Shown here: piece after piece, positions 1-64,000 of the stretch
Layout of the letters: each line of letters starts with the position of its first letter
Numbering within the stretch: the first letter of the stretch is position 1
Notes under the pieces: model-generated
Databases searched by the model: none
Told to the model about the DNA's origin: nothing
Seen by the model: only the letters and a program-made list of their open reading frames with translations
NCBI GenBank assembly: GCA_017557435.1
Contig: JAFYYR010000003.1
Span: 62,001-126,000 of the forward strand
From: Pseudobutyrivibrio sp.
GTDB taxonomy: Bacteria; Bacillota; Clostridia; Lachnospirales; Lachnospiraceae
Direction: 5' to 3'
Length of the DNA: 64,000 nt
Made by a program: the position numbers and the translations under genes

Positions 1-660
1 TTTTGCATAATCTCCTACTGCATCTATCCTATCAGTTAAAACATCCTGAAGTAACTTAATCAATACAATAGAAATTGTTACAGCAAAAAATGCCTGATAC
101 ATGCTGAGTGATAATGCAAGTACTATAGCAGAAACCAGCACTCTAAGAACTAATCTAGCAGCTCCCTCATATTTGTCAAAAGCTGTCTCCGACACTATTA
201 TCTCTGCAGCCTTAATAGATAATAATAGACCTAAGAAGTAAGGCCATGATGTAAACATAAATGAAAAGATACTAGGTACTACCGGATATACAATCATGAT
301 TGCCCCGATAATTACTGCACTTACTTTTGATTTAATATCAAAAATTCGCACCACAGTGCTAGCAGAAAGTGCTATAAAAATCATAGATAAAATGCCATTG
401 AACACTGGCACCGCAAATGTCCTAGTGGTAAATATCTGCAAATCATAGATAATGCCAAGTCCCCATCTGCCTAGCTCGTAGGTAGCACCTAACGAGAAAA
501 GACATGCTGTATTGTCATGGTAGGATATCCTGTTGAAAATGATATAGCCATGGGCTATCAGTCCGATAACCATAACAGCAACAAAAGCCCACTGCTGAAG
601 TGGGCTAAATCTCTCTTTTATTTTCTTAAATGCCTTTTCAATATCTGTAAATATACTCAA
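1..660 (-). CDS. GtrII-type glucosyltransferase domain membrane protein, 3'-truncated by window edge
   Basis: An open frame of 220 codons runs leftward from 660 to the window edge with no stop. The proposed start is TTG at 660-658, preceded by a GGAGG site at 667-671 with about 6 bases of spacing. The visible product has a short cytoplasmic N-terminus, a membrane segment near residues 28-48, a motif reading SYHDNTA, then GRWGLG, and several more membrane segments. The acidic loop followed by a GR motif is shared with the next gene and with the Glucos_trans_II (GtrII) family, GT-C enzymes that move glucose from a polyprenyl-phosphate carrier outside the membrane. It lies 31 bases downstream of its paralogue and is likely co-transcribed. 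The family call is by motif recognition; the substrate is unknown. Confidence 0.7.
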   Translation of the reverse strand, partial: MSIFTDIEKAFKKIKERFSPLQQWAFVAVMVIGLIAHGYIIFNRISYHDNTACLFSLGATYELGRWGLGIIYDLQIFTTRTFAVPVFNGILSMIFIALSASTVVRIFDIKSKVSAVIIGAIMIVYPVVPSIFSFMFTSWPYFLGLLLSIKAAEIIVSETAFDKYEGAARLVLRVLVSAIVLALSLSMYQAFFAVTISIVLIKLLQDVLTDRIDAVGDYAK

Positions 661-691
661 ATCAATCCTCCGGATTATTACTATCTACATT

Positions 692-2311
692 TTATCTCAA
701 AACAACTATAACATAATCATCATATTCTATAAAATCATCCTGATTGTCAGCACAATCATTATTGTAATAATCTACAACTCTATCGTACTCTTCATTAGTA
801 TCAGTGATATTAATATCATATCCATAATGAGCAAACAGCTTTTGTGTAGCCCAGTTATGAGTATTGTATGCGTTAACAGACCAGGTGAGCACATCACCAT
901 CTGTTACAGTCTCTTTTTTATAGAACCTGCCTGCCTCAACAACAGCAGGATCATATCCATAGACATTCACATCGCACCAATTGAGAAATCTATATCCTGC
1001 CTCTCCCTTACGAATGTGTAGGTAGTCCTGCTCGTCCATTGAGCGGCTAAATTCCCCTACAAATACACTCTTTTTTTCGCTAAGGTCATAATTGTTCTGA
1101 AGATAATTTCCAATCTCATTGACCTTATCTGCACATCTATCACACATATTGTATTCAAATACAAATAGCTGGCTAATCTCTCTGGCAGAACCATATAATA
1201 TAATTCCAGCTAAAATCACAGCCACAACTCTGCCTATTTTCCATTTTGAAATCAACACGAGTAAGATAAACACAGAAAATGCCACCAGCACAACAATAGA
1301 CTGACTCATTCTGTATAGCTGCATAACCCCCAGAAGAAAGCTAATAGAAAACTGACCTATCACAACTAATAATCCAAGTACTATTGGCCAAAAATCCCTG
1401 TTCTTCCAAGAGATGATTCCACAAATAACAATTAATGCAACTACTGCAAATAAGAACAAAGTAATAGGAAAATATCCTGCACCATAAAACAGGAAATTAC
1501 TCATTAGCTGGTTCTTAAGAGTGGCACCTATCTCACCAGCCCTGTCACTAAACTGCCAACCAATCATACCACCACTGGTCTGATATACATCAAGACCCAT
1601 AATAGCACAGAGAATCTTAGTAATGATGCTTCTCAGCACCATTGCGATAGCTGTCACCAAAACAATAGTGACAACCCATATACCTTCTGATTTAACCTGT
1701 ATCTTCTCTCCTGAAAATGCTTTAAGCAGTACAAGTATTACTCCAATTGTAATAATCACAATAGAAAATGATTCATAGCAGCAAATTGCCAGTACCATGA
1801 GAACAAGTGCAAAAACATCCCTTGGCAACTGAGCTTTAAGTCCTTCTCCCTTTACACTATACATAAGGTAAATAGCAATAGCCGATAGCAAAAATGCAAC
1901 GCCCATACCATTATGCATATAATAAATAAATACCTCTCCATTCATAGGATATACAAGCATCAGAGATGTAAACACTGCATATATCCAGCTAGGTATTCTA
2001 TCCTCACCTAGAATCTCTGCAAATACGACGCATAATACAGTGCCAGCAAGTAGTATAAAGATTACTCCTATAAAATCTATAATAAAAGGTGTGAATTCAT
2101 TAATCTTAAAGAACTTGTTAATAAGCCATGGTGTAAATCTGCCCATAGAAACAAGACGGCCAGAATCTATATACCAGTCGTAGATAACATCATCCACTCC
2201 ATAAGAGCAGTGTGTAAGCTCATAGCCATATCCTGCTAGCGCAGTAATTGTCACTATAGCAAGATACACCTTGTCAAATATTAAATTCTTAACAGAATTA
2301 ATAAGTTTCAC
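692..2311 (-). CDS. GtrII-like polytopic glucosyltransferase (GT-C)
   Basis: 539 residues with about ten membrane segments and a soluble C-terminal domain from about residue 385. The first outer loop has GVDDVIYDWY (about 36-45), giving the acidic pair expected of GT-C catalysis, and then SMGRFTPW, the GR motif of Glucos_trans_II proteins. Such enzymes attach glucose from undecaprenyl-phosphate-glucose to surface polymers on the outer face. The start is GTG at 2311 with an AAGGA site about 8 bases upstream. It follows the preceding membrane gene by 3 bases, so the two are surely co-transcribed. The GtrB-type GT2 at 24785-25753 could supply its lipid-linked donor. The acceptor is unknown. Confidence 0.7.
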   Translation of the reverse strand: MKLINSVKNLIFDKVYLAIVTITALAGYGYELTHCSYGVDDVIYDWYIDSGRLVSMGRFTPWLINKFFKINEFTPFIIDFIGVIFILLAGTVLCVVFAEILGEDRIPSWIYAVFTSLMLVYPMNGEVFIYYMHNGMGVAFLLSAIAIYLMYSVKGEGLKAQLPRDVFALVLMVLAICCYESFSIVIITIGVILVLLKAFSGEKIQVKSEGIWVVTIVLVTAIAMVLRSIITKILCAIMGLDVYQTSGGMIGWQFSDRAGEIGATLKNQLMSNFLFYGAGYFPITLFLFAVVALIVICGIISWKNRDFWPIVLGLLVVIGQFSISFLLGVMQLYRMSQSIVVLVAFSVFILLVLISKWKIGRVVAVILAGIILYGSAREISQLFVFEYNMCDRCADKVNEIGNYLQNNYDLSEKKSVFVGEFSRSMDEQDYLHIRKGEAGYRFLNWCDVNVYGYDPAVVEAGRFYKKETVTDGDVLTWSVNAYNTHNWATQKLFAHYGYDINITDTNEEYDRVVDYYNNDCADNQDDFIEYDDYVIVVLR

Positions 2312-2314
2312 TTT

Positions 2315-4480
2315 TTATTTCCTTCCAATGCCTTTTCTTTTGTAAATAATAAGTAGGCTAATAGCGCTTAGTAATGATATTATCTCAGCTACTCTCCACA
2401 ATATAGGCTCAACAAATTTGACTGTTACATCGCCATTATAACTGCTCTCTACAGATACGCATATACGATTATTAATCCCATTTGAAATAGCAAGTTCATT
2501 GCCATTCTCATCATATGCTTTGTAGTATGGATAGTTGTATTTAGGAATATCTATTGCCGAGAGATCCCCCTTATATAAATTGATAGCAATCAAATCACTA
2601 GTATCAGTGCCCTCTATCAGGTACTCACCATATCCTATAGCTCCAGCTCCTCTATCTAGCTGTGCTGTATCATAATATTTTGTAACACCAGTCGCATTAT
2701 CCTCGGCCGAGCCAATAAATAAAGCCGTGCTTACAAGTGCCATTGCTATGATAACCGCATAAATCTTTTCTGAATAAAATTCATTTTCGACAAAGTACTC
2801 TAGAATAAGACCTAATAATATAGCTAGAAATACTATAGCTATTCCTATATATCTCCATGGATACTGAATCTGTGCAAAAATATTAAAGATCTTTGAGGCA
2901 AATGCCAGCTTGTTCCATGGGAATAGGTTAGTAGATATAAATAAAAGTATCAATGTAAAAATAGTAAGATACTTTATTTCCTTTGTGGCCTTTTTCGCTA
3001 TGAGCAAGTATACCGCAACCAAAAGCACCGCCATAAATACAAGGCCTGGTGTAATCTGCATTCTGTACACTACATAGTCTTCTCCCTCACCGTAGAAATC
3101 TCGGAATACAGCGAATAAATCAGCTATGTATGCTCCTCTAGACTGAATCAACTTCACCGAACCATTAGTAGCTTTTATCTCAGTAGCTACTCTCATATAG
3201 TAGTCTAAAAATGGCACGATAAATGCTAATCCAATAGCAATAAATATACCAACTGCCTTAGCATAGGTCATTAATACATTTTTTGTAAAGGTCTTTTTGT
3301 ACTGGCTGATTGCTACTGCCACAAGAACTATACATACCATCTCCGTGGACAGTACATGAGTATATAAAAGTCCCAGCATGCCCATTGCAAGTGTAAGACT
3401 GATACTATTGTAATTACGTTCAGAATCCTTGCCAGTGTATAGCTGCCATATAGCCACCGCTACTATAGGATAAAAAGCAAGTGCTGTGTACTCTCCTACA
3501 GCGCTGCGAACAAATACATCAACTATTCTATAGCTTGCCGTCACATATGATAGGGCAACCACAAGTGCAGTTGTATCATTTTTGAAAATCCGCCTACCCA
3601 TATAATAAGTGGTATAAGCGGTCAAAAGAGAAACTAAAAATACATATAGCTTATAGCTTGTATTAATAGAAAATCCGATTATACGTAAAACTGCGGGAAC
3701 ATATAGGAATAAATCTCCGTAAAAAATCCCATTAGGATATCCGAATCCATCCATAAAAACAGAGTGCATTCGCACTGGGAACTGTCCCGATTTCAAGCCA
3801 TCGGCTATTCCCTCTATTCTTAAAATGTGATAAGGGAAATCATGGCCTGGTGCAATCCCTGGGAACATATAGGAAAGTGTACCTATAAATGCAATCCCAA
3901 GGAGGCATAATACTGCTTTTCTATTATTCTTATAACATTTACTAAAAGCGAAATAATTAACAAGTAGAGAAATAGCTATCCAAGTAAACAAAAGAACTCT
4001 CATATCTCTTGCAGTACTACTAAGGCTTGCTCCGCTTAATGTAAATGCCTCATCCCCTGAATAATCTACTATCCTAATCTCTAAATCATAAATACTCTGT
4101 GTGACGTAAAAATTATAAGTCACCTGATTATTATTAGGGCTCAGATAGAAATCCGATGCATGTATAAACTCCCCTCTCTCAGCAGAGAAAAGTCTACAGG
4201 TCATCTTGCTATCAGAGTAGTAATCCAGTGTAACTGAATATGAGCCCGGCTTTATAGTCTCGTATGGTCCATAGAGTAAGACAATATTGTCCTCTGATTC
4301 AATCGCACCGGACGAAACACTCCACTTACCATCATTGTAACCAATATAGTCAGATGCAAACCTAGCCAGGTCAATATCAACCTGGCTTAAATGAAATGAC
4401 TTATAAATCATAAGAACGCAAAGTACAACTCCTATGATTATTTCGATGAAATATACAATTCGTTTTTTCTTAGTAGTCAT
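2315..4480 (-). CDS. Large GT-C-like membrane protein, PTPS-related/YfhO-like
   Basis: 721 residues. One N-terminal membrane segment (about 9-27) is followed by an extracytoplasmic beta-rich domain to about 155, then roughly a dozen membrane segments and a final membrane anchor. The first loop of the polytopic core reads GHDFPYHILR (about 212-221), the acidic/His loop typical of the '6-pyruvoyl-tetrahydropterin synthase-related' membrane proteins. These are believed to be GT-C glycosyltransferases despite the name. The ATG overlaps the TGA of the upstream SGNH gene by 4 bases (ATGA), so translation is probably coupled; no strong ribosome site is seen. Donor and acceptor are not deducible. Confidence 0.6.
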   Translation of the reverse strand: MTTKKKRIVYFIEIIIGVVLCVLMIYKSFHLSQVDIDLARFASDYIGYNDGKWSVSSGAIESEDNIVLLYGPYETIKPGSYSVTLDYYSDSKMTCRLFSAERGEFIHASDFYLSPNNNQVTYNFYVTQSIYDLEIRIVDYSGDEAFTLSGASLSSTARDMRVLLFTWIAISLLVNYFAFSKCYKNNRKAVLCLLGIAFIGTLSYMFPGIAPGHDFPYHILRIEGIADGLKSGQFPVRMHSVFMDGFGYPNGIFYGDLFLYVPAVLRIIGFSINTSYKLYVFLVSLLTAYTTYYMGRRIFKNDTTALVVALSYVTASYRIVDVFVRSAVGEYTALAFYPIVAVAIWQLYTGKDSERNYNSISLTLAMGMLGLLYTHVLSTEMVCIVLVAVAISQYKKTFTKNVLMTYAKAVGIFIAIGLAFIVPFLDYYMRVATEIKATNGSVKLIQSRGAYIADLFAVFRDFYGEGEDYVVYRMQITPGLVFMAVLLVAVYLLIAKKATKEIKYLTIFTLILLFISTNLFPWNKLAFASKIFNIFAQIQYPWRYIGIAIVFLAILLGLILEYFVENEFYSEKIYAVIIAMALVSTALFIGSAEDNATGVTKYYDTAQLDRGAGAIGYGEYLIEGTDTSDLIAINLYKGDLSAIDIPKYNYPYYKAYDENGNELAISNGINNRICVSVESSYNGDVTVKFVEPILWRVAEIISLLSAISLLIIYKRKGIGRK

Positions 4481-5967
4481 CGTTTACAATATTCACCATC
4501 TTCATTCCTGTAGAAACATACACTATCTACAACTGTTTGAGTAACTCTGTCATACACTACAAAATTAAATCCTACCCCGTTAGCTTCATAGTTTTCTCCA
4601 TTTATTACAATAGAGCAAGCTATACCGGCATTAGTACCACCACTTGTAACCTCGTATATTAGCTTTCCTTCATCTAAGCTACCATTTATGGTAATCTGCT
4701 CATCTGCGCTTTTCTCCTCAAAAGCCCCCTCATTATTATCTATAACAGCACAATAACTGTACCTAAACATATCTTTAAAAGGTGCTTTTAATCCCAATTC
4801 ATTAAGTAATGCTATATCTTCATCTGTGATAAATCTAACAGCATCATCTTTCACTGAAATAAAAGTGATATATTGAGGGTCTCCAGCCAAAGTTTTCAAA
4901 TATTCATCAATATTATTTATATATGATAAATCTGCCGAGCCAATCATGTGATGATAATAATAACTAGTACTACTCCATTGCTCATCCTGTACCGGTTGAA
5001 CCCCAAAGTTTTTTTGAAGAATACCTCCCATATATTGGGACATTTTTATAGCTCCCCATATATTTTCATGCTCAATAACATTCTCTTTTGGAAGCTGAGC
5101 ACCGATTTCATAATAGTGTTCAACTGAACAAAAATTGTAATATGGTACTCCATAAGCTTCAGAATAATAAACCATTCTATTGTTAACTGCGTCAGTCATA
5201 GTAATATCTGGATAAGTTACTAATACTAATTGGATATTATTCTCTTTGCACAGATCAACAATCTTGGTAAGATATTCTTCCATCAATGGAACTGGATCAG
5301 CTTTTATACTAGTATCAGATGAAACAAATACATCATAACCTGCGTCACCTAGATTTGTAATAATTGATTGCCCCTTGAGTTCATCCTGACTTGTAAGCTC
5401 AGCATTCATATCAATATCCTGAATCTCTGCCCATCTAGTATGATATCTGAGGTTTGTTAGATAGTAGCTAAGCTTGTCTTGCGAAGGATCATTTTTGCAA
5501 AGTTCATTAATCATCTCAACCTTATTAGGTGACCACTTCATACTGTTAGCACATTCTCTATATGTACCCTCAGTAGTGTTTACTGCACTATCTGGATATA
5601 CAGAAAAAATGAACTTTGAATCCAGTACAACCACCTTTGGACTTTGATATTTAAGAGCCTCTTTTAACCAATAATAATTAAAGAATATACTCTGCCCACT
5701 ACTAGCTAGATTGTAACTTCTGATACCGTAGTCATCGTAAATCTCCTGTGGAGACATGGCATTAGCGACTACACTAGAGCCTAAGAAAATTACATCCACT
5801 GTATTCTTTTCCATATTGTAAAACTGATTATATCTATCAGTTGAAGACCAAATTGTAGTGAGATGATTATTCTTTGGTACAAGTATTTCATTTACTTCAT
5901 ATAGAACTACCGCCAAGAGCGCTATAAATACAATCGATTTTGTGATTTTAGTCAATATTTTTTTCAC
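4477..5967 (-). CDS. SGNH-type O-acyl transfer partner protein (AlgJ/DltD-like)
   Basis: 496 residues anchored by one N-terminal membrane segment (about 12-28), with the rest extracytoplasmic. A strand ends in FLGSSV (61-66), matching the GDS/GSS nucleophile block of SGNH hydrolases, and an EHENIWGA segment near 304-311 is a candidate for the C-terminal His block. It lies 2 bases downstream of an MBOAT gene. MBOAT plus SGNH is the known arrangement for moving acyl groups across the membrane onto polysaccharides (AlgI/AlgJ, DltB/DltD, PatA/PatB). The likely job is O-acetylation of the surface glycan. The start is GTG at 5967 with GAGG about 9 bases upstream. The catalytic Asp/His assignment is tentative. 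Confidence 0.68.
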   Translation of the reverse strand: MKKILTKITKSIVFIALLAVVLYEVNEILVPKNNHLTTIWSSTDRYNQFYNMEKNTVDVIFLGSSVVANAMSPQEIYDDYGIRSYNLASSGQSIFFNYYWLKEALKYQSPKVVVLDSKFIFSVYPDSAVNTTEGTYRECANSMKWSPNKVEMINELCKNDPSQDKLSYYLTNLRYHTRWAEIQDIDMNAELTSQDELKGQSIITNLGDAGYDVFVSSDTSIKADPVPLMEEYLTKIVDLCKENNIQLVLVTYPDITMTDAVNNRMVYYSEAYGVPYYNFCSVEHYYEIGAQLPKENVIEHENIWGAIKMSQYMGGILQKNFGVQPVQDEQWSSTSYYYHHMIGSADLSYINNIDEYLKTLAGDPQYITFISVKDDAVRFITDEDIALLNELGLKAPFKDMFRYSYCAVIDNNEGAFEEKSADEQITINGSLDEGKLIYEVTSGGTNAGIACSIVINGENYEANGVGFNFVVYDRVTQTVVDSVCFYRNEDGEYCKR

Positions 5968-5969
5968 CG

Positions 5970-7379
5970 CTAAAATCCTCCATAGATAAAATCGTTTGCA
6001 TTATAGCCTAGACCATAAGTACCAAATACCCAAATTGTAACAATGGCACCTATATAAATAACCCATCTAAAAGCCATGTTATATGTCTCGAACACATCTC
6101 TTAAGACAACGCCCTTCTCTTGCTTTCTACTAACGTAGAGCAACACAAGTAAAGAAACAAATAATACCTTCCATTCTTTCTCATGTAATCCTAAATTATA
6201 AAGAGAACCATCAAATAATATCCATGGATTAAATTTTGATACCATTCTATATATCATTCTAAGACCAATTCGAAGCGTGTCTGCTCTAAATATGATCCAC
6301 GCAATCATTACAAGGAAAAAATTAATCAACACTCTAAATGCTTTTGCAGGTCCTGTAAATTTTCTAGAAAAATAAGGAACCAAGCTTTCAACTACCTGAT
6401 ATATACCATGCATCATTCCCCAGAAAAGGTATTTGAATCCTCCACCATGCCATATACCACTAACCACAAATGTGGCGAGCAAATTAATGTTTTTTCTAAG
6501 CGCGCCCTTTCTATTTCCACCTAAAGGAATATAAATATAATCCCTAAGCCATGAACTAAGTGAAATATGCCATCTTCGCCAAAAATCCTTTATAGAGTCA
6601 GCAAAATATGGATGATTAAAATTATCAATCAACTCTATTCCAAATAACATTGCCATGCCCTGAGAAAGAGTAACGCATGCTAAGAAATCTGTATAAAGCT
6701 GCAAACTATAAAGAACACCTGCAATAAGAACGAATAATCCACGATATCCTTCAAAACCATCGAACACTGTATCAACGACTATTCCTGCTTTATCAGCAAT
6801 CATGAACTTAAGAAAGAATCCCCATATTATTAGTTGGATTCCTCTCATCAGCTTTCTATCATCAAAAGAATGCCCTTCGAATAATTGATTGCCTAACTGC
6901 TCATATCTAGGAATTGGTCCCTGAATTATCTGCGGAAAAAAAGAAATAAACAGCGCATATTTTAATATATTCTTTTGTGGCTCAATCTTATCAGTATATA
7001 TATCAACTAAATATGCAATCATCTGCATAGTATAAAATGATAATCCTAATGGTACTATCAAATGTTCAAATACCGAGTAATACTCCATCTTTCCGCAAAA
7101 TCCGACAATACGATTTACAATTAGTGGACTAGCTGAAATTATAATAGCTGCCCACAAAAGAATTTTACTTTTGGTATTTTGAAGTAACATTGAAAATCCA
7201 TAACTAATAATAATAGTAGCCACAAACAATCCGATTTTGCTTACACTTTTTGTTGCACAATAAAGGAAGCAAAAATTGGCTACCAATAAAGCTAGCCATT
7301 TGTACGTCTTAGGTATGACATAATATATAATTACCGCAATAGGCAAAAAAACATAAAAAGAAAATGATGTATAAGTCAA
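5970..7379 (-). CDS. MBOAT family O-acyltransferase (AlgI/DltB-like)
   Basis: 469 residues, polytopic. All family landmarks are readable: GLSFYTMQ (112-119), the FWRRWH block with His271, the YIPLGGNRKG stretch (284-292), and the WHGG block with conserved His311 and a second His at 324. MBOAT proteins accept an acyl group from a cytoplasmic donor and pass it through the membrane to an extracytoplasmic partner. Here the partner is almost certainly the SGNH protein 2 bases downstream. The polysaccharide of this locus is the natural substrate; D-alanylation is less likely because no dltA or dltC homologue is present. The start is TTG at 7379 with a GGGGAGA site 7 bases upstream. Confidence 0.88.
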   Translation of the reverse strand: MTYTSFSFYVFLPIAVIIYYVIPKTYKWLALLVANFCFLYCATKSVSKIGLFVATIIISYGFSMLLQNTKSKILLWAAIIISASPLIVNRIVGFCGKMEYYSVFEHLIVPLGLSFYTMQMIAYLVDIYTDKIEPQKNILKYALFISFFPQIIQGPIPRYEQLGNQLFEGHSFDDRKLMRGIQLIIWGFFLKFMIADKAGIVVDTVFDGFEGYRGLFVLIAGVLYSLQLYTDFLACVTLSQGMAMLFGIELIDNFNHPYFADSIKDFWRRWHISLSSWLRDYIYIPLGGNRKGALRKNINLLATFVVSGIWHGGGFKYLFWGMMHGIYQVVESLVPYFSRKFTGPAKAFRVLINFFLVMIAWIIFRADTLRIGLRMIYRMVSKFNPWILFDGSLYNLGLHEKEWKVLFVSLLVLLYVSRKQEKGVVLRDVFETYNMAFRWVIYIGAIVTIWVFGTYGLGYNANDFIYGGF

Positions 7380-7417
7380 TCTAGTATCTCCCCTATCTCG
7401 CTAAACTCATATAAATT

Positions 7418-9064
7418 TTATCCCCACTCAGTTAACTTTTCCAAATCTATAGGATTCCATTTGCAATATAAAATCGAAATATTGTCAAATTCTGCTAACA
7501 GTTCGTACTGCTCAAGTATATCCTGCGGTAAATTAGTCTCATCAGATGATATAACAACTACCGTAGGTCCCTCATACTGCTTACTATCATCGTAATAAGT
7601 ATAGTCACCAAACACCTGTAAATAATGACCCTTTGAAATACCCTTATATACTCTGCTAGTATCGACAACTCTTATAACTCTGTCGGTCCTAGTGAACTCT
7701 TCTTCAGTAGCCCAGAAATAAACAAGCTTAGCATCCGTTTGTTCAATAACTGCAAGACATTCATCTACTTTGTAAGAACTGTTATCTGAAATAGCTAATA
7801 CATAATTAGAAAACAAATCCATAAATCCTATTGAAACTAACAAGGCCACTATTCCCAGTTGTTTGAATATTAATGAATCAGATATAGATTTAATAAAGTC
7901 TCCAGCTAGTACAAACGCAGCAAGTAGCGCAAGTAACAAATACCTTGTCTCAAATACGCCCTCATTCCCCTTTGTATCTATCAGAGAATACTCAAATACA
8001 TTGCCGATAATAATCATTAACAGAAGCATTCTTTTATCGGTATCTGTAGTAAATGATTTATTTCTAATATCGTTAATTACATTTATGAAAGCATAAATCA
8101 CAGCAATCAACAACACATAAAAAATCACTTCTCCAAACACATAGACGATTCCCATTAGGGAAGCCGGATTCCTGTGAATATCAGCTCCAGGAATTGCTCC
8201 TACAAGCAACTTGAACCCAACATAGATATTGCCTAAATTACCCCAAAAATCGCCTGCTCTAACCCAGGTTTTACTAGAGTCAAAATACGTAAATCCCGAT
8301 AGTCCACCAATCAATCTACCTAAAAGCATCGATGTGACTATTGAATAGATATATATTGATTTCCATGATATAAGCTCTTTATAGTCATTCTTTAGCAGGG
8401 ACTTTACTAATACATACAAAAGCATAGGTATGCCACACCATATTAACATGCCCAGGCCCTTGCTCACACAAAGGTATACCATAGCCGCTACTGAAATGCC
8501 CGCAATGATTTTATTTTTAAATCCTAATTCATCAAGGGTAAGTATGTATATTGCCATCAAAAATACTAATGCAACAACATCATAATAAGCAGCCCATCCG
8601 TTCGTACAGAAATAATAACTTAAATTGTTATCCAAGTTAAACCCATTAGCAAGATATGGGCACAGGAACAGATTGACTATAATAATACGTTCCAAAAATC
8701 CCAGTCCAATATTTAACGCAATAAACCATAAAACTAAAATAATCAGAATTGAGATTATTTCTGTAGAAAGACCATAAGATAGCCACACATTACCTGTAAT
8801 CCTATATATTGGTGCTGCTATCAAAAAAACTTTTTCAATCTGGGGTTGTGAGGTCTCATGGAAAAATTCCTGTGGAAAGAAACCACCTCTATCGCCTATA
8901 ACAATAGTTTTAAGATATTCAACAGATGCATCTATATCTAGATGTTCCTTTGCCTCAAAAACATTAAAGTAGAAGGTAAGCATAAATTGTATAATCGCAC
9001 CTAAAACAAACAATAATGCAATAATATTCCTAAAATTGAACTTCCCCTTTACTGGATTGTCCAT
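7418..9064 (-). CDS. Polytopic GT-C-like membrane protein, family not recognised
   Basis: 548 residues with about eleven membrane segments and a soluble C-terminal tail of about 130 residues. The first extracytoplasmic loop contains LDIDASVEYL (about 42-51) and a later charged stretch with FFHETSQP, which fits the acidic first loop of GT-C enzymes. No named family was recognised. Between-domain layout (short N-terminus, acidic loop, polytopic core, small outer domain) matches its neighbours. ATG start with GGAGG about 10 bases upstream; 38 bases separate it from the MBOAT gene. Proposed role: transfer of a lipid-linked sugar onto the surface polymer. This is inferred from architecture and context only. 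Confidence 0.5.
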   Translation of the reverse strand: MDNPVKGKFNFRNIIALLFVLGAIIQFMLTFYFNVFEAKEHLDIDASVEYLKTIVIGDRGGFFPQEFFHETSQPQIEKVFLIAAPIYRITGNVWLSYGLSTEIISILIILVLWFIALNIGLGFLERIIIVNLFLCPYLANGFNLDNNLSYYFCTNGWAAYYDVVALVFLMAIYILTLDELGFKNKIIAGISVAAMVYLCVSKGLGMLIWCGIPMLLYVLVKSLLKNDYKELISWKSIYIYSIVTSMLLGRLIGGLSGFTYFDSSKTWVRAGDFWGNLGNIYVGFKLLVGAIPGADIHRNPASLMGIVYVFGEVIFYVLLIAVIYAFINVINDIRNKSFTTDTDKRMLLLMIIIGNVFEYSLIDTKGNEGVFETRYLLLALLAAFVLAGDFIKSISDSLIFKQLGIVALLVSIGFMDLFSNYVLAISDNSSYKVDECLAVIEQTDAKLVYFWATEEEFTRTDRVIRVVDTSRVYKGISKGHYLQVFGDYTYYDDSKQYEGPTVVVISSDETNLPQDILEQYELLAEFDNISILYCKWNPIDLEKLTEWG

Positions 9065-9110
9065 CTAAACTCTACCTCCAATGGTATTAATAATATCAAG
9101 TCTCAGTATA

Positions 9111-10280
9111 TTAAATCCAATATTCTCCGAATTTATAGATTTTATATAAATATAGCAATCCCATTACGCACTGGTAAAAAAATGCAATCCATGCAATAAC
9201 TAATCTTGTTTTGCCATATTTATATTCTTTGAAATCTGCTTGAGCTTGAGCCAAACTAATAAACGCAATAACTTCCAAGCTAAAGGCATAACCCCAGCTA
9301 AAATCTCCACTATTGCCATTATCTAAAAAATAGAATTGCAACCATCCAATGATTGTGGCCATCCAAGCAACCAAATAATAAACATTGCTTTTTAATTTTT
9401 CAAAATTAATAAGAATAAGCGCCGATGGCATAAATGCTATAGTAGCCATAAGCACGTCTGCAACGCTCAAGTCACTGAAGGATCCAAAGTGGAACTCAAC
9501 TCCAAGCATTGTAGAATTGGATGACATATATCTCTGCTGCCAAATAAGTGTAACTAATGTAGGCAACACAGCTAGGAATGTACGAATCCCAATAAATATA
9601 TCCTTGTTCTTAATCATTGTAACAAGTGTATACAGTCCCATTGCTGGAAGATACACCACTGCAAAACTTGGCTTTGCCGCAACTGACAGCAACGCAAAAA
9701 TTCCAAAGCCTATAAGATTTTTATTACCAACTTTTTTGTCACTTCTATATTCTGTAAAGAACTTACAGAAATAGTAAAAGCAAAGCAGACCAAGAGGTCT
9801 TACTAGGATAAAAGTTGGGTTATGAATAGGATTAGGACCTGTTATAAAAATATAATATCTCCAATGAGTAAGTGGCCCTCTTGCTGCTATAAAAACAATA
9901 GTAAATATACTTAAGAAATCCATTAAATATGAATTGTCTTTTGTATACAACTTTATTAGATTTCTAATGATAATGATTGATGCTATATTACATACAATCA
10001 TAAGAGCAGCTATTGAAAACTTATAGTCAATCTTTCCTGCCAAATGTATCAATTTAATAAGTATATGATACATAGGATATACAATAGCATGCTTAGCATT
10101 TTTAAATGAATCCCACTCAATCTCATGGACTAGTAAATATTTTGCCACGTTTGTGTGCTGACCATAGTCCCAAAGATTAGCATTCTTATATATAATCAAA
10201 CCTTGTAAAAAAGTAATTAGCGAAAGGCAAATAGAAAATGGCATTTCACTATACTTTTTGTTTTTTATTAAATCCTTCAT
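9111..10280 (-). CDS. Small polytopic GT-C-like membrane protein
   Basis: 389 residues with about ten membrane segments and almost no soluble tail, shorter than the neighbouring GT-C-like proteins. The first loop reads NLWDYGQHTN (about 34-43), giving the Asp and His often found in the first outer loop of GT-C transferases. A second loop has a GPNPIHNP stretch. ATG start; only a weak AAGTGG ribosome site is seen. It sits between two other predicted membrane transferases with 40-50 base gaps and no terminator, consistent with one transcript. The exact family and substrate are unknown. Confidence 0.45.
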   Translation of the reverse strand: MKDLIKNKKYSEMPFSICLSLITFLQGLIIYKNANLWDYGQHTNVAKYLLVHEIEWDSFKNAKHAIVYPMYHILIKLIHLAGKIDYKFSIAALMIVCNIASIIIIRNLIKLYTKDNSYLMDFLSIFTIVFIAARGPLTHWRYYIFITGPNPIHNPTFILVRPLGLLCFYYFCKFFTEYRSDKKVGNKNLIGFGIFALLSVAAKPSFAVVYLPAMGLYTLVTMIKNKDIFIGIRTFLAVLPTLVTLIWQQRYMSSNSTMLGVEFHFGSFSDLSVADVLMATIAFMPSALILINFEKLKSNVYYLVAWMATIIGWLQFYFLDNGNSGDFSWGYAFSLEVIAFISLAQAQADFKEYKYGKTRLVIAWIAFFYQCVMGLLYLYKIYKFGEYWI

Positions 10281-10330
10281 AAACCACTTAATAACTCCAT
10301 ATTTAAAAAATAATTAAGCAACATCTAGCA

Positions 10331-11812
10331 TTACTTATCATAAATCAATGTAATTGAATTCTTGCCATAATAAACATTAGGCATTATAAATTCTTTGTCA
10401 TAAACAATGCTTGGATCTACAGCAAATCTCTCACCATCTGTTAATCCCATTTCGAAGAAATATCTGGTCCAATTCAGCTGCTTTTCCCTATGAATAACAA
10501 CATCCTCTTCCTCTGAGTTTTCTATCTCAAGCATTACTCCATCCCAGAAATTATAACTTTCTTGGATTAAGGCTCTATTTCTAAGAATATCTATTTGCAC
10601 AATATTTAGATAAGCATAATTCTGTATCAATGATACATATGTAAACATCAGAATAGCAGCTACTACGCCGACTCTTTCCTTACCAGAAAGATTTATCGAA
10701 AATTTAAATGAAAGCCACTGTCCTAAATAGATGCACATTAGTGCCAATCCAATCTCAATACAATAATCTAGAATATATTCCATTCTAATATCTAAATATG
10801 TATTTCTAAAATCTCTTCCATAAATATATGGAAGCATAGCACCAAATGTAATGATTACAAATAATACTGCTGTCTCTATTACAGCTTTGGGCTTTTCCAT
10901 ATCCTTATTAGAAATAATTCCAAGCACTACTAGAATCATTAGGATAACAACAGCCAAAGGATGGTCAACTAGCAAATCCTGTAATCTAACCACTATATCT
11001 ATAACTGTCTGAATCAAAGATCTAACAAAATTAGGCTGTAAATGATAGTATTCTCTGCGGGCAAAATTACCTGGTGAAAACACACATGATACACCTAAAG
11101 CAATATATAAAAGCAACGGTAGGGTATGCTTAATTTTTTGCTTGATGCATTCACTCTTTCTCTCGTTCCAATTTAAATAGTAAATATAGTAAAGATAAGT
11201 GATTCCCAAAAGTACATCACAAGTTTCTATTGTAGCTGGGAAAATACCAGCAACTATCATCAGAATGTAATATCTTTTCTTTTTATCTGGACACTCATTG
11301 TAATAAATCATGGCCCCTATAGTCACAAATGCCAATGCGACTGGTATTGGATATACCATAGCTCCAATGTACCAATTAAAGCATTCGCTATAATAGTATG
11401 TTGAATACAATAATGCCATTATTAAAAAAGTAACGGCATTAATATATTTACTTGTTCTACCTAATACTCTGCCAACAATTGCCTTGAGCCCGTATATTGT
11501 CAAAATAGTAGTGATTATAAAAACCACTATCATGTAGATTCCATACTTATGCCCGAGATGCTCATGGGAATTCAATGGATTAATAAGCATCTGAACTATC
11601 TGGCTAAGCCATCTGCCGCCCCAATCAGCCCACATAGAAAATCCTCTGTGCACAGACTGAGCAAATACATTACCTCCATTTACTCTAATAGCAGCAGCGA
11701 AATCATCACTGGCTGGTACTGAATAATATATGCAAAAAAACATAGGTAACATGACAACAAAATAACCTATGAATTCTAAAATCTTTCCTTTATTCTTCTT
11801 TAAAATATCCAA
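10331..11812 (-). CDS. DUF6056-like polytopic membrane protein (GT-C-like)
   Basis: 493 residues with about eleven membrane segments. The first outer loop reads SVPASDDFAAA (about 30-40) and is followed by GRWLSQ, an acidic pair plus GRW arrangement typical of DUF6056/GtrII-type membrane proteins found in polysaccharide loci. The start is TTG at 11812 with AGAGGAG 7 bases upstream. It is the first gene of the leftmost minus-strand run: the upstream 148 bases contain a good promoter (11864-11892), and the next gene upstream diverges. Probable outer-face glycosyltransferase; donor and acceptor unknown. Confidence 0.55.
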   Translation of the reverse strand: MDILKKNKGKILEFIGYFVVMLPMFFCIYYSVPASDDFAAAIRVNGGNVFAQSVHRGFSMWADWGGRWLSQIVQMLINPLNSHEHLGHKYGIYMIVVFIITTILTIYGLKAIVGRVLGRTSKYINAVTFLIMALLYSTYYYSECFNWYIGAMVYPIPVALAFVTIGAMIYYNECPDKKKRYYILMIVAGIFPATIETCDVLLGITYLYYIYYLNWNERKSECIKQKIKHTLPLLLYIALGVSCVFSPGNFARREYYHLQPNFVRSLIQTVIDIVVRLQDLLVDHPLAVVILMILVVLGIISNKDMEKPKAVIETAVLFVIITFGAMLPYIYGRDFRNTYLDIRMEYILDYCIEIGLALMCIYLGQWLSFKFSINLSGKERVGVVAAILMFTYVSLIQNYAYLNIVQIDILRNRALIQESYNFWDGVMLEIENSEEEDVVIHREKQLNWTRYFFEMGLTDGERFAVDPSIVYDKEFIMPNVYYGKNSITLIYDK

Positions 11813-11863
11813 CTGAATTCTCCTCTTTGCACAGTTAATCTATTTTATCTCATAATCTTAAGA

Positions 11864-11892
11864 ATTATATCACAACACAGCTATATCATCAA
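11864..11892 (-). promoter_or_regulatory. Sigma-70-type promoter for the leftmost minus-strand operon
   Basis: On the minus strand a -35 box TTGATG (11887-11892) lies exactly 17 bases from a perfect -10 box TATAAT (11864-11869), which also carries the TG of an extended -10. It is correctly placed about 50 bases upstream of the TTG start at 11812. It probably drives the run of genes from 11812 to the left edge. Not experimentally shown. Confidence 0.65.
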
Positions 11893-11960
11893 TTTTCTAG
11901 CTATTAAGCATTTGGTTTGGTAAAATTATCTCAACAATAATTTAAAGGATTTGATAATTA

Positions 11961-14219
11961 ATGAATTTAAAAACTCGAATTTCAAAAAAACAAGCATTTT
12001 TTACTTGCATAATAACGGCTATTATAGGAATTCTATCCTTCGGATATTTTATTCTACAGGGGCATGGTTTCTTTACTATATGTGAAGATTTCAATGAGCA
12101 GCAAATCCCATTTACTGTTGGACTTCATCAAGCTCTATTAGATGGTGGAATCTCAGGCTGGTCATGGGATGTAGATTTAGGAACATCCACATTACAGGCC
12201 TTTAGCTTTTATGAATTAGGTAGTCCTTTCTTTTGGATTACTATGCTTTTTTCTGCACAATTATTCCCATATATAGTTGGTTTTATTTATATTCTTAAAT
12301 ATATTTTAGCAGCCCTTTTTGCTCATCTATATTTAAAAAGATTTCTGTCAAATGAGAAGTTCGCTACTATTGGTGGTATTCTCTATGCTTTTTCTGGATT
12401 CTCCAGTATTAATCTAATGTACTATCATTTTCATGATGTAATTGTTTTCTTTCCATTATTGCTCATTGGGTTAGAGCTTCTTGTAGAAAAAAAAGATTAT
12501 CGACTTTTTATTTTTTCTATTTTTATAAATGCAACACTTAATTATTTCTTTTTTATAGGCGAAGCAATCTTTCTTATTATCTATTATCTCTTAAGATTTA
12601 GATTTGATTCTGTATCCGCCTTTTTTAAGACCACTTTTAAAACTATTTTCTGTGGAATCCTAGGCGTCAGTATGGCTGCATTTATTTTCATTCCAAGTGT
12701 ACTGTATATTTCACAGAACCCTAGAAGCGGCATGAGCTTTGGTTTTTCTGATTGCTTTTACACTAATATTAAAGATATTCTATTCAACCTAAAAGGCCTA
12801 CTCTTACCTGCAGAAGCTATGACTCAGATTAGTTCTGTATATGCTTCAAAGTTCTATTCCACCGGTGTCTATATCCCAATGTTTGGAATAGCTCTTGCCA
12901 TTGCGTACATAATAAAAAATAGAGATTGGCTTTCTAGTATCCTTATATTTTGCTTTATCGGTTCATTCTTACCATTATTTGGAAAACTATTCTATCTCTA
13001 TACTGATTCGCAAATGCGTTGGTGGAATATGTTCGCCCTTATGATGGCACTTGCATGCTGCAAAATATTGGAGACTGATAAATCCGAATATACGAAAGCT
13101 TCGAATGTAGGATTATTCATTAACCTGATTTTAATTATTCTTTTCACTGCCCTGGTTTATGTGTTAAGAAATGAAGACGGATCCAATCTCATATATTCAA
13201 AAAAACATTTTATTGTATATCTAGGAATTGCTTTATTAGGTCTATGTGCTACTTATATTTACTTTAAGGGCACTAGGCTAGCATATAAATATTTGATTTT
13301 ATCAATCTCTGCTTTTGCCTTTATAACAACTCTTATTACATTGTACGTATACAGAAGTACCGGCAAGCCTGTAGATGCATATAAGCAACAGTATGATGTA
13401 GCCCGTCAGATTACTCTTCCAGATTCTGCGTATCGCTTAAATAATGCTAGCAATATGTTTAGTATGGTTAGTCATAATTCAGGCTTTTCTACCTTTACGT
13501 CAACCAATGCTAACAGTATAGATGAATTTGAAGGCTTATTTGATTATTACGACACTGTAAATGGTTTAAATAAAAATACGTATGAGGGCCTTGCTGCTCT
13601 TTTGGGTGGAAAATACTATATTGCGGAAGAACCGAACGGTGATAATATCGTCACTACATTTGATTCCGCTGATAAGACTTATTATTTAATGGAAACAGAT
13701 GCTCTACCTATAGGATTCACTGTTAATAATTACATTACTAAATCCGAACTAGCTTCTATCCCAGTTGAACAAAGAGCTATCGCTCTAATGGAAGCAGCTG
13801 TTGTTGATGATAATTGCCCATCTTCACTTTTGAGCGGACTAAATCATATTTCTATAAATGAATTGGAATTAGATGGCAGTTTCTCAGATTTAATAAATGC
13901 ACACGAGCTTGATTCAATTAGTAATTTCATAAAAGATGGAAATGGTTTTAGCTGCAATACCAATTTCAAAGAGGATACATTTATATACTTTAGCGTACCT
14001 TATGATGAAGGTTTCACAGCTACAATAAATGACCAAAGCGCTCCTATAATTAACTCCGGAGGCATGACGCTTATAAAGGTTCCATCAGGTGAAAATAGTA
14101 TTGTTTTCACTTACGTCACCCCAGGATTTAACGCAAGCCTATACTTAAGTATCTTTTCTTGGATAGTATTTATAGCTCTTATTATCACTCAAATCAGGAG
14201 AAACTCCTTAAAGAAATAA
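11961..14219 (+). CDS. yfhO: YfhO family GT-C membrane glycosyltransferase
   Basis: 752 residues, polytopic (about 12 segments) with a soluble domain at about 460-715 before a last membrane segment. The first outer loop reads ICEDFNEQQIPF (about 38-49) and SWDVDLGTS (about 68-76), typical of YfhO proteins. In Bacillus and Listeria, YfhO works with a CsbB/GtcA-type GT2 and flippase to glycosylate lipoteichoic acid from a polyprenyl-phosphate sugar. It is one of only two plus-strand genes in the window. It diverges from the 11812 gene and ends at a shared hairpin terminator with the convergent gene 14267-15955. The ATG has AAAGGA about 11 bases upstream. Confidence 0.72.
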   Translation: MNLKTRISKKQAFFTCIITAIIGILSFGYFILQGHGFFTICEDFNEQQIPFTVGLHQALLDGGISGWSWDVDLGTSTLQAFSFYELGSPFFWITMLFSAQLFPYIVGFIYILKYILAALFAHLYLKRFLSNEKFATIGGILYAFSGFSSINLMYYHFHDVIVFFPLLLIGLELLVEKKDYRLFIFSIFINATLNYFFFIGEAIFLIIYYLLRFRFDSVSAFFKTTFKTIFCGILGVSMAAFIFIPSVLYISQNPRSGMSFGFSDCFYTNIKDILFNLKGLLLPAEAMTQISSVYASKFYSTGVYIPMFGIALAIAYIIKNRDWLSSILIFCFIGSFLPLFGKLFYLYTDSQMRWWNMFALMMALACCKILETDKSEYTKASNVGLFINLILIILFTALVYVLRNEDGSNLIYSKKHFIVYLGIALLGLCATYIYFKGTRLAYKYLILSISAFAFITTLITLYVYRSTGKPVDAYKQQYDVARQITLPDSAYRLNNASNMFSMVSHNSGFSTFTSTNANSIDEFEGLFDYYDTVNGLNKNTYEGLAALLGGKYYIAEEPNGDNIVTTFDSADKTYYLMETDALPIGFTVNNYITKSELASIPVEQRAIALMEAAVVDDNCPSSLLSGLNHISINELELDGSFSDLINAHELDSISNFIKDGNGFSCNTNFKEDTFIYFSVPYDEGFTATINDQSAPIINSGGMTLIKVPSGENSIVFTYVTPGFNASLYLSIFSWIVFIALIITQIRRNSLKK

Positions 14220-14222
14220 CAA

Positions 14223-14266
14223 AAAATCGCCTCAGAATTGACTTACCATCATTCCGAGGCGATTTT
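14223..14266. terminator. Bidirectional hairpin terminator between convergent genes
   Basis: An inverted repeat with arms AAAATCGCCTC and GAGGCGATTTT (11 bp, extended by GAAT/ATTC pairing after one mismatch) encloses a short loop. A-runs on the left arm and T-runs on the right allow it to end transcription from both strands. It lies directly between the stop codons of the yfhO-like gene and the gene at 14267. Confidence 0.85.
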
Positions 14267-15955
14267 CTATTTGCTTACATATCTATAAATAATCACATTG
14301 CCATCATCTATAGCATCCACTATTTCTACATCTACATTGTCATATAAATCTGTCATGTATCTGTATATATCTTCATCTACATATTTTCCAGCTATATAAA
14401 TATTGCTATCTATAAAATCCTTAGAATAAATGCTATTCCTTCCATTAGCTTCAAGCTGCTTTTTGTACATTGGCGAACCATATGTCCAACCACCCCAAAA
14501 CAGCACATTCACCGGTCCATTACCCTTATAATTTATAAAAGGCGAGGCTGGAAGTGAAAGCTCGTAATCATAAATATATATATTGTCCCTATGCTCAATT
14601 GCATAGGACTCTACGGCATTTATTTTTGAAATCTCTATGTTTCTATCTGTATCATGTGTAGCAGCTTTAGCCTGCTGCAGAGTATTATACTGAGGATATG
14701 AACTGTAGGTTACTATAAATGCTACAAATCCAATAAGTAATGCCGATATTCCAAGTATTCTGCTCCCATCTTCCTCTATCTTATTCTTTAGAAGGAGTAT
14801 TGCAGGAATGCAGTACACTAAGACAAGACTTTGATACACTCTAAGTGGAAACCTAAGCTTATAAACACAAAAATATGCAGAAGCCACCAAACATACCCCT
14901 ATCAATGCATTAGCCGATAATAAGGTCACGTTAAATTTCTTTCTAATAATTGCGTAGACATCCGTTAAAAGCAAAATAACAAACATCAATAGGAACTGAA
15001 ATCCCACATATGGGGAAGTCATTAGAGCACCTTTTGCTCTATCTAATCTCTCAGCAAGAGTGTATTGCTGTTGTGTGTAGGCCCCGTTGATTACCTTAAT
15101 ATTTTCATGATTCACTCGCTCATCCATGAAAAACCATTTATTAGCAACATCATACAAATCCTGATCCCAACCTACAGATGCGTATACACCATCCGAATCT
15201 TCATCTATGGTCAAATGGGGATAATCAATCCACTTTTGCATATCTGCATAATACTCATTAAATTCCGATACTCCTGTTACCTTCTCGTGAATCATATTAG
15301 TTCCACAAGTAACAACAAATACTATAACAAGTATTATAGATGTTTTAATCACACTCTTTTTATTCTCGCTGAAAAAATCAAAGAATAATAATACTAGAAT
15401 TCCACTAAATGCAACCAATCCCATCTGTTTTCTAACACTATAGGACAACACAAGCATTACACATGATAAAACAAGCAGAACTTTTTGCTCTTTAATACTA
15501 TCTACTCTAGAGCTTGCAGCAAGCAAGCAAACTGAAGCAGAACCGATTATAGCTGCAGTCACTGTATATTGTATTGCTGCAGTGAAATATAAAAATGAAA
15601 AACCAAAGATTAAAACAAATCCTATTAATCCAATTATTAACCAATTAACTTTCCTAGAAGATATAAAACAATAGCAAATAGAAATTAACGACAATATAAT
15701 CATCGCCAGTGAAATCACTGTATACCATGCTATGTTTGCTGATATCTTATAAAAAAGTCCTATTATTCCTGACCATATAAATCCACCAAATATAGAACTT
15801 AATTCATTTGCACCTGTAGTGTATCCTGCTGTCAAATATAATAAGAATTTATCATCGTTATTTTGGAAAATAATAGGGCAGATTTCCCATAAACCTGCCA
15901 CTAGAATAGCAACTGCTATTATTGAAAAAAATATATTTTTTAATTGCTTTGTCAT
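14267..15955 (-). CDS. Polytopic membrane protein, probable GT-C transferase
   Basis: 562 residues. After one N-terminal membrane segment the first outer loop reads FQNNDDKFLLY (about 30-40), with the acidic pair expected of a GT-C active site. About ten further membrane segments follow, with an outer loop at about 235-290 and a soluble C-terminal domain from about 430. No exact family was recognised. ATG start at 15955 with a weak GGTGAT site. It follows the gene at 15970 by 14 bases and ends in the shared terminator, so these two genes probably form a short operon from a promoter upstream of 17673. Substrate unknown. Confidence 0.5.
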   Translation of the reverse strand: MTKQLKNIFFSIIAVAILVAGLWEICPIIFQNNDDKFLLYLTAGYTTGANELSSIFGGFIWSGIIGLFYKISANIAWYTVISLAMIILSLISICYCFISSRKVNWLIIGLIGFVLIFGFSFLYFTAAIQYTVTAAIIGSASVCLLAASSRVDSIKEQKVLLVLSCVMLVLSYSVRKQMGLVAFSGILVLLFFDFFSENKKSVIKTSIILVIVFVVTCGTNMIHEKVTGVSEFNEYYADMQKWIDYPHLTIDEDSDGVYASVGWDQDLYDVANKWFFMDERVNHENIKVINGAYTQQQYTLAERLDRAKGALMTSPYVGFQFLLMFVILLLTDVYAIIRKKFNVTLLSANALIGVCLVASAYFCVYKLRFPLRVYQSLVLVYCIPAILLLKNKIEEDGSRILGISALLIGFVAFIVTYSSYPQYNTLQQAKAATHDTDRNIEISKINAVESYAIEHRDNIYIYDYELSLPASPFINYKGNGPVNVLFWGGWTYGSPMYKKQLEANGRNSIYSKDFIDSNIYIAGKYVDEDIYRYMTDLYDNVDVEIVDAIDDGNVIIYRYVSK

Positions 15956-15969
15956 ATCATCACCATTGA

Positions 15970-17673
15970 CTATTTACTATATAAAACCAAACTTCCATCC
16001 TTGGCAACTACATTTCTATATGTCTCTATAATATATTTGCCCGCTTCACCATCTACAAATGATTCATACTTATCATTACTCTCATCTATAATGACATAAT
16101 CTGCTTGATTGTCAGGAAATTCTTTCCAATAATCCAATATCATAGTGTTCTTTTGGGTACGAGCATATACTGAATATGTCCCCTGCAATGCATCACTATT
16201 AATATATCCTGTGCTGTTACTTCCGAAAGCTACCAGCAACTTATCCTCACTAGATAGATACTCAGTAACTAATCTATAGCTGGACATATTCTTATCATAG
16301 TCCTCTGTGTTCAGGATAATTCCTTTCAACTCACCATTTGTAACCATATAGCGGGTCTCTAATACATCAGAGTAGCCACCATTCCACTCGGCTACCCAGA
16401 ATCCCATAAAGAAGAAATCAACTATTATTATGGCGCAAGTGAGTCCAATATAATCATTATCCTCATTGCTTGCTATAAGGATAAATGCAATGACTGCATA
16501 TATAGCCATATGTCCTGGCACCGTAATGTCCTGATTGGTTGATAGTGCCCAAATAAACTGAGCTGCGATTGATATGCTAAACATCAACCAGAGAATTCCC
16601 TGCTCATCAGAAATCTGACTATTATAAGACCCGATTACAGTATATTCGCTTTTTTCTTCCTGCTTTATAAAATATGGCAACCAGAAGAATAAAAGCAATA
16701 ATGCGTAAATAAATCTAGAATTTGATATGCTTTCAATTCTAACGGCGCAAACTATCACAAAAAAGATAATCCAATAAGCACTAAAAACTACCTTCTCAGC
16801 TATATATGATACATATCTAAATCTCTTAAAAATAACTAAGAATATAATAGGCAAATATGCTATCACCGCAAAGCCTATATAGCTAACTAATAGCATTCCT
16901 AATCTATGTAAGAGACCATAATCATAATCCTGATCTCCAAAATTTTTTAACTGATGTATCGCATTTACGATACCAGAACCAAACTGTAAAAATACCAAAA
17001 ATGCTCCGCCAATAACTAGGCAGGTAACAACATAAGCAATAATCGCTTTAGGACTCACTTCATTTCGATAAATCCCCAAAAGAGCAAAAGCAAATATAAA
17101 TACTGCCAAAAGTATCATAGTAGGATAGGCAAGTATTGCTACACATGTAGCTATTGCTGCATATACGAAATATCTCACCTTTTTTTCCTGATAGTATCTA
17201 ATCAAGAAACATACAAGTAGCATAATCGCCATGTCACAATATGACTTGTAAGAGAAATTTTTCCATCCCATTACAAACATATAATAAAAAAGGCTAGCTA
17301 CATAGGCGCCTCTGTCATAAGCAGTCCTTTTGATAGTAAGATAAAGATATACAGCCACCAAAAGTCTACATATCGTATATGCGATTCGCATATACAACAC
17401 TAAACCTATATTTATACCTGCACTAGCAAACAATGGAGAAAGCACCTGATAATAGAGTGCCATAAGCGGATAAGCAAGAATCCCACCAGTTTGCAGTGCC
17501 TCCCAACTATCTACAAAGAGTCTCTGACCCTGATAGAATCCCTTATATATAGTAAGAAGTCCGTTCTCATCTACATAGAATCCCACATTCAATACATTAA
17601 AAGACCATACCAATGCGAAAATGCCGATTATAAATTTGAAAATATTATTTTTATTATCAATAGCTTCTAGCAT
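15970..17673 (-). CDS. Polytopic GT-C-like membrane transferase (GT39/PMT-like layout)
   Basis: 567 residues from the chosen ATG at 17673, which has CAGGAG 7-8 bases upstream; an in-frame ATG at 17706 has no ribosome site. The first outer loop reads FYVDENGLL, with the DE pair typical of PMT/ArnT-type GT-C enzymes, followed by about twelve membrane segments and a soluble C-terminal domain of about 140 residues. It is the first gene of a two-gene minus-strand unit and diverges from the phosphoglycerol transferase gene. Probable role: outer-face sugar transfer from a lipid-phosphate donor. The specific sugar cannot be deduced. Confidence 0.55.
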   Translation of the reverse strand: MLEAIDNKNNIFKFIIGIFALVWSFNVLNVGFYVDENGLLTIYKGFYQGQRLFVDSWEALQTGGILAYPLMALYYQVLSPLFASAGINIGLVLYMRIAYTICRLLVAVYLYLTIKRTAYDRGAYVASLFYYMFVMGWKNFSYKSYCDMAIMLLVCFLIRYYQEKKVRYFVYAAIATCVAILAYPTMILLAVFIFAFALLGIYRNEVSPKAIIAYVVTCLVIGGAFLVFLQFGSGIVNAIHQLKNFGDQDYDYGLLHRLGMLLVSYIGFAVIAYLPIIFLVIFKRFRYVSYIAEKVVFSAYWIIFFVIVCAVRIESISNSRFIYALLLLFFWLPYFIKQEEKSEYTVIGSYNSQISDEQGILWLMFSISIAAQFIWALSTNQDITVPGHMAIYAVIAFILIASNEDNDYIGLTCAIIIVDFFFMGFWVAEWNGGYSDVLETRYMVTNGELKGIILNTEDYDKNMSSYRLVTEYLSSEDKLLVAFGSNSTGYINSDALQGTYSVYARTQKNTMILDYWKEFPDNQADYVIIDESNDKYESFVDGEAGKYIIETYRNVVAKDGSLVLYSK

Positions 17674-17792
17674 AAATACTCTCCTGTGTAAAAATATACA
17701 TTCCATAATATTTTATACTATTATATTCCCTTTAGCTAGTAATTATGCCTTTATATAGGTATTTCACCGCTTAAATATAGTGCAAAATTAAA

Positions 17793-17821
17793 TTGATATT
17801 ATAAAAAAAAATAATTATACT
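17793..17821 (+). promoter_or_regulatory. Sigma-70-type promoter for the phosphoglycerol transferase gene
   Basis: TTGATA (17793-17798) and TATACT (17816-17821) are separated by exactly 17 bases of A/T-rich spacer. The -10 box lies 48 bases upstream of the ATG at 17870, leaving room for a short leader with the GAGGAG ribosome site. The match to the consensus is good in both boxes. Confidence 0.65.
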
Positions 17822-17869
17822 GATTCTGATAATCGACTTTTTTCGCTTTAAATTGAGGAGTTATGGACA

Positions 17870-19726
17870 ATGAAGAAAGGATTAATTTTTAAAACAATAC
17901 TGAATGTATTGTTTTATATCTTCCTAGTTTTTCTACTAGTTTTATTTGGTACGGTATCTTATTTAGCAAACACTTGGAAAGAACTTACATATCAAGAAAT
18001 TTTATTCCACTTAAAGACATCAATTGAAGGAACTAACCCGGATATGGTTATTTCAGGATTAGTACACTATGGCCTTCCTATGCTTTTGTTATTTATTGCA
18101 CTAGTGCTCATCCTTCATTTTGTTAAGAAAAAGAAACCTTCTCTAAAAACGATTGTTGCACTTGCTATGCTCTTAGTATTATTAGTGGCAAATGTTTTTA
18201 ATCTTATTAGATTTAATAATAGAACTCATGTTATTACAGATTTTATTAATTCAAAAAAAGGATTAAATGGTCCAGATTTTGTTGGAAATAATTATGTAGA
18301 CCCAGCAACTGTGTCATATACCTTCCCCGAAAAAAAGAGAAATCTTATTTATATTTATTTAGAATCCATGGAAATGACTTACGCTGACAAAGAAAATGGC
18401 GGTGGATTTGATGAGAATTGTATTCCAAATCTCACAAAACTAAGTGAGAGTAATGAAAATTTTTCCGGTGATAACAACATACTTAATGGTGGAATAATTC
18501 TACCTGGCATGCAGTGGACTACAGCAGCCTTATTTGCTCAATCTAGCGGCCTGCCTATGCAGATGGGTGTTGACGAATCCAAATCTGATAAAAGTGATGG
18601 TTTTTTCCCAAAGATGACAGCTATAGGTGATATTCTTGAAAATGAAGGTTATCAAAATGTTGTTCAAATGGGGTCCTCCGCTAACTTCGGAGCATTAGCA
18701 TCATTTTTTAAAGACCACGGTGACTACGCTATTCACGATTTAAATTGGGCATACGAAAGTGGATTAATCCCTTCAGACTATTATGTAAACTGGGGATACG
18801 AGGACGAGAAACTATTTGCTTTCGCAAAAACAGATCTATTAGAGCTTGCTAAATCTGACAAGCCATTTAATTATACAATGTTTACAATAGATACCCATTT
18901 CGAGGACGGTTATGTATGTAGACTATGTGGGCATGAATTTGGAGACAATCAATATGCTAATGTAATGGCTTGTTCCGACAGACAGGTTTCTGCTTTTATT
19001 AAATGGATACAAAAGCAGGATTTCTACGACAATACTACTATAGTCATTACTGGTGATCACACTACTATGGATTCTGATTTTTGCAACAATGTTGATGATG
19101 ATTTCCAGCGTAAGACTTATACATGTATCATTAATTCAGCGATGTCCCCTGAGAATGACAAGTATAGAGAATATGCTACCATGGATTTATTCCCTACGAC
19201 TCTTGCAGCTCTTGGAGTAGAAATGTCTTCTAATCGTCTAGGATGTGGTACTAATCTATATAACTCCGATAGCACCTTAATTGAGCAGTATGGAAAAGAG
19301 AAATGTAATGAGGAATTCAGTAAGCCGTCTAAATTAGTTATGTCACTAGCCAATGATTCTTTTACAGATGCGGATTTGGAGAAAGCTCAAGAAGTATCCT
19401 ACATGGAAGTTGCTAATGAAGATGGAACTATTCGTTTTAGATTACAAGACGCTGATACTCTTAATATGGCAGACGTCAAGAGCCTTAAATTATCAGTAAC
19501 TGATTCTGCTGACAATGATAAAAAATATGATTTTGATATGGATATAGAGGCTAACCGTGTTGGCTGGTGTGGCGTCGTTCACTCGGATATTCCATATGAT
19601 CATCTTGAACAATTATCCTGCCAGGTTTATATCTCAGTTGTTGATTATGAAAATTATTTATTTAATGATTATGAGCCTGATGTATTTACATTATGGGATA
19701 TACAGATGGATAATTCCATTGAATAG
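17870..19726 (+). CDS. LtaS/MdoB-type phosphoglycerol transferase (alkaline phosphatase superfamily)
   Basis: 618 residues: three N-terminal membrane segments (about 8-33, 68-85, 93-113), then an extracytoplasmic sulfatase-like domain (about 155-480) and an extra C-terminal beta-rich domain (about 500-618). Family landmarks are present: Glu165 in YIYLES, the nucleophile Thr in GMQWTTAA (217-218), His343 in DTHF, and Asp396-His397 in GDHT. Such enzymes move glycerol-phosphate from phosphatidylglycerol onto a teichoic-type chain (LtaS) or a glucan (MdoB). In this locus it could build a polyglycerol-phosphate chain or decorate the polysaccharide. ATG with GAGGAG 9 bases upstream. It is plus-strand, with its own promoter and a strong terminator. 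Confidence 0.83.
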   Translation: MKKGLIFKTILNVLFYIFLVFLLVLFGTVSYLANTWKELTYQEILFHLKTSIEGTNPDMVISGLVHYGLPMLLLFIALVLILHFVKKKKPSLKTIVALAMLLVLLVANVFNLIRFNNRTHVITDFINSKKGLNGPDFVGNNYVDPATVSYTFPEKKRNLIYIYLESMEMTYADKENGGGFDENCIPNLTKLSESNENFSGDNNILNGGIILPGMQWTTAALFAQSSGLPMQMGVDESKSDKSDGFFPKMTAIGDILENEGYQNVVQMGSSANFGALASFFKDHGDYAIHDLNWAYESGLIPSDYYVNWGYEDEKLFAFAKTDLLELAKSDKPFNYTMFTIDTHFEDGYVCRLCGHEFGDNQYANVMACSDRQVSAFIKWIQKQDFYDNTTIVITGDHTTMDSDFCNNVDDDFQRKTYTCIINSAMSPENDKYREYATMDLFPTTLAALGVEMSSNRLGCGTNLYNSDSTLIEQYGKEKCNEEFSKPSKLVMSLANDSFTDADLEKAQEVSYMEVANEDGTIRFRLQDADTLNMADVKSLKLSVTDSADNDKKYDFDMDIEANRVGWCGVVHSDIPYDHLEQLSCQVYISVVDYENYLFNDYEPDVFTLWDIQMDNSIE

Positions 19727-19733
19727 AGCATAA

Positions 19734-19769
19734 AAAATGGCTTTACTTCATATGAAGTAAAGCCATTTT
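19734..19769. terminator. Perfect 36-base palindromic bidirectional terminator
   Basis: Eighteen bases (beginning AAAATGGCTTT) are followed immediately by their exact reverse complement, ending in TTTT, centred on CATATG. The A-run and T-run tails make it usable from both sides. It separates the convergent phosphoglycerol transferase (stop at 19726) and small secreted protein (stop at 19785). Confidence 0.9.
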
Positions 19770-19784
19770 AATGTTCTTTTTTAA

Positions 19785-20342
19785 TTATTTATCATCAAGC
19801 TTAAAAGCTGGTGAATCAGGTGTCTGAACTGCAACTGCTCCTGGCTTTGGTCCTACCTGACCTACCTGGAAATCATATACGCTGTAGATTGTAGCCTGCT
19901 TAGCCCAAGCATCATTTAAAGTAGGAACTACTCTCCATGACTGCTCCTTAAGGTGTGTAGCATAGTACATGTAGTAAGCAATGATATCATCACCAAACTG
20001 TGGCTGAAGATCTGTATTTCTAGATGCATATACATCTACGTTAAATGCTGCACTAGGCTGTCTCTCTTCCCAAATACCGCAGTTGATAAAGTGAGCAAAC
20101 AAGATATCATCAATTGCTGGTGTATAGTAGTCATATCCATAGAAATAAACTACATCCATGTATACTGTGCCATAGTATTTAGCATCAAATACAGTCTTGA
20201 TTGTAGCAATCTCATCTGCTGTAAGCTGTCTCTTGTAAGCATCTCCTCTGTTTGCTGCTGATACACTAACAGTGAATACTGAAAATGCCATAAACATAGC
20301 AAGTGCAAGGGAAACTATTTTTGTGAATTTAAACTTCTTCAT
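19785..20342 (-). CDS. Small secreted protein of unknown function
   Basis: 185 residues from the ATG at 20342, which has GAGGTGG about 5 bases upstream; an in-frame TTG 15 bases earlier lies inside that site and is rejected. A classical signal peptide is visible: a KKFKF start, a hydrophobic core, and a VSAANR cleavage region near residue 28. The mature part holds a tyrosine-rich repeat-like domain (FDAKYYGTVYMD, then FNVDVYASRN and FGDDIIAYYMYYA), recalling the short domain repeated in many Lachnospiraceae secreted wall proteins. It has no anchor motif. It probably has its own promoter (20414-20442). Function is unknown; a wall-associated or glycan-binding role is a guess. Confidence 0.7.
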   Translation of the reverse strand: MKKFKFTKIVSLALAMFMAFSVFTVSVSAANRGDAYKRQLTADEIATIKTVFDAKYYGTVYMDVVYFYGYDYYTPAIDDILFAHFINCGIWEERQPSAAFNVDVYASRNTDLQPQFGDDIIAYYMYYATHLKEQSWRVVPTLNDAWAKQATIYSVYDFQVGQVGPKPGAVAVQTPDSPAFKLDDK

Positions 20343-20413
20343 ATTTCCACCTCTCAATTATTTAATCTTACTAATACCTCTATTTTTGTTTCTGAGTATT
20401 ATCCTCTATTATG

Positions 20414-20442
20414 AGTCTAGTCCATAAAATTAATTAAATCAA
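20414..20442 (-). promoter_or_regulatory. Possible promoter for the small secreted protein gene
   Basis: On the minus strand TTGATT (20437-20442) and TAGACT (20414-20419) are spaced 17 bases apart, with the -10 box about 72 bases upstream of the ATG at 20342. The -10 box matches only four of six consensus positions. A weak hairpin (arms GTATTT/AAATAC, 20446-20462) lies just upstream, next to the kdsD-like stop, so the gene may be partly insulated from the operon upstream. Confidence 0.4.
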
Positions 20443-20467
20443 GTAGTATTTCTGAAAAATACGTGAA

Positions 20468-21436
20468 CTACACTATACCTGCTCCAAGAATTGCCTGCAT
20501 TCTGATAGTTCCAACTACCTTGCCTTCTTCCATAACAGGAAGACATGCAATATTTTTCTCTTTCATAATTGAAAGGGCCTCGTATGCAAGCTTACCACTT
20601 TCAATTGTCTTTGGATTAGCTGTCATAGCCTCTTTTGCAGACATCTCATATACGTTAGCCTCATTTTTAAGCATTCTTCTAAGGTCGCCTTCTGTAATTA
20701 CACCCTTAAGATCTCCCTTCTCATCAACTAAGGATACAAGGCCAAGTCCCTTATCACTCAGCTCAATAATAGCCTCTTTAAGAGATACATCCACTGAAAT
20801 AACTGCATTGCTATCACCAGAATCCATAAGGTCGTTCACTCTATAGATAAGCTTCTTGCCTAAAGCTCCAGCTGGATGGAACTTACCAAAGTCTGCATCC
20901 TTAAATCCATATACACCGCTGGCAACTACTGCAAGGGCATCGCCATAGCAAAGCGCTACTGTAGTGCTAGATGTAGGAGCAAGACCAAGATAACATGCCT
21001 CCTCAAAATCAGGAAGAATCTGTAAAATATCAGATGCTTCAGCAAGTGTAGAATTAGCATTGCCTGTAATACCAATAAGCTTTGCACCAATTAACTTAAT
21101 GGTAGGAAGGATTTTTACTATCTCATCACTTTCTCCACTAAATGAGATAGCGATTACCACATCATCCTTAGCAACCATTCCTAAATCTCCATGCATAGCC
21201 TCTGCTGGATGTAAGAAGAATGAAGGTGTACCAAGGCTTGAGAATGTTGCAGCCAGCTTCTCACCGATGTGACCTGGCTTACCCATTCCTGTGATTATTA
21301 CCTTACCGGTGCAGCTGATTACAGCCTTAAGAATCTCCTCAAACTCGCCATCAAGGGCATCCCTTGTTTTTTCAAGGGCTGCTATCTCTATATCAAATAC
21401 TCTTTTTGCTTCTTTGATAACATCAATTCTTTCCAT
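20468..21436 (-). CDS. kdsD: KdsD/KpsF/GutQ-type arabinose-5-phosphate isomerase
   Basis: 322 residues: a SIS sugar-isomerase domain (about 1-200) and a CBS pair (about 205-322), the standard KdsD/KpsF layout at the normal length. Diagnostic blocks are readable: GMGKPGHIG, the FFLHPAEAMHGDLGM stretch, FSGESDE, LAPTSSTT and FHPAGALGKKL. The family interconverts D-ribulose-5-phosphate and D-arabinose-5-phosphate, the precursor of Kdo. Kdo genes are normal in Gram-negatives but surprising here. It ends a three-gene unit with an aldolase (gap 48 bases) and a CMP-sugar transferase. No kdsA or kdsC homologue is in the window. ATG at 21436 with AAGGAAAG. The family call is firm; the pathway role is inferred. 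Confidence 0.88.
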   Translation of the reverse strand: MERIDVIKEAKRVFDIEIAALEKTRDALDGEFEEILKAVISCTGKVIITGMGKPGHIGEKLAATFSSLGTPSFFLHPAEAMHGDLGMVAKDDVVIAISFSGESDEIVKILPTIKLIGAKLIGITGNANSTLAEASDILQILPDFEEACYLGLAPTSSTTVALCYGDALAVVASGVYGFKDADFGKFHPAGALGKKLIYRVNDLMDSGDSNAVISVDVSLKEAIIELSDKGLGLVSLVDEKGDLKGVITEGDLRRMLKNEANVYEMSAKEAMTANPKTIESGKLAYEALSIMKEKNIACLPVMEEGKVVGTIRMQAILGAGIV

Positions 21437-21484
21437 CTACTTATATCTTTCCTTTTTAAAATGAAATATCTGTAAATAATAAGT

Positions 21485-22495
21485 CTATTTATTCTTTTTG
21501 TATTCCTGATATAGATTCTCTATATATTCCTCATTATAGTATTCAGCCTCGCTGCGCTCTACTCTAGAGAGGATTACATCAATATCTCTCATAGTAAGAT
21601 CTCCCTTGTTCATAAGGAACTCAGGATATGTACGATGTAAATCATAGTATGCACTCATGGCATATGGAAGCTTGAATCCCCATCCATATTTCTCATGAAG
21701 TGGCTGAATATACTCGCTAATCGCATCATATATTGCTGGGATATTATACCCCTGATCAAACTTATAGTTCATATACTCTGCAATCTGCTCAATCTTAAGA
21801 TTTCCTGGATCTCTACCCATTCCGATAAGAGAACCATCAATAACGTATTTACGGTCTGGATATCTCTTTTCAATAGCACGCTGAGCCATTGCAAAAGCAA
21901 GTCCAAGATTCTCATGAAGATGAATACCCATCTGAATATCCTTATCAAGATGCTCATTAACTAGGATAAATCTCTTCTCGAAATCCTCTAATCTCATATT
22001 TCCAAATGTATCAACCATAGAGAAAACTGTAGGATGAACCTCATTTACTCTCTTGATTACATTGATATATTCTTCGTCTGTATATACTGTACAGTTAACA
22101 GGATTCATAGATACCTGATAACCCTTCTTTAAAAGTTCTGTTGCTGTCTCACAAGCCCAGTCTAAAAGATGTCTCTTAAAGATAACTCTCACATACTTAA
22201 TTGTGCCATCACAATCTTCAATATGTCCAAGCAAGTCTGGCTTTTCAACCATTACTGCAATAGTTGACTGTCCCAAATCCTTTGGAAGAATTCTCTTAAC
22301 ATCCTCCATTGAATAGAATCTAGTATAGTCAGTTGAAAGTGGCTTATCCCACATAAAACCTACTTCAATAATATCTACCTTCGCCTCAACTAATTTTTCG
22401 ATTGTACCTGTGATTGTCTTTTCCCCATAATTACCACCAGTAATGTGGCCGCCATCACGAAGTGTACAATCTAATAAACGGTATTGGTTATTCAT
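21485..22495 (-). CDS. DRE-TIM metallolyase family aldolase (HMGL/DmpG-like)
   Basis: 336 residues. The N-terminus reads LLDCTLRDGGH, the signature of the DRE-TIM metal-dependent family (HMG-CoA lyase, isopropylmalate synthase, 4-hydroxy-2-oxovalerate aldolase). HLHENLG near residues 192-198 supplies the metal-binding HxH, and VDTFGNM fits the barrel. Members make or break C-C bonds through a metal-bound enolate, often of pyruvate. Here it lies between a KdsD-like isomerase and a CMP-sugar cytidylyltransferase (gap of 1 base). The attractive inference is that it joins pyruvate or an equivalent to a sugar aldehyde to make a 2-keto-3-deoxy acid, replacing KdsA/NeuB. ATG at 22495 with AAAGG. The substrate is not proven. 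Confidence 0.8.
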   Translation of the reverse strand: MNNQYRLLDCTLRDGGHITGGNYGEKTITGTIEKLVEAKVDIIEVGFMWDKPLSTDYTRFYSMEDVKRILPKDLGQSTIAVMVEKPDLLGHIEDCDGTIKYVRVIFKRHLLDWACETATELLKKGYQVSMNPVNCTVYTDEEYINVIKRVNEVHPTVFSMVDTFGNMRLEDFEKRFILVNEHLDKDIQMGIHLHENLGLAFAMAQRAIEKRYPDRKYVIDGSLIGMGRDPGNLKIEQIAEYMNYKFDQGYNIPAIYDAISEYIQPLHEKYGWGFKLPYAMSAYYDLHRTYPEFLMNKGDLTMRDIDVILSRVERSEAEYYNEEYIENLYQEYKKNK

Positions 22496-22496
22496 T

Positions 22497-23165
22497 TTAA
22501 TTACCTTTCTTTAACTGATTCATATATATAGCATTTGCAATCTCGAAGTCCTCAGCGTAATCGATATCTACTGCCTCGATTTCCTCTACTTCGCACATGT
22601 AAGGATTCTCTGAAGTACGAGAATGATTTCTAAGGAATGACTCTCTACTAAATACAAATGTAGAAGTAGTCTCAATATAAAATGGCTCCATATCCTGAGT
22701 TCTAGGAGGATTATACAAATCAAAGTTAAGTGGCTTACCATTTTTCCAGAAGAAAGTCTGCATCTTCTTAGCTGTGAATGCTGACTCATACTCGCCACTC
22801 TTAACATGGTCTACACAGTCCTTGATATGCTCGACTGTTACAAGAGGTGTAGTAACATGCTCAAGGAGATATACATCAGCCTCGATTGTCTTTACAAACT
22901 CCTCATAAATAAGACGTCCCTTTGTTGTCTTCTCATCTAAGAACTTTGGACGCTGAAGGAACTGAACACCCTCAGGAAGATAAGGAATAATAGCCTCATC
23001 TGAGCAATATACGTAAATCTCATCTACTGTCTTGTCTTCCTTAAGCTGAACAAGCTTCTTAAGAACTACATTAATAAGTGGAGTACCGTCTCCAAATTCC
23101 TTGATATTTTTGCCTGGAAGTCTCTCATTATTCAACTTAATAGGAACAAAAGCTACTGTCTTCAT
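22497..23165 (-). CDS. CMP-sugar cytidylyltransferase (NeuA/KdsB superfamily)
   Basis: 222 residues. The nucleotide-binding start reads VPIKLNNERLPGKNIK, a variant of the NeuA ARxGSKxxPxKN loop, and YCSDEA and EEIEAVDIDYAEDF fit the NeuA family C-terminal half. The family makes CMP-activated acidic sugars from CTP. It differs clearly from the second, canonical cytidylyltransferase at 40401-41099, so the locus probably activates two different acids. It begins the isomerase/aldolase unit and overlaps neither neighbour. ATG at 23165 with AGGAGATG; the 196 bases upstream hold palindrome 23194-23278. The likely product is a CMP-ulosonic acid made by the two following genes. Confidence 0.78.
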   Translation of the reverse strand: MKTVAFVPIKLNNERLPGKNIKEFGDGTPLINVVLKKLVQLKEDKTVDEIYVYCSDEAIIPYLPEGVQFLQRPKFLDEKTTKGRLIYEEFVKTIEADVYLLEHVTTPLVTVEHIKDCVDHVKSGEYESAFTAKKMQTFFWKNGKPLNFDLYNPPRTQDMEPFYIETTSTFVFSRESFLRNHSRTSENPYMCEVEEIEAVDIDYAEDFEIANAIYMNQLKKGN

Positions 23166-23193
23166 TTTATTTCATCTCCTAGGTTATTTTCTC

Positions 23194-23278
23194 GCTAGTT
23201 ACGGCAACAAGCCTTAGATACTCTTTGTCGCACTATCACGTGCTTACAAAGAGCACTAAGAGCTTGACGCCTACTAGC
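23194..23278. repeat. Class I intergenic palindrome, copy A
   Basis: Nested inverted arms pair along the whole 85 bases: GCTAGT/ACTAGC outside, AAGC/GCTT, TTAG/CTAA and CTCTTTGT/ACAAAGAG inside, with a 17-base loop. On the plus strand a single C faces GA and ATA faces CA as internal loops, exactly as in the copies at 44993 and 48280 although the helices differ in sequence. It lies between the GT-B gene and the cytidylyltransferase. Confidence 0.8.
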
Positions 23279-23344
23279 TATTTATACACTATGAATAAAT
23301 ACTAGCTTGTGAACTACTGGCTATTTATAGTTTATGAATAAATA
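23271..23344. repeat. Two imperfect 31-base direct repeats
   Basis: The units 23271-23301 and 23314-23344 match at 27 of 31 positions with a period of 43 bases. Each runs from CTACT to GAATAAATA. They are A/T-rich, contain no ORF, and lie just beside palindrome copy A, upstream of the cytidylyltransferase gene. The first unit overlaps the outer arm of that palindrome. Confidence 0.7.
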
Positions 23345-23361
23345 ATATTTTGACTCTACGG

Positions 23362-24780
23362 TTATTGGGAAGACAAAATACCATCTATAAAATTGCAAAT
23401 ATTTGTCATGGCGTTCGGTTCGAACATGCCATCTGGCTCTACAACACCTGCTGCATCTCTTTTGATTAAATCAACTACCTGCTCAGCATTATCTACAAGC
23501 GGAACATTTTTTTCTTTTATAAAATACTCCATATTAACAGCTGTGTCACCAAAATTTAAGAGAATTGTCTTACATCCAAATCCAATTCCCTCCCAGACTG
23601 AGGCTGTACGGGCACTGACAACAATAGAACTTTCAGCTAAATATCTAAATATATGCTCACCATTATTAGCAATCACCTCTAGCTTGTCTGTAGCTGTCCA
23701 TGGGTATCGCTTTTTATATGTAGCAAATTCAAATGGATGAAGCTTGTAGATTACTCTATATTCATCGCCAATTTCATCAGCCACCTGAGCTGCCACTTTA
23801 CTAATATCCTCGCCCTCATGAAGAGTAGAGATAAAGCATATTGTCTTATCCTGTCTAGGGTAAAGCTTCTTGTAGTGCTCACGCTGTCTTTCGAAAAATG
23901 GAAATCCCACAGTTATCATCTTAACTGACTCTGGAAGATGAACAATCGGAAGCTGTGTCTTGCTGTATATCAACTCATAATCTGGTAATTCTGGCAAGCT
24001 ATCCTCTGGATTATATTGCATTGGAGTATGAGTTGGGAAAGCAAATCCATGACTGTACTCGGCTGTTGGGATACCTCTCTCATGTCCTAATAAACTCATA
24101 GCATAGCTTTCCATTGTATAGTAACAAATCTCAATAATGAGTTTTGGCTTAGCCTTATCTAATATCTTGCCACAGTATTTTTTTGTAATATCTACATAGT
24201 AGATTCTATCTACTATTTCAGGAATAAGCTTTTCTTTTAAATCTGGACCAAATTCTTCCGCAGCCTTATCAAGCAATGGCCCAATTAGTTCTGTAACAAG
24301 CTGCGTTCTTCTCTGTCTTTTTTTCGTATTAAACTTTCTAGAAAGCTTAACAGCTATATTGGTCTTGAACGCCACCCTGTCAGTAAAATAGACATTGTCC
24401 ATTCCGTTTGGCTGGCAATGTCCATGATTCTCAGGATGCTCTAGAATGACACTATTGTATTTTTTTGCCACCTCATCACAATAGATGTCTTCGAAATATC
24501 CTGTGTCTACATTTTTAGTTCGCCTTCCATTTCCAATAAAAAGCACATCAACATTGCGATATCTAAATGGCTTAAGTGCATTAAGAGCCATGGTAAAAAG
24601 TTCTTTTTTAGTGTAGGATTCCTCTCCACCAGGCCCCTCTGTTTTATAGATTGCCTTCTTGATTGCATTGTGTATCTCATAACGGTAGAGTGCCCAGACA
24701 TGTAGACCTTCTATTTCTATTTTGTTGCACTGGTACTTTCTCTCAAACGCGAGAAAGTTCTCAATTGTAGGTTCCATCAT
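23362..24780 (-). CDS. GT-B-fold transferase resembling CDP-glycerol/capsular acid-sugar transferases
   Basis: 472 residues from ATG-ATG at 24780, with AAGGAA upstream; the longer frame to 24876 would run inside the preceding gene. The N-terminal half has LFIGNGRRTKN and EHPENHGH; the C-terminal half has FISTLHEGED, YKLHPFE (about 375-381), a SARTASVWEG stretch and LNFGD. The 'K-hydrophobic-HP-x-E' block followed by a small-residue acceptor loop recalls CDP-glycerol glycerophosphotransferases, polysialyltransferases and related capsule enzymes. It is cytoplasmic, with no membrane segment. It lies immediately upstream of the CMP-ulosonate trio after a 196-base gap, so it may be the transferase for that sugar. 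That link is inference. Confidence 0.6.
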   Translation of the reverse strand: MMEPTIENFLAFERKYQCNKIEIEGLHVWALYRYEIHNAIKKAIYKTEGPGGEESYTKKELFTMALNALKPFRYRNVDVLFIGNGRRTKNVDTGYFEDIYCDEVAKKYNSVILEHPENHGHCQPNGMDNVYFTDRVAFKTNIAVKLSRKFNTKKRQRRTQLVTELIGPLLDKAAEEFGPDLKEKLIPEIVDRIYYVDITKKYCGKILDKAKPKLIIEICYYTMESYAMSLLGHERGIPTAEYSHGFAFPTHTPMQYNPEDSLPELPDYELIYSKTQLPIVHLPESVKMITVGFPFFERQREHYKKLYPRQDKTICFISTLHEGEDISKVAAQVADEIGDEYRVIYKLHPFEFATYKKRYPWTATDKLEVIANNGEHIFRYLAESSIVVSARTASVWEGIGFGCKTILLNFGDTAVNMEYFIKEKNVPLVDNAEQVVDLIKRDAAGVVEPDGMFEPNAMTNICNFIDGILSSQ

Positions 24781-24784
24781 AATA

Positions 24785-25753
24785 CTAGGATTCCTTCTTT
24801 TCGTCCTCTTTATAAGTTCTCTCAGAAATAATATATCGAGGTCTCTGCTTAGTCTCCATGTATGTCTTACCAACATACTCGCCGATTACACCAAGCGAAA
24901 TAAGCTGGATACCACCAAGGAAACAGATGGCAACCATCATACTAGACCAACCTGTCTCAGTATTTCCAAGGAAATGCTGAACTATTGAATATACTAAAAG
25001 AACCAAGCTTATAAATGCTACAAAGATACCAAATCCAGTAATCATACGGATAGGCTTAACGCTAAGAGATGTAATACCATCAAAAGCAAGAGAAAGCATC
25101 TTTGAAAGTGGATAATGACTCTCGCCAGCGATGCGCTCATTTCTCGCATAATATACGCTTGTGCTCTTGAATCCTACAAGAGGGAACATTCCTCTAAGGA
25201 AGAGATTAACCTCTTTATAATTAGCAAACTCCTGAAGCACTCTGCTAGAAACAAGTCTATAGTCTGCATGGTTAAATACAACCTCTGCACCCATTTTATT
25301 CAGAAGCTTATAGAAGCTCTCTGCTGTAAATCTCTTAAAGAATGTATCTGTCTGACGGCTATTACGCACGCCATATACTATCTCACAGCCATCCAAATAT
25401 GCATCAACCATCTCATTCATGGCATTGATATCATCCTGACCGTCGCAGTCAATTGAAATAGTAATATCACAGAGCTCCTTGGCCTCCATAAGGCCAGCAA
25501 GCACTGCATTCTGATGACCACGGTTGCGGCTCTGAGTAATACCAATATAATGCTCATCCTGCTTAGCAAGATCCTTGATTATCTCCCATGTCTTATCCTT
25601 GGATCCATCATTTACAAACATAACTCGGCTCTTGTCATCAATCTTATCAAGGCTAACAAGCTCCTTAATCTTAGCCAAAAACTCTGGAGCAGTAATAGGA
25701 AGAACCTCTTCCTCGTTATAACATGGAATAACTATATAAAGTACTGGTTTCAT
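24785..25753 (-). CDS. GtrB/CsbB-type GT2 polyprenyl-phosphate glycosyltransferase
   Basis: 322 residues: a GT2 catalytic domain (about 1-230) and two C-terminal membrane segments (about 235-260, 273-295). Visible motifs are IVIPCYNEEE, the FVNDGSKDKT block, SIDCDGQDD (the DxD-type site) and a NHADYRL loop. The layout matches GtrB, CsbB and ArnC, which load a sugar from a nucleotide donor onto undecaprenyl phosphate. This is the only such enzyme seen, so it is the best candidate donor supplier for the many GT-C proteins of the left block. No GtrA/GtcA flippase was seen. The start is ATG at 25753 with TTGGAGAA; the in-frame TTG 18 bases earlier is part of that site. Confidence 0.85.
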   Translation of the reverse strand: MKPVLYIVIPCYNEEEVLPITAPEFLAKIKELVSLDKIDDKSRVMFVNDGSKDKTWEIIKDLAKQDEHYIGITQSRNRGHQNAVLAGLMEAKELCDITISIDCDGQDDINAMNEMVDAYLDGCEIVYGVRNSRQTDTFFKRFTAESFYKLLNKMGAEVVFNHADYRLVSSRVLQEFANYKEVNLFLRGMFPLVGFKSTSVYYARNERIAGESHYPLSKMLSLAFDGITSLSVKPIRMITGFGIFVAFISLVLLVYSIVQHFLGNTETGWSSMMVAICFLGGIQLISLGVIGEYVGKTYMETKQRPRYIISERTYKEDEKKES

Positions 25754-25786
25754 AAATTCTCCAATCTCCAATCCGCCGGTTACGGC

Positions 25787-26839
25787 TTAGTTAAAAACTT
25801 TCTCGATAAAAGCATGAATAGAATAACTCTTGCGAATCTCTTCATTCTCCTGATATGGCTTTTCAAGCCACTCATCACCAGGAAGAGTAAAGGCGCTGTA
25901 ATCTCCTGTCCGCTCAGCCTCATCAGCCTTTGCTGATAAATCAGACATGATTACGTAATCATCCTCGTTATAAAAGTCATATTCATTAATATATGCATTA
26001 TTGGTTACAAGCTTAAGCTTGGCGCCTACAGTCTCAAGAGTACGCATTGTAAGTCCCTGCTGATGCTCCTGTGTTAAATCAAGGATTGCTCTAGTCTCCT
26101 TGCACTGCTGACGCATCTCATCATGGGTATATGGCTTGAAAGTGATAATATCCATATCCAAATTCTTAACAAGCTTTGGATCCTTGATTTTCTTTCCCCA
26201 GTATACCACCGGACTTAGGTACAATTTGAACAATAATTTCTTGTCTGGATTAGCTTTCTTGAATGCTTTTAAATATCTATATCTATATGGGAAGAAAGCA
26301 GATACGCTTACGTAATCATATAGGTATTCATCAGGCTTCTGCCAATCTGCTGCATCAAACTCATCTGTATAGAAAAGTGGAAGCAGTTCATATCCCATAT
26401 CTGTATTTCTAACATCTACCGAGTCAAAATCATATCTCTTATCAAATAAGAGGCCTAGCTTACCCTTGTGTCTTACATACTCCACAGGATCCCATGTATA
26501 GTAAATCGTCTTAGCACCATTTTTAAGAGCTCTTTCCTTGATGGTGATAATAGTCTCATCAGAAAGGACATTACCTCTAATTACAAGAAAATAGTCATAG
26601 CCCTCTGCTGGCTTTTCTGCAATTATTTGATTTGTCAGCTGCCTGTTAAACTTTCCAAAAACATCCTTTTTATGGAAAATGCTCTCCATATTTTTAAGGA
26701 TTAAAAACTTTGTCTTTTTAGGTTCCTCATCATAGAATTTTACATAAGCTCCACGTGATTCCAGCTCATCTTTAAGATTAGTCTGGAAAGAGTAAAACTC
26801 GGGCATGATAATTAATATGTTTTTATCTTTTAAATCCAT
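25787..26839 (-). CDS. GT-B glycosyltransferase-like protein (CgeB/Eps-type)
   Basis: 350 residues, soluble. The N-terminus reads ILIIMPEFYSFQ with a YYTWDPVEY stretch near 110-118, and the C-terminal half has LDLTQEHQQGLTMRTLETVG followed by NNAYINEYDF. This matches the soluble GT-B proteins of CgeB/Eps clusters, where the 'E-T-hydrophobic-G-x-K' region binds the nucleotide sugar. Two adjacent ATGs occur (26842, 26839); the second is preferred because GAGG then lies 5 bases upstream. It is 33 bases upstream of the GT2 start, in the same transcript. Donor and acceptor are not deducible. Confidence 0.6.
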   Translation of the reverse strand: MDLKDKNILIIMPEFYSFQTNLKDELESRGAYVKFYDEEPKKTKFLILKNMESIFHKKDVFGKFNRQLTNQIIAEKPAEGYDYFLVIRGNVLSDETIITIKERALKNGAKTIYYTWDPVEYVRHKGKLGLLFDKRYDFDSVDVRNTDMGYELLPLFYTDEFDAADWQKPDEYLYDYVSVSAFFPYRYRYLKAFKKANPDKKLLFKLYLSPVVYWGKKIKDPKLVKNLDMDIITFKPYTHDEMRQQCKETRAILDLTQEHQQGLTMRTLETVGAKLKLVTNNAYINEYDFYNEDDYVIMSDLSAKADEAERTGDYSAFTLPGDEWLEKPYQENEEIRKSYSIHAFIEKVFN

Positions 26840-26861
26840 CATTACCTCATCAGATAGCTAA

Positions 26862-27824
26862 TTATAGTCTTGCAATAGCTTCCTCTGCTTCTTTTCTGAT
26901 TATCTCTGGGTTAAATACCTTACGGAAGCGATAGTACTCAACTGGGCGTCCGCCATATTCTCTAAAGCTGTGATTAATCTGCTTAACTACGCTTCCCTCA
27001 AAGTCGAATTTGAGTCCCTTCTCATGGGCCTTTTCAATTGACTTGTGTACCAATGCATCATAAGTCTGAAGGCGTGCATGTTCTGGGATTGGACCACCTG
27101 CATCTAAATAAAGGCTCTCCTCATCCCATACTAAAAAACTAAGAGAAAGCACCTCATCATTCTCTCCAAGTGCTGCATATACTTCACCAGCATTGTTAGC
27201 ATAAGCCGCTTCGTATATACGTAACCACTGTTCCCTTGTGAATGGAACAGGTAAATCCTGTCTAGCAAATATTTTCTCATGCTCTGTGTAGAAAGTATCT
27301 GCATCTATTGTTCCGAAATGGTGTACATTCTTCTCACCTTTACGAATCATGTTTTTGTATTTGCTGCTGATACCAGCATCTACTTTTTCCATATCAGAAG
27401 TATCCTCGATAACATAAGTATAACGAGGAATCACGCTGTATCTGTGCCAGAAAAATGGCAAGAAATTGGTGTATCTATACTGGAACTGCTGCTCATATAT
27501 ATCAAGCCCCATGCTCTCTATAAACTCTATAGCAGCATCACATATCTCTTCCTCATAGCTTGCTCTCTTAGCTAGAGACTGTGGGTCCTTTGGATAACTA
27601 ACAATAAGACCATTGGTCTGAGTAAGCGGTGGCTTAGTGATACGCTTAATGCCATTTTTCTCCTCAAGATAATAAGGCATAGCAGCCCAAATACGTCCAC
27701 CCTTTTCATATATCCAAACATCCCAGTTCTCTGGTCCTACGATAGCATCAAGCCACCATGGCTTTGAATATATGCACACATAATTATCTTCGCAAAATTT
27801 GTTAAATAACTCTTTGTTAGTCAT
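26862..27824 (-). CDS. FemAB/GNAT-like acyl- or aminoacyl-transferase
   Basis: 320 residues, soluble. The layout is the FemAB-like double GNAT fold (Acetyltransf_6 type): an N-terminal half with KPWWLDAIVG and MPYYLEEKNG, and a C-terminal half with YKNMIRKGEKN, YAALGENDEVLS, LDAGGPIPE and FDFEGSVVKQ. The last motif is highly typical of 'peptidoglycan bridge formation-like' proteins that use aminoacyl-tRNA or acyl-CoA. Such proteins occur in polysaccharide loci, where they probably modify an amino sugar, rather than with fem genes. It sits between glycosyltransferases in a tight run. ATG with GAGG 11 bases upstream. The acyl donor is unknown. Confidence 0.7.
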   Translation of the reverse strand: MTNKELFNKFCEDNYVCIYSKPWWLDAIVGPENWDVWIYEKGGRIWAAMPYYLEEKNGIKRITKPPLTQTNGLIVSYPKDPQSLAKRASYEEEICDAAIEFIESMGLDIYEQQFQYRYTNFLPFFWHRYSVIPRYTYVIEDTSDMEKVDAGISSKYKNMIRKGEKNVHHFGTIDADTFYTEHEKIFARQDLPVPFTREQWLRIYEAAYANNAGEVYAALGENDEVLSLSFLVWDEESLYLDAGGPIPEHARLQTYDALVHKSIEKAHEKGLKFDFEGSVVKQINHSFREYGGRPVEYYRFRKVFNPEIIRKEAEEAIARL

Positions 27825-27863
27825 AAACTAAATTACCTCATCAACTAGTTCTCATTGCAAAAA

Positions 27864-29021
27864 CTAGGTATATATTCTTCTAGCAATAACTTCATAATCA
27901 AACTGAAGCTTTGCAAATGCAAATGATTTTGCCTTAGTCTGTTCCAAAATCATCGGATTATCTGTAATCTGCTTAAATACATTAACCATATCCTCAGTTC
28001 CATCAACGAAGAAATAATTCTCTCCATTGCAATCACTGTAGGTCTCATCCTTGTATGTCTCATGTGGATAGGTCATATTAGCACAACCACAGCACATAGC
28101 TGTCTCAAATGTAGAAGACTGACCACCTGGCTGACAATAGAGATCTACACCTGCCAAGAACTGCTCTATCTCCTTATTGACCTTCCAGCCCATAAAATGA
28201 ATACGACTGTCTGACTCAAGAAGTGGTCTAAGGATCTCATCCATCTCGGAAGGAATGGAACCAAATACAAAAAGTGCAAGTCTAGGATCTTTTACCTGAG
28301 CAAATGCCTTTAGAAGTTCTGCTGTACGCTTTCCAGCAGAAAGCTTTCCTGAATGAGCAAGAATAATTGCATCCTTTGGCAATGCATATCTATTGATAAT
28401 ATCCTGTCTTGCCTCGCTCTGCTGCTCAGGAGTATAAATAATTCCTCCTATAGCCATAAACTCCATCTTATCATTAGGAATATTGTAGATATCCTTGAGC
28501 CAGTCCCTCATCTGCACACCTAGATATAATATCTTATCCACCTGAGGAAGTGCCTTGTGAACAAAATGCCCATGGATAAATTTATAAAATGTCTTGCTGG
28601 CAAATGTCATAGCTGAGTTAGTGTAATCCTCATGGCTATCCATGTAGAAAAGACACTCTGGATGTTCCTTACAATACTTGGCAACATCCATCATCTCATA
28701 GCCACATACTCCATGATATAAAATAGTATCAGGCTTTATCTCTTCTAAATACTTCTTAAGTCTGCGACATTTTTGAATCTTCTCAGTCCATAAATCACTG
28801 AATAATACTCTATCGTATTTAAGACGAATGATGCGAGCACCATTGTCCATTATGCGATCTTCTTCTGGTCCTTCTACAAGCTCACTGCCCTCATAATGAT
28901 AAACATCAGTGATAATTGTAGTGTCATGACCATCTTTTCTATTCATATCAATCAGGACATTCTCCTGATAAAGCATACCCTCTGTAAAATGAGAAGGTAG
29001 AGCAATATGTAATATTTTCAT
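27864..29021 (-). CDS. GT4 glycosyltransferase
   Basis: 385 residues, GT-B fold. The N-terminus reads KILHIALPSHFTEG; the C-terminal donor domain begins near LAHSGKLSAGKRT and has VFGSIPSEM, then FLAGVDLYCQPGG and a FETAMCCGCANM segment in place of the usual E-x7-E motif. Soluble and cytoplasmic. The chosen start is ATG at 29021 with AAGGAG 6 bases upstream; the in-frame TTG just before it is too close to that site. It is co-transcribed with the GT4 gene upstream (gap 44 bases). The sugar is not deducible. Confidence 0.8.
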   Translation of the reverse strand: MKILHIALPSHFTEGMLYQENVLIDMNRKDGHDTTIITDVYHYEGSELVEGPEEDRIMDNGARIIRLKYDRVLFSDLWTEKIQKCRRLKKYLEEIKPDTILYHGVCGYEMMDVAKYCKEHPECLFYMDSHEDYTNSAMTFASKTFYKFIHGHFVHKALPQVDKILYLGVQMRDWLKDIYNIPNDKMEFMAIGGIIYTPEQQSEARQDIINRYALPKDAIILAHSGKLSAGKRTAELLKAFAQVKDPRLALFVFGSIPSEMDEILRPLLESDSRIHFMGWKVNKEIEQFLAGVDLYCQPGGQSSTFETAMCCGCANMTYPHETYKDETYSDCNGENYFFVDGTEDMVNVFKQITDNPMILEQTKAKSFAFAKLQFDYEVIARRIYT

Positions 29022-29065
29022 CAAAATCTCCTTGCATTTGTTAAGCCAACTGTTCTTAAAAATTG

Positions 29066-30295
29066 TTAGCTACAAATGTTGTATATGTCTAAGTAATTAT
29101 TATACATTACCTTATTGTCGTATGCGCTAACCGCAAATCCCCTTATCTCCTCTGATGATAGACCCTTTTCTAACTGGGTATTCACAGCCTCCTTAAGAGA
29201 TTCTAGAGTTGCAGCATATTTTACATCTGTATCTCCGGCTATATCAACGTTTACGAATGTGCCATATGGCTCTGGCGCAGTCTCTTTTGTACCGCACTCA
29301 TCAAGTCCTACAACTGGTGTACCACAGCATAGTGCCTCAATACATGTAGTTGGGAAATTTTCCGCCTTTGAACAGATTATAAACAAATCTGCCTCAGAGT
29401 ACCAACGAGCCAACTCATCCTGATTTTTGGTACGAGCTATGAGCTGCACATTATCAGAGTGTCTCTTGGTCTCATCTGCTCCCACCAGAACAAACTGGGT
29501 ATCCGGCATAGTCTCAGCCAAATCAAGAACTGTCTGGCCGCCCTTTCTCACATCCATTATGTTTGGAGCAACTGCAAGAATCAGTCTATCCTCAGGCTTT
29601 ATCCCGTATGCAATTCTAAGTTCAGCGTCGGCAAGTCTAGGATAAAAGATACCATCTGTGTCTATACCATTATGGATAACCTGAATATTATTTTTATAAA
29701 GGTAAGTCTCTTTTGTTCTATCTGCAAGCCACTTTGAAGGAGTAACTATAGCCTTAAGATTAAGACCCTCCATACTCTTTTTCTTCTCAGCTAAGAGCTT
29801 GGCAGTCCTATCGATTCCAAATGAGCTAACATACTCATGGATATATGGGCAATTGCCACATCCACTTTTATACTGACTGCATTCATAAGCAAAACCACAT
29901 TTTCCAGTGTACATATACTCACAGTGGAAAGTCCACACTACTGGAATCTGCTGCTCTTTTAAAAATTCTAAAAGCTGACCATGATTTACAAAATAAGCAT
30001 GTAGCTCATGAATATGAATCAAGTCTGGCTTAAATTCTTTTATATATTCAATAAGTCTGGCTGTTGATTTTGGAGAATAGCATCCATTTTTACCAGTAAT
30101 TCTGGCAAGTAATGCATGGACCTTAGTCTCTGAATCTATGCCAAATTTATAAATGCCGGGTTCATCTATAACATCTCCACGACCATAAGCAATCCTAGCC
30201 TCATGACCATCTGCGTTGAGACGAGAATACAGGTCATAAACAATCTTACCTGTGGAGCTGTATTTGCAATTAACATCAATTAATAATATTTTCAT
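29066..30295 (-). CDS. GT4 glycosyltransferase with Cys-rich insert
   Basis: 409 residues, GT-B fold. It carries the cysteine-rich insert typical of a capsule GT4 subgroup: WTFHCEYMYTGKC followed by SGCGNCP (about 120-150). The donor domain has LAVAPNIMDVRKGG and the EALCCGTPVVG segment with the preceding Asp-Leu-Phe. Such enzymes extend the lipid-linked repeat unit on the cytoplasmic face. ATG with GAGG 4-5 bases upstream. It lies 50 bases downstream of the hisF-like gene, in the same strand run. Confidence 0.85.
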   Translation of the reverse strand: MKILLIDVNCKYSSTGKIVYDLYSRLNADGHEARIAYGRGDVIDEPGIYKFGIDSETKVHALLARITGKNGCYSPKSTARLIEYIKEFKPDLIHIHELHAYFVNHGQLLEFLKEQQIPVVWTFHCEYMYTGKCGFAYECSQYKSGCGNCPYIHEYVSSFGIDRTAKLLAEKKKSMEGLNLKAIVTPSKWLADRTKETYLYKNNIQVIHNGIDTDGIFYPRLADAELRIAYGIKPEDRLILAVAPNIMDVRKGGQTVLDLAETMPDTQFVLVGADETKRHSDNVQLIARTKNQDELARWYSEADLFIICSKAENFPTTCIEALCCGTPVVGLDECGTKETAPEPYGTFVNVDIAGDTDVKYAATLESLKEAVNTQLEKGLSSEEIRGFAVSAYDNKVMYNNYLDIYNICS

Positions 30296-30345
30296 AGCAC
30301 CTCATCAGTCACAAATACTGATAATTCTTATATATTATTGAAAAA

Positions 30346-31116
30346 TTATTCTGTATATATGCCAGCGTCTGTAAGTTCCTGTTCTGTTGGAGCAGTAATA
30401 AGTACCGCTTTTAAACGGCCATAGAATACAAACATACTACCGCCTGCTGCTGCATGGGCATGACCATTTTCAAGTGCATCCTTCAAGTCAGAAATACCAC
30501 CTGCACCACCACAAGCTGTAACCGGAATGCTAACTGCCTCTACCACCTCATTGATAAGCTTGGTATCATAGCCTGTCATCATTCCATCTCTATCAATGCT
30601 GTTAAGGAAAATCTCACCTACACCTAGCTCCTCAGCATGCTTCGCAAGCTCTACTGGAGTCATATCTATAACTCTGGTGCCATCGCAAATTACGCATTTA
30701 TACTTGCCCTTTACGAGCTTAGCATCGATTGATGCCACAACAGACTGTGAACCAGCAAGTGCTACTGCATCCTTCACAAGCTGCTCATCCTCTACCAGGC
30801 TTGTATTTAAAACTACTTTCTCATAGCCGATAGCAAGAAGCTTTCTAACCTGATCAAGTGTCTTGATTCCTCCACCATAAGAAAGTGGCATAAATGCCTC
30901 AGATGCCATATCTGTAAGGAGCTCAAAATCTGGCTCAACACCTCTCTTGCTTGCTGAAATATCAAGCACCGCCATCTCATCAATACCCTTACGATTGAAA
31001 ATCTTGAGGGCATTAACTGGGTCTCCTAGGTATGTTGGCTTTTTGAAATTTATTGTCTTAATTAAGTCCCTGTCATCAATTAGAAGAACTGGGATAATTC
31101 TTGGTCTATTAAACAT
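30346..31116 (-). CDS. hisF: HisF2/AglZ-type cyclase subunit of the acetamidino-forming system
   Basis: 256 residues, a (beta/alpha)8 barrel of HisF length. PVLLIDDRDLIK near the start and VVASIDAKL near 128-136 supply the two catalytic aspartates; GGGIKTLD and the AAGGS phosphate loop are also present. No other his gene is nearby. Instead it lies beside hisH and an N-acetyl sugar amidotransferase, the arrangement known from Pseudomonas wbpG loci and the Campylobacter pseA region. There HisH/HisF deliver ammonia for converting an acetamido sugar to an acetamidino sugar. ATG with AGAGG. True histidine biosynthesis is unlikely. Confidence 0.85.
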   Translation of the reverse strand: MFNRPRIIPVLLIDDRDLIKTINFKKPTYLGDPVNALKIFNRKGIDEMAVLDISASKRGVEPDFELLTDMASEAFMPLSYGGGIKTLDQVRKLLAIGYEKVVLNTSLVEDEQLVKDAVALAGSQSVVASIDAKLVKGKYKCVICDGTRVIDMTPVELAKHAEELGVGEIFLNSIDRDGMMTGYDTKLINEVVEAVSIPVTACGGAGGISDLKDALENGHAHAAAGGSMFVFYGRLKAVLITAPTEQELTDAGIYTE

Positions 31117-31135
31117 AGCAACCTCTTAATATTTT

Positions 31136-31747
31136 TTAGCATTTCTTAACGAAATTCTCTAATAATCTCATTCCAAAATCATGGCTCTTTTCTGGGTGGA
31201 ACTGCACTCCGTATACATTGCCTTTATTTACAGCACATGCAAATTCATAGCCATAATCACAAGTCATCATCACATCTTCTGGATTAGCACATACTGCATG
31301 ATACGTATGTACGAAGTAATATCTCTGGCGTCCCTCAATTCCATCAAGAAGAGGTACGTCCTTTTTGAACTCTACAATATCCCATCCCATATGAGGAACT
31401 TTTAGATTAAGCTCTGCTGGAATGTTAAATTTCTTACACTCAAAATCAATTAGTCCAAGACCTGGAAGCTGTCCCTCCTCTGAACCGTTGCCAAGGAGCT
31501 GCATGCCAAGGCAGATACCAAGCATTGGCTTGCCATTTCTTGCCTCTTCCTTAATAAGGTCCACAAGGCCTGTCTCGTTCAGCTTACCCATACCTGCATC
31601 AAATGCACCTACGCCTGGCAGGATGATTTTGTCTGCTGATTTTATTTTCTCTGGGTCTGCAGTAATAACACTCTTCTCGCCTATAACTTTAAGCATGTTG
31701 GCAATGGAGCCTAGGTTACCTAGACCGTAGTTTATAATTGCAATCAT
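31136..31747 (-). CDS. hisH: HisH-type glutamine amidotransferase
   Basis: 203 residues, the normal HisH length. The class I glutaminase triad is complete: Cys79 in GICLGMQLLG, His184 and Glu186 in QFHPEK, with the oxyanion strand LPGVGAFDAG at 43-52. It releases ammonia from glutamine and channels it to its partner barrel. Its ATG is directly adjacent to the stop of the sugar amidotransferase gene, and the hisF-like gene follows 19 bases later, so the three are clearly a unit. Here the ammonia is expected to feed acetamidino formation rather than imidazole synthesis. Confidence 0.9.
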   Translation of the reverse strand: MIAIINYGLGNLGSIANMLKVIGEKSVITADPEKIKSADKIILPGVGAFDAGMGKLNETGLVDLIKEEARNGKPMLGICLGMQLLGNGSEEGQLPGLGLIDFECKKFNIPAELNLKVPHMGWDIVEFKKDVPLLDGIEGRQRYYFVHTYHAVCANPEDVMMTCDYGYEFACAVNKGNVYGVQFHPEKSHDFGMRLLENFVKKC

Positions 31748-32905
31748 TTAGAACCTCATGTTACGTTTTTCTATACCTAACAACTTACAAATCTTCAAGC
31801 CCAATTTGATTATCCACATAGAGTTTTTGTAGTCATCTGGGGTGTGGGCTGGGGAATTGATAATCTCGTCAAATTCCTCTGTTGTGATGCCAAGCTTCTT
31901 GGCAATATATTCCTTGTCCTGCTCCATCTGGTCTGTGTCGTATGGATTAGTCTTGAGCTTCTCAAGAGCCTCCTCGCGAGTCATTGTGCCAGCGAGAATC
32001 TGAGTTGAGAATACATTTTTTCTAGTATCAAAACCAAATTTATATGGAAGGTAATATCCCTCGAAGAATCTGGTGAATACATTCTCGTAGTGCTTGTTCT
32101 CGTATTTCATCCAGCCGTATTTCTCGTGAAGGAAATCCTCTGCCTTAGCCTTATCATAGACTACATAGTCAAGAGGATAGAATCTCTTCATTCCATACAC
32201 ATATTTGTAAAGCAGTCTATATTTTAAAATTCCACACTGTGGGTAGGTCTTGAATGGACGCTTACCAAACTTCTTGTGGATGTCATTATTCATTCTTTTG
32301 TCGTTCATATAAATCCACTCTACTGGTGGACGAACAAACTCTGTACTGTTATTAGAGCCTGTGAGAACCCATTTGATTTTATGCTTAACTGCATAATTGT
32401 AAAGAGAGGCAAATATAGCCTGATCCTGTGGAGCATCACAGCTACTGATGCCTGACTTAAACATAGCAAGCTGGAAGTCGCTCATCTCCTTCCAGTTGAT
32501 AACATCTGTGTACATATCAAGGTCAAGCCCCTTAACAATCTTCTCGATGTTCTCAACTGCTACATTAAGATTCCAGCCAGTATCTACAACGTAAATAAGA
32601 GGACGAAGGTGCATAATCTCCTTGGCAATATATGCAAGATATGAGCTATCTGCTCCACCTGACATACCAAGGATACAATCGTAATCCTTGCCCTCTCCAT
32701 CCTTGCGAATCTGAGCTGCTACTTTCTCAAGCTCCTCACGATTCTCCTTATTAGGATTCCAATATGGCTTTATATTTTTCTCAAAGTTACGACAGTGGTC
32801 GCAGACACCATTCTCATCAAATTCAATCATCGAATCTGTAGTGTCCATGACACACTGTGTACAGCGCTGATATTCTCTCTTTATCTTAGGAACATAAATT
32901 GGCAT
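31748..32905 (-). CDS. N-acetyl sugar amidotransferase (WbuX/WbpG/PseA family)
   Basis: 385 residues. Two Cys pairs at the N-terminus (CTQCVMDTT and CDHC) look like a zinc site. The ATP PP-loop reads LGMSGGADSSYLAY (about 79-92), and the rest matches the family that amidates an N-acetyl group to an acetamidino group with HisH-supplied ammonia. Known substrates are ManNAc3NAc-uronic acid (WbpG) and pseudaminic/legionaminic precursors (PseA/PtmG). With legB/C/I/F in the same locus, a legionaminic-type acid or its precursor is a good candidate substrate. ATG with a GAGG site; stop adjacent to hisH. The substrate is inferred. Confidence 0.88.
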   Translation of the reverse strand: MPIYVPKIKREYQRCTQCVMDTTDSMIEFDENGVCDHCRNFEKNIKPYWNPNKENREELEKVAAQIRKDGEGKDYDCILGMSGGADSSYLAYIAKEIMHLRPLIYVVDTGWNLNVAVENIEKIVKGLDLDMYTDVINWKEMSDFQLAMFKSGISSCDAPQDQAIFASLYNYAVKHKIKWVLTGSNNSTEFVRPPVEWIYMNDKRMNNDIHKKFGKRPFKTYPQCGILKYRLLYKYVYGMKRFYPLDYVVYDKAKAEDFLHEKYGWMKYENKHYENVFTRFFEGYYLPYKFGFDTRKNVFSTQILAGTMTREEALEKLKTNPYDTDQMEQDKEYIAKKLGITTEEFDEIINSPAHTPDDYKNSMWIIKLGLKICKLLGIEKRNMRF

Positions 32906-32914
32906 AAATTACCT

Positions 32915-34276
32915 CTATTCTTTATTTTTCTCAAGGTCAGCGAGAATTTCTTCCGCTGTTATGATTTTGTCGAAGCCCTCGGTACTTTCGCGCTTGAACA
33001 AGACACGAACTGTCATAAGGATGAGCTTCAAATCAAGTAAGAAACTATAATTTTCTATATACATCAAATCAAGCTTAATTTTGTCGTAAGCTGATGTGTT
33101 GTACTTGCCGTAGATTTGAGCGAAGCCTGTAAGGCCGCCCTTAACCTTGCTTCTGAATTCAAACTCAGGGATGGCCGCTGTGTACTTCTCCACATGCTCA
33201 GTACGCTCAGGACGAGGACCTACAATTGACATCTCTCCCTTTAAGATATTGAAAAGCTGTGGCAGCTCGTCAAAACGAATTCCGCGGATTGCATGTCCTA
33301 CCTTTGTGATACGGTCATCATCATCTGTTGTTGGACGCTGCTCGGCATCTACAACCATACTTCTGAACTTAAGAATGTCAAATACTTTGCCGTCCTTAGT
33401 AACGCGGGCTTGCTTGTAAAGAACTGGACCGTGATCCTCTAGCTTGATTGCTATAGCAATAATAAGCATTGGAATTGCTGCTAACACTATAGCGATAAGG
33501 CTCAACACAATATCAAAGAATCTCTTAACAAAAGCCTGCTCTGGAGTAAGACCAGTTGTATTAATCATCACAAGCGGAGTATCAAACTGATGTATACCCT
33601 CACCACCTGCGATAATTACATCAGAAATCTTTGGTGTGATATATGTCTCGATGTTGTGCATATAACAATGCTTTAATAAATCATTTCTCTGCTCCGCACT
33701 AACATCTGAAATTACAAGTCCATCAAAATCATCAAGCATCTTAAAGATAGTATCTTCACCCTCATCAATGCTGACAATCTTTTTAATATTGTAGCTGTCT
33801 GCACGAGTGTCCATCTTAAGCTTAAGACCAACTGATTCTTTGTTACCATAGACCATCAAAAGCTTGCTGGCCTTAGAGTGGCGCTCGTATATAGCAAAGA
33901 AAATATATACACATATTCCTGAAATCGCAAAGTCTCCTAAAGTAAGTAAGAGAAGTGGTTTTACAGAAATCATTGAATTTGCCATAAGACATAACTGCAA
34001 ATATGTCACCATATTCACTATTATAATTCCAATCCATTGGGAGAACAGGACGTCTGCTATCTTGAGGATTCCATATTTAAATCCCTCAAATAAATGGATA
34101 ACCACAAGCATAAGAATAAAATATATGCCCATCAGCACATATTTACCACGTCCTAGAAATGGAAAGAAATACTCTCTATCAAAAATCATATATTTCCACA
34201 CTAGATAATATGCAATTGCCATAATTGCAAGCTCTAATATGCTTTCTATTTTTCTTATAGTATTCTTATTTTTCAA
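32915..34276 (-). CDS. Initiating polyprenyl-phosphate sugar phosphotransferase (WbaP/CpsE family), second copy
   Basis: 453 residues: four or five N-terminal membrane segments (about 15-125), a Rossmann-like middle domain (about 135-235), a membrane segment near 255-275, and the bacterial sugar-transferase catalytic domain to the end. Motifs: YKQARVTKDGKVF, KFRSM, FDELPQLFNILKGEMS, GPRPE and KGGLTGFAQIYGKYNT. The family attaches the first sugar-1-phosphate to undecaprenyl phosphate. A full paralogue lies at 59854-61236. The start is TTG at 34276 with AGGGA 8 bases upstream. Two initiating enzymes suggest two glycans, or two repeat-unit starters. Confidence 0.9.
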   Translation of the reverse strand: MKNKNTIRKIESILELAIMAIAYYLVWKYMIFDREYFFPFLGRGKYVLMGIYFILMLVVIHLFEGFKYGILKIADVLFSQWIGIIIVNMVTYLQLCLMANSMISVKPLLLLTLGDFAISGICVYIFFAIYERHSKASKLLMVYGNKESVGLKLKMDTRADSYNIKKIVSIDEGEDTIFKMLDDFDGLVISDVSAEQRNDLLKHCYMHNIETYITPKISDVIIAGGEGIHQFDTPLVMINTTGLTPEQAFVKRFFDIVLSLIAIVLAAIPMLIIAIAIKLEDHGPVLYKQARVTKDGKVFDILKFRSMVVDAEQRPTTDDDDRITKVGHAIRGIRFDELPQLFNILKGEMSIVGPRPERTEHVEKYTAAIPEFEFRSKVKGGLTGFAQIYGKYNTSAYDKIKLDLMYIENYSFLLDLKLILMTVRVLFKRESTEGFDKIITAEEILADLEKNKE

Positions 34277-34294
34277 TTTTCTTATCCCTAAAAA

Positions 34295-35263
34295 TTACTG
34301 TTCTATTTTCTCCACTATCAAATCTGCTATATATTCCATGTCTTTTGAATCATAAATCTGAGTGACAGGAATTGGTACCAAATGCTTAGAAAGATGCTTT
34401 TCAAATTCATTTGTATCCTTTGATTCTTCTATCCAACGCCACCAGCGTGGAACAAATATCTTATTTTCTACAAGATATTCACGAACTCCATCCACATTCA
34501 CAAGCAGCGGATATACCATAGGCGCACCATTTTCTAGCTTTATATCTAGTTCATTATACTTACCCAATAAATTATGGATAGTATTGAAATTATCAGTTCT
34601 TCTATCATTTACCGACTGTAGGTCAATGGACTCCATAATAGCTGTTGTGAGTTTCGACATAAGTCGCATGCCCTCGCCATTAATATGCTCCTCATTGTCT
34701 TTTGATAGACTGTAAGCATCATTAGGACCTGTTTCGATAGACTTAAGAAGAAAGCTTGCTGAATCAGCACTCTCCCCCTGCTTTAAATCAATCACTGGAA
34801 GAGAATCTGCAACTATATATGCCCCGTCAGGAACACCGAAAAACTTGCGGCAACTATATGCAGAATAAGTGCCACGCAAAGGCTTAGTAAAAAAGCCCTG
34901 TGTATTATCAAACAATACATGACTATGCTCAGCTATAATATCCATCTGCTTAGCATGAGTCATGATGCCAAAATAATTCGTATATACGAATAAGGCTCTA
35001 TCATCAAATCCACCTTCTGGTGTAATAGGCATAAAATCCTTATCAATATTGTAATAGAGAACCTCTACACCAGCATCCAAAAGACCTGCCTCAACAGTCT
35101 TGCAGGTGTAATAAGGTATGTAGACCTGCTTAAATCCACCAGCCAATGCTGCATATGCAATAGCACTACGACCAGAGTTGAGGGCTACATAATTAAATCC
35201 CGGAAAGAAATCAGTATTTATTTTTTGTAATTCCAGAGGAAGACATCCACCGTACTGTTTCAT
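34295..35263 (-). CDS. Short DegT-like PLP-dependent enzyme
   Basis: 322 residues, about 50 shorter than standard DegT/DnrJ/EryC1 aminotransferases. ALNSGRSAIAYAAL (about 26-39) fits the substrate/PLP phosphate loop, YIPYYTCKT matches the usual 'P-x-x-T' strand, LFDNTQGF supplies the Asp that pairs with the PLP ring nitrogen, and the Lys in YSCRKFFGVPDG is the likely Schiff-base residue. It therefore looks active, but its compact size and C-terminal half differ from LegC. It lies between the Gfo/Idh/MocA oxidoreductase and an initiating transferase. A sugar aminotransferase role is likely; the substrate is unknown. ATG with GAGG 5 bases upstream. Confidence 0.62.
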   Translation of the reverse strand: MKQYGGCLPLELQKINTDFFPGFNYVALNSGRSAIAYAALAGGFKQVYIPYYTCKTVEAGLLDAGVEVLYYNIDKDFMPITPEGGFDDRALFVYTNYFGIMTHAKQMDIIAEHSHVLFDNTQGFFTKPLRGTYSAYSCRKFFGVPDGAYIVADSLPVIDLKQGESADSASFLLKSIETGPNDAYSLSKDNEEHINGEGMRLMSKLTTAIMESIDLQSVNDRRTDNFNTIHNLLGKYNELDIKLENGAPMVYPLLVNVDGVREYLVENKIFVPRWWRWIEESKDTNEFEKHLSKHLVPIPVTQIYDSKDMEYIADLIVEKIEQ

Positions 35264-35286
35264 TTACACCTCTTTTGACGCGATAA

Positions 35287-36366
35287 TTACTTATCAAAAC
35301 GTCCAACAAAATCCATTGTGCTGCAATCTTTCATTGGGAACTCTACTGGCTCACCTGTTGCAGCTGACCTATATATTGCAAGAACCATCTCAAGAGCGCG
35401 ACGACCAGCCTCACCATTAACATATGGCTCTCTATCATTTTCAATAGCATCGATTACATCTCTATAGAGCTTAGAGTGACCAAATCCGTATACATTTGGA
35501 GGAAGCTCTGAGCATTCCTTTTTAACCTGCTCTGGCTCATCAATATAATCTGAGAAGTTCCACTCCTCGAGAAGATTTACAGCGTCTCCACCGGCCTTAA
35601 CTGTACCCTTATCACCGAAGATATAAAGTGTCTCTTCAAGATTCTTAGGGAATACATTTGTTGTACCCTCGATGATACCGTAACTTCCGTTAGCAAACTG
35701 AACAAGGGCGATACCTAAATCCTCAGCCTGGATATAGTCATGCTTTAATCTGTCAGTCATACCTACAACACGAACTACATCATCACCCATCATCCAGCGA
35801 AGAAGGTCAATATCGTGAATACACTGATTCATAAGAGCACCACCATCCTGCTCCCATGTACCACGCCATGAAGCACGATCATAATACTCGTGATCTCTAG
35901 CCCATCTGATATGAGCTGTACCATATAAAAGACGACCAAATCTACCCTTCTCAAGAGCCTCTCTAATCATCTGGATTGACTTATTAAATCTGTTCTGGTG
36001 GCAAGCACATACCTTGACACCCTTCTTATGTCCTGCCTCGATGATTGCATCTGCATCCTTTAAAGAAAGTGCGATTGGCTTTTCAATGATTACATTGCAA
36101 CCAGCCTCGATACAATCAAGGGCAATCTGAGCATGTTTACCTGACTCTGTTGCAATGGCTACAAGCTCAGGTTTCATTTCCTCAAGCATCTTTTTATAAT
36201 CTGTATACTGCTTAACGTAATTTGCATCTAAATCAAATTTTTTAATCTTATCTTCTGTGTTCTTAAGGTCCAAATCACAAAGTGCTACCAAATCAAGACC
36301 TGTCTTCTGTGATGCTACTACATGGTTTGGAGAAATACGTCCACAACCGATAATTGCATATTTCAT
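35287..36366 (-). CDS. Gfo/Idh/MocA family sugar oxidoreductase
   Basis: 359 residues. The Rossmann start reads AIIGCGRISPNH, followed by VIATESGKHAQIA and the catalytic EKPIAL loop (about 95-100), with ACHQNRFN and HDIDLLRWMMGD in the substrate domain. The family oxidises or reduces sugar hydroxyls with NAD(P). Together with the next gene (DegT-like aminotransferase) it could make a keto sugar that is then aminated, as WbpB/WbpE do at C3 of a nucleotide uronic acid. That is an alternative source of the diacetamido sugar used by the amidotransferase trio. ATG with AGGAGG, the strongest ribosome site in this stretch. Confidence 0.85.
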   Translation of the reverse strand: MKYAIIGCGRISPNHVVASQKTGLDLVALCDLDLKNTEDKIKKFDLDANYVKQYTDYKKMLEEMKPELVAIATESGKHAQIALDCIEAGCNVIIEKPIALSLKDADAIIEAGHKKGVKVCACHQNRFNKSIQMIREALEKGRFGRLLYGTAHIRWARDHEYYDRASWRGTWEQDGGALMNQCIHDIDLLRWMMGDDVVRVVGMTDRLKHDYIQAEDLGIALVQFANGSYGIIEGTTNVFPKNLEETLYIFGDKGTVKAGGDAVNLLEEWNFSDYIDEPEQVKKECSELPPNVYGFGHSKLYRDVIDAIENDREPYVNGEAGRRALEMVLAIYRSAATGEPVEFPMKDCSTMDFVGRFDK

Positions 36367-36378
36367 TTTATTTTCCTC

Positions 36379-37641
36379 CTAAGAAAATGATTCATTCTCG
36401 CCCTTTTTTAGTATGCAATATGCAACTAGATAAGCGAAATATGGAGTCATGTAATTATAAAACATGTCTAATCCTAAATCTATAAAAAGGAAAGACACCA
36501 TTATCGAAAGAACTAATATAATTACCTGCTTGTTCTTTGACATAAATGATTTGATGAGCACATATACAGGCAACCAATAATATAATATAAATCCTACAAT
36601 TCCAAATCCAAAAAGAATCTCCATGAAATTGTTGTGAATATGAATATGTCTATAATTAACCACGCCATCTACCTTGTACTCTTCAAGCTGAGAATAAGGC
36701 ATTTCCTTGAAGGCATAGAATCCATGTCCAAATATTGGATGTTCACCGAAGTGTTTTCTAAACTCTGCAGTAACGGCCATTCGCTGCCCTGTACTAGTAT
36801 GTAAGTCGTACTCTTTATCGTTAAGACTAGTAAACAGTTCAACAAATCTAGCACCAATAATTCTGTATAAAAGTGGCACTGACATAATAAGAATCACGCC
36901 TATAACAGCAGCTATTCCTAGCACCACCATATTTCTTCTAAGAACTTTCTTGTCCTTAGAAGTTCCAATAATCAAAATAATAAATACAAATGCAAGGGGA
37001 ATAATCGCTGCCTTTGCTCCTGAAGCAAATATCAAAAATATTCCAAGAGCTGCTGGCAGAGCAAATTTTTTCCATGTTTTATTTACATAGATATTATAAA
37101 TGATTGGAATCAAAAGTATGATTATAAAATTCGCAGTATCAACACATGTTCCTGCTGGTGTAGCTCCAACTCTTGATTCAGAAATTGTTCCATCAACCCA
37201 CTCGCCCCACACATAGTCATATTTCAAACTAGTAATAAGAGTTGTGACAATCGTAAATGAACCTGCCACAGATAAAATCTCAAGCATATCATCCATATTG
37301 TAATAGAGGATAATCATGATAAGAACAGCTGGCACAACTGTAAGCAATGCATACTGTCTGCTATACATATCTGTATAAGTTCCAATTTTATAATGACCAT
37401 AGATAAACACTAAAATTGAAAACAAAAGTACCCATAACACTGCAGGATTAATTAATGATTTTTTAATTGTATTCTTGTCTTTAAGACCTAGATATCCGCA
37501 ATACAAAATAGTAATTCCATTAATCGCAACATTGATAAGCATAAATATCTTGTTATATACAATTCCCAAGTCAAATCTGGCAAAGAGTAATAAACTTATC
37601 AAGCATATGGAAATCCATTTCTTATTTTTTTCAAGAAACAT
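36379..37641 (-). CDS. O-antigen polymerase/ligase-like membrane protein (Wzy/WaaL family)
   Basis: 420 residues with about eleven membrane segments and one large outer loop (about 265-330) containing TSTGQRM, HFGEHPIFGHGF, HIHIHNNFMEILFGFG and GIVGF. The H-x2-N-x2-E pattern after a small Arg-rich loop is characteristic of the Wzy_C/O-antigen ligase family. It polymerises lipid-linked repeat units, or transfers the finished chain to an acceptor, on the outer face. It is the only such protein in the window, alongside one flippase. ATG with AGGAGA; it follows the metallo-beta-lactamase fusion by 13 bases. Confidence 0.82.
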   Translation of the reverse strand: MFLEKNKKWISICLISLLLFARFDLGIVYNKIFMLINVAINGITILYCGYLGLKDKNTIKKSLINPAVLWVLLFSILVFIYGHYKIGTYTDMYSRQYALLTVVPAVLIMIILYYNMDDMLEILSVAGSFTIVTTLITSLKYDYVWGEWVDGTISESRVGATPAGTCVDTANFIIILLIPIIYNIYVNKTWKKFALPAALGIFLIFASGAKAAIIPLAFVFIILIIGTSKDKKVLRRNMVVLGIAAVIGVILIMSVPLLYRIIGARFVELFTSLNDKEYDLHTSTGQRMAVTAEFRKHFGEHPIFGHGFYAFKEMPYSQLEEYKVDGVVNYRHIHIHNNFMEILFGFGIVGFILYYWLPVYVLIKSFMSKNKQVIILVLSIMVSFLFIDLGLDMFYNYMTPYFAYLVAYCILKKGENESFS

Positions 37642-37654
37642 ATAACATTATCTC

Positions 37655-39199
37655 CTAGAATCTAAATCCATTTGGCGAAGTTTTAAAATATCGTATTTCC
37701 ACTCCCATTTCCTGGAATTGTCCAGCCAATGCTCCCGCTGTGTAGTTAGCACTGGTCATTATCCATTCTGGTGTATCAAAAATAGCAATCTGCGGATCCA
37801 CAGTTTCATAGAATCCTGTATCAAATGGAATACTGTTATTGCCATGATGTCCGCACTGTAAAATGTCAGCCTGAAGCTTATCTCCATAGGTCTCCACAAG
37901 ATAATTGCCCATGTACTCAGTGTGACAATCACCGCAAATCAAGATGCTTCTATTCTCAGTCTCCATCTTAAATACTAGTGATGCATCATTTGGAATATCC
38001 TCAGCCGAGTCTATAACCACATCATCACAGGCATTGAAAAATGTAATCTTAAGATTATCGCTAAATTTCAAAACATCATCACGCTGAACATAATTAATAT
38101 TGTCAGCGTCCTTAGTAAGCTCCATGAACTTATCATAGCTATCCACATCATCCCATTCCTGAGCTACCGAATGGAAAAGTTCTGAATCTAAAGGAGTTAC
38201 GTAAATATTGTCTATTGTAATACCCTGTGGGTCCTCATAGATTGTATTAAATCCATCAATGTGGTCCTTGTGATAGTGAGTGAGAATCCATGCATCCACA
38301 TGTCCGCCGTACTGATTAATCACATATCGAAGTAAGCTCTCATCCTCAGCATGACCGCCATCAACCACGATTAATGTACCATCCTTTTGATTGTACATAA
38401 AATAGCAAAGGCCCTGGTCGCCTGATTCGTCCGCATAGTTCATAAGAATCCATGCTGAGTCTGGTGGTGTAAGCACCGCATAATATGGCGTCCTGCCGTA
38501 TACTTCAAATCCTGCATCCGTATATGTCTTTAAAACATTCTCCGCCGCTGATACCACTAGAAAATCTAGTTTCTTGCTAACACAGTAATCTGAAATCAGC
38601 TGTGTATCTGGATTCTCATTAGTAAGTTCATATGCCTCATCTGGCAAATATCTAGAATATGGCATAGAAAATCTAGAATCCATCTGTCGCAAATAAACAG
38701 ATATATCCTGAGGTGCCATAATATCTATCTTATCGCCTTTATAGTCAGCAAAAATATCGCAAATTGTAACTACGTCCTGAGGGACTTTATTTCTATTCTC
38801 AGCTTTTGTGTACCAATCCTCAGAATATATACACTTACCAGCTAACACAATAATAAGCGCTGATGTAACTACTGCAGCCAACTTTTTAGCACCTGTAAGC
38901 CTTGTGACTAAAAGAGTAATTCCAAAAGCTACTATAATAGCAACCGGTATCAAAGAAAAAAATCTCTTATAGTACTGGTCAAATGTGCTTGCCTCCAAAA
39001 ATCGCTTACACACATAAAACGACACAGGATTATATATAAAAATCAGCACTAGACATGAATACCAAAGGAAAGCATATCTTTTAATCTTTTCTTTTTCAAA
39101 TACTAGTATCCCTATTAGAGAAAGGGTAAATAAGGCCAAAAATCCTATTCCGCCCCAATATTCTCTAGTGATACTAAGAATCTCTTTTAACCAAACCAT
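37655..39199 (-). CDS. Fusion of GT-C C-terminal membrane part with an extracytoplasmic metallo-beta-lactamase domain
   Basis: 514 residues. Residues 1-130 hold about four membrane segments and resemble the end of a GT-C/DUF6077 protein; about 140-245 is a small soluble domain. From about 250 a metallo-beta-lactamase domain follows: VVDGGHAEDES, LTHYHKDHIDGF (the HxHxDH metal site) and LICGDCHTEYMG, then CGHHGNN near the end, as in ComEC. Its first 13 bases overlap the end of the upstream DUF6077 gene in a different frame, so it could be the other half of a split protein. The hydrolase should face outward. Its substrate is unknown; phosphodiester groups on the glycan are one guess. Confidence 0.65.
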   Translation of the reverse strand: MVWLKEILSITREYWGGIGFLALFTLSLIGILVFEKEKIKRYAFLWYSCLVLIFIYNPVSFYVCKRFLEASTFDQYYKRFFSLIPVAIIVAFGITLLVTRLTGAKKLAAVVTSALIIVLAGKCIYSEDWYTKAENRNKVPQDVVTICDIFADYKGDKIDIMAPQDISVYLRQMDSRFSMPYSRYLPDEAYELTNENPDTQLISDYCVSKKLDFLVVSAAENVLKTYTDAGFEVYGRTPYYAVLTPPDSAWILMNYADESGDQGLCYFMYNQKDGTLIVVDGGHAEDESLLRYVINQYGGHVDAWILTHYHKDHIDGFNTIYEDPQGITIDNIYVTPLDSELFHSVAQEWDDVDSYDKFMELTKDADNINYVQRDDVLKFSDNLKITFFNACDDVVIDSAEDIPNDASLVFKMETENRSILICGDCHTEYMGNYLVETYGDKLQADILQCGHHGNNSIPFDTGFYETVDPQIAIFDTPEWIMTSANYTAGALAGQFQEMGVEIRYFKTSPNGFRF

Positions 39200-40368
39200 T
39201 TATACCACCAATTGATACTGCGTCCTCGTTTGAAAAATGACTTCTCATAGGATTGCATATCACTAATAAGTGTTGACATAAGCACATAAAAAATCACAAG
39301 ATAAATAACCCCAAATAAACTAGCGAGTAAATATCTCACATCAGCAATCTTTCTCAGATATACTCCCATTACAATCCATACCAAAACAACATCCAGTGTA
39401 AGTAAAAGAGCTGCCATGGTTGTGAGAGAAGCGGCTCCCAAAGAAACCATAATAAGCGGCTTTATTTTATACTTATCAAACTTTTCTTTATATATCTCGA
39501 TTAGATATATTGTAATAAACGGAATCGCTATAGTCGTAAGCACAGCCTTCCCTTGCCATATGGCTCCCAGCAATCTAAAAGTGGCTGAATAGTGAGAATA
39601 CAACCCAAATATGTTAGCCACTGAAAAAAGGAATAGAAATACAAATCTATTCTCAACATCTCTAAAAATAAATCTCGAAATATAGTAATAAACTAAGTAA
39701 GCCACTAATAGCAAAATCACAGGAAGAATTGTATGACTGATAGTAGTCACCTCGAATCCAGACACTCTTGCCAAATATGCTATATAAGTAGGCCATGCTG
39801 TAACCGCTCTCTTCTCAGCAGTATATGGCATCTCTCCATTAACATAATTAACATAAGCTATAGTATCTGTAGAGATGGTATCCTGACTATTTACCACATA
39901 GTCGTAGTCATCATAGGACCACTCATTAATCTCGTATGCAAAAGCAAAATATAGCTGAATCACAAGAAGCACGACAAAAGCTATCATGTAGATTCCAAGT
40001 AATTTATTATCCTTTACCTGGTTTATTTTCTCTAAAAACCATTTTTTCGCGTTTCCTACTGATGCCTTAATTGCAGACTTGTCTTTTATCATCCAAACAA
40101 TGAGCAACACCGCAATCAATACAGAATAGGCAATGCATAGAGCAGTAAAGCAACCAGTAAATGGCTCAGTAAAGGTGTTCCAATACTGATGCCACTCAAG
40201 AATAGAACACAGCACATAAAATATAGCAAAAGAGCCAAACAACCCAATTATATAGGTTGCTATGGCTGAATCTTTGTTATCTGTCTGTTTGTATGTAATT
40301 AGTCGGCCAAGAGCTACAGGTATAATTGTGAAATGTAGCAAAAAGGCTATTGCTCTAATTATTATCAT
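39187..40368 (-). CDS. DUF6077-like polytopic membrane protein (possibly the N-terminal half of a split GT-C)
   Basis: 393 residues with about ten membrane segments and an outer loop reading YDDYDYVVNSQDT (about 170-182), which carries the acidic pair of a GT-C active site. It stops after the KWFG tail without the last membrane segments and soluble domain usual for such proteins. Those features begin instead in the next gene, whose ATG lies 13 bases inside this one in the -1 frame. Either translation is coupled by stop-start, or a frameshift has split one long protein. ATG at 40368 with a poor ribosome site. It lies 32 bases downstream of the legF-like gene. Confidence 0.6.
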   Translation of the reverse strand: MIIIRAIAFLLHFTIIPVALGRLITYKQTDNKDSAIATYIIGLFGSFAIFYVLCSILEWHQYWNTFTEPFTGCFTALCIAYSVLIAVLLIVWMIKDKSAIKASVGNAKKWFLEKINQVKDNKLLGIYMIAFVVLLVIQLYFAFAYEINEWSYDDYDYVVNSQDTISTDTIAYVNYVNGEMPYTAEKRAVTAWPTYIAYLARVSGFEVTTISHTILPVILLLVAYLVYYYISRFIFRDVENRFVFLFLFSVANIFGLYSHYSATFRLLGAIWQGKAVLTTIAIPFITIYLIEIYKEKFDKYKIKPLIMVSLGAASLTTMAALLLTLDVVLVWIVMGVYLRKIADVRYLLASLFGVIYLVIFYVLMSTLISDMQSYEKSFFKRGRSINWWYKWFG

Positions 40369-40400
40369 CTAGTTCTCTTTCATCATCGATTTGGTTCAAA

Positions 40401-41099
40401 CTATTTGTTCTCAAATCTCTTTTGCATTAAGCACTTTGCGAATTCAAAATCAATTGGATAATCGATGTCGATTGAATCCTCGCGTTTCATAATGTAAGCA
40501 ACTGTGTTGTCACAGTAGTAAGTTCTCTTAGTCTTAAGCAAGTCATAATCTAAGATATAAATAGCACCATTAGGCACAATATATGTCTCGTTATTCTGAC
40601 GATTAGTCATTGTGATGCCCTGACCAAATCCCGCATTATGAACTCGACCATTTTCATCTAGCTTGTGATACCAGCTGGCTGGTACCTCTGCCTCTGCAAA
40701 TGAAATAAGAGTAGTGGCACCATCTGCCTCAAACTGAGCCAATGCCTTCTCAATATGAGTCTCATTTCTAAGAGGCACTGTTGGAAGAAGAACCATAAAC
40801 TTCTCAATCTGCTCACCGGTCTCGTTCATAACAAACTCTGTAGCATGAAGATAAACATCGATAGCTGAAGCTGTATCGCTTGAGAGCTCCGCAGGTCTCA
40901 TAAATGGAACCTCTGCGCCGTACTCTTTTGCCACCTTGGCAATTGTCTCGTCATCTGTAGTAACGATGACTCTGTCGATGCCCTTAGCCTTTTTTGCGGC
41001 CTCGATTGTCCAAGCAATAAGCGGCTTGCCGCAAATTTCTTTTATATTTTTTCCTGGAACTCCCTTGCTTCCGCCTCTAGCAGGAATAAATGCTATCAT
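40401..41099 (-). CDS. legF: CMP-legionaminic-acid-type cytidylyltransferase (LegF/NeuA family)
   Basis: 232 residues. The canonical CTP-binding start IPARGGSKGVPGKNIK is present, with TTDDE, RPAELSSD and the EDSIDIDYPIDF metal-binding end typical of NeuA/LegF. The enzyme activates a nine-carbon 2-keto acid to its CMP form in the cytoplasm. It directly follows the NeuB-family synthase (stop and start are adjacent), the standard pairing. With legB and legC present, a legionaminic-type acid fits better than sialic acid, though the sequence alone cannot tell the two apart. ATG at 41099 with GGGGTGA upstream. Confidence 0.85.
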   Translation of the reverse strand: MIAFIPARGGSKGVPGKNIKEICGKPLIAWTIEAAKKAKGIDRVIVTTDDETIAKVAKEYGAEVPFMRPAELSSDTASAIDVYLHATEFVMNETGEQIEKFMVLLPTVPLRNETHIEKALAQFEADGATTLISFAEAEVPASWYHKLDENGRVHNAGFGQGITMTNRQNNETYIVPNGAIYILDYDLLKTKRTYYCDNTVAYIMKREDSIDIDYPIDFEFAKCLMQKRFENK

Positions 41100-42149
41100 T
41101 TAAAAATCACCCCACTGGAATAACTCGTCGGCTGTTATGTCGCGCTTAAGTTCTTTGCCAATAAGCATCTCGTAGAACTTAGGTGAGATGGCTGTACCTG
41201 GACGCTTATAGTCAAGATCCTCCTCTGTAAGGATGTGGCCTGCCTTCATGTCGTGAGCTGCCACGATAGAGCGCTTGTACTCGCCTCTCTGATGCTCGCT
41301 CTCGTTAACTACCTTGCGGTAAGAGCCCATCATCTTATATCCCTGCTCTGCTGCATCGCAGATGATCTTCATCTCTTCAGGGTTAGCTGAAATCTTGTGA
41401 TCCCAGCCCTTCATATTTTTGTCCATTGTGAAATGCTTCTCGATGATGCAAACATTTTTAGCAATAGACATGATTGGTGCAACCACACCAAATGTATGAT
41501 CAGAGTATCCTGTAGGATATCCAAATGCCATACGGTACATGTCGATGTTGTTAAGATTAACCTGCTCGTCTGCTGGTGGATAGATTGATACGCAGTGAAG
41601 TACGCAAATCTCCTTACATCCGCCTGCTTCGATAGCTGCGATAGCATTAACCACATCATCCATACCTGTAAGACCTGTAGAAATAACAACTGGAACGCCC
41701 TTACTTCCGATGTACTTAAGGAATGGAACATTCTCAACATCCATAGAAGCTACCTTGATAAATGGAACATGAAGCTCATCTACAAGAAGGTCAACACCAG
41801 CCTTATCAAATGGTGTAGATGTGAAATCGATATCAAGCTCATCACAGTATGCCTTGAGCTCGAAATGCTGCTCACGTGTAAGTGCATAAGCCTCTACGAT
41901 TGACTCAAGTGTGTAGTCTGTACGATTTCTATAGTCGTCTCCAAGGAAGTAATTGTCCTCGTAGTTCTTCTTTGAAAATACATTGCTCTTTGTAAATGAC
42001 TGAAGCTTGATGCAGTCTGCACCGCACTCTTTTGCAGTCTTAATCATTGTCTTGGCAAGCTCCATATCACCATTGTGATTAGCTCCAAGCTCTGCGATAA
42101 CATATGGCTTCTTGCCACCTGCTACCATATCCTGATAATTAAATCTCAT
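41100..42149 (-). CDS. legI: Nonulosonic acid synthase (LegI/NeuB family)
   Basis: 349 residues: a PEP-condensing TIM barrel (about 1-275) and a C-terminal SAF/antifreeze-like domain (about 285-349), full family length. Motifs: VIAELGANHNGD, IKLQSF, FTSTPFD, IKVASMD, STGLTGMDD, GYSDHT and EKHFTMD. It condenses PEP with a 2-acetamido mannose-type sugar to a nonulosonic acid. The adjacent LegF-like gene would activate the product. The variant WDHKISA block is closer in feel to LegI/PtmC than to sialic acid NeuB. ATG with GGAGG 6 bases upstream. Its start overlaps the end of the GT2 gene by 11 bases. Confidence 0.87.
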   Translation of the reverse strand: MRFNYQDMVAGGKKPYVIAELGANHNGDMELAKTMIKTAKECGADCIKLQSFTKSNVFSKKNYEDNYFLGDDYRNRTDYTLESIVEAYALTREQHFELKAYCDELDIDFTSTPFDKAGVDLLVDELHVPFIKVASMDVENVPFLKYIGSKGVPVVISTGLTGMDDVVNAIAAIEAGGCKEICVLHCVSIYPPADEQVNLNNIDMYRMAFGYPTGYSDHTFGVVAPIMSIAKNVCIIEKHFTMDKNMKGWDHKISANPEEMKIICDAAEQGYKMMGSYRKVVNESEHQRGEYKRSIVAAHDMKAGHILTEEDLDYKRPGTAISPKFYEMLIGKELKRDITADELFQWGDF

Positions 42150-42957
42150 AGGAATCCTCCATAATTATATTGCTCCACCAGTAGCCATTATTACTGACTG
42201 ATGTATCTATTTTATTAATATCCAATGCCTTCAAATCATCATAAAGATGCTTAAAGTATAGATAGCGTTTAGCTAAGTTACTGTAGTGGGTCAGCTTAAC
42301 TTGAAGCTCCTGGTCCACATTATGTGTGGTACCCACCTGATTATTCTCGTGAATACGGTAAATAGTAGCTGCGTTCTTCACAAGCTTTCCTGGTCCAATA
42401 TCCATCAAAAGTCTGGTATAAAAATACCAGTCAAATACAGAGCAATCACCCTCTGACAGGCTATCTATAAAGGCATCGTCAATCATGTTTAGATTGATGG
42501 CAGCAATAGACATGCCGATGAAATTAGACTGGGAAATAGCTCTGGCAGAATCCACCCTGTCAGGCAAATTCTCAAGCACTACTTTTCCGTCTTCCGTAAC
42601 TAATTCATTATAGTAGAAAGCGTATGATTTGTCTAATTGGTACGCCTTTTTGTACTCTTCAACTCTATTGAGTGCAAATGTATCATCAGCATCTGAAACT
42701 ATAAGCAAATCGTAGCCTGCATGCTTGGCTGCACGAATCATCTCAATACGTGTCTGGGCAATGGATACATGCCTTGGCTCAAGGTCCACAAACACATCCG
42801 CATCCATGTTTAGATTCTTCAATTCATCCTTTGAATAATTGTCATTTACAATCAGCACATCAAAGTCCGAGTCAGTCTGATGAAAAACGCAGTACATCAA
42901 ATCATCAAAATATTCTCGAGCTTGCTTGTAAATAACTGTTCCAAATGCTACTTTCAT
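42139..42957 (-). CDS. GT2 family glycosyltransferase
   Basis: 272 residues, soluble GT-A fold. FGTVIYKQAREY opens the first strand, LIVNDNYSKDE is the nucleotide-binding block, and LLIVSDADDTFAL carries the DxD-type metal site. The C-terminal part has CSVFDWYFYTRLL and AATIYRIHENNQVG, a common acceptor-side pattern in capsule GT2 enzymes. Its position, overlapping legI, suggests that it acts next to or on the nonulosonic acid, but it is not a sialyltransferase-fold enzyme. ATG with AAGGGAAA. Donor and acceptor unknown. Confidence 0.78.
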   Translation of the reverse strand: MKVAFGTVIYKQAREYFDDLMYCVFHQTDSDFDVLIVNDNYSKDELKNLNMDADVFVDLEPRHVSIAQTRIEMIRAAKHAGYDLLIVSDADDTFALNRVEEYKKAYQLDKSYAFYYNELVTEDGKVVLENLPDRVDSARAISQSNFIGMSIAAINLNMIDDAFIDSLSEGDCSVFDWYFYTRLLMDIGPGKLVKNAATIYRIHENNQVGTTHNVDQELQVKLTHYSNLAKRYLYFKHLYDDLKALDINKIDTSVSNNGYWWSNIIMEDSYEI

Positions 42958-42974
42958 ATTTTTCCCTTTACAAC

Positions 42975-42999
42975 AGAAGACGAGCCTTGCTCGCCTTCT
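42975..42999. repeat. Short GC-rich hairpin upstream of the GT2 gene
   Basis: Arms AGAAG/CTTCT and GAGC/GCTC pair around a CTT loop with small internal mismatches. It lies 18 bases upstream of the GT2 start. It has no U-run after it in the gene direction, so a terminator is unlikely; it may be a leader hairpin. Confidence 0.5.
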
Positions 43000-43031
43000 T
43001 AAATATCAATTTTAAATTATTATACCCTATT

Positions 43032-43670
43032 TTAGTGCTCTTCTAATTTTAATTTTACAGCTACAAATCCCTCTGCATATCCACAGTGGTTACCATAGCC
43101 CCAAATCTTATTACGCTCGATATTTGTCTCAAACAAGTTACCCTGTCTGTTGTGAGCTGCCTCATAGCATTGAAGTGCTGCACGCTTCTTATCTACATAA
43201 TCTGTCACATCCACGAAAACATTTGGATAGAATGATTCGCCAATGATATATGGATTAGACTGGAACATAAGAAGGTTATCACAGTGTCTAGCAGCTGTGT
43301 AGCAAATCTGGTTAGCTGCCAAATGATCTGTGTTGTAATCCTCCTTGAAGTGGAAGATACATGTATCAATGTCATAATCAGAAATCACTTTTTCAAGAGC
43401 CTGCATAGTCTCCTGTGTATAAGTTAAGTTACCATATTTGGCTGCTGGGAAATCGATTTCCTTAGCACCAATTGCTGCGCATGCATTAGCGCTGTTCTCA
43501 CGACCTGTCTCTGTTTTAATATCAAGGTTCATCAAATCCGACTTAACTTCAGTATCAGTTAATGTGATCTTGTATACATTATGTCCCCTAGCAACATATT
43601 TTGCCATAGTACCGCCTGCACCAAGCTCCGCATCATCAAAATGCGCTCCAATAACTAAAATATTATTCAT
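43032..43670 (-). CDS. PIG-L/LmbE family zinc deacetylase
   Basis: 212 residues, the usual family length. The zinc site is readable: GAHFDDAELG near the start (His, Asp, Asp) and YNTDHLAAN (about 97-105) carrying the third His ligand. Family members remove acetyl from N-acetyl sugars on small glycosides or lipid-linked intermediates (PIG-L, BshB, MshB). In this position, between a GT4 and a GT2, it probably deacetylates a GlcNAc-type residue of the lipid-linked repeat unit, leaving a free amine. ATG with AAGGAGG. The substrate is inferred. Confidence 0.83.
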   Translation of the reverse strand: MNNILVIGAHFDDAELGAGGTMAKYVARGHNVYKITLTDTEVKSDLMNLDIKTETGRENSANACAAIGAKEIDFPAAKYGNLTYTQETMQALEKVISDYDIDTCIFHFKEDYNTDHLAANQICYTAARHCDNLLMFQSNPYIIGESFYPNVFVDVTDYVDKKRAALQCYEAAHNRQGNLFETNIERNKIWGYGNHCGYAEGFVAVKLKLEEH

Positions 43671-43708
43671 GTCATACCTCCTTCGGGTAATAAATAAACT
43701 TAGTATAT

Positions 43709-43731
43709 GTACAAAAAATATATTTTTGTAC
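43709..43731. repeat. A/T palindrome in a 90-base intergenic gap
   Basis: Arms GTACAAAAA and TTTTTGTAC (9 bp, perfect) flank ATATA. The hairpin is A/T-only inside, so it is weak as a terminator. It is the only structure noticed between the GT4 gene (stop at 43761) and the deacetylase start, and may mark partial transcript ending between them. Confidence 0.45.
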
Positions 43732-43760
43732 TTTAAAAGTCAATGCACTTATTAGACAAA

Positions 43761-44960
43761 TTATCTCAAATAAGAATCCATCTGGTCCATAAGCTGCTTT
43801 TTATTGAAATGTTTTTCATTATATATTTTTGCATTCTCGCTCATTTCCATCAAGCGCTCTTTTGATAAAGCTGCCATCTTGCAAATATTCTCTGCAAGCT
43901 CCTTGGCATCGCCAATATCTGAGCACATGCCGCAATCTGCTTCACTGATAATTCTGGCTGTCTCGCCCTTGGCAGATGCAATAATAGGCATTGCGCAAGC
44001 CATGTATGACTGAAGCTTAGCAGGAATTGTCTTCGCAAAAAGCTCATCATCTGCAAATGATATAAATGCTGCATCGCCCTTTGCAAGCTGAGCAGGTACC
44101 TCCTCTGGGCTTACTCTGCCTACAAATTCAAACATGTGCCATACACCATTTTCTGTGATAGCTGCCTCAAAGCTCTTTCTCGCTCTTCCATCCCCTACGA
44201 TTGTAAAGCAGATATCTTTCTTGCCCTGCTCCTTAAGGATTTTAGCAGCTACAGGAAGAATCTCTAGGCCCTGAGCCTGACCAATATTTCCTGTGAAAAT
44301 CACATTGAAGCCCTGGTGTTCCTTTTTAGGAAGTGGCTGGTAAAACTCCTCGGCATACTGTGGCCAAAAGCTTACCTTATCATGCTCACTCTTATCTACG
44401 TATTTACGAATCGAATCCACAAAACTAGGGCTTGTTCCCCAGATATGAGTGCAACCCTTGTATATCTTTCTAACCATTCTCTCAATTGGCTTAATCACTA
44501 TTGGAGAATGAATACCTGTAATCATCTCAACATTTTCAGGCCACAAATCCTGAACATATAAATAGCATGGAATCTTATGTCTCTTAGCAAATCTCACACC
44601 AACCATACACTGGTTCATTGGTGAAGTCTCAAACATAAAAACCTCATCAGCCTTTATTTTTGAAAACAGCTGCCACCAAAAGCCAAAGAATGGAAAGCTG
44701 AAATAATTCATAATCAATCCAAGCTTATTATGACCTGGGGCAATAAGTGGAATTCTAAATATCTCCACGCCATTAATATTATCTTTTGTATGTTTGAACC
44801 AGCTGTAGCCTGGGAAAAACTTCCCTGTTGGATAATTAGGAGTGCCGGTCACTGCAGTGACCTTGTAGCCTCTTTTTACCCACTCGAAGGCCATGTCATT
44901 AATCCTAAAATTCTCAGGGTAGAAGTGCTGGCAAATTATTAAAATATGTTTCTTTTTCAA
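43761..44960 (-). CDS. GT4 glycosyltransferase (WbuB-like)
   Basis: 399 residues, GT-B fold. ILIICQHFYPENFR and VTGTPNYPTGKFF at the N-terminus are typical of WbuB-type GT4 enzymes, which add amino-sugar residues to lipid-linked acceptors. The donor domain has FTGNIGQAQG, VGRVSPEEVP and CAMPIIASAKGE. A hydrophobic stretch near 85-100 suggests contact with the membrane surface. The start is TTG at 44960 with GGGAGA 5 bases upstream. A 172-base gap with palindrome copy B separates it from the acyltransferase upstream. Confidence 0.85.
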   Translation of the reverse strand: MKKKHILIICQHFYPENFRINDMAFEWVKRGYKVTAVTGTPNYPTGKFFPGYSWFKHTKDNINGVEIFRIPLIAPGHNKLGLIMNYFSFPFFGFWWQLFSKIKADEVFMFETSPMNQCMVGVRFAKRHKIPCYLYVQDLWPENVEMITGIHSPIVIKPIERMVRKIYKGCTHIWGTSPSFVDSIRKYVDKSEHDKVSFWPQYAEEFYQPLPKKEHQGFNVIFTGNIGQAQGLEILPVAAKILKEQGKKDICFTIVGDGRARKSFEAAITENGVWHMFEFVGRVSPEEVPAQLAKGDAAFISFADDELFAKTIPAKLQSYMACAMPIIASAKGETARIISEADCGMCSDIGDAKELAENICKMAALSKERLMEMSENAKIYNEKHFNKKQLMDQMDSYLR

Positions 44961-44992
44961 GATAGTCTCCCGCTGGCCCCCTATACCTTTTG

Positions 44993-45082
44993 ATGCTTGT
45001 TACAATCTCAAGCCTAAGATATTGCTTTCGTCGACTAACATGTCTCCTACAGCAACACTTAGAGCTTGATATTTACAAGCAT
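44993..45082. repeat. Class I intergenic palindrome, copy B
   Basis: Nested arms: ATGCTTGT/ACAAGCAT, CAAGC/GCTTG, TAAG/CTTA and TTGCT/AGCAA, with a 24-base loop. C facing GA and ATA facing CA are internal loops, as in copies A and C. It occupies most of the gap between the PglD-like gene and the GT4 gene. Confidence 0.8.
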
Positions 45083-45132
45083 TGTAATTACTACAAGCCA
45101 GCTATTTCTAAATTCATAAAAAAATTGAATAA

Positions 45133-45753
45133 TTAAAAGCGTAATACGGTTTTGGCTGGAACGCCTACGACTTCGCAGCGTCCCTTTGTGTTCTTGATAA
45201 CACAAGAGCCAGCCCAAATGTGAGTCTCATCGCCAATTTTTTTGCCTTGTACAATCTGCGAGCCTGTGCCTACTTCGATGAGGTTACCAAGTGTACATGA
45301 GCCTGATACATTAGCATTAGGATTAAGTGTATTGTAATCTCCTAAGACTGAATCATGAGCTATTGTACAATTGAAATTAATCAGATTCTGATTGCCAATT
45401 TTAACATCCACTGTCAAAATTGCATTGGCACAGATTACATTGCCCTCACCCATCTGTACCTTATCAGAAATAATAGCAGTTGGATCAATGAGATTAGGGA
45501 AATGTACCTTAGGATTTTTCTTGTAAAGCTCATATAAAAACTTGCGTCTTTCCATGGAGCCCATGGCAATTACCACATCCAAATCCTCGGTTGTATCAGT
45601 GATATAACTGTCATCACCTACTACTCCCTCACCTGGCTCCACATCAATAAATCCAAGTATATTCCAAGTTGGAGTCAGAGCATTAATTCGCTCAGCCAAC
45701 CATTTTGTCTCTTTTCCAGCACCACCGGTACCTACAATAACAAGATTTCTCAT
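45133..45753 (-). CDS. PglD/NeuD/LegH-like sugar N-acyltransferase
   Basis: 206 residues: an N-terminal Rossmann-like sugar-binding domain (VIVGTGGAGKETKWL, about 4-18; to about 85) and a C-terminal left-handed beta-helix of hexapeptide repeats. The proposed catalytic base lies in TIAHDSVLGDY (about 131-141). The family N-acylates the 4-amino group of UDP- or GDP-linked dideoxy sugars (PglD, LegH, PerB) or O-acetylates sialic acid (NeuD). After LegB and LegC, acylation of the C4 amine is expected. The ACP, MaoC and SDR genes 1.3-3 kb upstream raise the possibility of an acyl group other than acetyl. ATG with AGAGG. Confidence 0.8.
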   Translation of the reverse strand: MRNLVIVGTGGAGKETKWLAERINALTPTWNILGFIDVEPGEGVVGDDSYITDTTEDLDVVIAMGSMERRKFLYELYKKNPKVHFPNLIDPTAIISDKVQMGEGNVICANAILTVDVKIGNQNLINFNCTIAHDSVLGDYNTLNPNANVSGSCTLGNLIEVGTGSQIVQGKKIGDETHIWAGSCVIKNTKGRCEVVGVPAKTVLRF

Positions 45754-45784
45754 CTAATAAACCTCTATGTTTATATCTTCTTTT

Positions 45785-47047
45785 CTATTCTTCAATCTCT
45801 TTTTTTAAACTAATATTCATTATATTTTTATTTAAAATAATATAGTAACTAATAAAAGTTAAGACATTTATCATTGATAACCAAAAATAATCTAATTCAA
45901 GACCGAATAAGTATCTTCCATATGTTCTAAAAGAAATGAAGCTTAAGAAGAAGAAAGGTATTATCGTCTTTTTATCCATCAACAATACTGCAATAGCTAG
46001 CATTTCATATATATAACCATACCGATCGTGCATCTCTGGCAAAAATAAGACTGCTGCATATATCAAAAGAAATGCCATAAATGTAATCGACGCTACATTA
46101 AATTCAACATTTCTAATTATCCATAGATACATAGTAAATGCTAGAACACATATTGTTATTAATATAGTTGCATTTTTTACTAAGATATAATCTTCACCTG
46201 TTAGAACACCACATATAACAAGCCAAAAACTTGGATATCTCATTGATATAGTGTCAAACAATCCTACATTAGATACATATACACCAAGAACTTCTTTTAT
46301 TGTTCTTCCCTGAAGAAATGCTGGTATATTCATTATAAGAATTGTTACTGGTGTAAACGCAAAATAAAATATGGAAAATCTCTTTTTATAAAAATAATAA
46401 AATAGCAAGAACGGTAATACTAATATTGCCTGCAATTTAAATGATAGTCCCACTCCAAAGAATACAAATGTCCAAAAATATTTTTCTTTTATTAATAAAA
46501 CCAATGATAACAAAACCCAAAGAACATATAAACCATCACATTGTCCCCACATTGCACTGTTAAGAAAAACGATTGGATGCATGACTACAATACAAAAAGC
46601 CAATACCATTAATTGTATTGTCTTCTTATCAAAACCATTTTCTTTTTCTTTATAGAAATGCATAACTAGTATTGATATAGTTATAGCATTTAAATAATCA
46701 ACAAGACAGCTTGTGATTTTAAAAGCATGTAATGGATTAATTGGTAAACTGGTCATTATCGAAACGATAAACAAAAATGGAAATGGATAATTACACAGCT
46801 CACCTCTGCTATTATATATATCCCCAGATAAACCTCCAAAGATACCGCCATTTGCCTTTATTCCATCATACCACGCTAAATAATCGTTCAAATCAGTATT
46901 CATACTATCTCTAAAGGAATATCTAATTAAAATACTTAAAAGAATTATGAATCCTAGAAATATATATGTTATGTTTTTATGCGCAAATTCTAGTACAGTT
47001 GTTTCTGCTTTTGATATTTTTCCTTTGTTTATATTACCTATGTTCAT
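45785..47047 (-). CDS. Polytopic GT-C mannosyltransferase-like protein
   Basis: 420 residues with about ten membrane segments. The first outer loop has an acidic pattern, DLNDYLAWYDG (about 56-66), and a later loop carries SAMWGQCDGLY (about 163-173), the W-G-Q-x-D motif of PMT/ALG-like GT-C transferases. An EMHDRYGY loop near 338-345 matches a conserved outer loop in the same group. It should use a polyprenyl-phosphate sugar outside the membrane. ATG at 47047 with AAGGAG unusually far upstream (about 13 bases). It lies between the SDR and the PglD-like gene, in a tight run. Confidence 0.68.
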   Translation of the reverse strand: MNIGNINKGKISKAETTVLEFAHKNITYIFLGFIILLSILIRYSFRDSMNTDLNDYLAWYDGIKANGGIFGGLSGDIYNSRGELCNYPFPFLFIVSIMTSLPINPLHAFKITSCLVDYLNAITISILVMHFYKEKENGFDKKTIQLMVLAFCIVVMHPIVFLNSAMWGQCDGLYVLWVLLSLVLLIKEKYFWTFVFFGVGLSFKLQAILVLPFLLFYYFYKKRFSIFYFAFTPVTILIMNIPAFLQGRTIKEVLGVYVSNVGLFDTISMRYPSFWLVICGVLTGEDYILVKNATILITICVLAFTMYLWIIRNVEFNVASITFMAFLLIYAAVLFLPEMHDRYGYIYEMLAIAVLLMDKKTIIPFFFLSFISFRTYGRYLFGLELDYFWLSMINVLTFISYYIILNKNIMNISLKKEIEE

Positions 47048-47067
47048 ACTTTACTTTGCGCTCCTTA

Positions 47068-47802
47068 TTACGCTTTACCATCATTAATTGCAATATTCTG
47101 ACCATTTATCATATCAGCGCCATCAGATAATAAGAACTCAAGTGTTGGAACCACCTGGTCTACCGTAAGATTCTTGCCCTGTGGCATTGAACTTGCATTC
47201 ATTTCTTTTATTAAATCAGGAAGATCCTGTAAAAATCTGGTATCAATCATCTCTGGGCTTACGCCATTAACTGTGATGCCCTTGTCTGCATACTCTGCTG
47301 CAAGTGACTTCATGAGACCAAGGCAAGCATATTTTGCAGTGGTGTATACGCTTGTATATTTAGGTGGCATTCCTACTGTACAGCTTGTAAGCATAAATAC
47401 AATCTTGCCATATTTCTGCTTGCTCATAGCAGGAAGGAAGTCCTTTAAAATATCCACGATTGGTCTAAGGTCTGTCTCAATATTCTCCGCGAAATTGCAC
47501 CAATCCTGCTTCTTGAAGTGCTTATTCTCCATTGGAAGAGCTGCCAAATGAACAATATGATCTGGTGTTAATTCACGCTGCTCCATAAAATCAAGCATCT
47601 TTCTAACAGACATTGCATCAGAAAAATCAGCCTGAACCATAACAAGCTTATCACCAAGTTTTTCCTCTAAAGGCAAAAGTCTATCTACACTGCTTCTGTA
47701 GTGAGCCACAATCACATCATAGTTCTCTGCAACCTGATTTATGAGCCCACATCCCACCTCAGAAGATGCACCTGTTACAAAAAGTATCTTGTTTTCTCTC
47801 AT
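47068..47802 (-). CDS. Short-chain dehydrogenase/reductase (FabG/PtmA-like)
   Basis: 244 residues, classical SDR. The cofactor loop reads VTGASSEVGCG (about 9-19); the catalytic residues are Ser in MLTSCTVG and the YTTAK (Y-x3-K) pair near 152-156. The C-terminal GQNIAINDGKA is typical of FabG-like members. Together with the MaoC-type hydratase and ACP just upstream it resembles a beta-hydroxyacyl module: a ketoreductase acting on an acyl thioester. The alternative is PtmA, an SDR of the Campylobacter legionaminic acid locus whose exact role is unsettled. ATG with AGGAGA 8 bases upstream. Confidence 0.82.
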   Translation of the reverse strand: MRENKILFVTGASSEVGCGLINQVAENYDVIVAHYRSSVDRLLPLEEKLGDKLVMVQADFSDAMSVRKMLDFMEQRELTPDHIVHLAALPMENKHFKKQDWCNFAENIETDLRPIVDILKDFLPAMSKQKYGKIVFMLTSCTVGMPPKYTSVYTTAKYACLGLMKSLAAEYADKGITVNGVSPEMIDTRFLQDLPDLIKEMNASSMPQGKNLTVDQVVPTLEFLLSDGADMINGQNIAINDGKA

Positions 47803-47854
47803 GAATATATTCTCCTAAAAGTCAGTTATAAGAGGTCTATAGGACCTCTTAACT

Positions 47855-48268
47855 CTATACCACCAATATCTGCATTTTTCCTCTAAGTACCTTTTTACCA
47901 TTTTGGTTGGTAATCGTCACCTTGAGTTCAAGTCTCTGAACGCTGTCTATCAGCTCAGTAATCTCACCTTTTATTGTAAGCTCATCACCAATATACACTG
48001 GATTGGCAAATTTTGTCTCCACCTGCTGGATGAGACTGCGCTCACCTGGAATATACACCCCAGCAAGAGTCGACAAAAAACTAGCTGTAAGCATACCAAA
48101 TGCCACCCTACCTGGATGGCCTTTTGATACTGCAAATTCTGTGTCATTATGAAGGGGATTCACATCACCTGTAATGTCTCTAAACTTTAAGAGCATTTCC
48201 TCTGTGATGGTCACATTAAAGCTTTCGCTCATCCCCACACTTAATTCTTCAAATTTGTATGTATTCAT
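47855..48268 (-). CDS. MaoC-type (R)-specific enoyl hydratase/dehydratase
   Basis: 137 residues, a single hot-dog domain. The hydratase-2 motif is complete: FRDITGDVNPLHND followed by AVSKGHPGRVAFGML (about 29-58), with the catalytic Asp and His. Members of this size (PhaJ) hydrate short 2-enoyl thioesters to (R)-3-hydroxyacyl thioesters. Flanked by an ACP and an SDR, it suggests production of a short 3-hydroxyacyl-ACP such as 3-hydroxybutyryl, for use on an amino sugar. ATG with a weak GAGAAAG site; palindrome copy C lies just upstream. Confidence 0.85.
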   Translation of the reverse strand: MNTYKFEELSVGMSESFNVTITEEMLLKFRDITGDVNPLHNDTEFAVSKGHPGRVAFGMLTASFLSTLAGVYIPGERSLIQQVETKFANPVYIGDELTIKGEITELIDSVQRLELKVTITNQNGKKVLRGKMQILVV

Positions 48269-48279
48269 ATCTTTCTCTC

Positions 48280-48366
48280 ATCAGTTACGCAAACAATCCT
48301 ATGATATTGCTCTCATACACTTACACGTTTCTTCGAGCAACACATAGAGATTGTTATGCTACTGAT
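48280..48366. repeat. Class I intergenic palindrome, copy C
   Basis: Nested arms: ATCAGT/ACTGAT, AACAATC/GATTGTT, TATG/CATA and TTGCTC/GAGCAA, around a 22-base loop. The internal loops (C facing GA, ATA facing CA) are identical to copies A and B while every helix has changed by compensating substitutions. It lies between the ACP and MaoC genes. Confidence 0.82.
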
Positions 48367-48379
48367 TATCTCTACTTGA

Positions 48380-48619
48380 TTACAATTTCGCCAATATAGT
48401 GTCTACCATCTCGCCAACGTTTTTGAGTGCCTGGATTTCCTTCATATCAAACTTTACATTGAATTTCTTCTCACAAGCTACTACAAGATTGATCTGCTCA
48501 AGTGAGTCCCAATCCTCGATGTCATCAGCTGTTGTAGCATCTGTAAGTTCTATTTCATCATCATCGAAAACATCCTGAAAAATCTCAGTTAATGTCTCAA
48601 ATACTTCTTCTCTAGTCAT
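48380..48619 (-). CDS. Acyl carrier protein
   Basis: 79 residues, acidic, four-helix ACP layout. DWDSLEQINLV carries the Ser (about 43) that receives phosphopantetheine. The strong GGAGG site and ATG at 48619 support translation. It is not in a fatty-acid synthesis operon: its neighbours are an MaoC hydratase, an SDR, GT-C proteins and legionaminic-type genes. It probably holds a short acyl chain for transfer to an amino sugar. No ketosynthase, ligase or phosphopantetheinyl transferase gene is in the window, so loading must use enzymes from elsewhere. Confidence 0.9.
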   Translation of the reverse strand: MTREEVFETLTEIFQDVFDDDEIELTDATTADDIEDWDSLEQINLVVACEKKFNVKFDMKEIQALKNVGEMVDTILAKL

Positions 48620-48642
48620 TGTATTCCTCCGTTAAAAATTGC

Positions 48643-50328
48643 TTATGAAATGCCTATAAGTTTTAAAATCTCTGGCACTGGCTGACCATCTCTAAGATGT
48701 AATAGGAAATAAAGTGTGCCGCACATAGCAAATATAAGAACTATGTTTTGAATATATATAAGGGCCAAAGCCTTTTTATTTTCTTTTGCGTCTGTACCAA
48801 GTGCAACAGATAAACACATGTAAATTGGAATCAAATATCTGTATGAAATCTGGATTCTCTCGCTACCCTCAACAGGTGTAAATCGAACGAGACATCCAAT
48901 AAATACAGCCACAAGGCAAAGCAATAATCCAAGTCCTAGAACCACGTACTGCCATGGCTTGATTCTCTTGCCCTTGTTAATTACTATTCCAACAATCAAA
49001 CAAATAAGAAGTAATACTGTGCAAGCAACTGGAACTGTTGCATTAAGTCTTACATGTCCGATTTCTGCACCGATAACATGCTTGATGTTGTACCAGAAAT
49101 CTACCTTAATACCATTCCATGCAAACTTAAGTGTCTCTGGAACATGGTCCTTGAAATAGTACCAAGTGTAGGACTGCATCTCGCCATCCTGCTCGATTGA
49201 ACCATCCCATTTCCAGAAAATCTGACTATATATTGCCCAGTAGTACTTTGCAATAAGCTTCTTACCTACTACGATTATTCCCGCTAATATCACAGCAAGA
49301 ATACCGTACTCATACCATTTTTTACTGAGTCCTACATCCTTCCACCATTTCTTAATTGGAATCATGAAGAACCAAACTCCAAACAGAGCATAAACTGTCT
49401 TATTTGGAATGAGCATAGCCATACAGATAGCAATTATTATAATATCCCATGCATGTAGCTTCACATGGTCCTGACTATAGTAGAGACACATAGTAAGAAG
49501 CAACAGCGAGAATAAAATACTCATGTTGTCATAGGAATATGATGAGCAAAGCTGAAGTATGGTAGGGAACAGCGCAAATGATACAATCTGCAACTTACCA
49601 ACTGGAATAATTTTTAGACAGAACCATCCAATAAAAATCAGTAAGAGAGAATTCATCATTCGTCCCATGAAAATGGTTCCTGCAAATCCAAATCCAAGGA
49701 GTCTGGCAATGGCCATACCTGCACCAGAAACCAGATATCGCCTAGCTCTAGCTGGATACTCATAACATTTCACCAATTGCTTTGCTTCATCTGAGCAATG
49801 GAACCAATTACCATCTGCAAGCACCTGATACTGATAAGGAAATGTAATATCTACTGTTGGAAGTAAGATATAATCCTCCGCCCTCATCTCAAAATATGTG
49901 GTACCCTGAATCCATCTACCCCACTCTTCCTGACGCTCAGTCTCGAAGTCGTGGTCTTTCATACCAAGCAAAATATTAGAGCAGTGATATGCACCATAAT
50001 AATGAGATACCTCATCTACGCCAGAAATAGGAGGCATGACAAGCTGCATGCTTATACTCCAACCCAGGGCTAATATCACAAATACTCTCGGATAGCTCCA
50101 CTGCTTGTCTAGCACCAAAAATCTAAGCAAATAAACAGTTGTCGCAATCATTATCAATAAGATAACGAGAAAATATCCATTATAAAATTTAGATTTTGAT
50201 GTGTTAAAACAATTTAAAATAAAGAATACTGTAGCAAAAATTGTGCCTACTGCAGCCAAAAGAACCGCACCAAGTCTAAATGCCTTATCCTTTGTCATTG
50301 GACAAAAAAAGCTTTTGATTTTTTCCAA
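48643..50328 (-). CDS. DUF2142 polytopic membrane protein (GT-C-like)
   Basis: 561 residues with about twelve membrane segments. The first large outer loop begins VMPPISGVDEVSHYYGAYH (about 95-113), matching the 'P-P-x-x-D-E-x-x-H' block that defines DUF2142, a GT-C-type family common in surface polysaccharide and teichoic acid loci. A second outer loop reads YYWAIYSQIFWKWDG. A start at TTG 50328 fits an AGAGGAC site. It lies between the ACP and the PtmE-like gene, 23 and 19 bases away, so it belongs to this transcript. Donor and acceptor unknown. Confidence 0.72.
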   Translation of the reverse strand: MEKIKSFFCPMTKDKAFRLGAVLLAAVGTIFATVFFILNCFNTSKSKFYNGYFLVILLIMIATTVYLLRFLVLDKQWSYPRVFVILALGWSISMQLVMPPISGVDEVSHYYGAYHCSNILLGMKDHDFETERQEEWGRWIQGTTYFEMRAEDYILLPTVDITFPYQYQVLADGNWFHCSDEAKQLVKCYEYPARARRYLVSGAGMAIARLLGFGFAGTIFMGRMMNSLLLIFIGWFCLKIIPVGKLQIVSFALFPTILQLCSSYSYDNMSILFSLLLLTMCLYYSQDHVKLHAWDIIIIAICMAMLIPNKTVYALFGVWFFMIPIKKWWKDVGLSKKWYEYGILAVILAGIIVVGKKLIAKYYWAIYSQIFWKWDGSIEQDGEMQSYTWYYFKDHVPETLKFAWNGIKVDFWYNIKHVIGAEIGHVRLNATVPVACTVLLLICLIVGIVINKGKRIKPWQYVVLGLGLLLCLVAVFIGCLVRFTPVEGSERIQISYRYLIPIYMCLSVALGTDAKENKKALALIYIQNIVLIFAMCGTLYFLLHLRDGQPVPEILKLIGIS

Positions 50329-50347
50329 AACAAGTCCTCTCTATCTG

Positions 50348-51394
50348 TTATTTGCTAATTCCTCTTAGACGGTTTTCCATCTTGCCAAGCTCATCAAGCT
50401 GGCCCATGTCCATCCAAGTGTTTTCATTGATTGGATACACTCCAACCTTTTTGCCATCATCCTTGAGACGATTGATAATATCTGGGAATCCGATAAACTC
50501 GCCATCCTTGATATAATCAATTACCTCAGGCTCAACTATATAGATACCTGTGTTTGTAAAGAAACTAAACTCAGGCTTTTCTTTCATATCAGTAATATTT
50601 CCATGCTCGCCAAACTCAACAACGCCGTAAGCCACCTGGAAATTACGAAGAGAGCAAACCATAGTAATCACATTACCCTCAGCCTTATGGTGAGCATATA
50701 TTTTAGAATAATCCTCTTCGATTAAAATATCGCAATTTGTGAGAATAAATGTCTCATCAACCTTGCCTCTAAGAAGTGAAAGACCACCGCCTGTACCAAG
50801 TGGAGTATCCTCATCTACATACTCGATAGTATAAGGCTTATCAACCTCACCAAAATATGACTTAATCATATTTTTCTTATGGTTAACAACCAAAATCATC
50901 CTATCGATTCCATACTCAGAAAAGCTATCCATGATAAGCTCAGCAATTGGCTTCTCTCCAACTGGAATAAGAGGCTTTGGTAAAATACGTGTATACGGAT
51001 AAAGACGAGTTCCTTTGCCACCTGCCATCATAACAACTGGGCAGCTTAACTCGCTTTGCTTTTTATAATGATTTTCACTCCAGAAAACAGTATCAATAAC
51101 TATGCCATTCTCATCCACAATAGGAAGACCCTGAATATTATGTCTACGAAGGAAATCATAGGCATCATCTCTCTCGTCCTCTTTCAGGCTACGAGGCTTA
51201 TAATTAGCGATATTCTTCACAGGGTCATTAAGATCTCCGCCTGACAAAATAAAACGGCGGACATCACCCTCTGAGACTGCTGCAAGCAACTTCTTGTCTT
51301 CATCAACGATGAAGGCCGTCTTGCGGCCGCTTGCATCAAAAGTCCTCATGGCATCTAAAATTGAATCATCTTCTTTAATAAAAACATTTTCCAT
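50348..51394 (-). CDS. ptmE: PtmE-like CBS-nucleotidyltransferase (glucosamine-1-phosphate guanylyltransferase type)
   Basis: 348 residues from ATG 51394 (GGAG about 10 bases upstream). A longer frame to 51469 would read into the palindrome at 51428-51550 and is rejected. A CBS pair fills about 1-115; the nucleotidyltransferase domain follows with VVMMAGGKGTRLYPYT, LPKPLIPVGEKP, DTPLGTGGG and LTNCDILIEEDY. This exact fusion is PtmE of Campylobacter, which makes GDP-GlcN(Ac) for CMP-legionaminic acid. Its place between legC and the ACP fits. It implies a GDP-linked route here; the nucleotide cannot be proven from sequence. Confidence 0.83.
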   Translation of the reverse strand: MENVFIKEDDSILDAMRTFDASGRKTAFIVDEDKKLLAAVSEGDVRRFILSGGDLNDPVKNIANYKPRSLKEDERDDAYDFLRRHNIQGLPIVDENGIVIDTVFWSENHYKKQSELSCPVVMMAGGKGTRLYPYTRILPKPLIPVGEKPIAELIMDSFSEYGIDRMILVVNHKKNMIKSYFGEVDKPYTIEYVDEDTPLGTGGGLSLLRGKVDETFILTNCDILIEEDYSKIYAHHKAEGNVITMVCSLRNFQVAYGVVEFGEHGNITDMKEKPEFSFFTNTGIYIVEPEVIDYIKDGEFIGFPDIINRLKDDGKKVGVYPINENTWMDMGQLDELGKMENRLRGISK

Positions 51395-51427
51395 AAATAA
51401 TATACTCCGCATATCCCGCGAATTCGC

Positions 51428-51550
51428 ATCCATAAGAGTAACGCTGACACGCTTTCGCTCTTGTCGCACTACTTACGTTACATAAGATGCTTCCTACGGA
51501 ACCATCTAAGTAACGAGTGTGCTTTAAGGTCAGCTTATACTATTATGGAT
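51428..51550. repeat. Class II long intergenic palindrome, copy D
   Basis: Nested arms span 123 bases: ATCCATAA/TTATGGAT, GCTGAC/GTCAGC, CACT/AGTG, GTTAC/GTAAC, AGATG/CATCT and an apical TTCC-TAC-GGAA hairpin. Bases 51473-51516 are identical to 52868-52911 in copy E. It lies between legC and the PtmE-like gene. Confidence 0.85.
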
Positions 51551-51627
51551 ACTCATTCTAGATATGCTCATCTAGGTTTTATAAATACGAGTTTAAAATT
51601 TTAATACCACTCGTCTACCACATTGGG

Positions 51628-52794
51628 TTAGGACATGAAGGAGCGGATTACGTCTATTACGCGGTCGACGCCTTCTGGTGAAAGGTTGGTAGAGCAAGGA
51701 ACATTTACCACGCGTTTCCAGTACCATGGAGCCTTTACAAGGTCGTAAGTACGAGCTCCCTCATATGGAAGCTGGTCAGAGATAAGTCCCCAAATAGGAC
51801 GTGACTGAATGTGGTTCTCCTTAAGCTCCTCGATAAGGCGGTCGCGACCCTCCTCATCATTTTCAAATACAACTGAGTAGAACCAGTAATTGCTACGGAT
51901 TCCAGGTCTGAAATCCTGAACATGAAGTCCATCGATTTTATCGATAGCTTCCTTGTATCTATTGTAATTATCTGTTTTTGTCTTAATGAAATCCTCAAGC
52001 TGTTCAAGCTGAGCAAGTCCAAGTGCTGCCTGAAGATTAGTCATTCTATAGTTAAATCCAATCTCATCATGGATGAAATTAGCCTGATCCGCCTTAGCCT
52101 GTGTTGTAAGGTGCTTAGCATGAGCAAGCTCCTCAGGATTCTTAGCAACTATCATACCGCCACCACCAGTGGTGATAATTTTATTACCATTGAATGAGTA
52201 ACAACCGAAATCACCAAATGTACCAGCGAATCTACCAGCAAACTTACCCTCTGTATAGTAAGTACCAAGAGCCTCAGTAGCATCCTCAACAACTCTAATA
52301 TTATATTTCTCAGCGATAGGAAGAATAGCTTCCATATCTGCCATATTTCCAAATACATGAACAACTACCATGGCCTTGATATGACGACCTGTTGCTCTAT
52401 CTATAAGCTTGCCATCTGTGAAATCGCACTCCTCTTCACAGAACTTCTTAAGCTTAACTGGGTCCATGCAAAGGCTATCGTCACAGTCCATGAACACTGG
52501 CTCTGCGCCAATATACTTTGTAGGATTAACTGCTGCAATAAAAGTAAGAGTTGGAACAATTACAGCATCCTCTCTAGTCACACCACAAAGTAGCAAACTG
52601 ATATGAAGCGCTGAAGTACCATTTTGGGTGCTGACAGCCGCTGGCACATGTACATACTCTGCCAACTTCTTCTCAAAATCACTAACATAAGGACCTGCAG
52701 TGGAAACCCACTCTGTCTCTACAGCGTCAGTAACATACTTAAGTTCATTTCCCTTTAAATTTGGCACGGAAAGTGCAATAAATTCATCTGCCAT
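51628..52794 (-). CDS. legC: LegC-type sugar C4 aminotransferase
   Basis: 388 residues, full-length DegT/DnrJ/EryC1 fold. Visible blocks: STQNGTSALHISL (PLP phosphate loop), VEDATEALGTYY (ring-nitrogen Asp) and SFNGNKIITTGGGGM with the Schiff-base Lys. The N-terminus FIALSVPNLKGNE and the NGNK-ITTGGGG block are typical of the LegC family. It aminates C4 of the 4-keto-6-deoxy sugar made by LegB, using glutamate and PLP. It follows legB but is separated by a 227-base gap with palindrome E, and a matching palindrome D follows it. ATG with AGAGGTG. Confidence 0.9.
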   Translation of the reverse strand: MADEFIALSVPNLKGNELKYVTDAVETEWVSTAGPYVSDFEKKLAEYVHVPAAVSTQNGTSALHISLLLCGVTREDAVIVPTLTFIAAVNPTKYIGAEPVFMDCDDSLCMDPVKLKKFCEEECDFTDGKLIDRATGRHIKAMVVVHVFGNMADMEAILPIAEKYNIRVVEDATEALGTYYTEGKFAGRFAGTFGDFGCYSFNGNKIITTGGGGMIVAKNPEELAHAKHLTTQAKADQANFIHDEIGFNYRMTNLQAALGLAQLEQLEDFIKTKTDNYNRYKEAIDKIDGLHVQDFRPGIRSNYWFYSVVFENDEEGRDRLIEELKENHIQSRPIWGLISDQLPYEGARTYDLVKAPWYWKRVVNVPCSTNLSPEGVDRVIDVIRSFMS

Positions 52795-52814
52795 TTTAAT
52801 ACACCTCTACTCCG

Positions 52815-52954
52815 CCAATATCCCCTGCTATAACTATCCTTGACACGCTTGCGCTCTTATTCGCTCGTTACGTTACATAAGATGCTTCCTACGGAACCAT
52901 CTAAGTAACGACGGCTCATCAAGGTCGCCGGATAGTTATATTAGTGTATATTGG
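52815..52954. repeat. Class II long intergenic palindrome, copy E
   Basis: Nested arms span 140 bases: CCAATA/TATTGG, a perfect 11-bp TATAACTATCC/GGATAGTTATA, CGTTAC/GTAACG and the same apical hairpin as copy D. A 44-base core (52868-52911) is identical to copy D, while the outer arms are unrelated in sequence yet still paired. It lies between legB and legC. Confidence 0.88.
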
Positions 52955-53021
52955 CTCATTTAAATATCCTAAATCTATTAATTTTAGGTTTCTCAAAAAT
53001 TTATTTTACTTTTTTAACGTA

Positions 53022-54002
53022 TTAGATGTTGTAGATATCCACCTTATACTTATCTAAGTTACCACGGAGGAATTCGATGGTCTCGGCAAGACCCTGCTCG
53101 AATGTGTAGCGTGGCTTCCAGTCTGTAAGCTCTAAAATCTTCTGGTTAGAGCCAAGGAGACGGTTAACCTCTGACTTCTCTGGGCGAAGTCTGTCTTCGT
53201 CACAGATGATACGTGCATTTGGATTAATCTGACGGATAAGCTCTTCAGCAAGCTGTCCGATAGAAATCTCCTTCTGTGTTGCAATATTGATTTCCTGACC
53301 GATTGTCTTATCGCTTTCATACATTGCGATGAAACCTGCGGCAGTATCTTTTACATAGTTGAAATCACGTGTTGGTGTAAGGCTACCAAGCTTAATCTCT
53401 TCCTTGCCTGCAAGAAGCTGTGTGATGATTGTTGGAATAACCGCACGAGCTGACTGACGTGGTCCAAATGTATTAAATGGACGCACGATTGTAACAGGCA
53501 AATCAAATGAACGATAGAATGACTCTGCAAGTCTATCGGCACCGATTTTTGTAGCTGAATATGGAGACTGTCCCTGGTATGGGTGCTTCTCATCGATAGG
53601 CACGTACTGTGCTGTACCGTAAACTTCTGATGTAGATGTAACAAGAACTCTTGCTGTACCAAGGTCTCTTGCTGCCTGAAGGATATTAAGAGTTCCCTTG
53701 ATATTAGTATCTACATATGCATCTGGGCTGTGGTATGAAAATGGAATAGCGATAAGTGCTGCCAAATGGAACACAGCGTCACATCCCTTCATAGCCTCAC
53801 GGACACCATTAGGGTCTCTTACATCACCTGCAAAGACCTCTACATGATCCATAATATCCTTTGGAAGTGTGTCTAACCATCCCCAGTTATTGAAGGAATT
53901 GTAGTACACAAATGCCTTTACCTCATATCCTTTTTTTACAAGCTCCTCAACCAAATGAGAGCCAATAAATCCATCTGAACCTGTAACTAAAACTTTACTC
54001 AT
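53022..54002 (-). CDS. legB: LegB-type NAD-dependent sugar 4,6-dehydratase
   Basis: 326 residues, extended SDR. TGSDGFIGSH opens the NAD site; VTSTSEVYGTA and YSATK give the Ser/Tyr/Lys set; NTFGPRQSARAVIPTII and TPTRDFNYVKDTA match the LegB family closely. It removes water from an NDP-GlcNAc (GDP-linked in Campylobacter) to form the 4-keto-6-deoxy sugar, the first committed step of legionaminic acid synthesis. ATG at 54002 with GGAGG upstream. It is preceded by palindrome F and followed by palindrome E, so it may be expressed as its own segment of the transcript. Confidence 0.92.
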   Translation of the reverse strand: MSKVLVTGSDGFIGSHLVEELVKKGYEVKAFVYYNSFNNWGWLDTLPKDIMDHVEVFAGDVRDPNGVREAMKGCDAVFHLAALIAIPFSYHSPDAYVDTNIKGTLNILQAARDLGTARVLVTSTSEVYGTAQYVPIDEKHPYQGQSPYSATKIGADRLAESFYRSFDLPVTIVRPFNTFGPRQSARAVIPTIITQLLAGKEEIKLGSLTPTRDFNYVKDTAAGFIAMYESDKTIGQEINIATQKEISIGQLAEELIRQINPNARIICDEDRLRPEKSEVNRLLGSNQKILELTDWKPRYTFEQGLAETIEFLRGNLDKYKVDIYNI

Positions 54003-54047
54003 CTATTTGTTTCCTCCACTCTAAATCTCCGGCAGCATCTAATATTA

Positions 54048-54120
54048 CATGCTCCCGCAGGGCACCCTCCATACTGCGCTAGGCAACTTTCCGCTTCGCG
54101 GCGCCCTCCTAGCTTGCATG
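54048..54120. repeat. GC-rich intergenic palindrome, copy F
   Basis: Arms CATGC/GCATG, GCTAGG/CCTAGC and CCGC-TTC-GCGG form an interrupted hairpin of 73 bases, unusually G+C-rich for this locus. It shares the intergenic placement of the other palindromes but no clear sequence with them. It lies between the KpsC/S-like gene and legB. Confidence 0.65.
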
Positions 54121-54147
54121 GCACTCCCCTGCTCGCGCTTACCAAGA

Positions 54148-55581
54148 CTACTTAGCTGCCTTATATTCACCAAAGTAATCCACCATAGATTTCGCTAATA
54201 GCGAAATATTCTCCGGCTTGAAGCGATCGTCGGAAAGTAAATATGTATTGCCTGGGCGAGCGCACGACATATACGCTGCCAAGTATTGAACAATTTCATC
54301 GCGGCTAGGCTGCTTCCAATTTTCAATAGCCTCCACGTAGTTCTCAAAGATGTCCTCTATTCTCATGATGCCTGGTGCATTTTCGTAGAGAATATCGCCA
54401 CCCATGATAACTGGTCGGCGGAGCATCATAGCCTCCTGACCTGCAGTACCTGTAAGAGTCGCCACGCACTGACATTTTTCAATGAGGGCAAATGAATCCT
54501 CCCATGGGTCTATCAACTCAATATTTGGATACTGCTTAAGTGCCTCATAGAAGCTGTTGTCACGACTACCAAGGAATGAATAATGCTCCTTAGCATAAAT
54601 CACCGTATCAGCTGGCACTGACTTAGCCAAGTTATCAAGGAAATACAGCTGCTTCTCGTATTTCTGGGCACATACAATAGTAGATGCCTCTGGCTGCAAA
54701 TGAAGTGGGAAGTATACGAACTTCTTGGTCATGTCAGCCTTTTTATAGTATTTCCTACTCTTCTTATATCTAAAGTAGAACTTGATAGACTCCATTGTGC
54801 GCTCGTAAGCTCTGTAATAAATGTAAGAGCCCTTATCACGAGTGTATGGATTGAAGAATCTCTGTCTCACCCAGAAAAGTGGCAGGATAAAAAATCTAGC
54901 CTTCCACTTTGGCTTTTTGCCTGAAAAACGCATAAAAGCAGGCTTTGAATGCTTCTCTTCAAAACCTGTTAAAAACTCATCTGCCTTTTTCAGCTGCTCC
55001 TCAGAAAACTGGATATCCTTATAGTTCTCTGGGAAGTTATAAATCATCTCAAATGGGTCATTTAATATGTAGTGATGTGTCAAATCCATGCCAACTGAAC
55101 GCATCAGAAGCATTGAGAAATATTTGGCCCCTGTTTTCTTACCTACCAGATAGGCTGAGTATGTAAGAAGAGTACCTACTACCTCGTCCCAGTAGAAATC
55201 CACATTGTAAGTGGTAAACACATGCTCCCAGAATGAAAACAATCCTGCTGCTGTGTGAACACAATAATCATAGTCACGATAAATCAAAAATCTATCAGTG
55301 TAGATGTATTTCCACATTGGAGAAGCGTCGTATTTCTTCTCGAACTCAACTAATTTATCTAATGTAAACTCGTCCCAGTGCTCATTGATATATGAAGCGA
55401 AATCGCAAACTGCTATCTGAGAACGGTCCTCAAACTTGCTGTAAACATAGTCAGCCTCCTGCTTGTCGCAGGTGATAAATACACCAAAGGCGTCCTTATC
55501 GTATTCTTTTTGTATCTCTTTAAAAGATGCTATGGCTACGTCATTGAATGCACGACGGGCCATAAAACAAATATTGTACAT
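54148..55581 (-). CDS. KpsC/KpsS-like capsule synthesis transferase (beta-Kdo transferase superfamily)
   Basis: 477 residues, soluble. The C-terminal third carries the pattern of the capsule-synthesis family (KpsC/KpsS): VIYAKEHYSFLG, a YPNIELIDPWEDSF stretch, CVATLTGTAGQEAM and RRPVIMGG. These place an 'AKEH' donor loop and a 'TGTAG-x-E' acceptor loop as in beta-Kdo transferases, which use CMP-Kdo. The N-terminal part (FMARRAFND, FGVFITCDKQE) is less conserved. This makes it a candidate for adding either CMP-activated acid of this locus. ATG with GAGGAGA. The donor is inferred. Confidence 0.65.
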   Translation of the reverse strand: MYNICFMARRAFNDVAIASFKEIQKEYDKDAFGVFITCDKQEADYVYSKFEDRSQIAVCDFASYINEHWDEFTLDKLVEFEKKYDASPMWKYIYTDRFLIYRDYDYCVHTAAGLFSFWEHVFTTYNVDFYWDEVVGTLLTYSAYLVGKKTGAKYFSMLLMRSVGMDLTHHYILNDPFEMIYNFPENYKDIQFSEEQLKKADEFLTGFEEKHSKPAFMRFSGKKPKWKARFFILPLFWVRQRFFNPYTRDKGSYIYYRAYERTMESIKFYFRYKKSRKYYKKADMTKKFVYFPLHLQPEASTIVCAQKYEKQLYFLDNLAKSVPADTVIYAKEHYSFLGSRDNSFYEALKQYPNIELIDPWEDSFALIEKCQCVATLTGTAGQEAMMLRRPVIMGGDILYENAPGIMRIEDIFENYVEAIENWKQPSRDEIVQYLAAYMSCARPGNTYLLSDDRFKPENISLLAKSMVDYFGEYKAAK

Positions 55582-55651
55582 GTTGTCTCCTCTCCCGCAA
55601 AATCGGGAAAATGCACCATCTATATAAGTTTAAAACAGCGCAATAAATAAA

Positions 55652-57103
55652 CTATTTCTTAAAAAATAGTCTACTAATGATACCACAAACTAAAAGTATA
55701 GTAAATAAAGCCAATCCTGCGGCAATGTAGATGTTCTCAATGAAAATGTAGAACAGCACACTTGGAATAATAATACCTAAAACAGGAAGCCAGCTTCTTG
55801 AAAACAATTTTGCAAATGAATAATTAAACTTCTTAGAAAGCTTTATCATCAAAAGCAGCGAGTAAAGGGCATAAGAAAGTCCTGTACCGATTGCCACCAT
55901 ATTGACGCTTCTCTCTATAAATAAAACCAGGGCACTTGAGAAAATCATATTGAAAATACAAAGGGCCACTGAGTTTGCAATAAGTGATTTGTTCAGCTTT
56001 ACAACGCTGAAAATATTGCCAAATAACATGGTTGTTGAATAAATCGCAACACCGATAATAAGAATCTGCGTTGCCACATTACCATTTGTATACTTAGGCA
56101 TAAATACCCCAACAAATATTGGCATTATGTAAAATACAAAGGTACAAGCTGCACCTGAAATAAGTGATGTAAGGCAAGTGAAATGTCCCGCCTTATCAAG
56201 AAGCTCCTGCTCATCCTTATTTGCACCATATAAGTGGGAAATCTTAATATAAAAGACCTGAGAAATGGTCTGTGGAACAAGCACCATTGTGGTAAATCCC
56301 ATTGTAGGTACTGTGTAAATTCCAAGGGCATCTTCTGGATCAGCAAAAAATAGCTGAATAACATGCTTATCAACATTCTGGACGATGGTCCAAATCAAGC
56401 TGTTGATAAGAAGTGGAAGTCCTCCCACAATCATCAGCTTCATGTATTTAAAATCAAAATCAAGTTTTGTGCCCTTAAAGGCATCCTTGTAAAAGAAAAC
56501 AATTCCAAGAAATGCCGAAGAAATTGTCATAGCATAGAGGCCATAGTAACCAAATATTTTTATAAAAGCTATACCAATACCAAAAGCCAGTACTGTTCTG
56601 ATAAAACCAATTAGTGCTGACTTATTATATTTGCCCTGCATTCTAACAGTAGAATTGGCCATGTCATCAAAACTCTTAAGGAGAATCATGATAGGGCAAA
56701 GACCATAACCAAATGCATATAAAGTTCCCTTTTGGCTGACGCCAATCTGGCCATTATATTTGAAAAATACCCACGCTTCAAACACTACAAAAATCAGTGC
56801 ATAAATCATAAGCATGAATGTGACTGTTATATTTCTCTGCTTGTTGGCATCATCAAAATCCTTGCGTCCAAGGGCCTGTGGGTAATCCCTATTGTAAGCA
56901 TTTAACACACCAAGCTGGGCGTAGTTCATATAGGCAAGTACAATTAAGCAGGCGCTATAGATACCCATAGGTTTCGAATCCACTTCATGCTTTGAGTAAA
57001 CGCTAAGCACAAATGAAAGCGCCGAACAAACCACAGTGGAAAGTGTTACCAATATAAAATCTGCACTTTTAATTTTGTTGAACAGTTTTGTAAGCATCTT
57101 CAT
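55652..57103 (-). CDS. wzx: Wzx-type polysaccharide flippase (MATE/MOP superfamily)
   Basis: 483 residues with 12-14 membrane segments and short loops, the standard Wzx layout. The N-terminal LSTVVCSALSFVLSVYSK and repeated small-residue helices fit the polysaccharide-biosynthesis exporter family, which flips undecaprenyl-diphosphate-linked repeats outward. It is the only flippase of this kind here, against two initiating transferases. ATG at 57103 overlaps the end of the upstream GT4 gene by 35 bases; a second in-frame ATG lies 6 bases later. No strong ribosome site is seen, so translation is probably coupled. Confidence 0.85.
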   Translation of the reverse strand: MKMLTKLFNKIKSADFILVTLSTVVCSALSFVLSVYSKHEVDSKPMGIYSACLIVLAYMNYAQLGVLNAYNRDYPQALGRKDFDDANKQRNITVTFMLMIYALIFVVFEAWVFFKYNGQIGVSQKGTLYAFGYGLCPIMILLKSFDDMANSTVRMQGKYNKSALIGFIRTVLAFGIGIAFIKIFGYYGLYAMTISSAFLGIVFFYKDAFKGTKLDFDFKYMKLMIVGGLPLLINSLIWTIVQNVDKHVIQLFFADPEDALGIYTVPTMGFTTMVLVPQTISQVFYIKISHLYGANKDEQELLDKAGHFTCLTSLISGAACTFVFYIMPIFVGVFMPKYTNGNVATQILIIGVAIYSTTMLFGNIFSVVKLNKSLIANSVALCIFNMIFSSALVLFIERSVNMVAIGTGLSYALYSLLLMIKLSKKFNYSFAKLFSRSWLPVLGIIIPSVLFYIFIENIYIAAGLALFTILLVCGIISRLFFKK

Positions 57104-58163
57104 ATATCTTAATTACTTCTTCCATGTATGTGTCAAAGTTGTTTAAATCCTTGGCACGTTTTCTAGCCCCCTCAGACTTCATTCTATAAATCTCACTATT
57201 ATCAAGTAGCTCGTTGATGTTGGCTACAAATGCTTCTCTATCTAGCGGCTTTTTGTCATTTCCACAAATCTTGCCGCAGTCATCATTGACAGTGATTTTG
57301 AATCCGCCAACTTTACTGGTAAGCACAGGCTTTCCAAAAGCCATAGCCTCCACTGCCGCCATTCCAAAACCTTCAAATTTGGATGGGGCCACCAGAATCT
57401 TAGTCTGGTTCATATATATGTATGGATTGTGCTGGAAGCCAACCATTTTTACATTGTCAGCAAGTCCCAGCTTTCCAATTAATTTCAAACTCTCGCTTCC
57501 CAAGTCTCCGCCGCCTACCATGACAGCCTTTATCTTAGGATGTGTTTTAGAAACTTCCTTAACGATTTGAATAAACTCGTAAGGATTTTTATTATCTGTA
57601 AGATAACCTACAAAAAGCAAATCTGATTTATAAGACTCTAGCTTTTCTTTGGTCATTTCTGTTCCTGCTAAATAGCCCTTTTCAAATATAGCTACCGCAT
57701 TAAAAGGAGTGCCAAGCACAACAGTCTTGCCCTCCATCTTGTCCTTGAACCAGGCCTTTTCCTCTACCAGTTTGTCAGGGATAATTATCTTGGAGAAATT
57801 CTTACATGCTCCGCCGTAAATAACAGACTTAGGTCCAATCTTTTGCACCCATCTTGGAATAGAATAAAGATGGCTAATGATTGGAATAGTGTCCGTTACC
57901 TTAGTACACATGAGGCTACAGTCATACTCATAGGCATGAATAATATCAGGCTTTACCTCATCGATGGCTTCTTTGATGGCCTTTTCGTCCACCTTTTCCA
58001 CTCCAATGTACTCGATGTCATTATCTAATAGCTTGGTCTCAACAGGACCTGTTGCTGTAAGATAAACGCACCTATAATCCTCTGGCATGGCAGCAATTGT
58101 ATTGATTGCTACGTTCTCCATACCACTATACTTACCAGACTTTGAAACATGCAATATAATCAT
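57069..58163 (-). CDS. GT4 glycosyltransferase
   Basis: 364 residues, GT-B fold. HVSKSGKYSGMENVA opens the acceptor domain; the donor domain has LLFVGYLTDNKNP, VMVGGGDLG, LVAPSKFEGFGMAAVEAMAFG with the E-x7-E pattern, and VLTSKVGG. It should extend the lipid-linked repeat unit in the cytoplasm. ATG with AGGAGAA. A likely promoter and a 201-base palindrome occupy the 282 bases upstream, so this gene may begin a transcript segment with wzx. Confidence 0.87.
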   Translation of the reverse strand: MIILHVSKSGKYSGMENVAINTIAAMPEDYRCVYLTATGPVETKLLDNDIEYIGVEKVDEKAIKEAIDEVKPDIIHAYEYDCSLMCTKVTDTIPIISHLYSIPRWVQKIGPKSVIYGGACKNFSKIIIPDKLVEEKAWFKDKMEGKTVVLGTPFNAVAIFEKGYLAGTEMTKEKLESYKSDLLFVGYLTDNKNPYEFIQIVKEVSKTHPKIKAVMVGGGDLGSESLKLIGKLGLADNVKMVGFQHNPYIYMNQTKILVAPSKFEGFGMAAVEAMAFGKPVLTSKVGGFKITVNDDCGKICGNDKKPLDREAFVANINELLDNSEIYRMKSEGARKRAKDLNNFDTYMEEVIKIYEDAYKTVQQN

Positions 58164-58179
58164 AATTTCTCCTAGTCCG

Positions 58180-58380
58180 CAATTGTTACTTTCACAAGCG
58201 TATCCGTAATCTGTTACACTAACAGTTCTTTACGCAATCTGTTACGCTAACAAGCAATCCACTCTCTTCCAGTCACTATATGTTCCTTCCAGAGAGGAAT
58301 TAGCTTGTTACCTACTGATTGCTCAACTTAGCTTGTTACCTACTTGATAGATAAATTTGTATGCTTGTTAATTACAATTG
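58180..58380. repeat. Class I-type compound palindrome, copy G
   Basis: Outer arms CAATTGT/ACAATTG and ACAAGC/GCTTGT enclose inner arms CAATC/GATTG, TAACAAGC/GCTTGTTA and CTCTCT/AGAGAG: 201 bases in all. Bases 58248-58310 match 58 of 63 positions of copy H (59694-59756). Extra partial direct repeats (CTGTTAC and TTAGCTTGTTACCTACT units) lie within it. Confidence 0.85.
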
Positions 58381-58395
58381 CTCATATAAAACTAT

Positions 58396-58425
58396 AATAT
58401 ATCAACTTATCCAAATGTTTCTCAA
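58396..58425 (-). promoter_or_regulatory. Possible internal promoter upstream of the GT4-wzx pair
   Basis: On the minus strand TTGAGA (58420-58425) and TATATT (58396-58401), each five of six consensus bases, are spaced 18 apart. They lie about 230 bases upstream of the ATG at 58163, so a transcript from here would carry the whole copy G palindrome as its leader. Confidence 0.42.
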
Positions 58426-58445
58426 AGTGAAAAACCATCTAATTA

Positions 58446-59669
58446 TTAAGTATTGCTAACCGCACCTACGATGTTTGTATATAATTCTCGCATTACCGCA
58501 TTTACGGTTTGCTTGTCGAAGGCTTTCATGGTTTCGATATTTACTTCCCCCATGCTCTGTCGTACTTCTGGTAAATCAGCCAGAGATTTCTTAAGGGCAA
58601 GTACTAGAGACTGTGGGTCCTTTGAATCGAAAAGATATCCACCTACTCCATCTGTAATCAAGTCTGTATTACCACGAATCTTGCTACATACGATAGGAAG
58701 TCCTACTGACATAGCCTCCATCAAAGCCACTGGAAGTCCCTCCTGATGAGAAGGGAAAACATAAATGTCACTGGCAGCAAAAACATCTGCCACATCTCTT
58801 CTAAATCCAAGCATCTGAACATAATCTGAAATTCCTAGATCCTTGATGGCCTCCTGAAGCTCTGCTTCAATTTTACCTCGTCCAGCAATCAGATACTTAA
58901 GCTTGTATTTAGGCTCCACACGCTCATCGCTATCTGGTCCAACAAGCATTCCCTGGTCCTTCATAATCTTAAGAGCCTTAAGAACCTGAATATGATTCTT
59001 TCTAGTAATCAGCTCACCAACAGAAAGTAGTACGCAGGTATCCTCATCTATACCAAGCTCAGCTCTTATTTTTCCGCGTGCTCCGTCGCTGGCCACAAAT
59101 TTATGAGTGTCTACACCTGCACCTGGAACATAGGCAACCTGCTTGGCATGGAACTTCTGAGCATTCTTATAATCCTCCTTATTGATAGTTATCAACAAGT
59201 CGGTGAATCTACTGCAGTGTTTTTCCACATTGTAATACACAAGCCAGTTCTTAAGTGGCGCACCATCAAAGAAATGGAAACCGTGGGCTGCATAGATAAC
59301 CTTGGTTCCGTAGAGCTTTCTAGCCTTGCGGCAAGCAAGACGGCAAATCACACCACCTATAGGAGACTGAGTGTGGACAATTTCGTACTTATTCTCCTCC
59401 ACCTCAGACTTAAGTTGCTTGTAGGCCCTTCTCAACTCTGCAATATTAAAAATCTTTCTAAGGCTGGCTGTCTCAATAACTCTACAACCCATCTCATCTA
59501 GCTTTTTCCTACGATCCTTCAAAGCCTCTGGACTGAGGGCGCTGTCATCATCATGCCAGCAACAGGCCACATCTACTGTGTAGCCTAAATCTTGTAAAAT
59601 CCTAATATTATCCAAATTAAACTGGGTCACCATATAAGCAGTGTGACCATGCATCAAAGCTTTTTTCAT
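58446..59669 (-). CDS. GT4 glycosyltransferase (EpsD/CapM-like)
   Basis: 407 residues, GT-B fold. It has TPYMVTQF-like start residues (HTAYMVTQFNLDN), HTQSPIGGVICRLACR, AHGFHFFDGAPLKN and INKEDYKNAQ, all typical of the EpsD/CapM group that adds the second sugar after the initiating transferase. The donor domain has LSVGELITRKNH and FPSHQEGLPVALMEAMSVGLP. Its place directly after the initiating enzyme supports that job. ATG with GAGG upstream. It is bracketed by two near-identical palindromes (G and H). Confidence 0.88.
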   Translation of the reverse strand: MKKALMHGHTAYMVTQFNLDNIRILQDLGYTVDVACCWHDDDSALSPEALKDRRKKLDEMGCRVIETASLRKIFNIAELRRAYKQLKSEVEENKYEIVHTQSPIGGVICRLACRKARKLYGTKVIYAAHGFHFFDGAPLKNWLVYYNVEKHCSRFTDLLITINKEDYKNAQKFHAKQVAYVPGAGVDTHKFVASDGARGKIRAELGIDEDTCVLLSVGELITRKNHIQVLKALKIMKDQGMLVGPDSDERVEPKYKLKYLIAGRGKIEAELQEAIKDLGISDYVQMLGFRRDVADVFAASDIYVFPSHQEGLPVALMEAMSVGLPIVCSKIRGNTDLITDGVGGYLFDSKDPQSLVLALKKSLADLPEVRQSMGEVNIETMKAFDKQTVNAVMRELYTNIVGAVSNT

Positions 59670-59682
59670 AATTTTCTACCTC

Positions 59683-59765
59683 GCCTATTACGTTAACAAG
59701 CAATTCGCTCTCTTTCAGTCACTACATGTTCCTTCCAGAGAGAAATTAGCTTGTTAACTATAGGC
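59683..59765. repeat. Class I-type palindrome, copy H
   Basis: 83 bases: GCCTAT/ATAGGC, a perfect 10-bp GTTAACAAGC/GCTTGTTAAC and CTCTCT/AGAGAG around a 23-base loop. The core matches copy G at 58 of 63 positions. It lies between the first initiating transferase and the EpsD-like GT4 gene. Confidence 0.87.
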
Positions 59766-59853
59766 TATTTATAAACATCTAAAAACTTTTCGCTCGCTTG
59801 TTACGCTATCTATACACATATGAAACCTTTTCTCCTGGTCATGCCACAATTGT

Positions 59854-61236
59854 CTATTTGTGAACTTTAGCGGTGGTTTCGCCCTCGGCAACACCTTCGG
59901 TGGCGTCCTTAGTAAAGATGACGCGAAGAGTCATAAGTATCAGCTGAATATCAAGAAGTACAGAGCACTTCTCGCAATAAATCATATCAAGCTTAAGCTT
60001 GTCGTATGAGGTGGTGTTGTACTTGCCGTAAACCTGTGCGTAGCCTGTAAGACCAGCTTTTACGTGGGTACGGAAAGCAAATTCAGGCACCTCTTTTATA
60101 TATTCTGCAATGATTTCAGGGCGCTCAGGACGTGGTCCTACAATTGACATGTCGCCCTTTAAAATATTGAAGAACTGTGGAAGTTCATCAATACGAGTAG
60201 CACGAATAAAATGTCCGATAGGTGTAATTCTATCGTCATTCTCGCTGGCAAGTCGCGCCTTTCCATCTTTTTCCGCATCGGTAATCATAGAGCGGAACTT
60301 CATAATCTTGTATTCTTTTCCACCTATTGTGCAGCGCACTTGTTTATAAAGTGCTGGGCCGCCGTCATACATGTGGATAAGTATTGCTGTCACCAGCATA
60401 ATTGGGCTTGTGATAATAATTCCAATAGAAGAAATTAAAATATCTCCCATTCTCTTAATGGCTGCTGAAACCCCATCCATTCCAACATTTTTGCAAAGGT
60501 AAAGAGGTGTATCGAAAAGGTTTACCTCCTCTGAGCCCTTTATTAAAATGTCCGCAATCTTTGGAGTGAAATAAACTCGCTTATCTGCAGCGAAGCATGC
60601 CTTTACAATGTCGTTTCTAATCTCCGATGGAACATCGTTAATAAGAACTGCATCATATTTTTCAAGCTCCTCAACAATTTTCTCATGAGGCTCCCTGCAG
60701 CTAATCTCACCATCGATTGAATATTTGTCATCACGACGATTCATCTTTGTAACAAGGTCGTTTTCATAGTCGCCGTAGATATTGAGAATAGAAAATGGTG
60801 GAAATAATCTTCGGTACAGCTTGGTACTTATATATGTGATCACCAGCACGGCCACAGCCTCTGCCAATGTCAGGGCTGCAAAATAACCAAGTGTGCGCCA
60901 TAAGTGCTTGAGAATTCGAATCATCAAAATAACGATTACATATTCCATTGCGTTTACAACTCCCACTGCGATAGCCTGGGACATGGTGAGAATTGATATT
61001 CTGGCACTACCGAACTCAAATCCATTAAATGTATTAATAACAAGCAATGAAAGCACCATGTAAAGAGCAATCATTACATAGTTTCCTTTTCCCTCAAAAC
61101 GGTTGGCGTTCATCAAATTCTGTAGGCGTAAATACCACATAACGCCAAAGAGCGTAGCTAGTGTAACTACTAGAACTACGCTACTAATAAATCTAAATAC
61201 CTTCTTTTTTGTCTCTACGTTCGTATTACTATTCAT
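59854..61236 (-). CDS. Initiating polyprenyl-phosphate sugar phosphotransferase (WbaP/CpsE family), first copy
   Basis: 460 residues from ATG 61236; an in-frame TTG 12 bases earlier sits too close to its AGG site. Four or five membrane segments (about 12-130), a Rossmann-like middle domain, a further membrane segment near 265-290, and the catalytic domain: YKQVRCTIGGKEY, KFRSM, RIDELPQFFNILKGDMS, GPRPE and AGLTGYAQVYGKYNT. It loads the first sugar phosphate onto undecaprenyl phosphate and so begins glycan assembly. It is clearly a paralogue of 32915-34276, aligning over the full length. It follows the GH25 gene after a 115-base gap with palindrome I. Confidence 0.9.
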   Translation of the reverse strand: MNSNTNVETKKKVFRFISSVVLVVTLATLFGVMWYLRLQNLMNANRFEGKGNYVMIALYMVLSLLVINTFNGFEFGSARISILTMSQAIAVGVVNAMEYVIVILMIRILKHLWRTLGYFAALTLAEAVAVLVITYISTKLYRRLFPPFSILNIYGDYENDLVTKMNRRDDKYSIDGEISCREPHEKIVEELEKYDAVLINDVPSEIRNDIVKACFAADKRVYFTPKIADILIKGSEEVNLFDTPLYLCKNVGMDGVSAAIKRMGDILISSIGIIITSPIMLVTAILIHMYDGGPALYKQVRCTIGGKEYKIMKFRSMITDAEKDGKARLASENDDRITPIGHFIRATRIDELPQFFNILKGDMSIVGPRPERPEIIAEYIKEVPEFAFRTHVKAGLTGYAQVYGKYNTTSYDKLKLDMIYCEKCSVLLDIQLILMTLRVIFTKDATEGVAEGETTAKVHK

Positions 61237-61257
61237 AAATATTATCAACCTATATTC

Positions 61258-61343
61258 AAAATGTAGCTAACAAGCTATTAGCTCTCTGGAGAATGACGTG
61301 CTGTCATCGAAAGAGAGACTAATGCTTGTGAGCGTAACATTTT
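61258..61343. repeat. Class I-type palindrome, copy I
   Basis: 86 bases: AAAATGT/ACATTTT outside, then ACAAGC/GCTTGT, ATTAG/CTAAT (read in the gene direction) and CTCTCT/AGAGAG inside. It shares the AACAAGC and CTCTCT helices with copies G and H, but the next helix differs and stays paired. It fills most of the gap between the GH25 gene and the first initiating transferase. Confidence 0.82.
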
Positions 61344-61351
61344 GTCATTGT

Positions 61352-64000
61352 CTAGAAAAATGATTTATTAACGTCTACATTTCCCTTGATTCCTGGGATT
61401 GAGCCCTTGCTTGAGTACTGCCACATTGAATATCTGCCTGAATATGAGCATGCTGTGTTGTACTGTGCAACCCAAATATGGCATGAACCAGGAAGGCTTG
61501 AAGCGTTAATGTATTTTGTCATCCAAGTCTTGTTAGCATAAACACCTGACTTGTATCCTGCTGACTGAACTGTGTTGCAGAAAGCATTAATAATTGCATT
61601 TCTCTGATCGTTAGTAAGATTCTTCTGGCCTCTTACACTATCCTCCATATCGATGTAGATTGGAAGAGAACATCCGCCAGCTTTCTTTGCCATGGCAACT
61701 GCCATAGATGCCTCAGCTACTGCCTCGGCCTCATTTAATGCTGTTGAGTAAATGTAGATACCTGTGTTTACTCCGTTTGCCTTAGCTCCACTCATGTTCT
61801 TGTAGAAGAATGGGTCCTCATGAAGCTGACCATCATACATTCCTCTGTAACCGCATCTGATGATTGCAAATGAAACTGCAGGTCCTGCCTGTTTCCAGTC
61901 GATTGTACCCTGATGCTTTGAAACGTCGATACCAACACCATTTACAACAAGCGCTCCGTCGCTACCGAAGTTGTACTTAACTCCCTGGATTACCTGCTCA
62001 CCAGTTACATAGTCACCGTTGGCGTTGAAGAACTTTGTCTTACCATCTATTGTCTGCCAGCCATAATACTTGTAGCTAGCTTCCTTGTAATAATATGTTT
62101 TACCCTTCTGGTAATCTGCTGCAGTAGCCTCTTTCTTACCCTCCGCATCAAGATAGAGCTGGTTGCCCTTTGAATCCTTAAGCTTCTCATTTGAGCCACC
62201 TGCCATACCTGAAACTGTATAAGTTACTGCAAGAGAATTGTCTGTAACACCATCTGAGAATGTTGCCACACCAGCAAGCTTGTAATCACCATTTGCTGTA
62301 GCTGTGTATGTGCCCTTACCATTTGAAAGAGTAATAGCTGCGCCATTAACAGTTACAGAGCTTACATTTCCTGAAGCAGAAATTGTAAATACACCCTTTG
62401 AATATGACATATCAAGAGTTGCTGTCTCTTTTTTTGTATTAGACTGAGCACGAGTTCTATTTACGTTATTTCTAGCAATAGTTCTTCTTGCCTCAGTTGT
62501 TGTCTCGGAAACTCCATTATCAGTCTGTCCATCACCAGCATTATTGTCTGTCTGTTCCTGATTATCGTTCTGTTCAGGCTTCTGCTCCTGCTGCTGATTA
62601 TCCTGACTATTGTTATTGTCTTGATTATTGTTGTTTTGATTATTATCCTGCTGTTGTTCCTGCTGCTGTGGCTGCTCAGGCTTCTGTTCCTGCTGCTTTT
62701 TCTTGTAGTGGAATGTCACATTCTTATTGTTTGCGCTTGCCTTTACAGCAGAATCACTACATGTGTAATTCTCAACTGAAGGAGGATTGATTGAATCTCC
62801 ATCCTTTACATCGTTGATTGTGGCAGTGTGAATAGTCTTACCATTTTCATCAACACATGTGATTGAAACTGAATATGTCTTTGGAGCCTCTGGCTCTGCC
62901 TTATATGTGTATGTATAAGCAGCATTAGCTGTAGCTGCTGCAAATGCTGGGTTAGGACCAGACTGAAGCTTGTATGTTACATTGTTGTATCCATAAGTCT
63001 GATCTGCTGTAAATGAAGGTGCTGCATTAGCATTTACAGTTAAATCTGTCTTCTTTACAGTTGTAACTTCCTTGCCATTTGCATCCAAAAGCTTGTAGTT
63101 GATTGTGATTGTGTACTGGCTTGGTGCAACTACCACATCATGAGTAACCGATGTCTTGCCATCCTTTTTTGTAGCTTTGCTCTTACTTACATCTGACTTT
63201 GGTGCTACTACATCAGTTGTCTCCTTGTAAGCGCCGCCTGTCTCTTCCTTTTTAGAATCAACATACTCAACTGTATTTGTAAGAGTCGCCTCAACTGGAG
63301 CTGCCTCTACTGGCTGTCCGTCTTCTTTGGCGTCATCCTTTTTAACCTGCTTGATAATCTCTTTTTCTACTTTGTACTCGACCTTGTCCTTAACATTGAC
63401 CTCAGTCTCGTAGTTATCTGTATTATAAGAAACACCATTATCGAGAGAATTCACGATACATGCAACGTAATCACCTGGCTCAACTTCTGTCTCATTGATT
63501 ACGCCATCCATATCCTCATCTGTATAAACAACACCCTCAGCCTCGTTAAGTGCTACGGTGTATGCCTGAACTGCTGTCTCTTTGTCTAAGTATAAAAGAT
63601 AAAGTGGGTCAGACTCGATATCTCCATTAACAGTCTCTACAACCTCATTATTCTCGTCAGTTACTGTCACTGGAACATTTCTTTCCTCAAGAATTGTTGA
63701 GATATCTACTGAATCCTCATAGGAAGCTGTGTACTCACTAATCTGGTTATCTATATCCTGAATAGCTGACACATAAGGCTGAAGTGTCTCCATTGCATCA
63801 GGTGCAACAAGCTTTACCTGGAATGGAACTCCAGTAACACAATTTTCTCCTTCTTCTGTATCAGAAATATAGATAGTTAAATCCTTTTCAATAGATGAGC
63901 TAGTAAGAAATACCTTTTTAAACTCAGGTATATAAACATCGGCTGCTGATGCCGCTGCCTGCTGCTCCACCTCAACTGTTTCTAACTCAGGTTCCTCCCC
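61352..64000 (-). CDS. Secreted GH25 muramidase with MucBP-like, Q/N-rich and choline-binding-type regions, 5'-truncated
   Basis: The frame is open to the right edge (883 codons visible); the GTG at 63970 is not a credible start, so the N-terminus lies outside. In order: an acidic N-terminal region, MucBP-like beta repeats (about 275-425 counted from 63970), a Q/N-rich linker (about 425-510), an Ig-like segment (about 520-590), cell-wall-binding repeats with YYKEASYKYYGWQTIDG (about 595-675), and a GH25 domain (about 678-872). GH25 landmarks are GIDVSKHQG, RCGYRG and the D-x-E pair in YIDMEDS. It should cleave muramyl bonds in peptidoglycan. Its place ahead of the glycan genes suggests wall remodelling linked to polymer attachment. 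Confidence 0.9.
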   Translation of the reverse strand, partial: GEEPELETVEVEQQAAASAADVYIPEFKKVFLTSSSIEKDLTIYISDTEEGENCVTGVPFQVKLVAPDAMETLQPYVSAIQDIDNQISEYTASYEDSVDISTILEERNVPVTVTDENNEVVETVNGDIESDPLYLLYLDKETAVQAYTVALNEAEGVVYTDEDMDGVINETEVEPGDYVACIVNSLDNGVSYNTDNYETEVNVKDKVEYKVEKEIIKQVKKDDAKEDGQPVEAAPVEATLTNTVEYVDSKKEETGGAYKETTDVVAPKSDVSKSKATKKDGKTSVTHDVVVAPSQYTITINYKLLDANGKEVTTVKKTDLTVNANAAPSFTADQTYGYNNVTYKLQSGPNPAFAAATANAAYTYTYKAEPEAPKTYSVSITCVDENGKTIHTATINDVKDGDSINPPSVENYTCSDSAVKASANNKNVTFHYKKKQQEQKPEQPQQQEQQQDNNQNNNNQDNNNSQDNQQQEQKPEQNDNQEQTDNNAGDGQTDNGVSETTTEARRTIARNNVNRTRAQSNTKKETATLDMSYSKGVFTISASGNVSSVTVNGAAITLSNGKGTYTATANGDYKLAGVATFSDGVTDNSLAVTYTVSGMAGGSNEKLKDSKGNQLYLDAEGKKEATAADYQKGKTYYYKEASYKYYGWQTIDGKTKFFNANGDYVTGEQVIQGVKYNFGSDGALVVNGVGIDVSKHQGTIDWKQAGPAVSFAIIRCGYRGMYDGQLHEDPFFYKNMSGAKANGVNTGIYIYSTALNEAEAVAEASMAVAMAKKAGGCSLPIYIDMEDSVRGQKNLTNDQRNAIINAFCNTVQSAGYKSGVYANKTWMTKYINASSLPGSCHIWVAQYNTACSYSGRYSMWQYSSKGSIPGIKGNVDVNKSFF

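Follow-up and report, generated by a model that had tools for sequence, protein, structure and literature searches.

A DRE-TIM pyruvate-type aldolase in the position of KdsA in a putative Kdo-type operon of Pseudobutyrivibrio

The trio locus

A three-gene operon of the gut bacterium Pseudobutyrivibrio sp. is likely to serve the synthesis of a Kdo-type CMP-ulosonate by a variant route, with a DRE-TIM pyruvate aldolase, unrelated to the PEP-dependent synthase KdsA, taking over from that enzyme and condensing pyruvate with arabinose 5-phosphate. To our knowledge, the known biosynthetic enzymes for glycan ulosonic acids (Kdo, sialic, legionaminic and pseudaminic acids) spend PEP via KdsA- or NeuB-type synthases, and an aldolase in the synthase slot hints that surface sugars of this type can also be made by another route, so far overlooked. 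The operon lies in a 64-kb window, the whole stretch of DNA that was analyzed, in which the initial annotation had reported an isomerase, an aldolase and a CMP-sugar transferase side by side. All three are intact open reading frames on the minus strand, transcribed in the order CMP-transferase, aldolase, isomerase, with gaps of 1 base after the CMP-transferase and 48 bases after the aldolase. Chance or gene fragments are ruled out by the 6 of 29 genomes of the genus in which all three genes are adjacent. Promoter-like sites around the trio are not in excess (20, versus 21.4 in shuffles). The features discussed below are:

22497..23165, minus strand: CMP-sugar (cytidylyl) transferase, first gene of the trio; 222 aa, PF02348, NeuA/PseF-like branch
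21485..22495, minus strand: DRE-TIM (HMGL/DmpG-like) class II pyruvate-type aldolase, in place of KdsA; 336 aa
22445..22459, minus strand: aldolase codons R13-D14-G-G-H17, aligning with R17, D18 and H21 of DmpG
21908..21922, minus strand: aldolase codons H192-x-H194-x-N196, with H192 and H194 aligning with H200 and H202 of DmpG
20468..21436, minus strand: KpsF/KdsD-type D-arabinose-5-phosphate isomerase; 322 aa, SIS and two CBS domains
23362..24876, minus strand: candidate GT-B glycosyltransferase adjoining the CMP-transferase and conserved there; no Pfam match
40401-41099, minus strand: separate NeuA/PseF-type gene, not of the trio; below equivalog cut-off
41100-42149, minus strand: separate NeuB-type synthase, not of the trio; below equivalog cut-off, with PEP use following from its family

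Exchange of KdsA and the aldolase

The aldolase stands where KdsA stands elsewhere, because the operons of G703 (same genus; KdsA at 405.9 versus 314 bits for TIGR01362) and of G022 and G103, from two other genera of Lachnospiraceae, run CMP-transferase - KdsA - KpsF. In all three, kdsA-kpsF follows a gene of the CMP-transferase family found in the trio, so that KdsA is substituted between the same two partner families; the window proteins are 50.5% (CMP-transferase) and 69% (KpsF) identical to their G703 counterparts. The proposal that the aldolase fills the C-C bond-forming slot of a PEP-independent route to a CMP-ulosonate gains support from this positional comparison of sequences. Across the genus KpsF is encoded in 8 of 29 genomes, adjoining the aldolase in six and KdsA in two, with no overlap. 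The trio aldolases are 94 to 100% identical in five genomes and 68% identical in G707, where the altered order CMP-transferase - KpsF - aldolase indicates that the trio stays together through rearrangement. Pseudobutyrivibrio YE44 is among the carriers of this trio.

The statement that neither kdsA nor kdsC occurs in the window holds, and a KdsA homologue elsewhere in the genome, which would have refuted the proposal, did not appear: TIGR01362 has no match at E<=1e-3 anywhere in the draft genome, which comprises 29 contigs and is 96.2% complete. The single PF00793 match, a 343-aa open reading frame (L001), was rejected as a missing KdsA; by eye it is a DAHP synthase, and it has no TIGR01362 match. 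The only KdsC match in the genome (TIGR01670, 144 versus 107 bits) is on another contig, at G000:C7:13893-14357, and this phosphatase outside the cluster may be the one that serves the trio.

Among 299 genomes of the family, a stand-alone KdsC is found in 24, 21 of which are without KdsA, and 19 of these 21 have the aldolase. Co-occurrence of KdsC and aldolase across the 299 is strong by a Fisher test that ignores shared ancestry (p 1.2e-10); the aldolase set leaves out the 14 of 84 genomes with only distant hits, and six genomes with a KdsC frame of >=200 aa, counted apart, show no association (aldolase in 1/6). Within the genus, among genomes at least 90% complete and again with shared ancestry ignored, KdsC is present in 17/17 with an aldolase relative and 0/4 without. 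The expectation that the aldolase neighborhood excludes kdsA is borne out locally, with KdsA absent near the aldolase in all of the 80 best loci of at least 577, but not at the genome level, where KdsA and an aldolase relative coexist in 3 of the 7 KdsA genomes of the family and in G694.

Relatives of the aldolase

The aldolase family is patchy, with a profile match at E<=1e-40 in 13 of 398 genomes from an even sample of the phylum. Neighborhoods were compared in 80 loci, which are the best 80 of at least 577 and so biased to close relatives; they include six (L142, L144, L155, L166, L167 and L188) in which the aldolase was masked by a longer overlapping open reading frame and recovered by tblastn. 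In 68 of these best 80 a cytidylyltransferase is encoded on the strand of the aldolase and no more than 3.5 kb away; a KdsC-type phosphatase is near the aldolase in 43, another HAD protein without KdsC in 11, and cytidylyltransferase and HAD phosphatase occur together in 46. One KdsB-like and one KdsC-like neighbor were scanned and pass TIGR00466 and TIGR01670, respectively, and a PDB sequence search with two neighbor proteins of related loci returned nothing useful. Outside the genus, KdsC often shares a locus with the aldolase. The Treponema locus L161 has an aldolase with no partner gene. Searches of plasmids gave 86 records (best identity 31% among the matches listed) and of phages five weak ones, and two of these loci (L100, L101) were examined. 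The set of 128 aldolase open reading frames holds some duplicates; for the tree, nine long-branch or odd rows were excluded and near-copies were thinned (87 of 121).

These neighborhoods allow a broader reading, which we hold to be slightly better than even: that the family forms an independently evolved class of ulosonate-phosphate synthases over several phyla, running modules of cytidylyltransferase and aldolase, in many cases joined by KdsC or a different HAD phosphatase, to make CMP-ulosonates without PEP. The acceptor would be set by the attached cassette (KpsF, a fused domain or a transketolase pair), and Pseudobutyrivibrio would show the KdsA swap directly. The range included in this joint claim is Lachnospiraceae, Gemmiger, Paenibacillus, a Spirochaetaceae, a Bacteroidales MAG, an Akkermansia MAG and an alphaproteobacterial plasmid.

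The isomerase and the acceptor

The isomerase passes the kpsF model TIGR00393 (303.5 versus 203.7 bits), scores below the KdsD equivalog NF008141 (326 versus 505 bits) and matches E. coli 2xhz (E 1.4e-45). Its product need not be the acceptor in every member of the family: KpsF adjoins the aldolase in one of the 80 best loci of at least 577, a Pseudobutyrivibrio, and since this adjacency was seen in no other genus, arabinose 5-phosphate is ruled out as an acceptor common to all members. Even Pseudobutyrivibrio may use others, because five genomes fill the slot with a fused aldolase carrying an extra domain of ~190 aa, without KpsF, and one with an aldolase and a split transketolase. When the C-terminal extensions of two fused aldolases were searched against Pfam, one matched nothing and the other had sub-threshold hits (MptE-like, E 0.12). 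The structural genomics entry 3dxi, a putative aldolase (BVU_2661) of Bacteroides vulgatus for which we know of no function, is titled as an N-terminal domain and may therefore belong to a fused form.

It is conceivable, though unlikely, that the aldolase of the trio itself condenses pyruvate with another aldehyde, such as mannose 6-phosphate, ribose 5-phosphate or erythrose 4-phosphate, to give a different CMP-ulosonate, with the arabinose 5-phosphate from KpsF feeding a separate D-arabinose residue. The rarity of KpsF among the relatives, which indicates that the family works without arabinose 5-phosphate, fits this reading, as do the scanned KdsC-like neighbor, which also resembles KDN-9-phosphatase below cut-off (NF058599, 155.8 versus 180), and G250, G269 and G288, in which a KpsF homologue (just below cut-off in G288) adjoins a protein of ~1015 aa, by eye fucokinase/pyrophosphorylase-like, suggesting that arabinose 5-phosphate can feed an arabinose route. 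Against it, KpsF of the genus always adjoins a synthase, KdsA or aldolase (8/8), and in the KpsF tree the trio copies fall with those linked to KdsA and away from the three that adjoin the ~1015-aa fusion. Five trio genomes, including that of the window, have their copies in a single clade; immediately outside it (fork support 91/99) come those of G703 and G022, both partnered with KdsA.

Family, active site and fold of the aldolase

The sole Pfam match of the aldolase is PF00682 (HMGL-like, 75.4 bits versus a cut-off of 29), and its best NCBIfam matches are 4-hydroxy-2-oxovalerate aldolases, both below cut-off (TIGR03217, 70.1 versus 286 bits; NF006049, 78.3 versus 229 bits). Neither PF00793 nor the NCBIfam models for KdsA, DAHP synthase and NeuB match it. 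By these scores it is a distinct family of the superfamily that holds the curated DmpG-type families. From the roles in DmpG, we take R13 to be the catalytic arginine, D14 a metal ligand, H17 the catalytic histidine, and H192 and H194 the metal ligand pair. H192, H194 and N196 are unchanged in 38 of 38 aligned sequences. An aldolase without metal ligands would have refuted the proposal; by alignment they are present.

The initial annotation had also named DmpG and HMG-CoA lyase as structures for comparison. The model predicted for the aldolase aligns with DmpG from end to end, TIM barrel and C-terminal helical domain alike. The HMG-CoA lyases listed stop at about residue 273, covering only the barrel (residues ~1-273), and on this ground the aldolase was rejected as an HMG-CoA lyase. 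Carboxyltransferase domains of pyruvate carboxylase and its kin also align full length, at lower Z (22-25). With DmpG, HsaF and AmnG (1nvm, 4lrs, 8ih7) the aldolase shares the full-length fold, the D/H/H metal ligands and the catalytic arginine and histidine, and from this we infer a pyruvate-dependent aldol activity; it differs in its ~20% identity, in having no adjacent aldehyde dehydrogenase gene and in its place among the sugar-phosphate and CMP-sugar genes of a glycan cluster.

Acyl-CoA enzymes do occur among DRE-TIM enzymes. Of the 121 aldolase tree members, 30 sit with CDP-sugar or ThDP genes (25 with CDP-sugar genes only, five with both), so that the family as a whole is not bound to CMP-ulosonates. 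The trio aldolase might use another keto acid or an acyl-CoA in a Claisen-type reaction, as in HMG-CoA lyase or isopropylmalate synthase, for a non-ulosonate sugar modification (some relatives adjoin CDP-dideoxysugar genes), its position being a coincidence of cassette shuffling. We regard this as very improbable, given that DmpG-type pyruvate aldolases are its best structural matches over the full length, whereas the alignment of CoA enzymes is confined to the barrel, that H17 aligns with the DmpG histidine, and that a cytidylyltransferase and KdsC are partners characteristic of ulosonate synthesis.

Other ulosonate and glycan genes of the window

That PEP-dependent ulosonate synthesis is lacking, as the initial annotation implies, finds no support, as the window holds a NeuB-type gene (best hit TIGR03569, 330.1 bits versus a cut-off of 399.65); LegB and LegC are also present, both above cut-offs. 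That the CMP-transferase of the trio acts on the product of this NeuB-type enzyme from another part of the window, with aldolase and KpsF as remnants or unrelated genes, could draw on these genes and is retained as a weak rival of the slimmest probability, since the NeuB-type gene is adjoined by its own NeuA-type gene, on which ground it was rejected as a partner of the trio, and the conservation of the trio in the genus is unlike that of remnants.

The CMP-transferase (PF02348, 39.5 versus 22.6 bits) is closest to PseF, below cut-off, and has no match to the KdsB model TIGR00466. The 504-aa protein encoded beside it has no Pfam hit at E<=10, and a PDB sequence search returned nothing useful; its true start is probably near 24780, as most homologues in the genus have ~470 aa. 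Structural comparison of its model by VIA-align gave MurG, UDP-GlcNAc 2-epimerases and TarL among those listed, to which Foldseek adds polysialyltransferase 5wcn and TagF, making it a candidate glycosyltransferase with a predicted GT-B fold.

Proposed pathway and implications

In the Kdo-type pathway that we favor, KpsF would convert ribulose 5-phosphate to D-arabinose 5-phosphate. The aldolase, in which D14, H192 and H194 would bind a divalent metal and R13 would stabilize the pyruvate enolate, would join pyruvate to the aldehyde group of this sugar phosphate, yielding 3-deoxy-octulosonate 8-phosphate, either Kdo-8-phosphate or the C4 epimer. The phosphate would be taken off by a KdsC-type phosphatase with its gene elsewhere in the genome, and the cytidylyltransferase would form the CMP-sugar for a surface glycan built by the cluster. 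Pyruvate aldol additions are reversible, so the step would need the pull of the phosphatase and CTP. The suggestion of a new 2-keto-3-deoxy acid is unsupported; because operon logic points to Kdo or the C4 epimer, the product is probably Kdo-type.

The classical Kdo pathway, KdsD-KdsA-KdsC-KdsB as given in PMC3149649, shares with the trio genome an arabinose-5-phosphate isomerase, a KdsC-family phosphatase and a CMP-sugar synthetase, and shares the operon frame seen with KdsA in the three Lachnospiraceae genomes above. The trio departs from it in the DRE-TIM aldolase in place of any KdsA match, in a KdsC outside the cluster and in a CMP-transferase of the NeuA/PseF-like branch. Bacillus coahuilensis m2-6 likewise carries Kdo genes in a Gram-positive, in an island that, according to PMC4744853, holds kdsA, B, C, D and kpsC; unlike the trio, it uses KdsA. 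The NeuB/PseI/LegI nonulosonate routes follow the same CMP-ulosonate logic with a PEP-dependent synthase from an unrelated family. In the open-access literature, judged by title or opening of the abstract, no paper on such an aldolase was found, nor does the available portion of PMC10919079 contain anything on one.

If the proposal is true, a metal-dependent pyruvate aldolase is a non-orthologous replacement of a PEP-dependent synthase. This would account for the genomes of the family that have kdsC-type genes without kdsA, nearly all of which encode the aldolase, and it would predict Kdo-like acids on the surfaces of gut Gram-positive bacteria where searches for kdsA miss them.

Gene content of the trio

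Three adjacent genes had been described in the initial annotation, and at the coordinates claimed for them all three are intact open reading frames:

22497-23165, minus strand: CMP-sugar transferase (PF02348)
21485-22495, minus strand: aldolase (PF00682)
20468-21436, minus strand: isomerase (TIGR00393 kpsF above cut-off; SIS plus two CBS stretches)

Spacing is 1 base between transferase and aldolase and 48 bases between aldolase and isomerase. In sequence searches of the PDB the transferase matched a NeuA, the aldolase matched 3dxi and DmpG-type aldolases, and the isomerase (KpsF) matched the arabinose-5-phosphate isomerase of E. coli (2xhz). A near-identical locus is present in Pseudobutyrivibrio sp. 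YE44 (L122), with an aldolase 98% identical to that of the window.

After KpsF, window 19785-20357 encodes a protein of ~190 aa whose N-terminus is signal-like, with homologues in 11 of 13 genus loci (L235-L247). At 23362-24876 lies a 504-aa protein with a predicted GT-B fold and an invariant K-L-H-P stretch, for which Pfam gave no matches; it adjoins the CMP-transferase in most genus loci, is divided over two frames in G692 (L239), and in one case, L125, neighbors a KdsB-like gene and aldolase.

The reported lack of kdsA in the window extends to the entire draft genome (2.84 Mb, 96.2% complete), where TIGR01362 has no match at E<=1e-3. Lack of kdsC was likewise borne out for the window, the genome's one KdsC-family phosphatase sitting outside the cluster (G000:C7:13893-14357; TIGR01670 above cut-off) near genes recognized by eye as dapA and upp. 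The same genome holds a more distant third aldolase relative (G000:C27:179806-180693, L226; 349-aa frame).

Variation at the slot within the genus

Most loci read among 29 genus genomes, some with cut contigs or broken frames, keep an upstream set of HisF2, two glycosyltransferases, FemAB, WaaS/CpsH, a PgfS-like GT, the 504-aa protein and the CMP-transferase, downstream of which gene content differs. This slot holds aldolase then KpsF in our genome, G153, G715, G702 and G695, and KpsF then aldolase in G707; in G692, G700, G712, G694 and G693 it holds an aldolase of 519-523 aa that carries a fused ~190-aa domain, without KpsF, and in G711 (L247) an aldolase followed by split transketolase halves. 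On a Desulfobaculum plasmid (L100), RfbH, two transketolase parts and an aldolase match are consecutive. At a different place, G696 has CMP-transferase, fused aldolase and KdsC, and with a different flank G703 has CMP-transferase, KdsA (405.9 bits; cut-off 314) and KpsF.

KpsF occurs in 8 of the 29 genomes, 6 with aldolase and 2 (G694, G703) with KdsA, and the two types of KpsF operon do not overlap; G694 also carries its fused aldolase elsewhere. The five closest trio genomes group as one clade in the KpsF tree and join G703 and G022 in a fork (support 91/99, not starred), with G707 and G103 on separate unresolved branches.

KdsA, KpsF and the aldolase across the family

KdsA was above cut-off in 7 of 299 Lachnospiraceae genomes. 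The order is CMP-transferase, KdsA, KpsF in G022 (KdsC next) and G103; KdsB-like gene, KdsA, KpsF, KdsC in G264; KdsB-like gene, one intervening gene, KdsA, KpsF in G184 and G116; and KpsF, a 431-aa CMP-transferase-like protein, KdsA in G292. KpsF was not found near KdsA in G052. The aldolase family does not exclude kdsA at genome level: three of the seven (G052, G116, G264) have both.

KpsF passed its cut-off in 10 of 299 genomes: 6 with KdsA, 2 with the trio, and 2 (G250, G269) beside a ~1015-aa protein. KpsF homologues adjoin this protein, by eye a fucokinase/pyrophosphorylase fusion, in L102, L103 and L104 (G250, G269, G288), and L102 and L103 also hold a Cof-like HAD nearby. These loci possibly encode D-arabinose activation starting from arabinose 5-phosphate.

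Aldolase relatives (E<=1e-20) occur in 84 of 299 family genomes. In an even phylum sample, 13 of 398 genomes and 8 of 267 genera matched the profile at E<=1e-40, so the family is patchy. Neighbors were counted within 3.5 kb on the same strand at 80 loci from named contigs, the best 80 of at least 577 candidates: cytidylyltransferase at 68, KdsC-like genes at 43, another HAD phosphatase without KdsC at 11, cytidylyltransferase and phosphatase together at 46, CDP-sugar or ThDP genes at 5, KpsF at one (YE44), and KdsA at none, with a single KdsA-query match farther away in one locus. In these best 80 loci, 43 of 44 same-strand KdsC-like matches fell within the near zone, which is 51% of the sequence. 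Of the scanned neighbors, one KdsB-like passes TIGR00466 and one KdsC-like TIGR01670. Some neighbors are sialyltransferase-kind glycosyltransferases, of which one scanned member passes PF07922 (GT52) and another gives a polysialyltransferase match below threshold.

Cytidylyltransferase adjoins aldolase in, among others, Lachnospiraceae, Gemmiger, Paenibacillus, one Spirochaetaceae, one Bacteroidales and one Akkermansia MAG, though MAG binning may err; no such partner was found beside the aldolase in a Treponema locus. A Leisingera plasmid record is annotated as aldolase, 3-deoxy-manno-octulosonate cytidylyltransferase and HAD hydrolase. A C-terminal extension of ~190 aa (e.g. L054:3862-4389, minus strand), lacking in the window aldolase, is fused in 71 of the best 80 loci; it gave no Pfam match above cut-off, and one member shows weak similarity to MptE (E 0.12). 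In L124 a 245-aa ORF (10517-11254), RraA-like by eye, lies between fused aldolase and a NeuA-like/KdsC-like pair.

Fused aldolase also accompanies the CDP-dideoxyhexose genes RfbF, RfbG and/or RfbH, together with a ThDP enzyme and, in many cases, a HAD phosphatase, in L052 (G000:C14:42002-62000, just outside the window), L041, L106-L111 and L118-L121. Such loci possibly combine aldolase and decarboxylating ligase in a route to long branched-chain sugars. In a first aldolase tree (121 rows), the window's falls in a 42-row clade (SH-aLRT 100) of 30 CMP-linked, 6 KdsC-only, 4 unlabelled, 2 mixed and no purely CDP/ThDP-linked rows; in a stricter tree (87 rows), its smallest supported sets are CMP-linked only. 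The trees imply at least 6 and 5 CMP/CDP context switches.

Stand-alone KdsC and the aldolase go together in the family: the aldolase is present in 20 of 24 genomes with stand-alone KdsC against 50 of the other 275 (299 genomes; p 1.2e-10, ancestry uncorrected), and 19 of 21 KdsC genomes without KdsA have aldolase. At a completeness of 90% or more, KdsC occurs in 17/17 genus genomes with an aldolase relative and 0/4 without (p 1.7e-4), and across all 29 in 19/20 and 2/9, both uncorrected for ancestry. KdsC lies >100 kb from aldolase or on a different contig in 18 of the 19 genus genomes having both, and is adjacent in G696.

Proposed pathway and its setting

In the known Kdo pathway, arabinose 5-phosphate comes from KdsD and is joined to PEP by KdsA, after which KdsC removes the phosphate and KdsB activates the product (PMC3149649). 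In the trio, the aldolase instead occupies KdsA's place and would take its step. DRE-TIM aldolases work via pyruvate enolates, which makes pyruvate the likely nucleophile. Because aldol addition is near equilibrium, it would have to be drawn forward by an irreversible phosphatase, which fits the association with KdsC. Arabinose 5-phosphate is not known as a common central metabolite, which would explain why the cassette carries its own isomerase; other aldolase loci could use mannose 6-, ribose 5- or erythrose 4-phosphate. The aldolase would set the new C4 center, so Kdo and its C4 epimer are indistinguishable from these data. We found no description of such an aldolase in the open-access literature; one Bacillus is reported to have a classical island that includes kdsA (PMC4744853).

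The glycan cluster that holds the trio also contains an acetamidino-transfer set and a nonulosonate set:

30346-32905: acetamidino-transfer set (HisF2 and WbuX above cut-off; HisH by eye)
40401-42149: NeuB-type synthase and adjoining NeuA/PseF-type gene (top models for both, yet below cut-offs)
51628-52794: LegC (above cut-off)
53022-54002: LegB (above cut-off)

From its gene content, the window thus looks to encode PEP-dependent ulosonate synthesis as well (NeuB-type set, 40401-54002), and a single glycan cluster apparently houses two routes to CMP-ulosonates.
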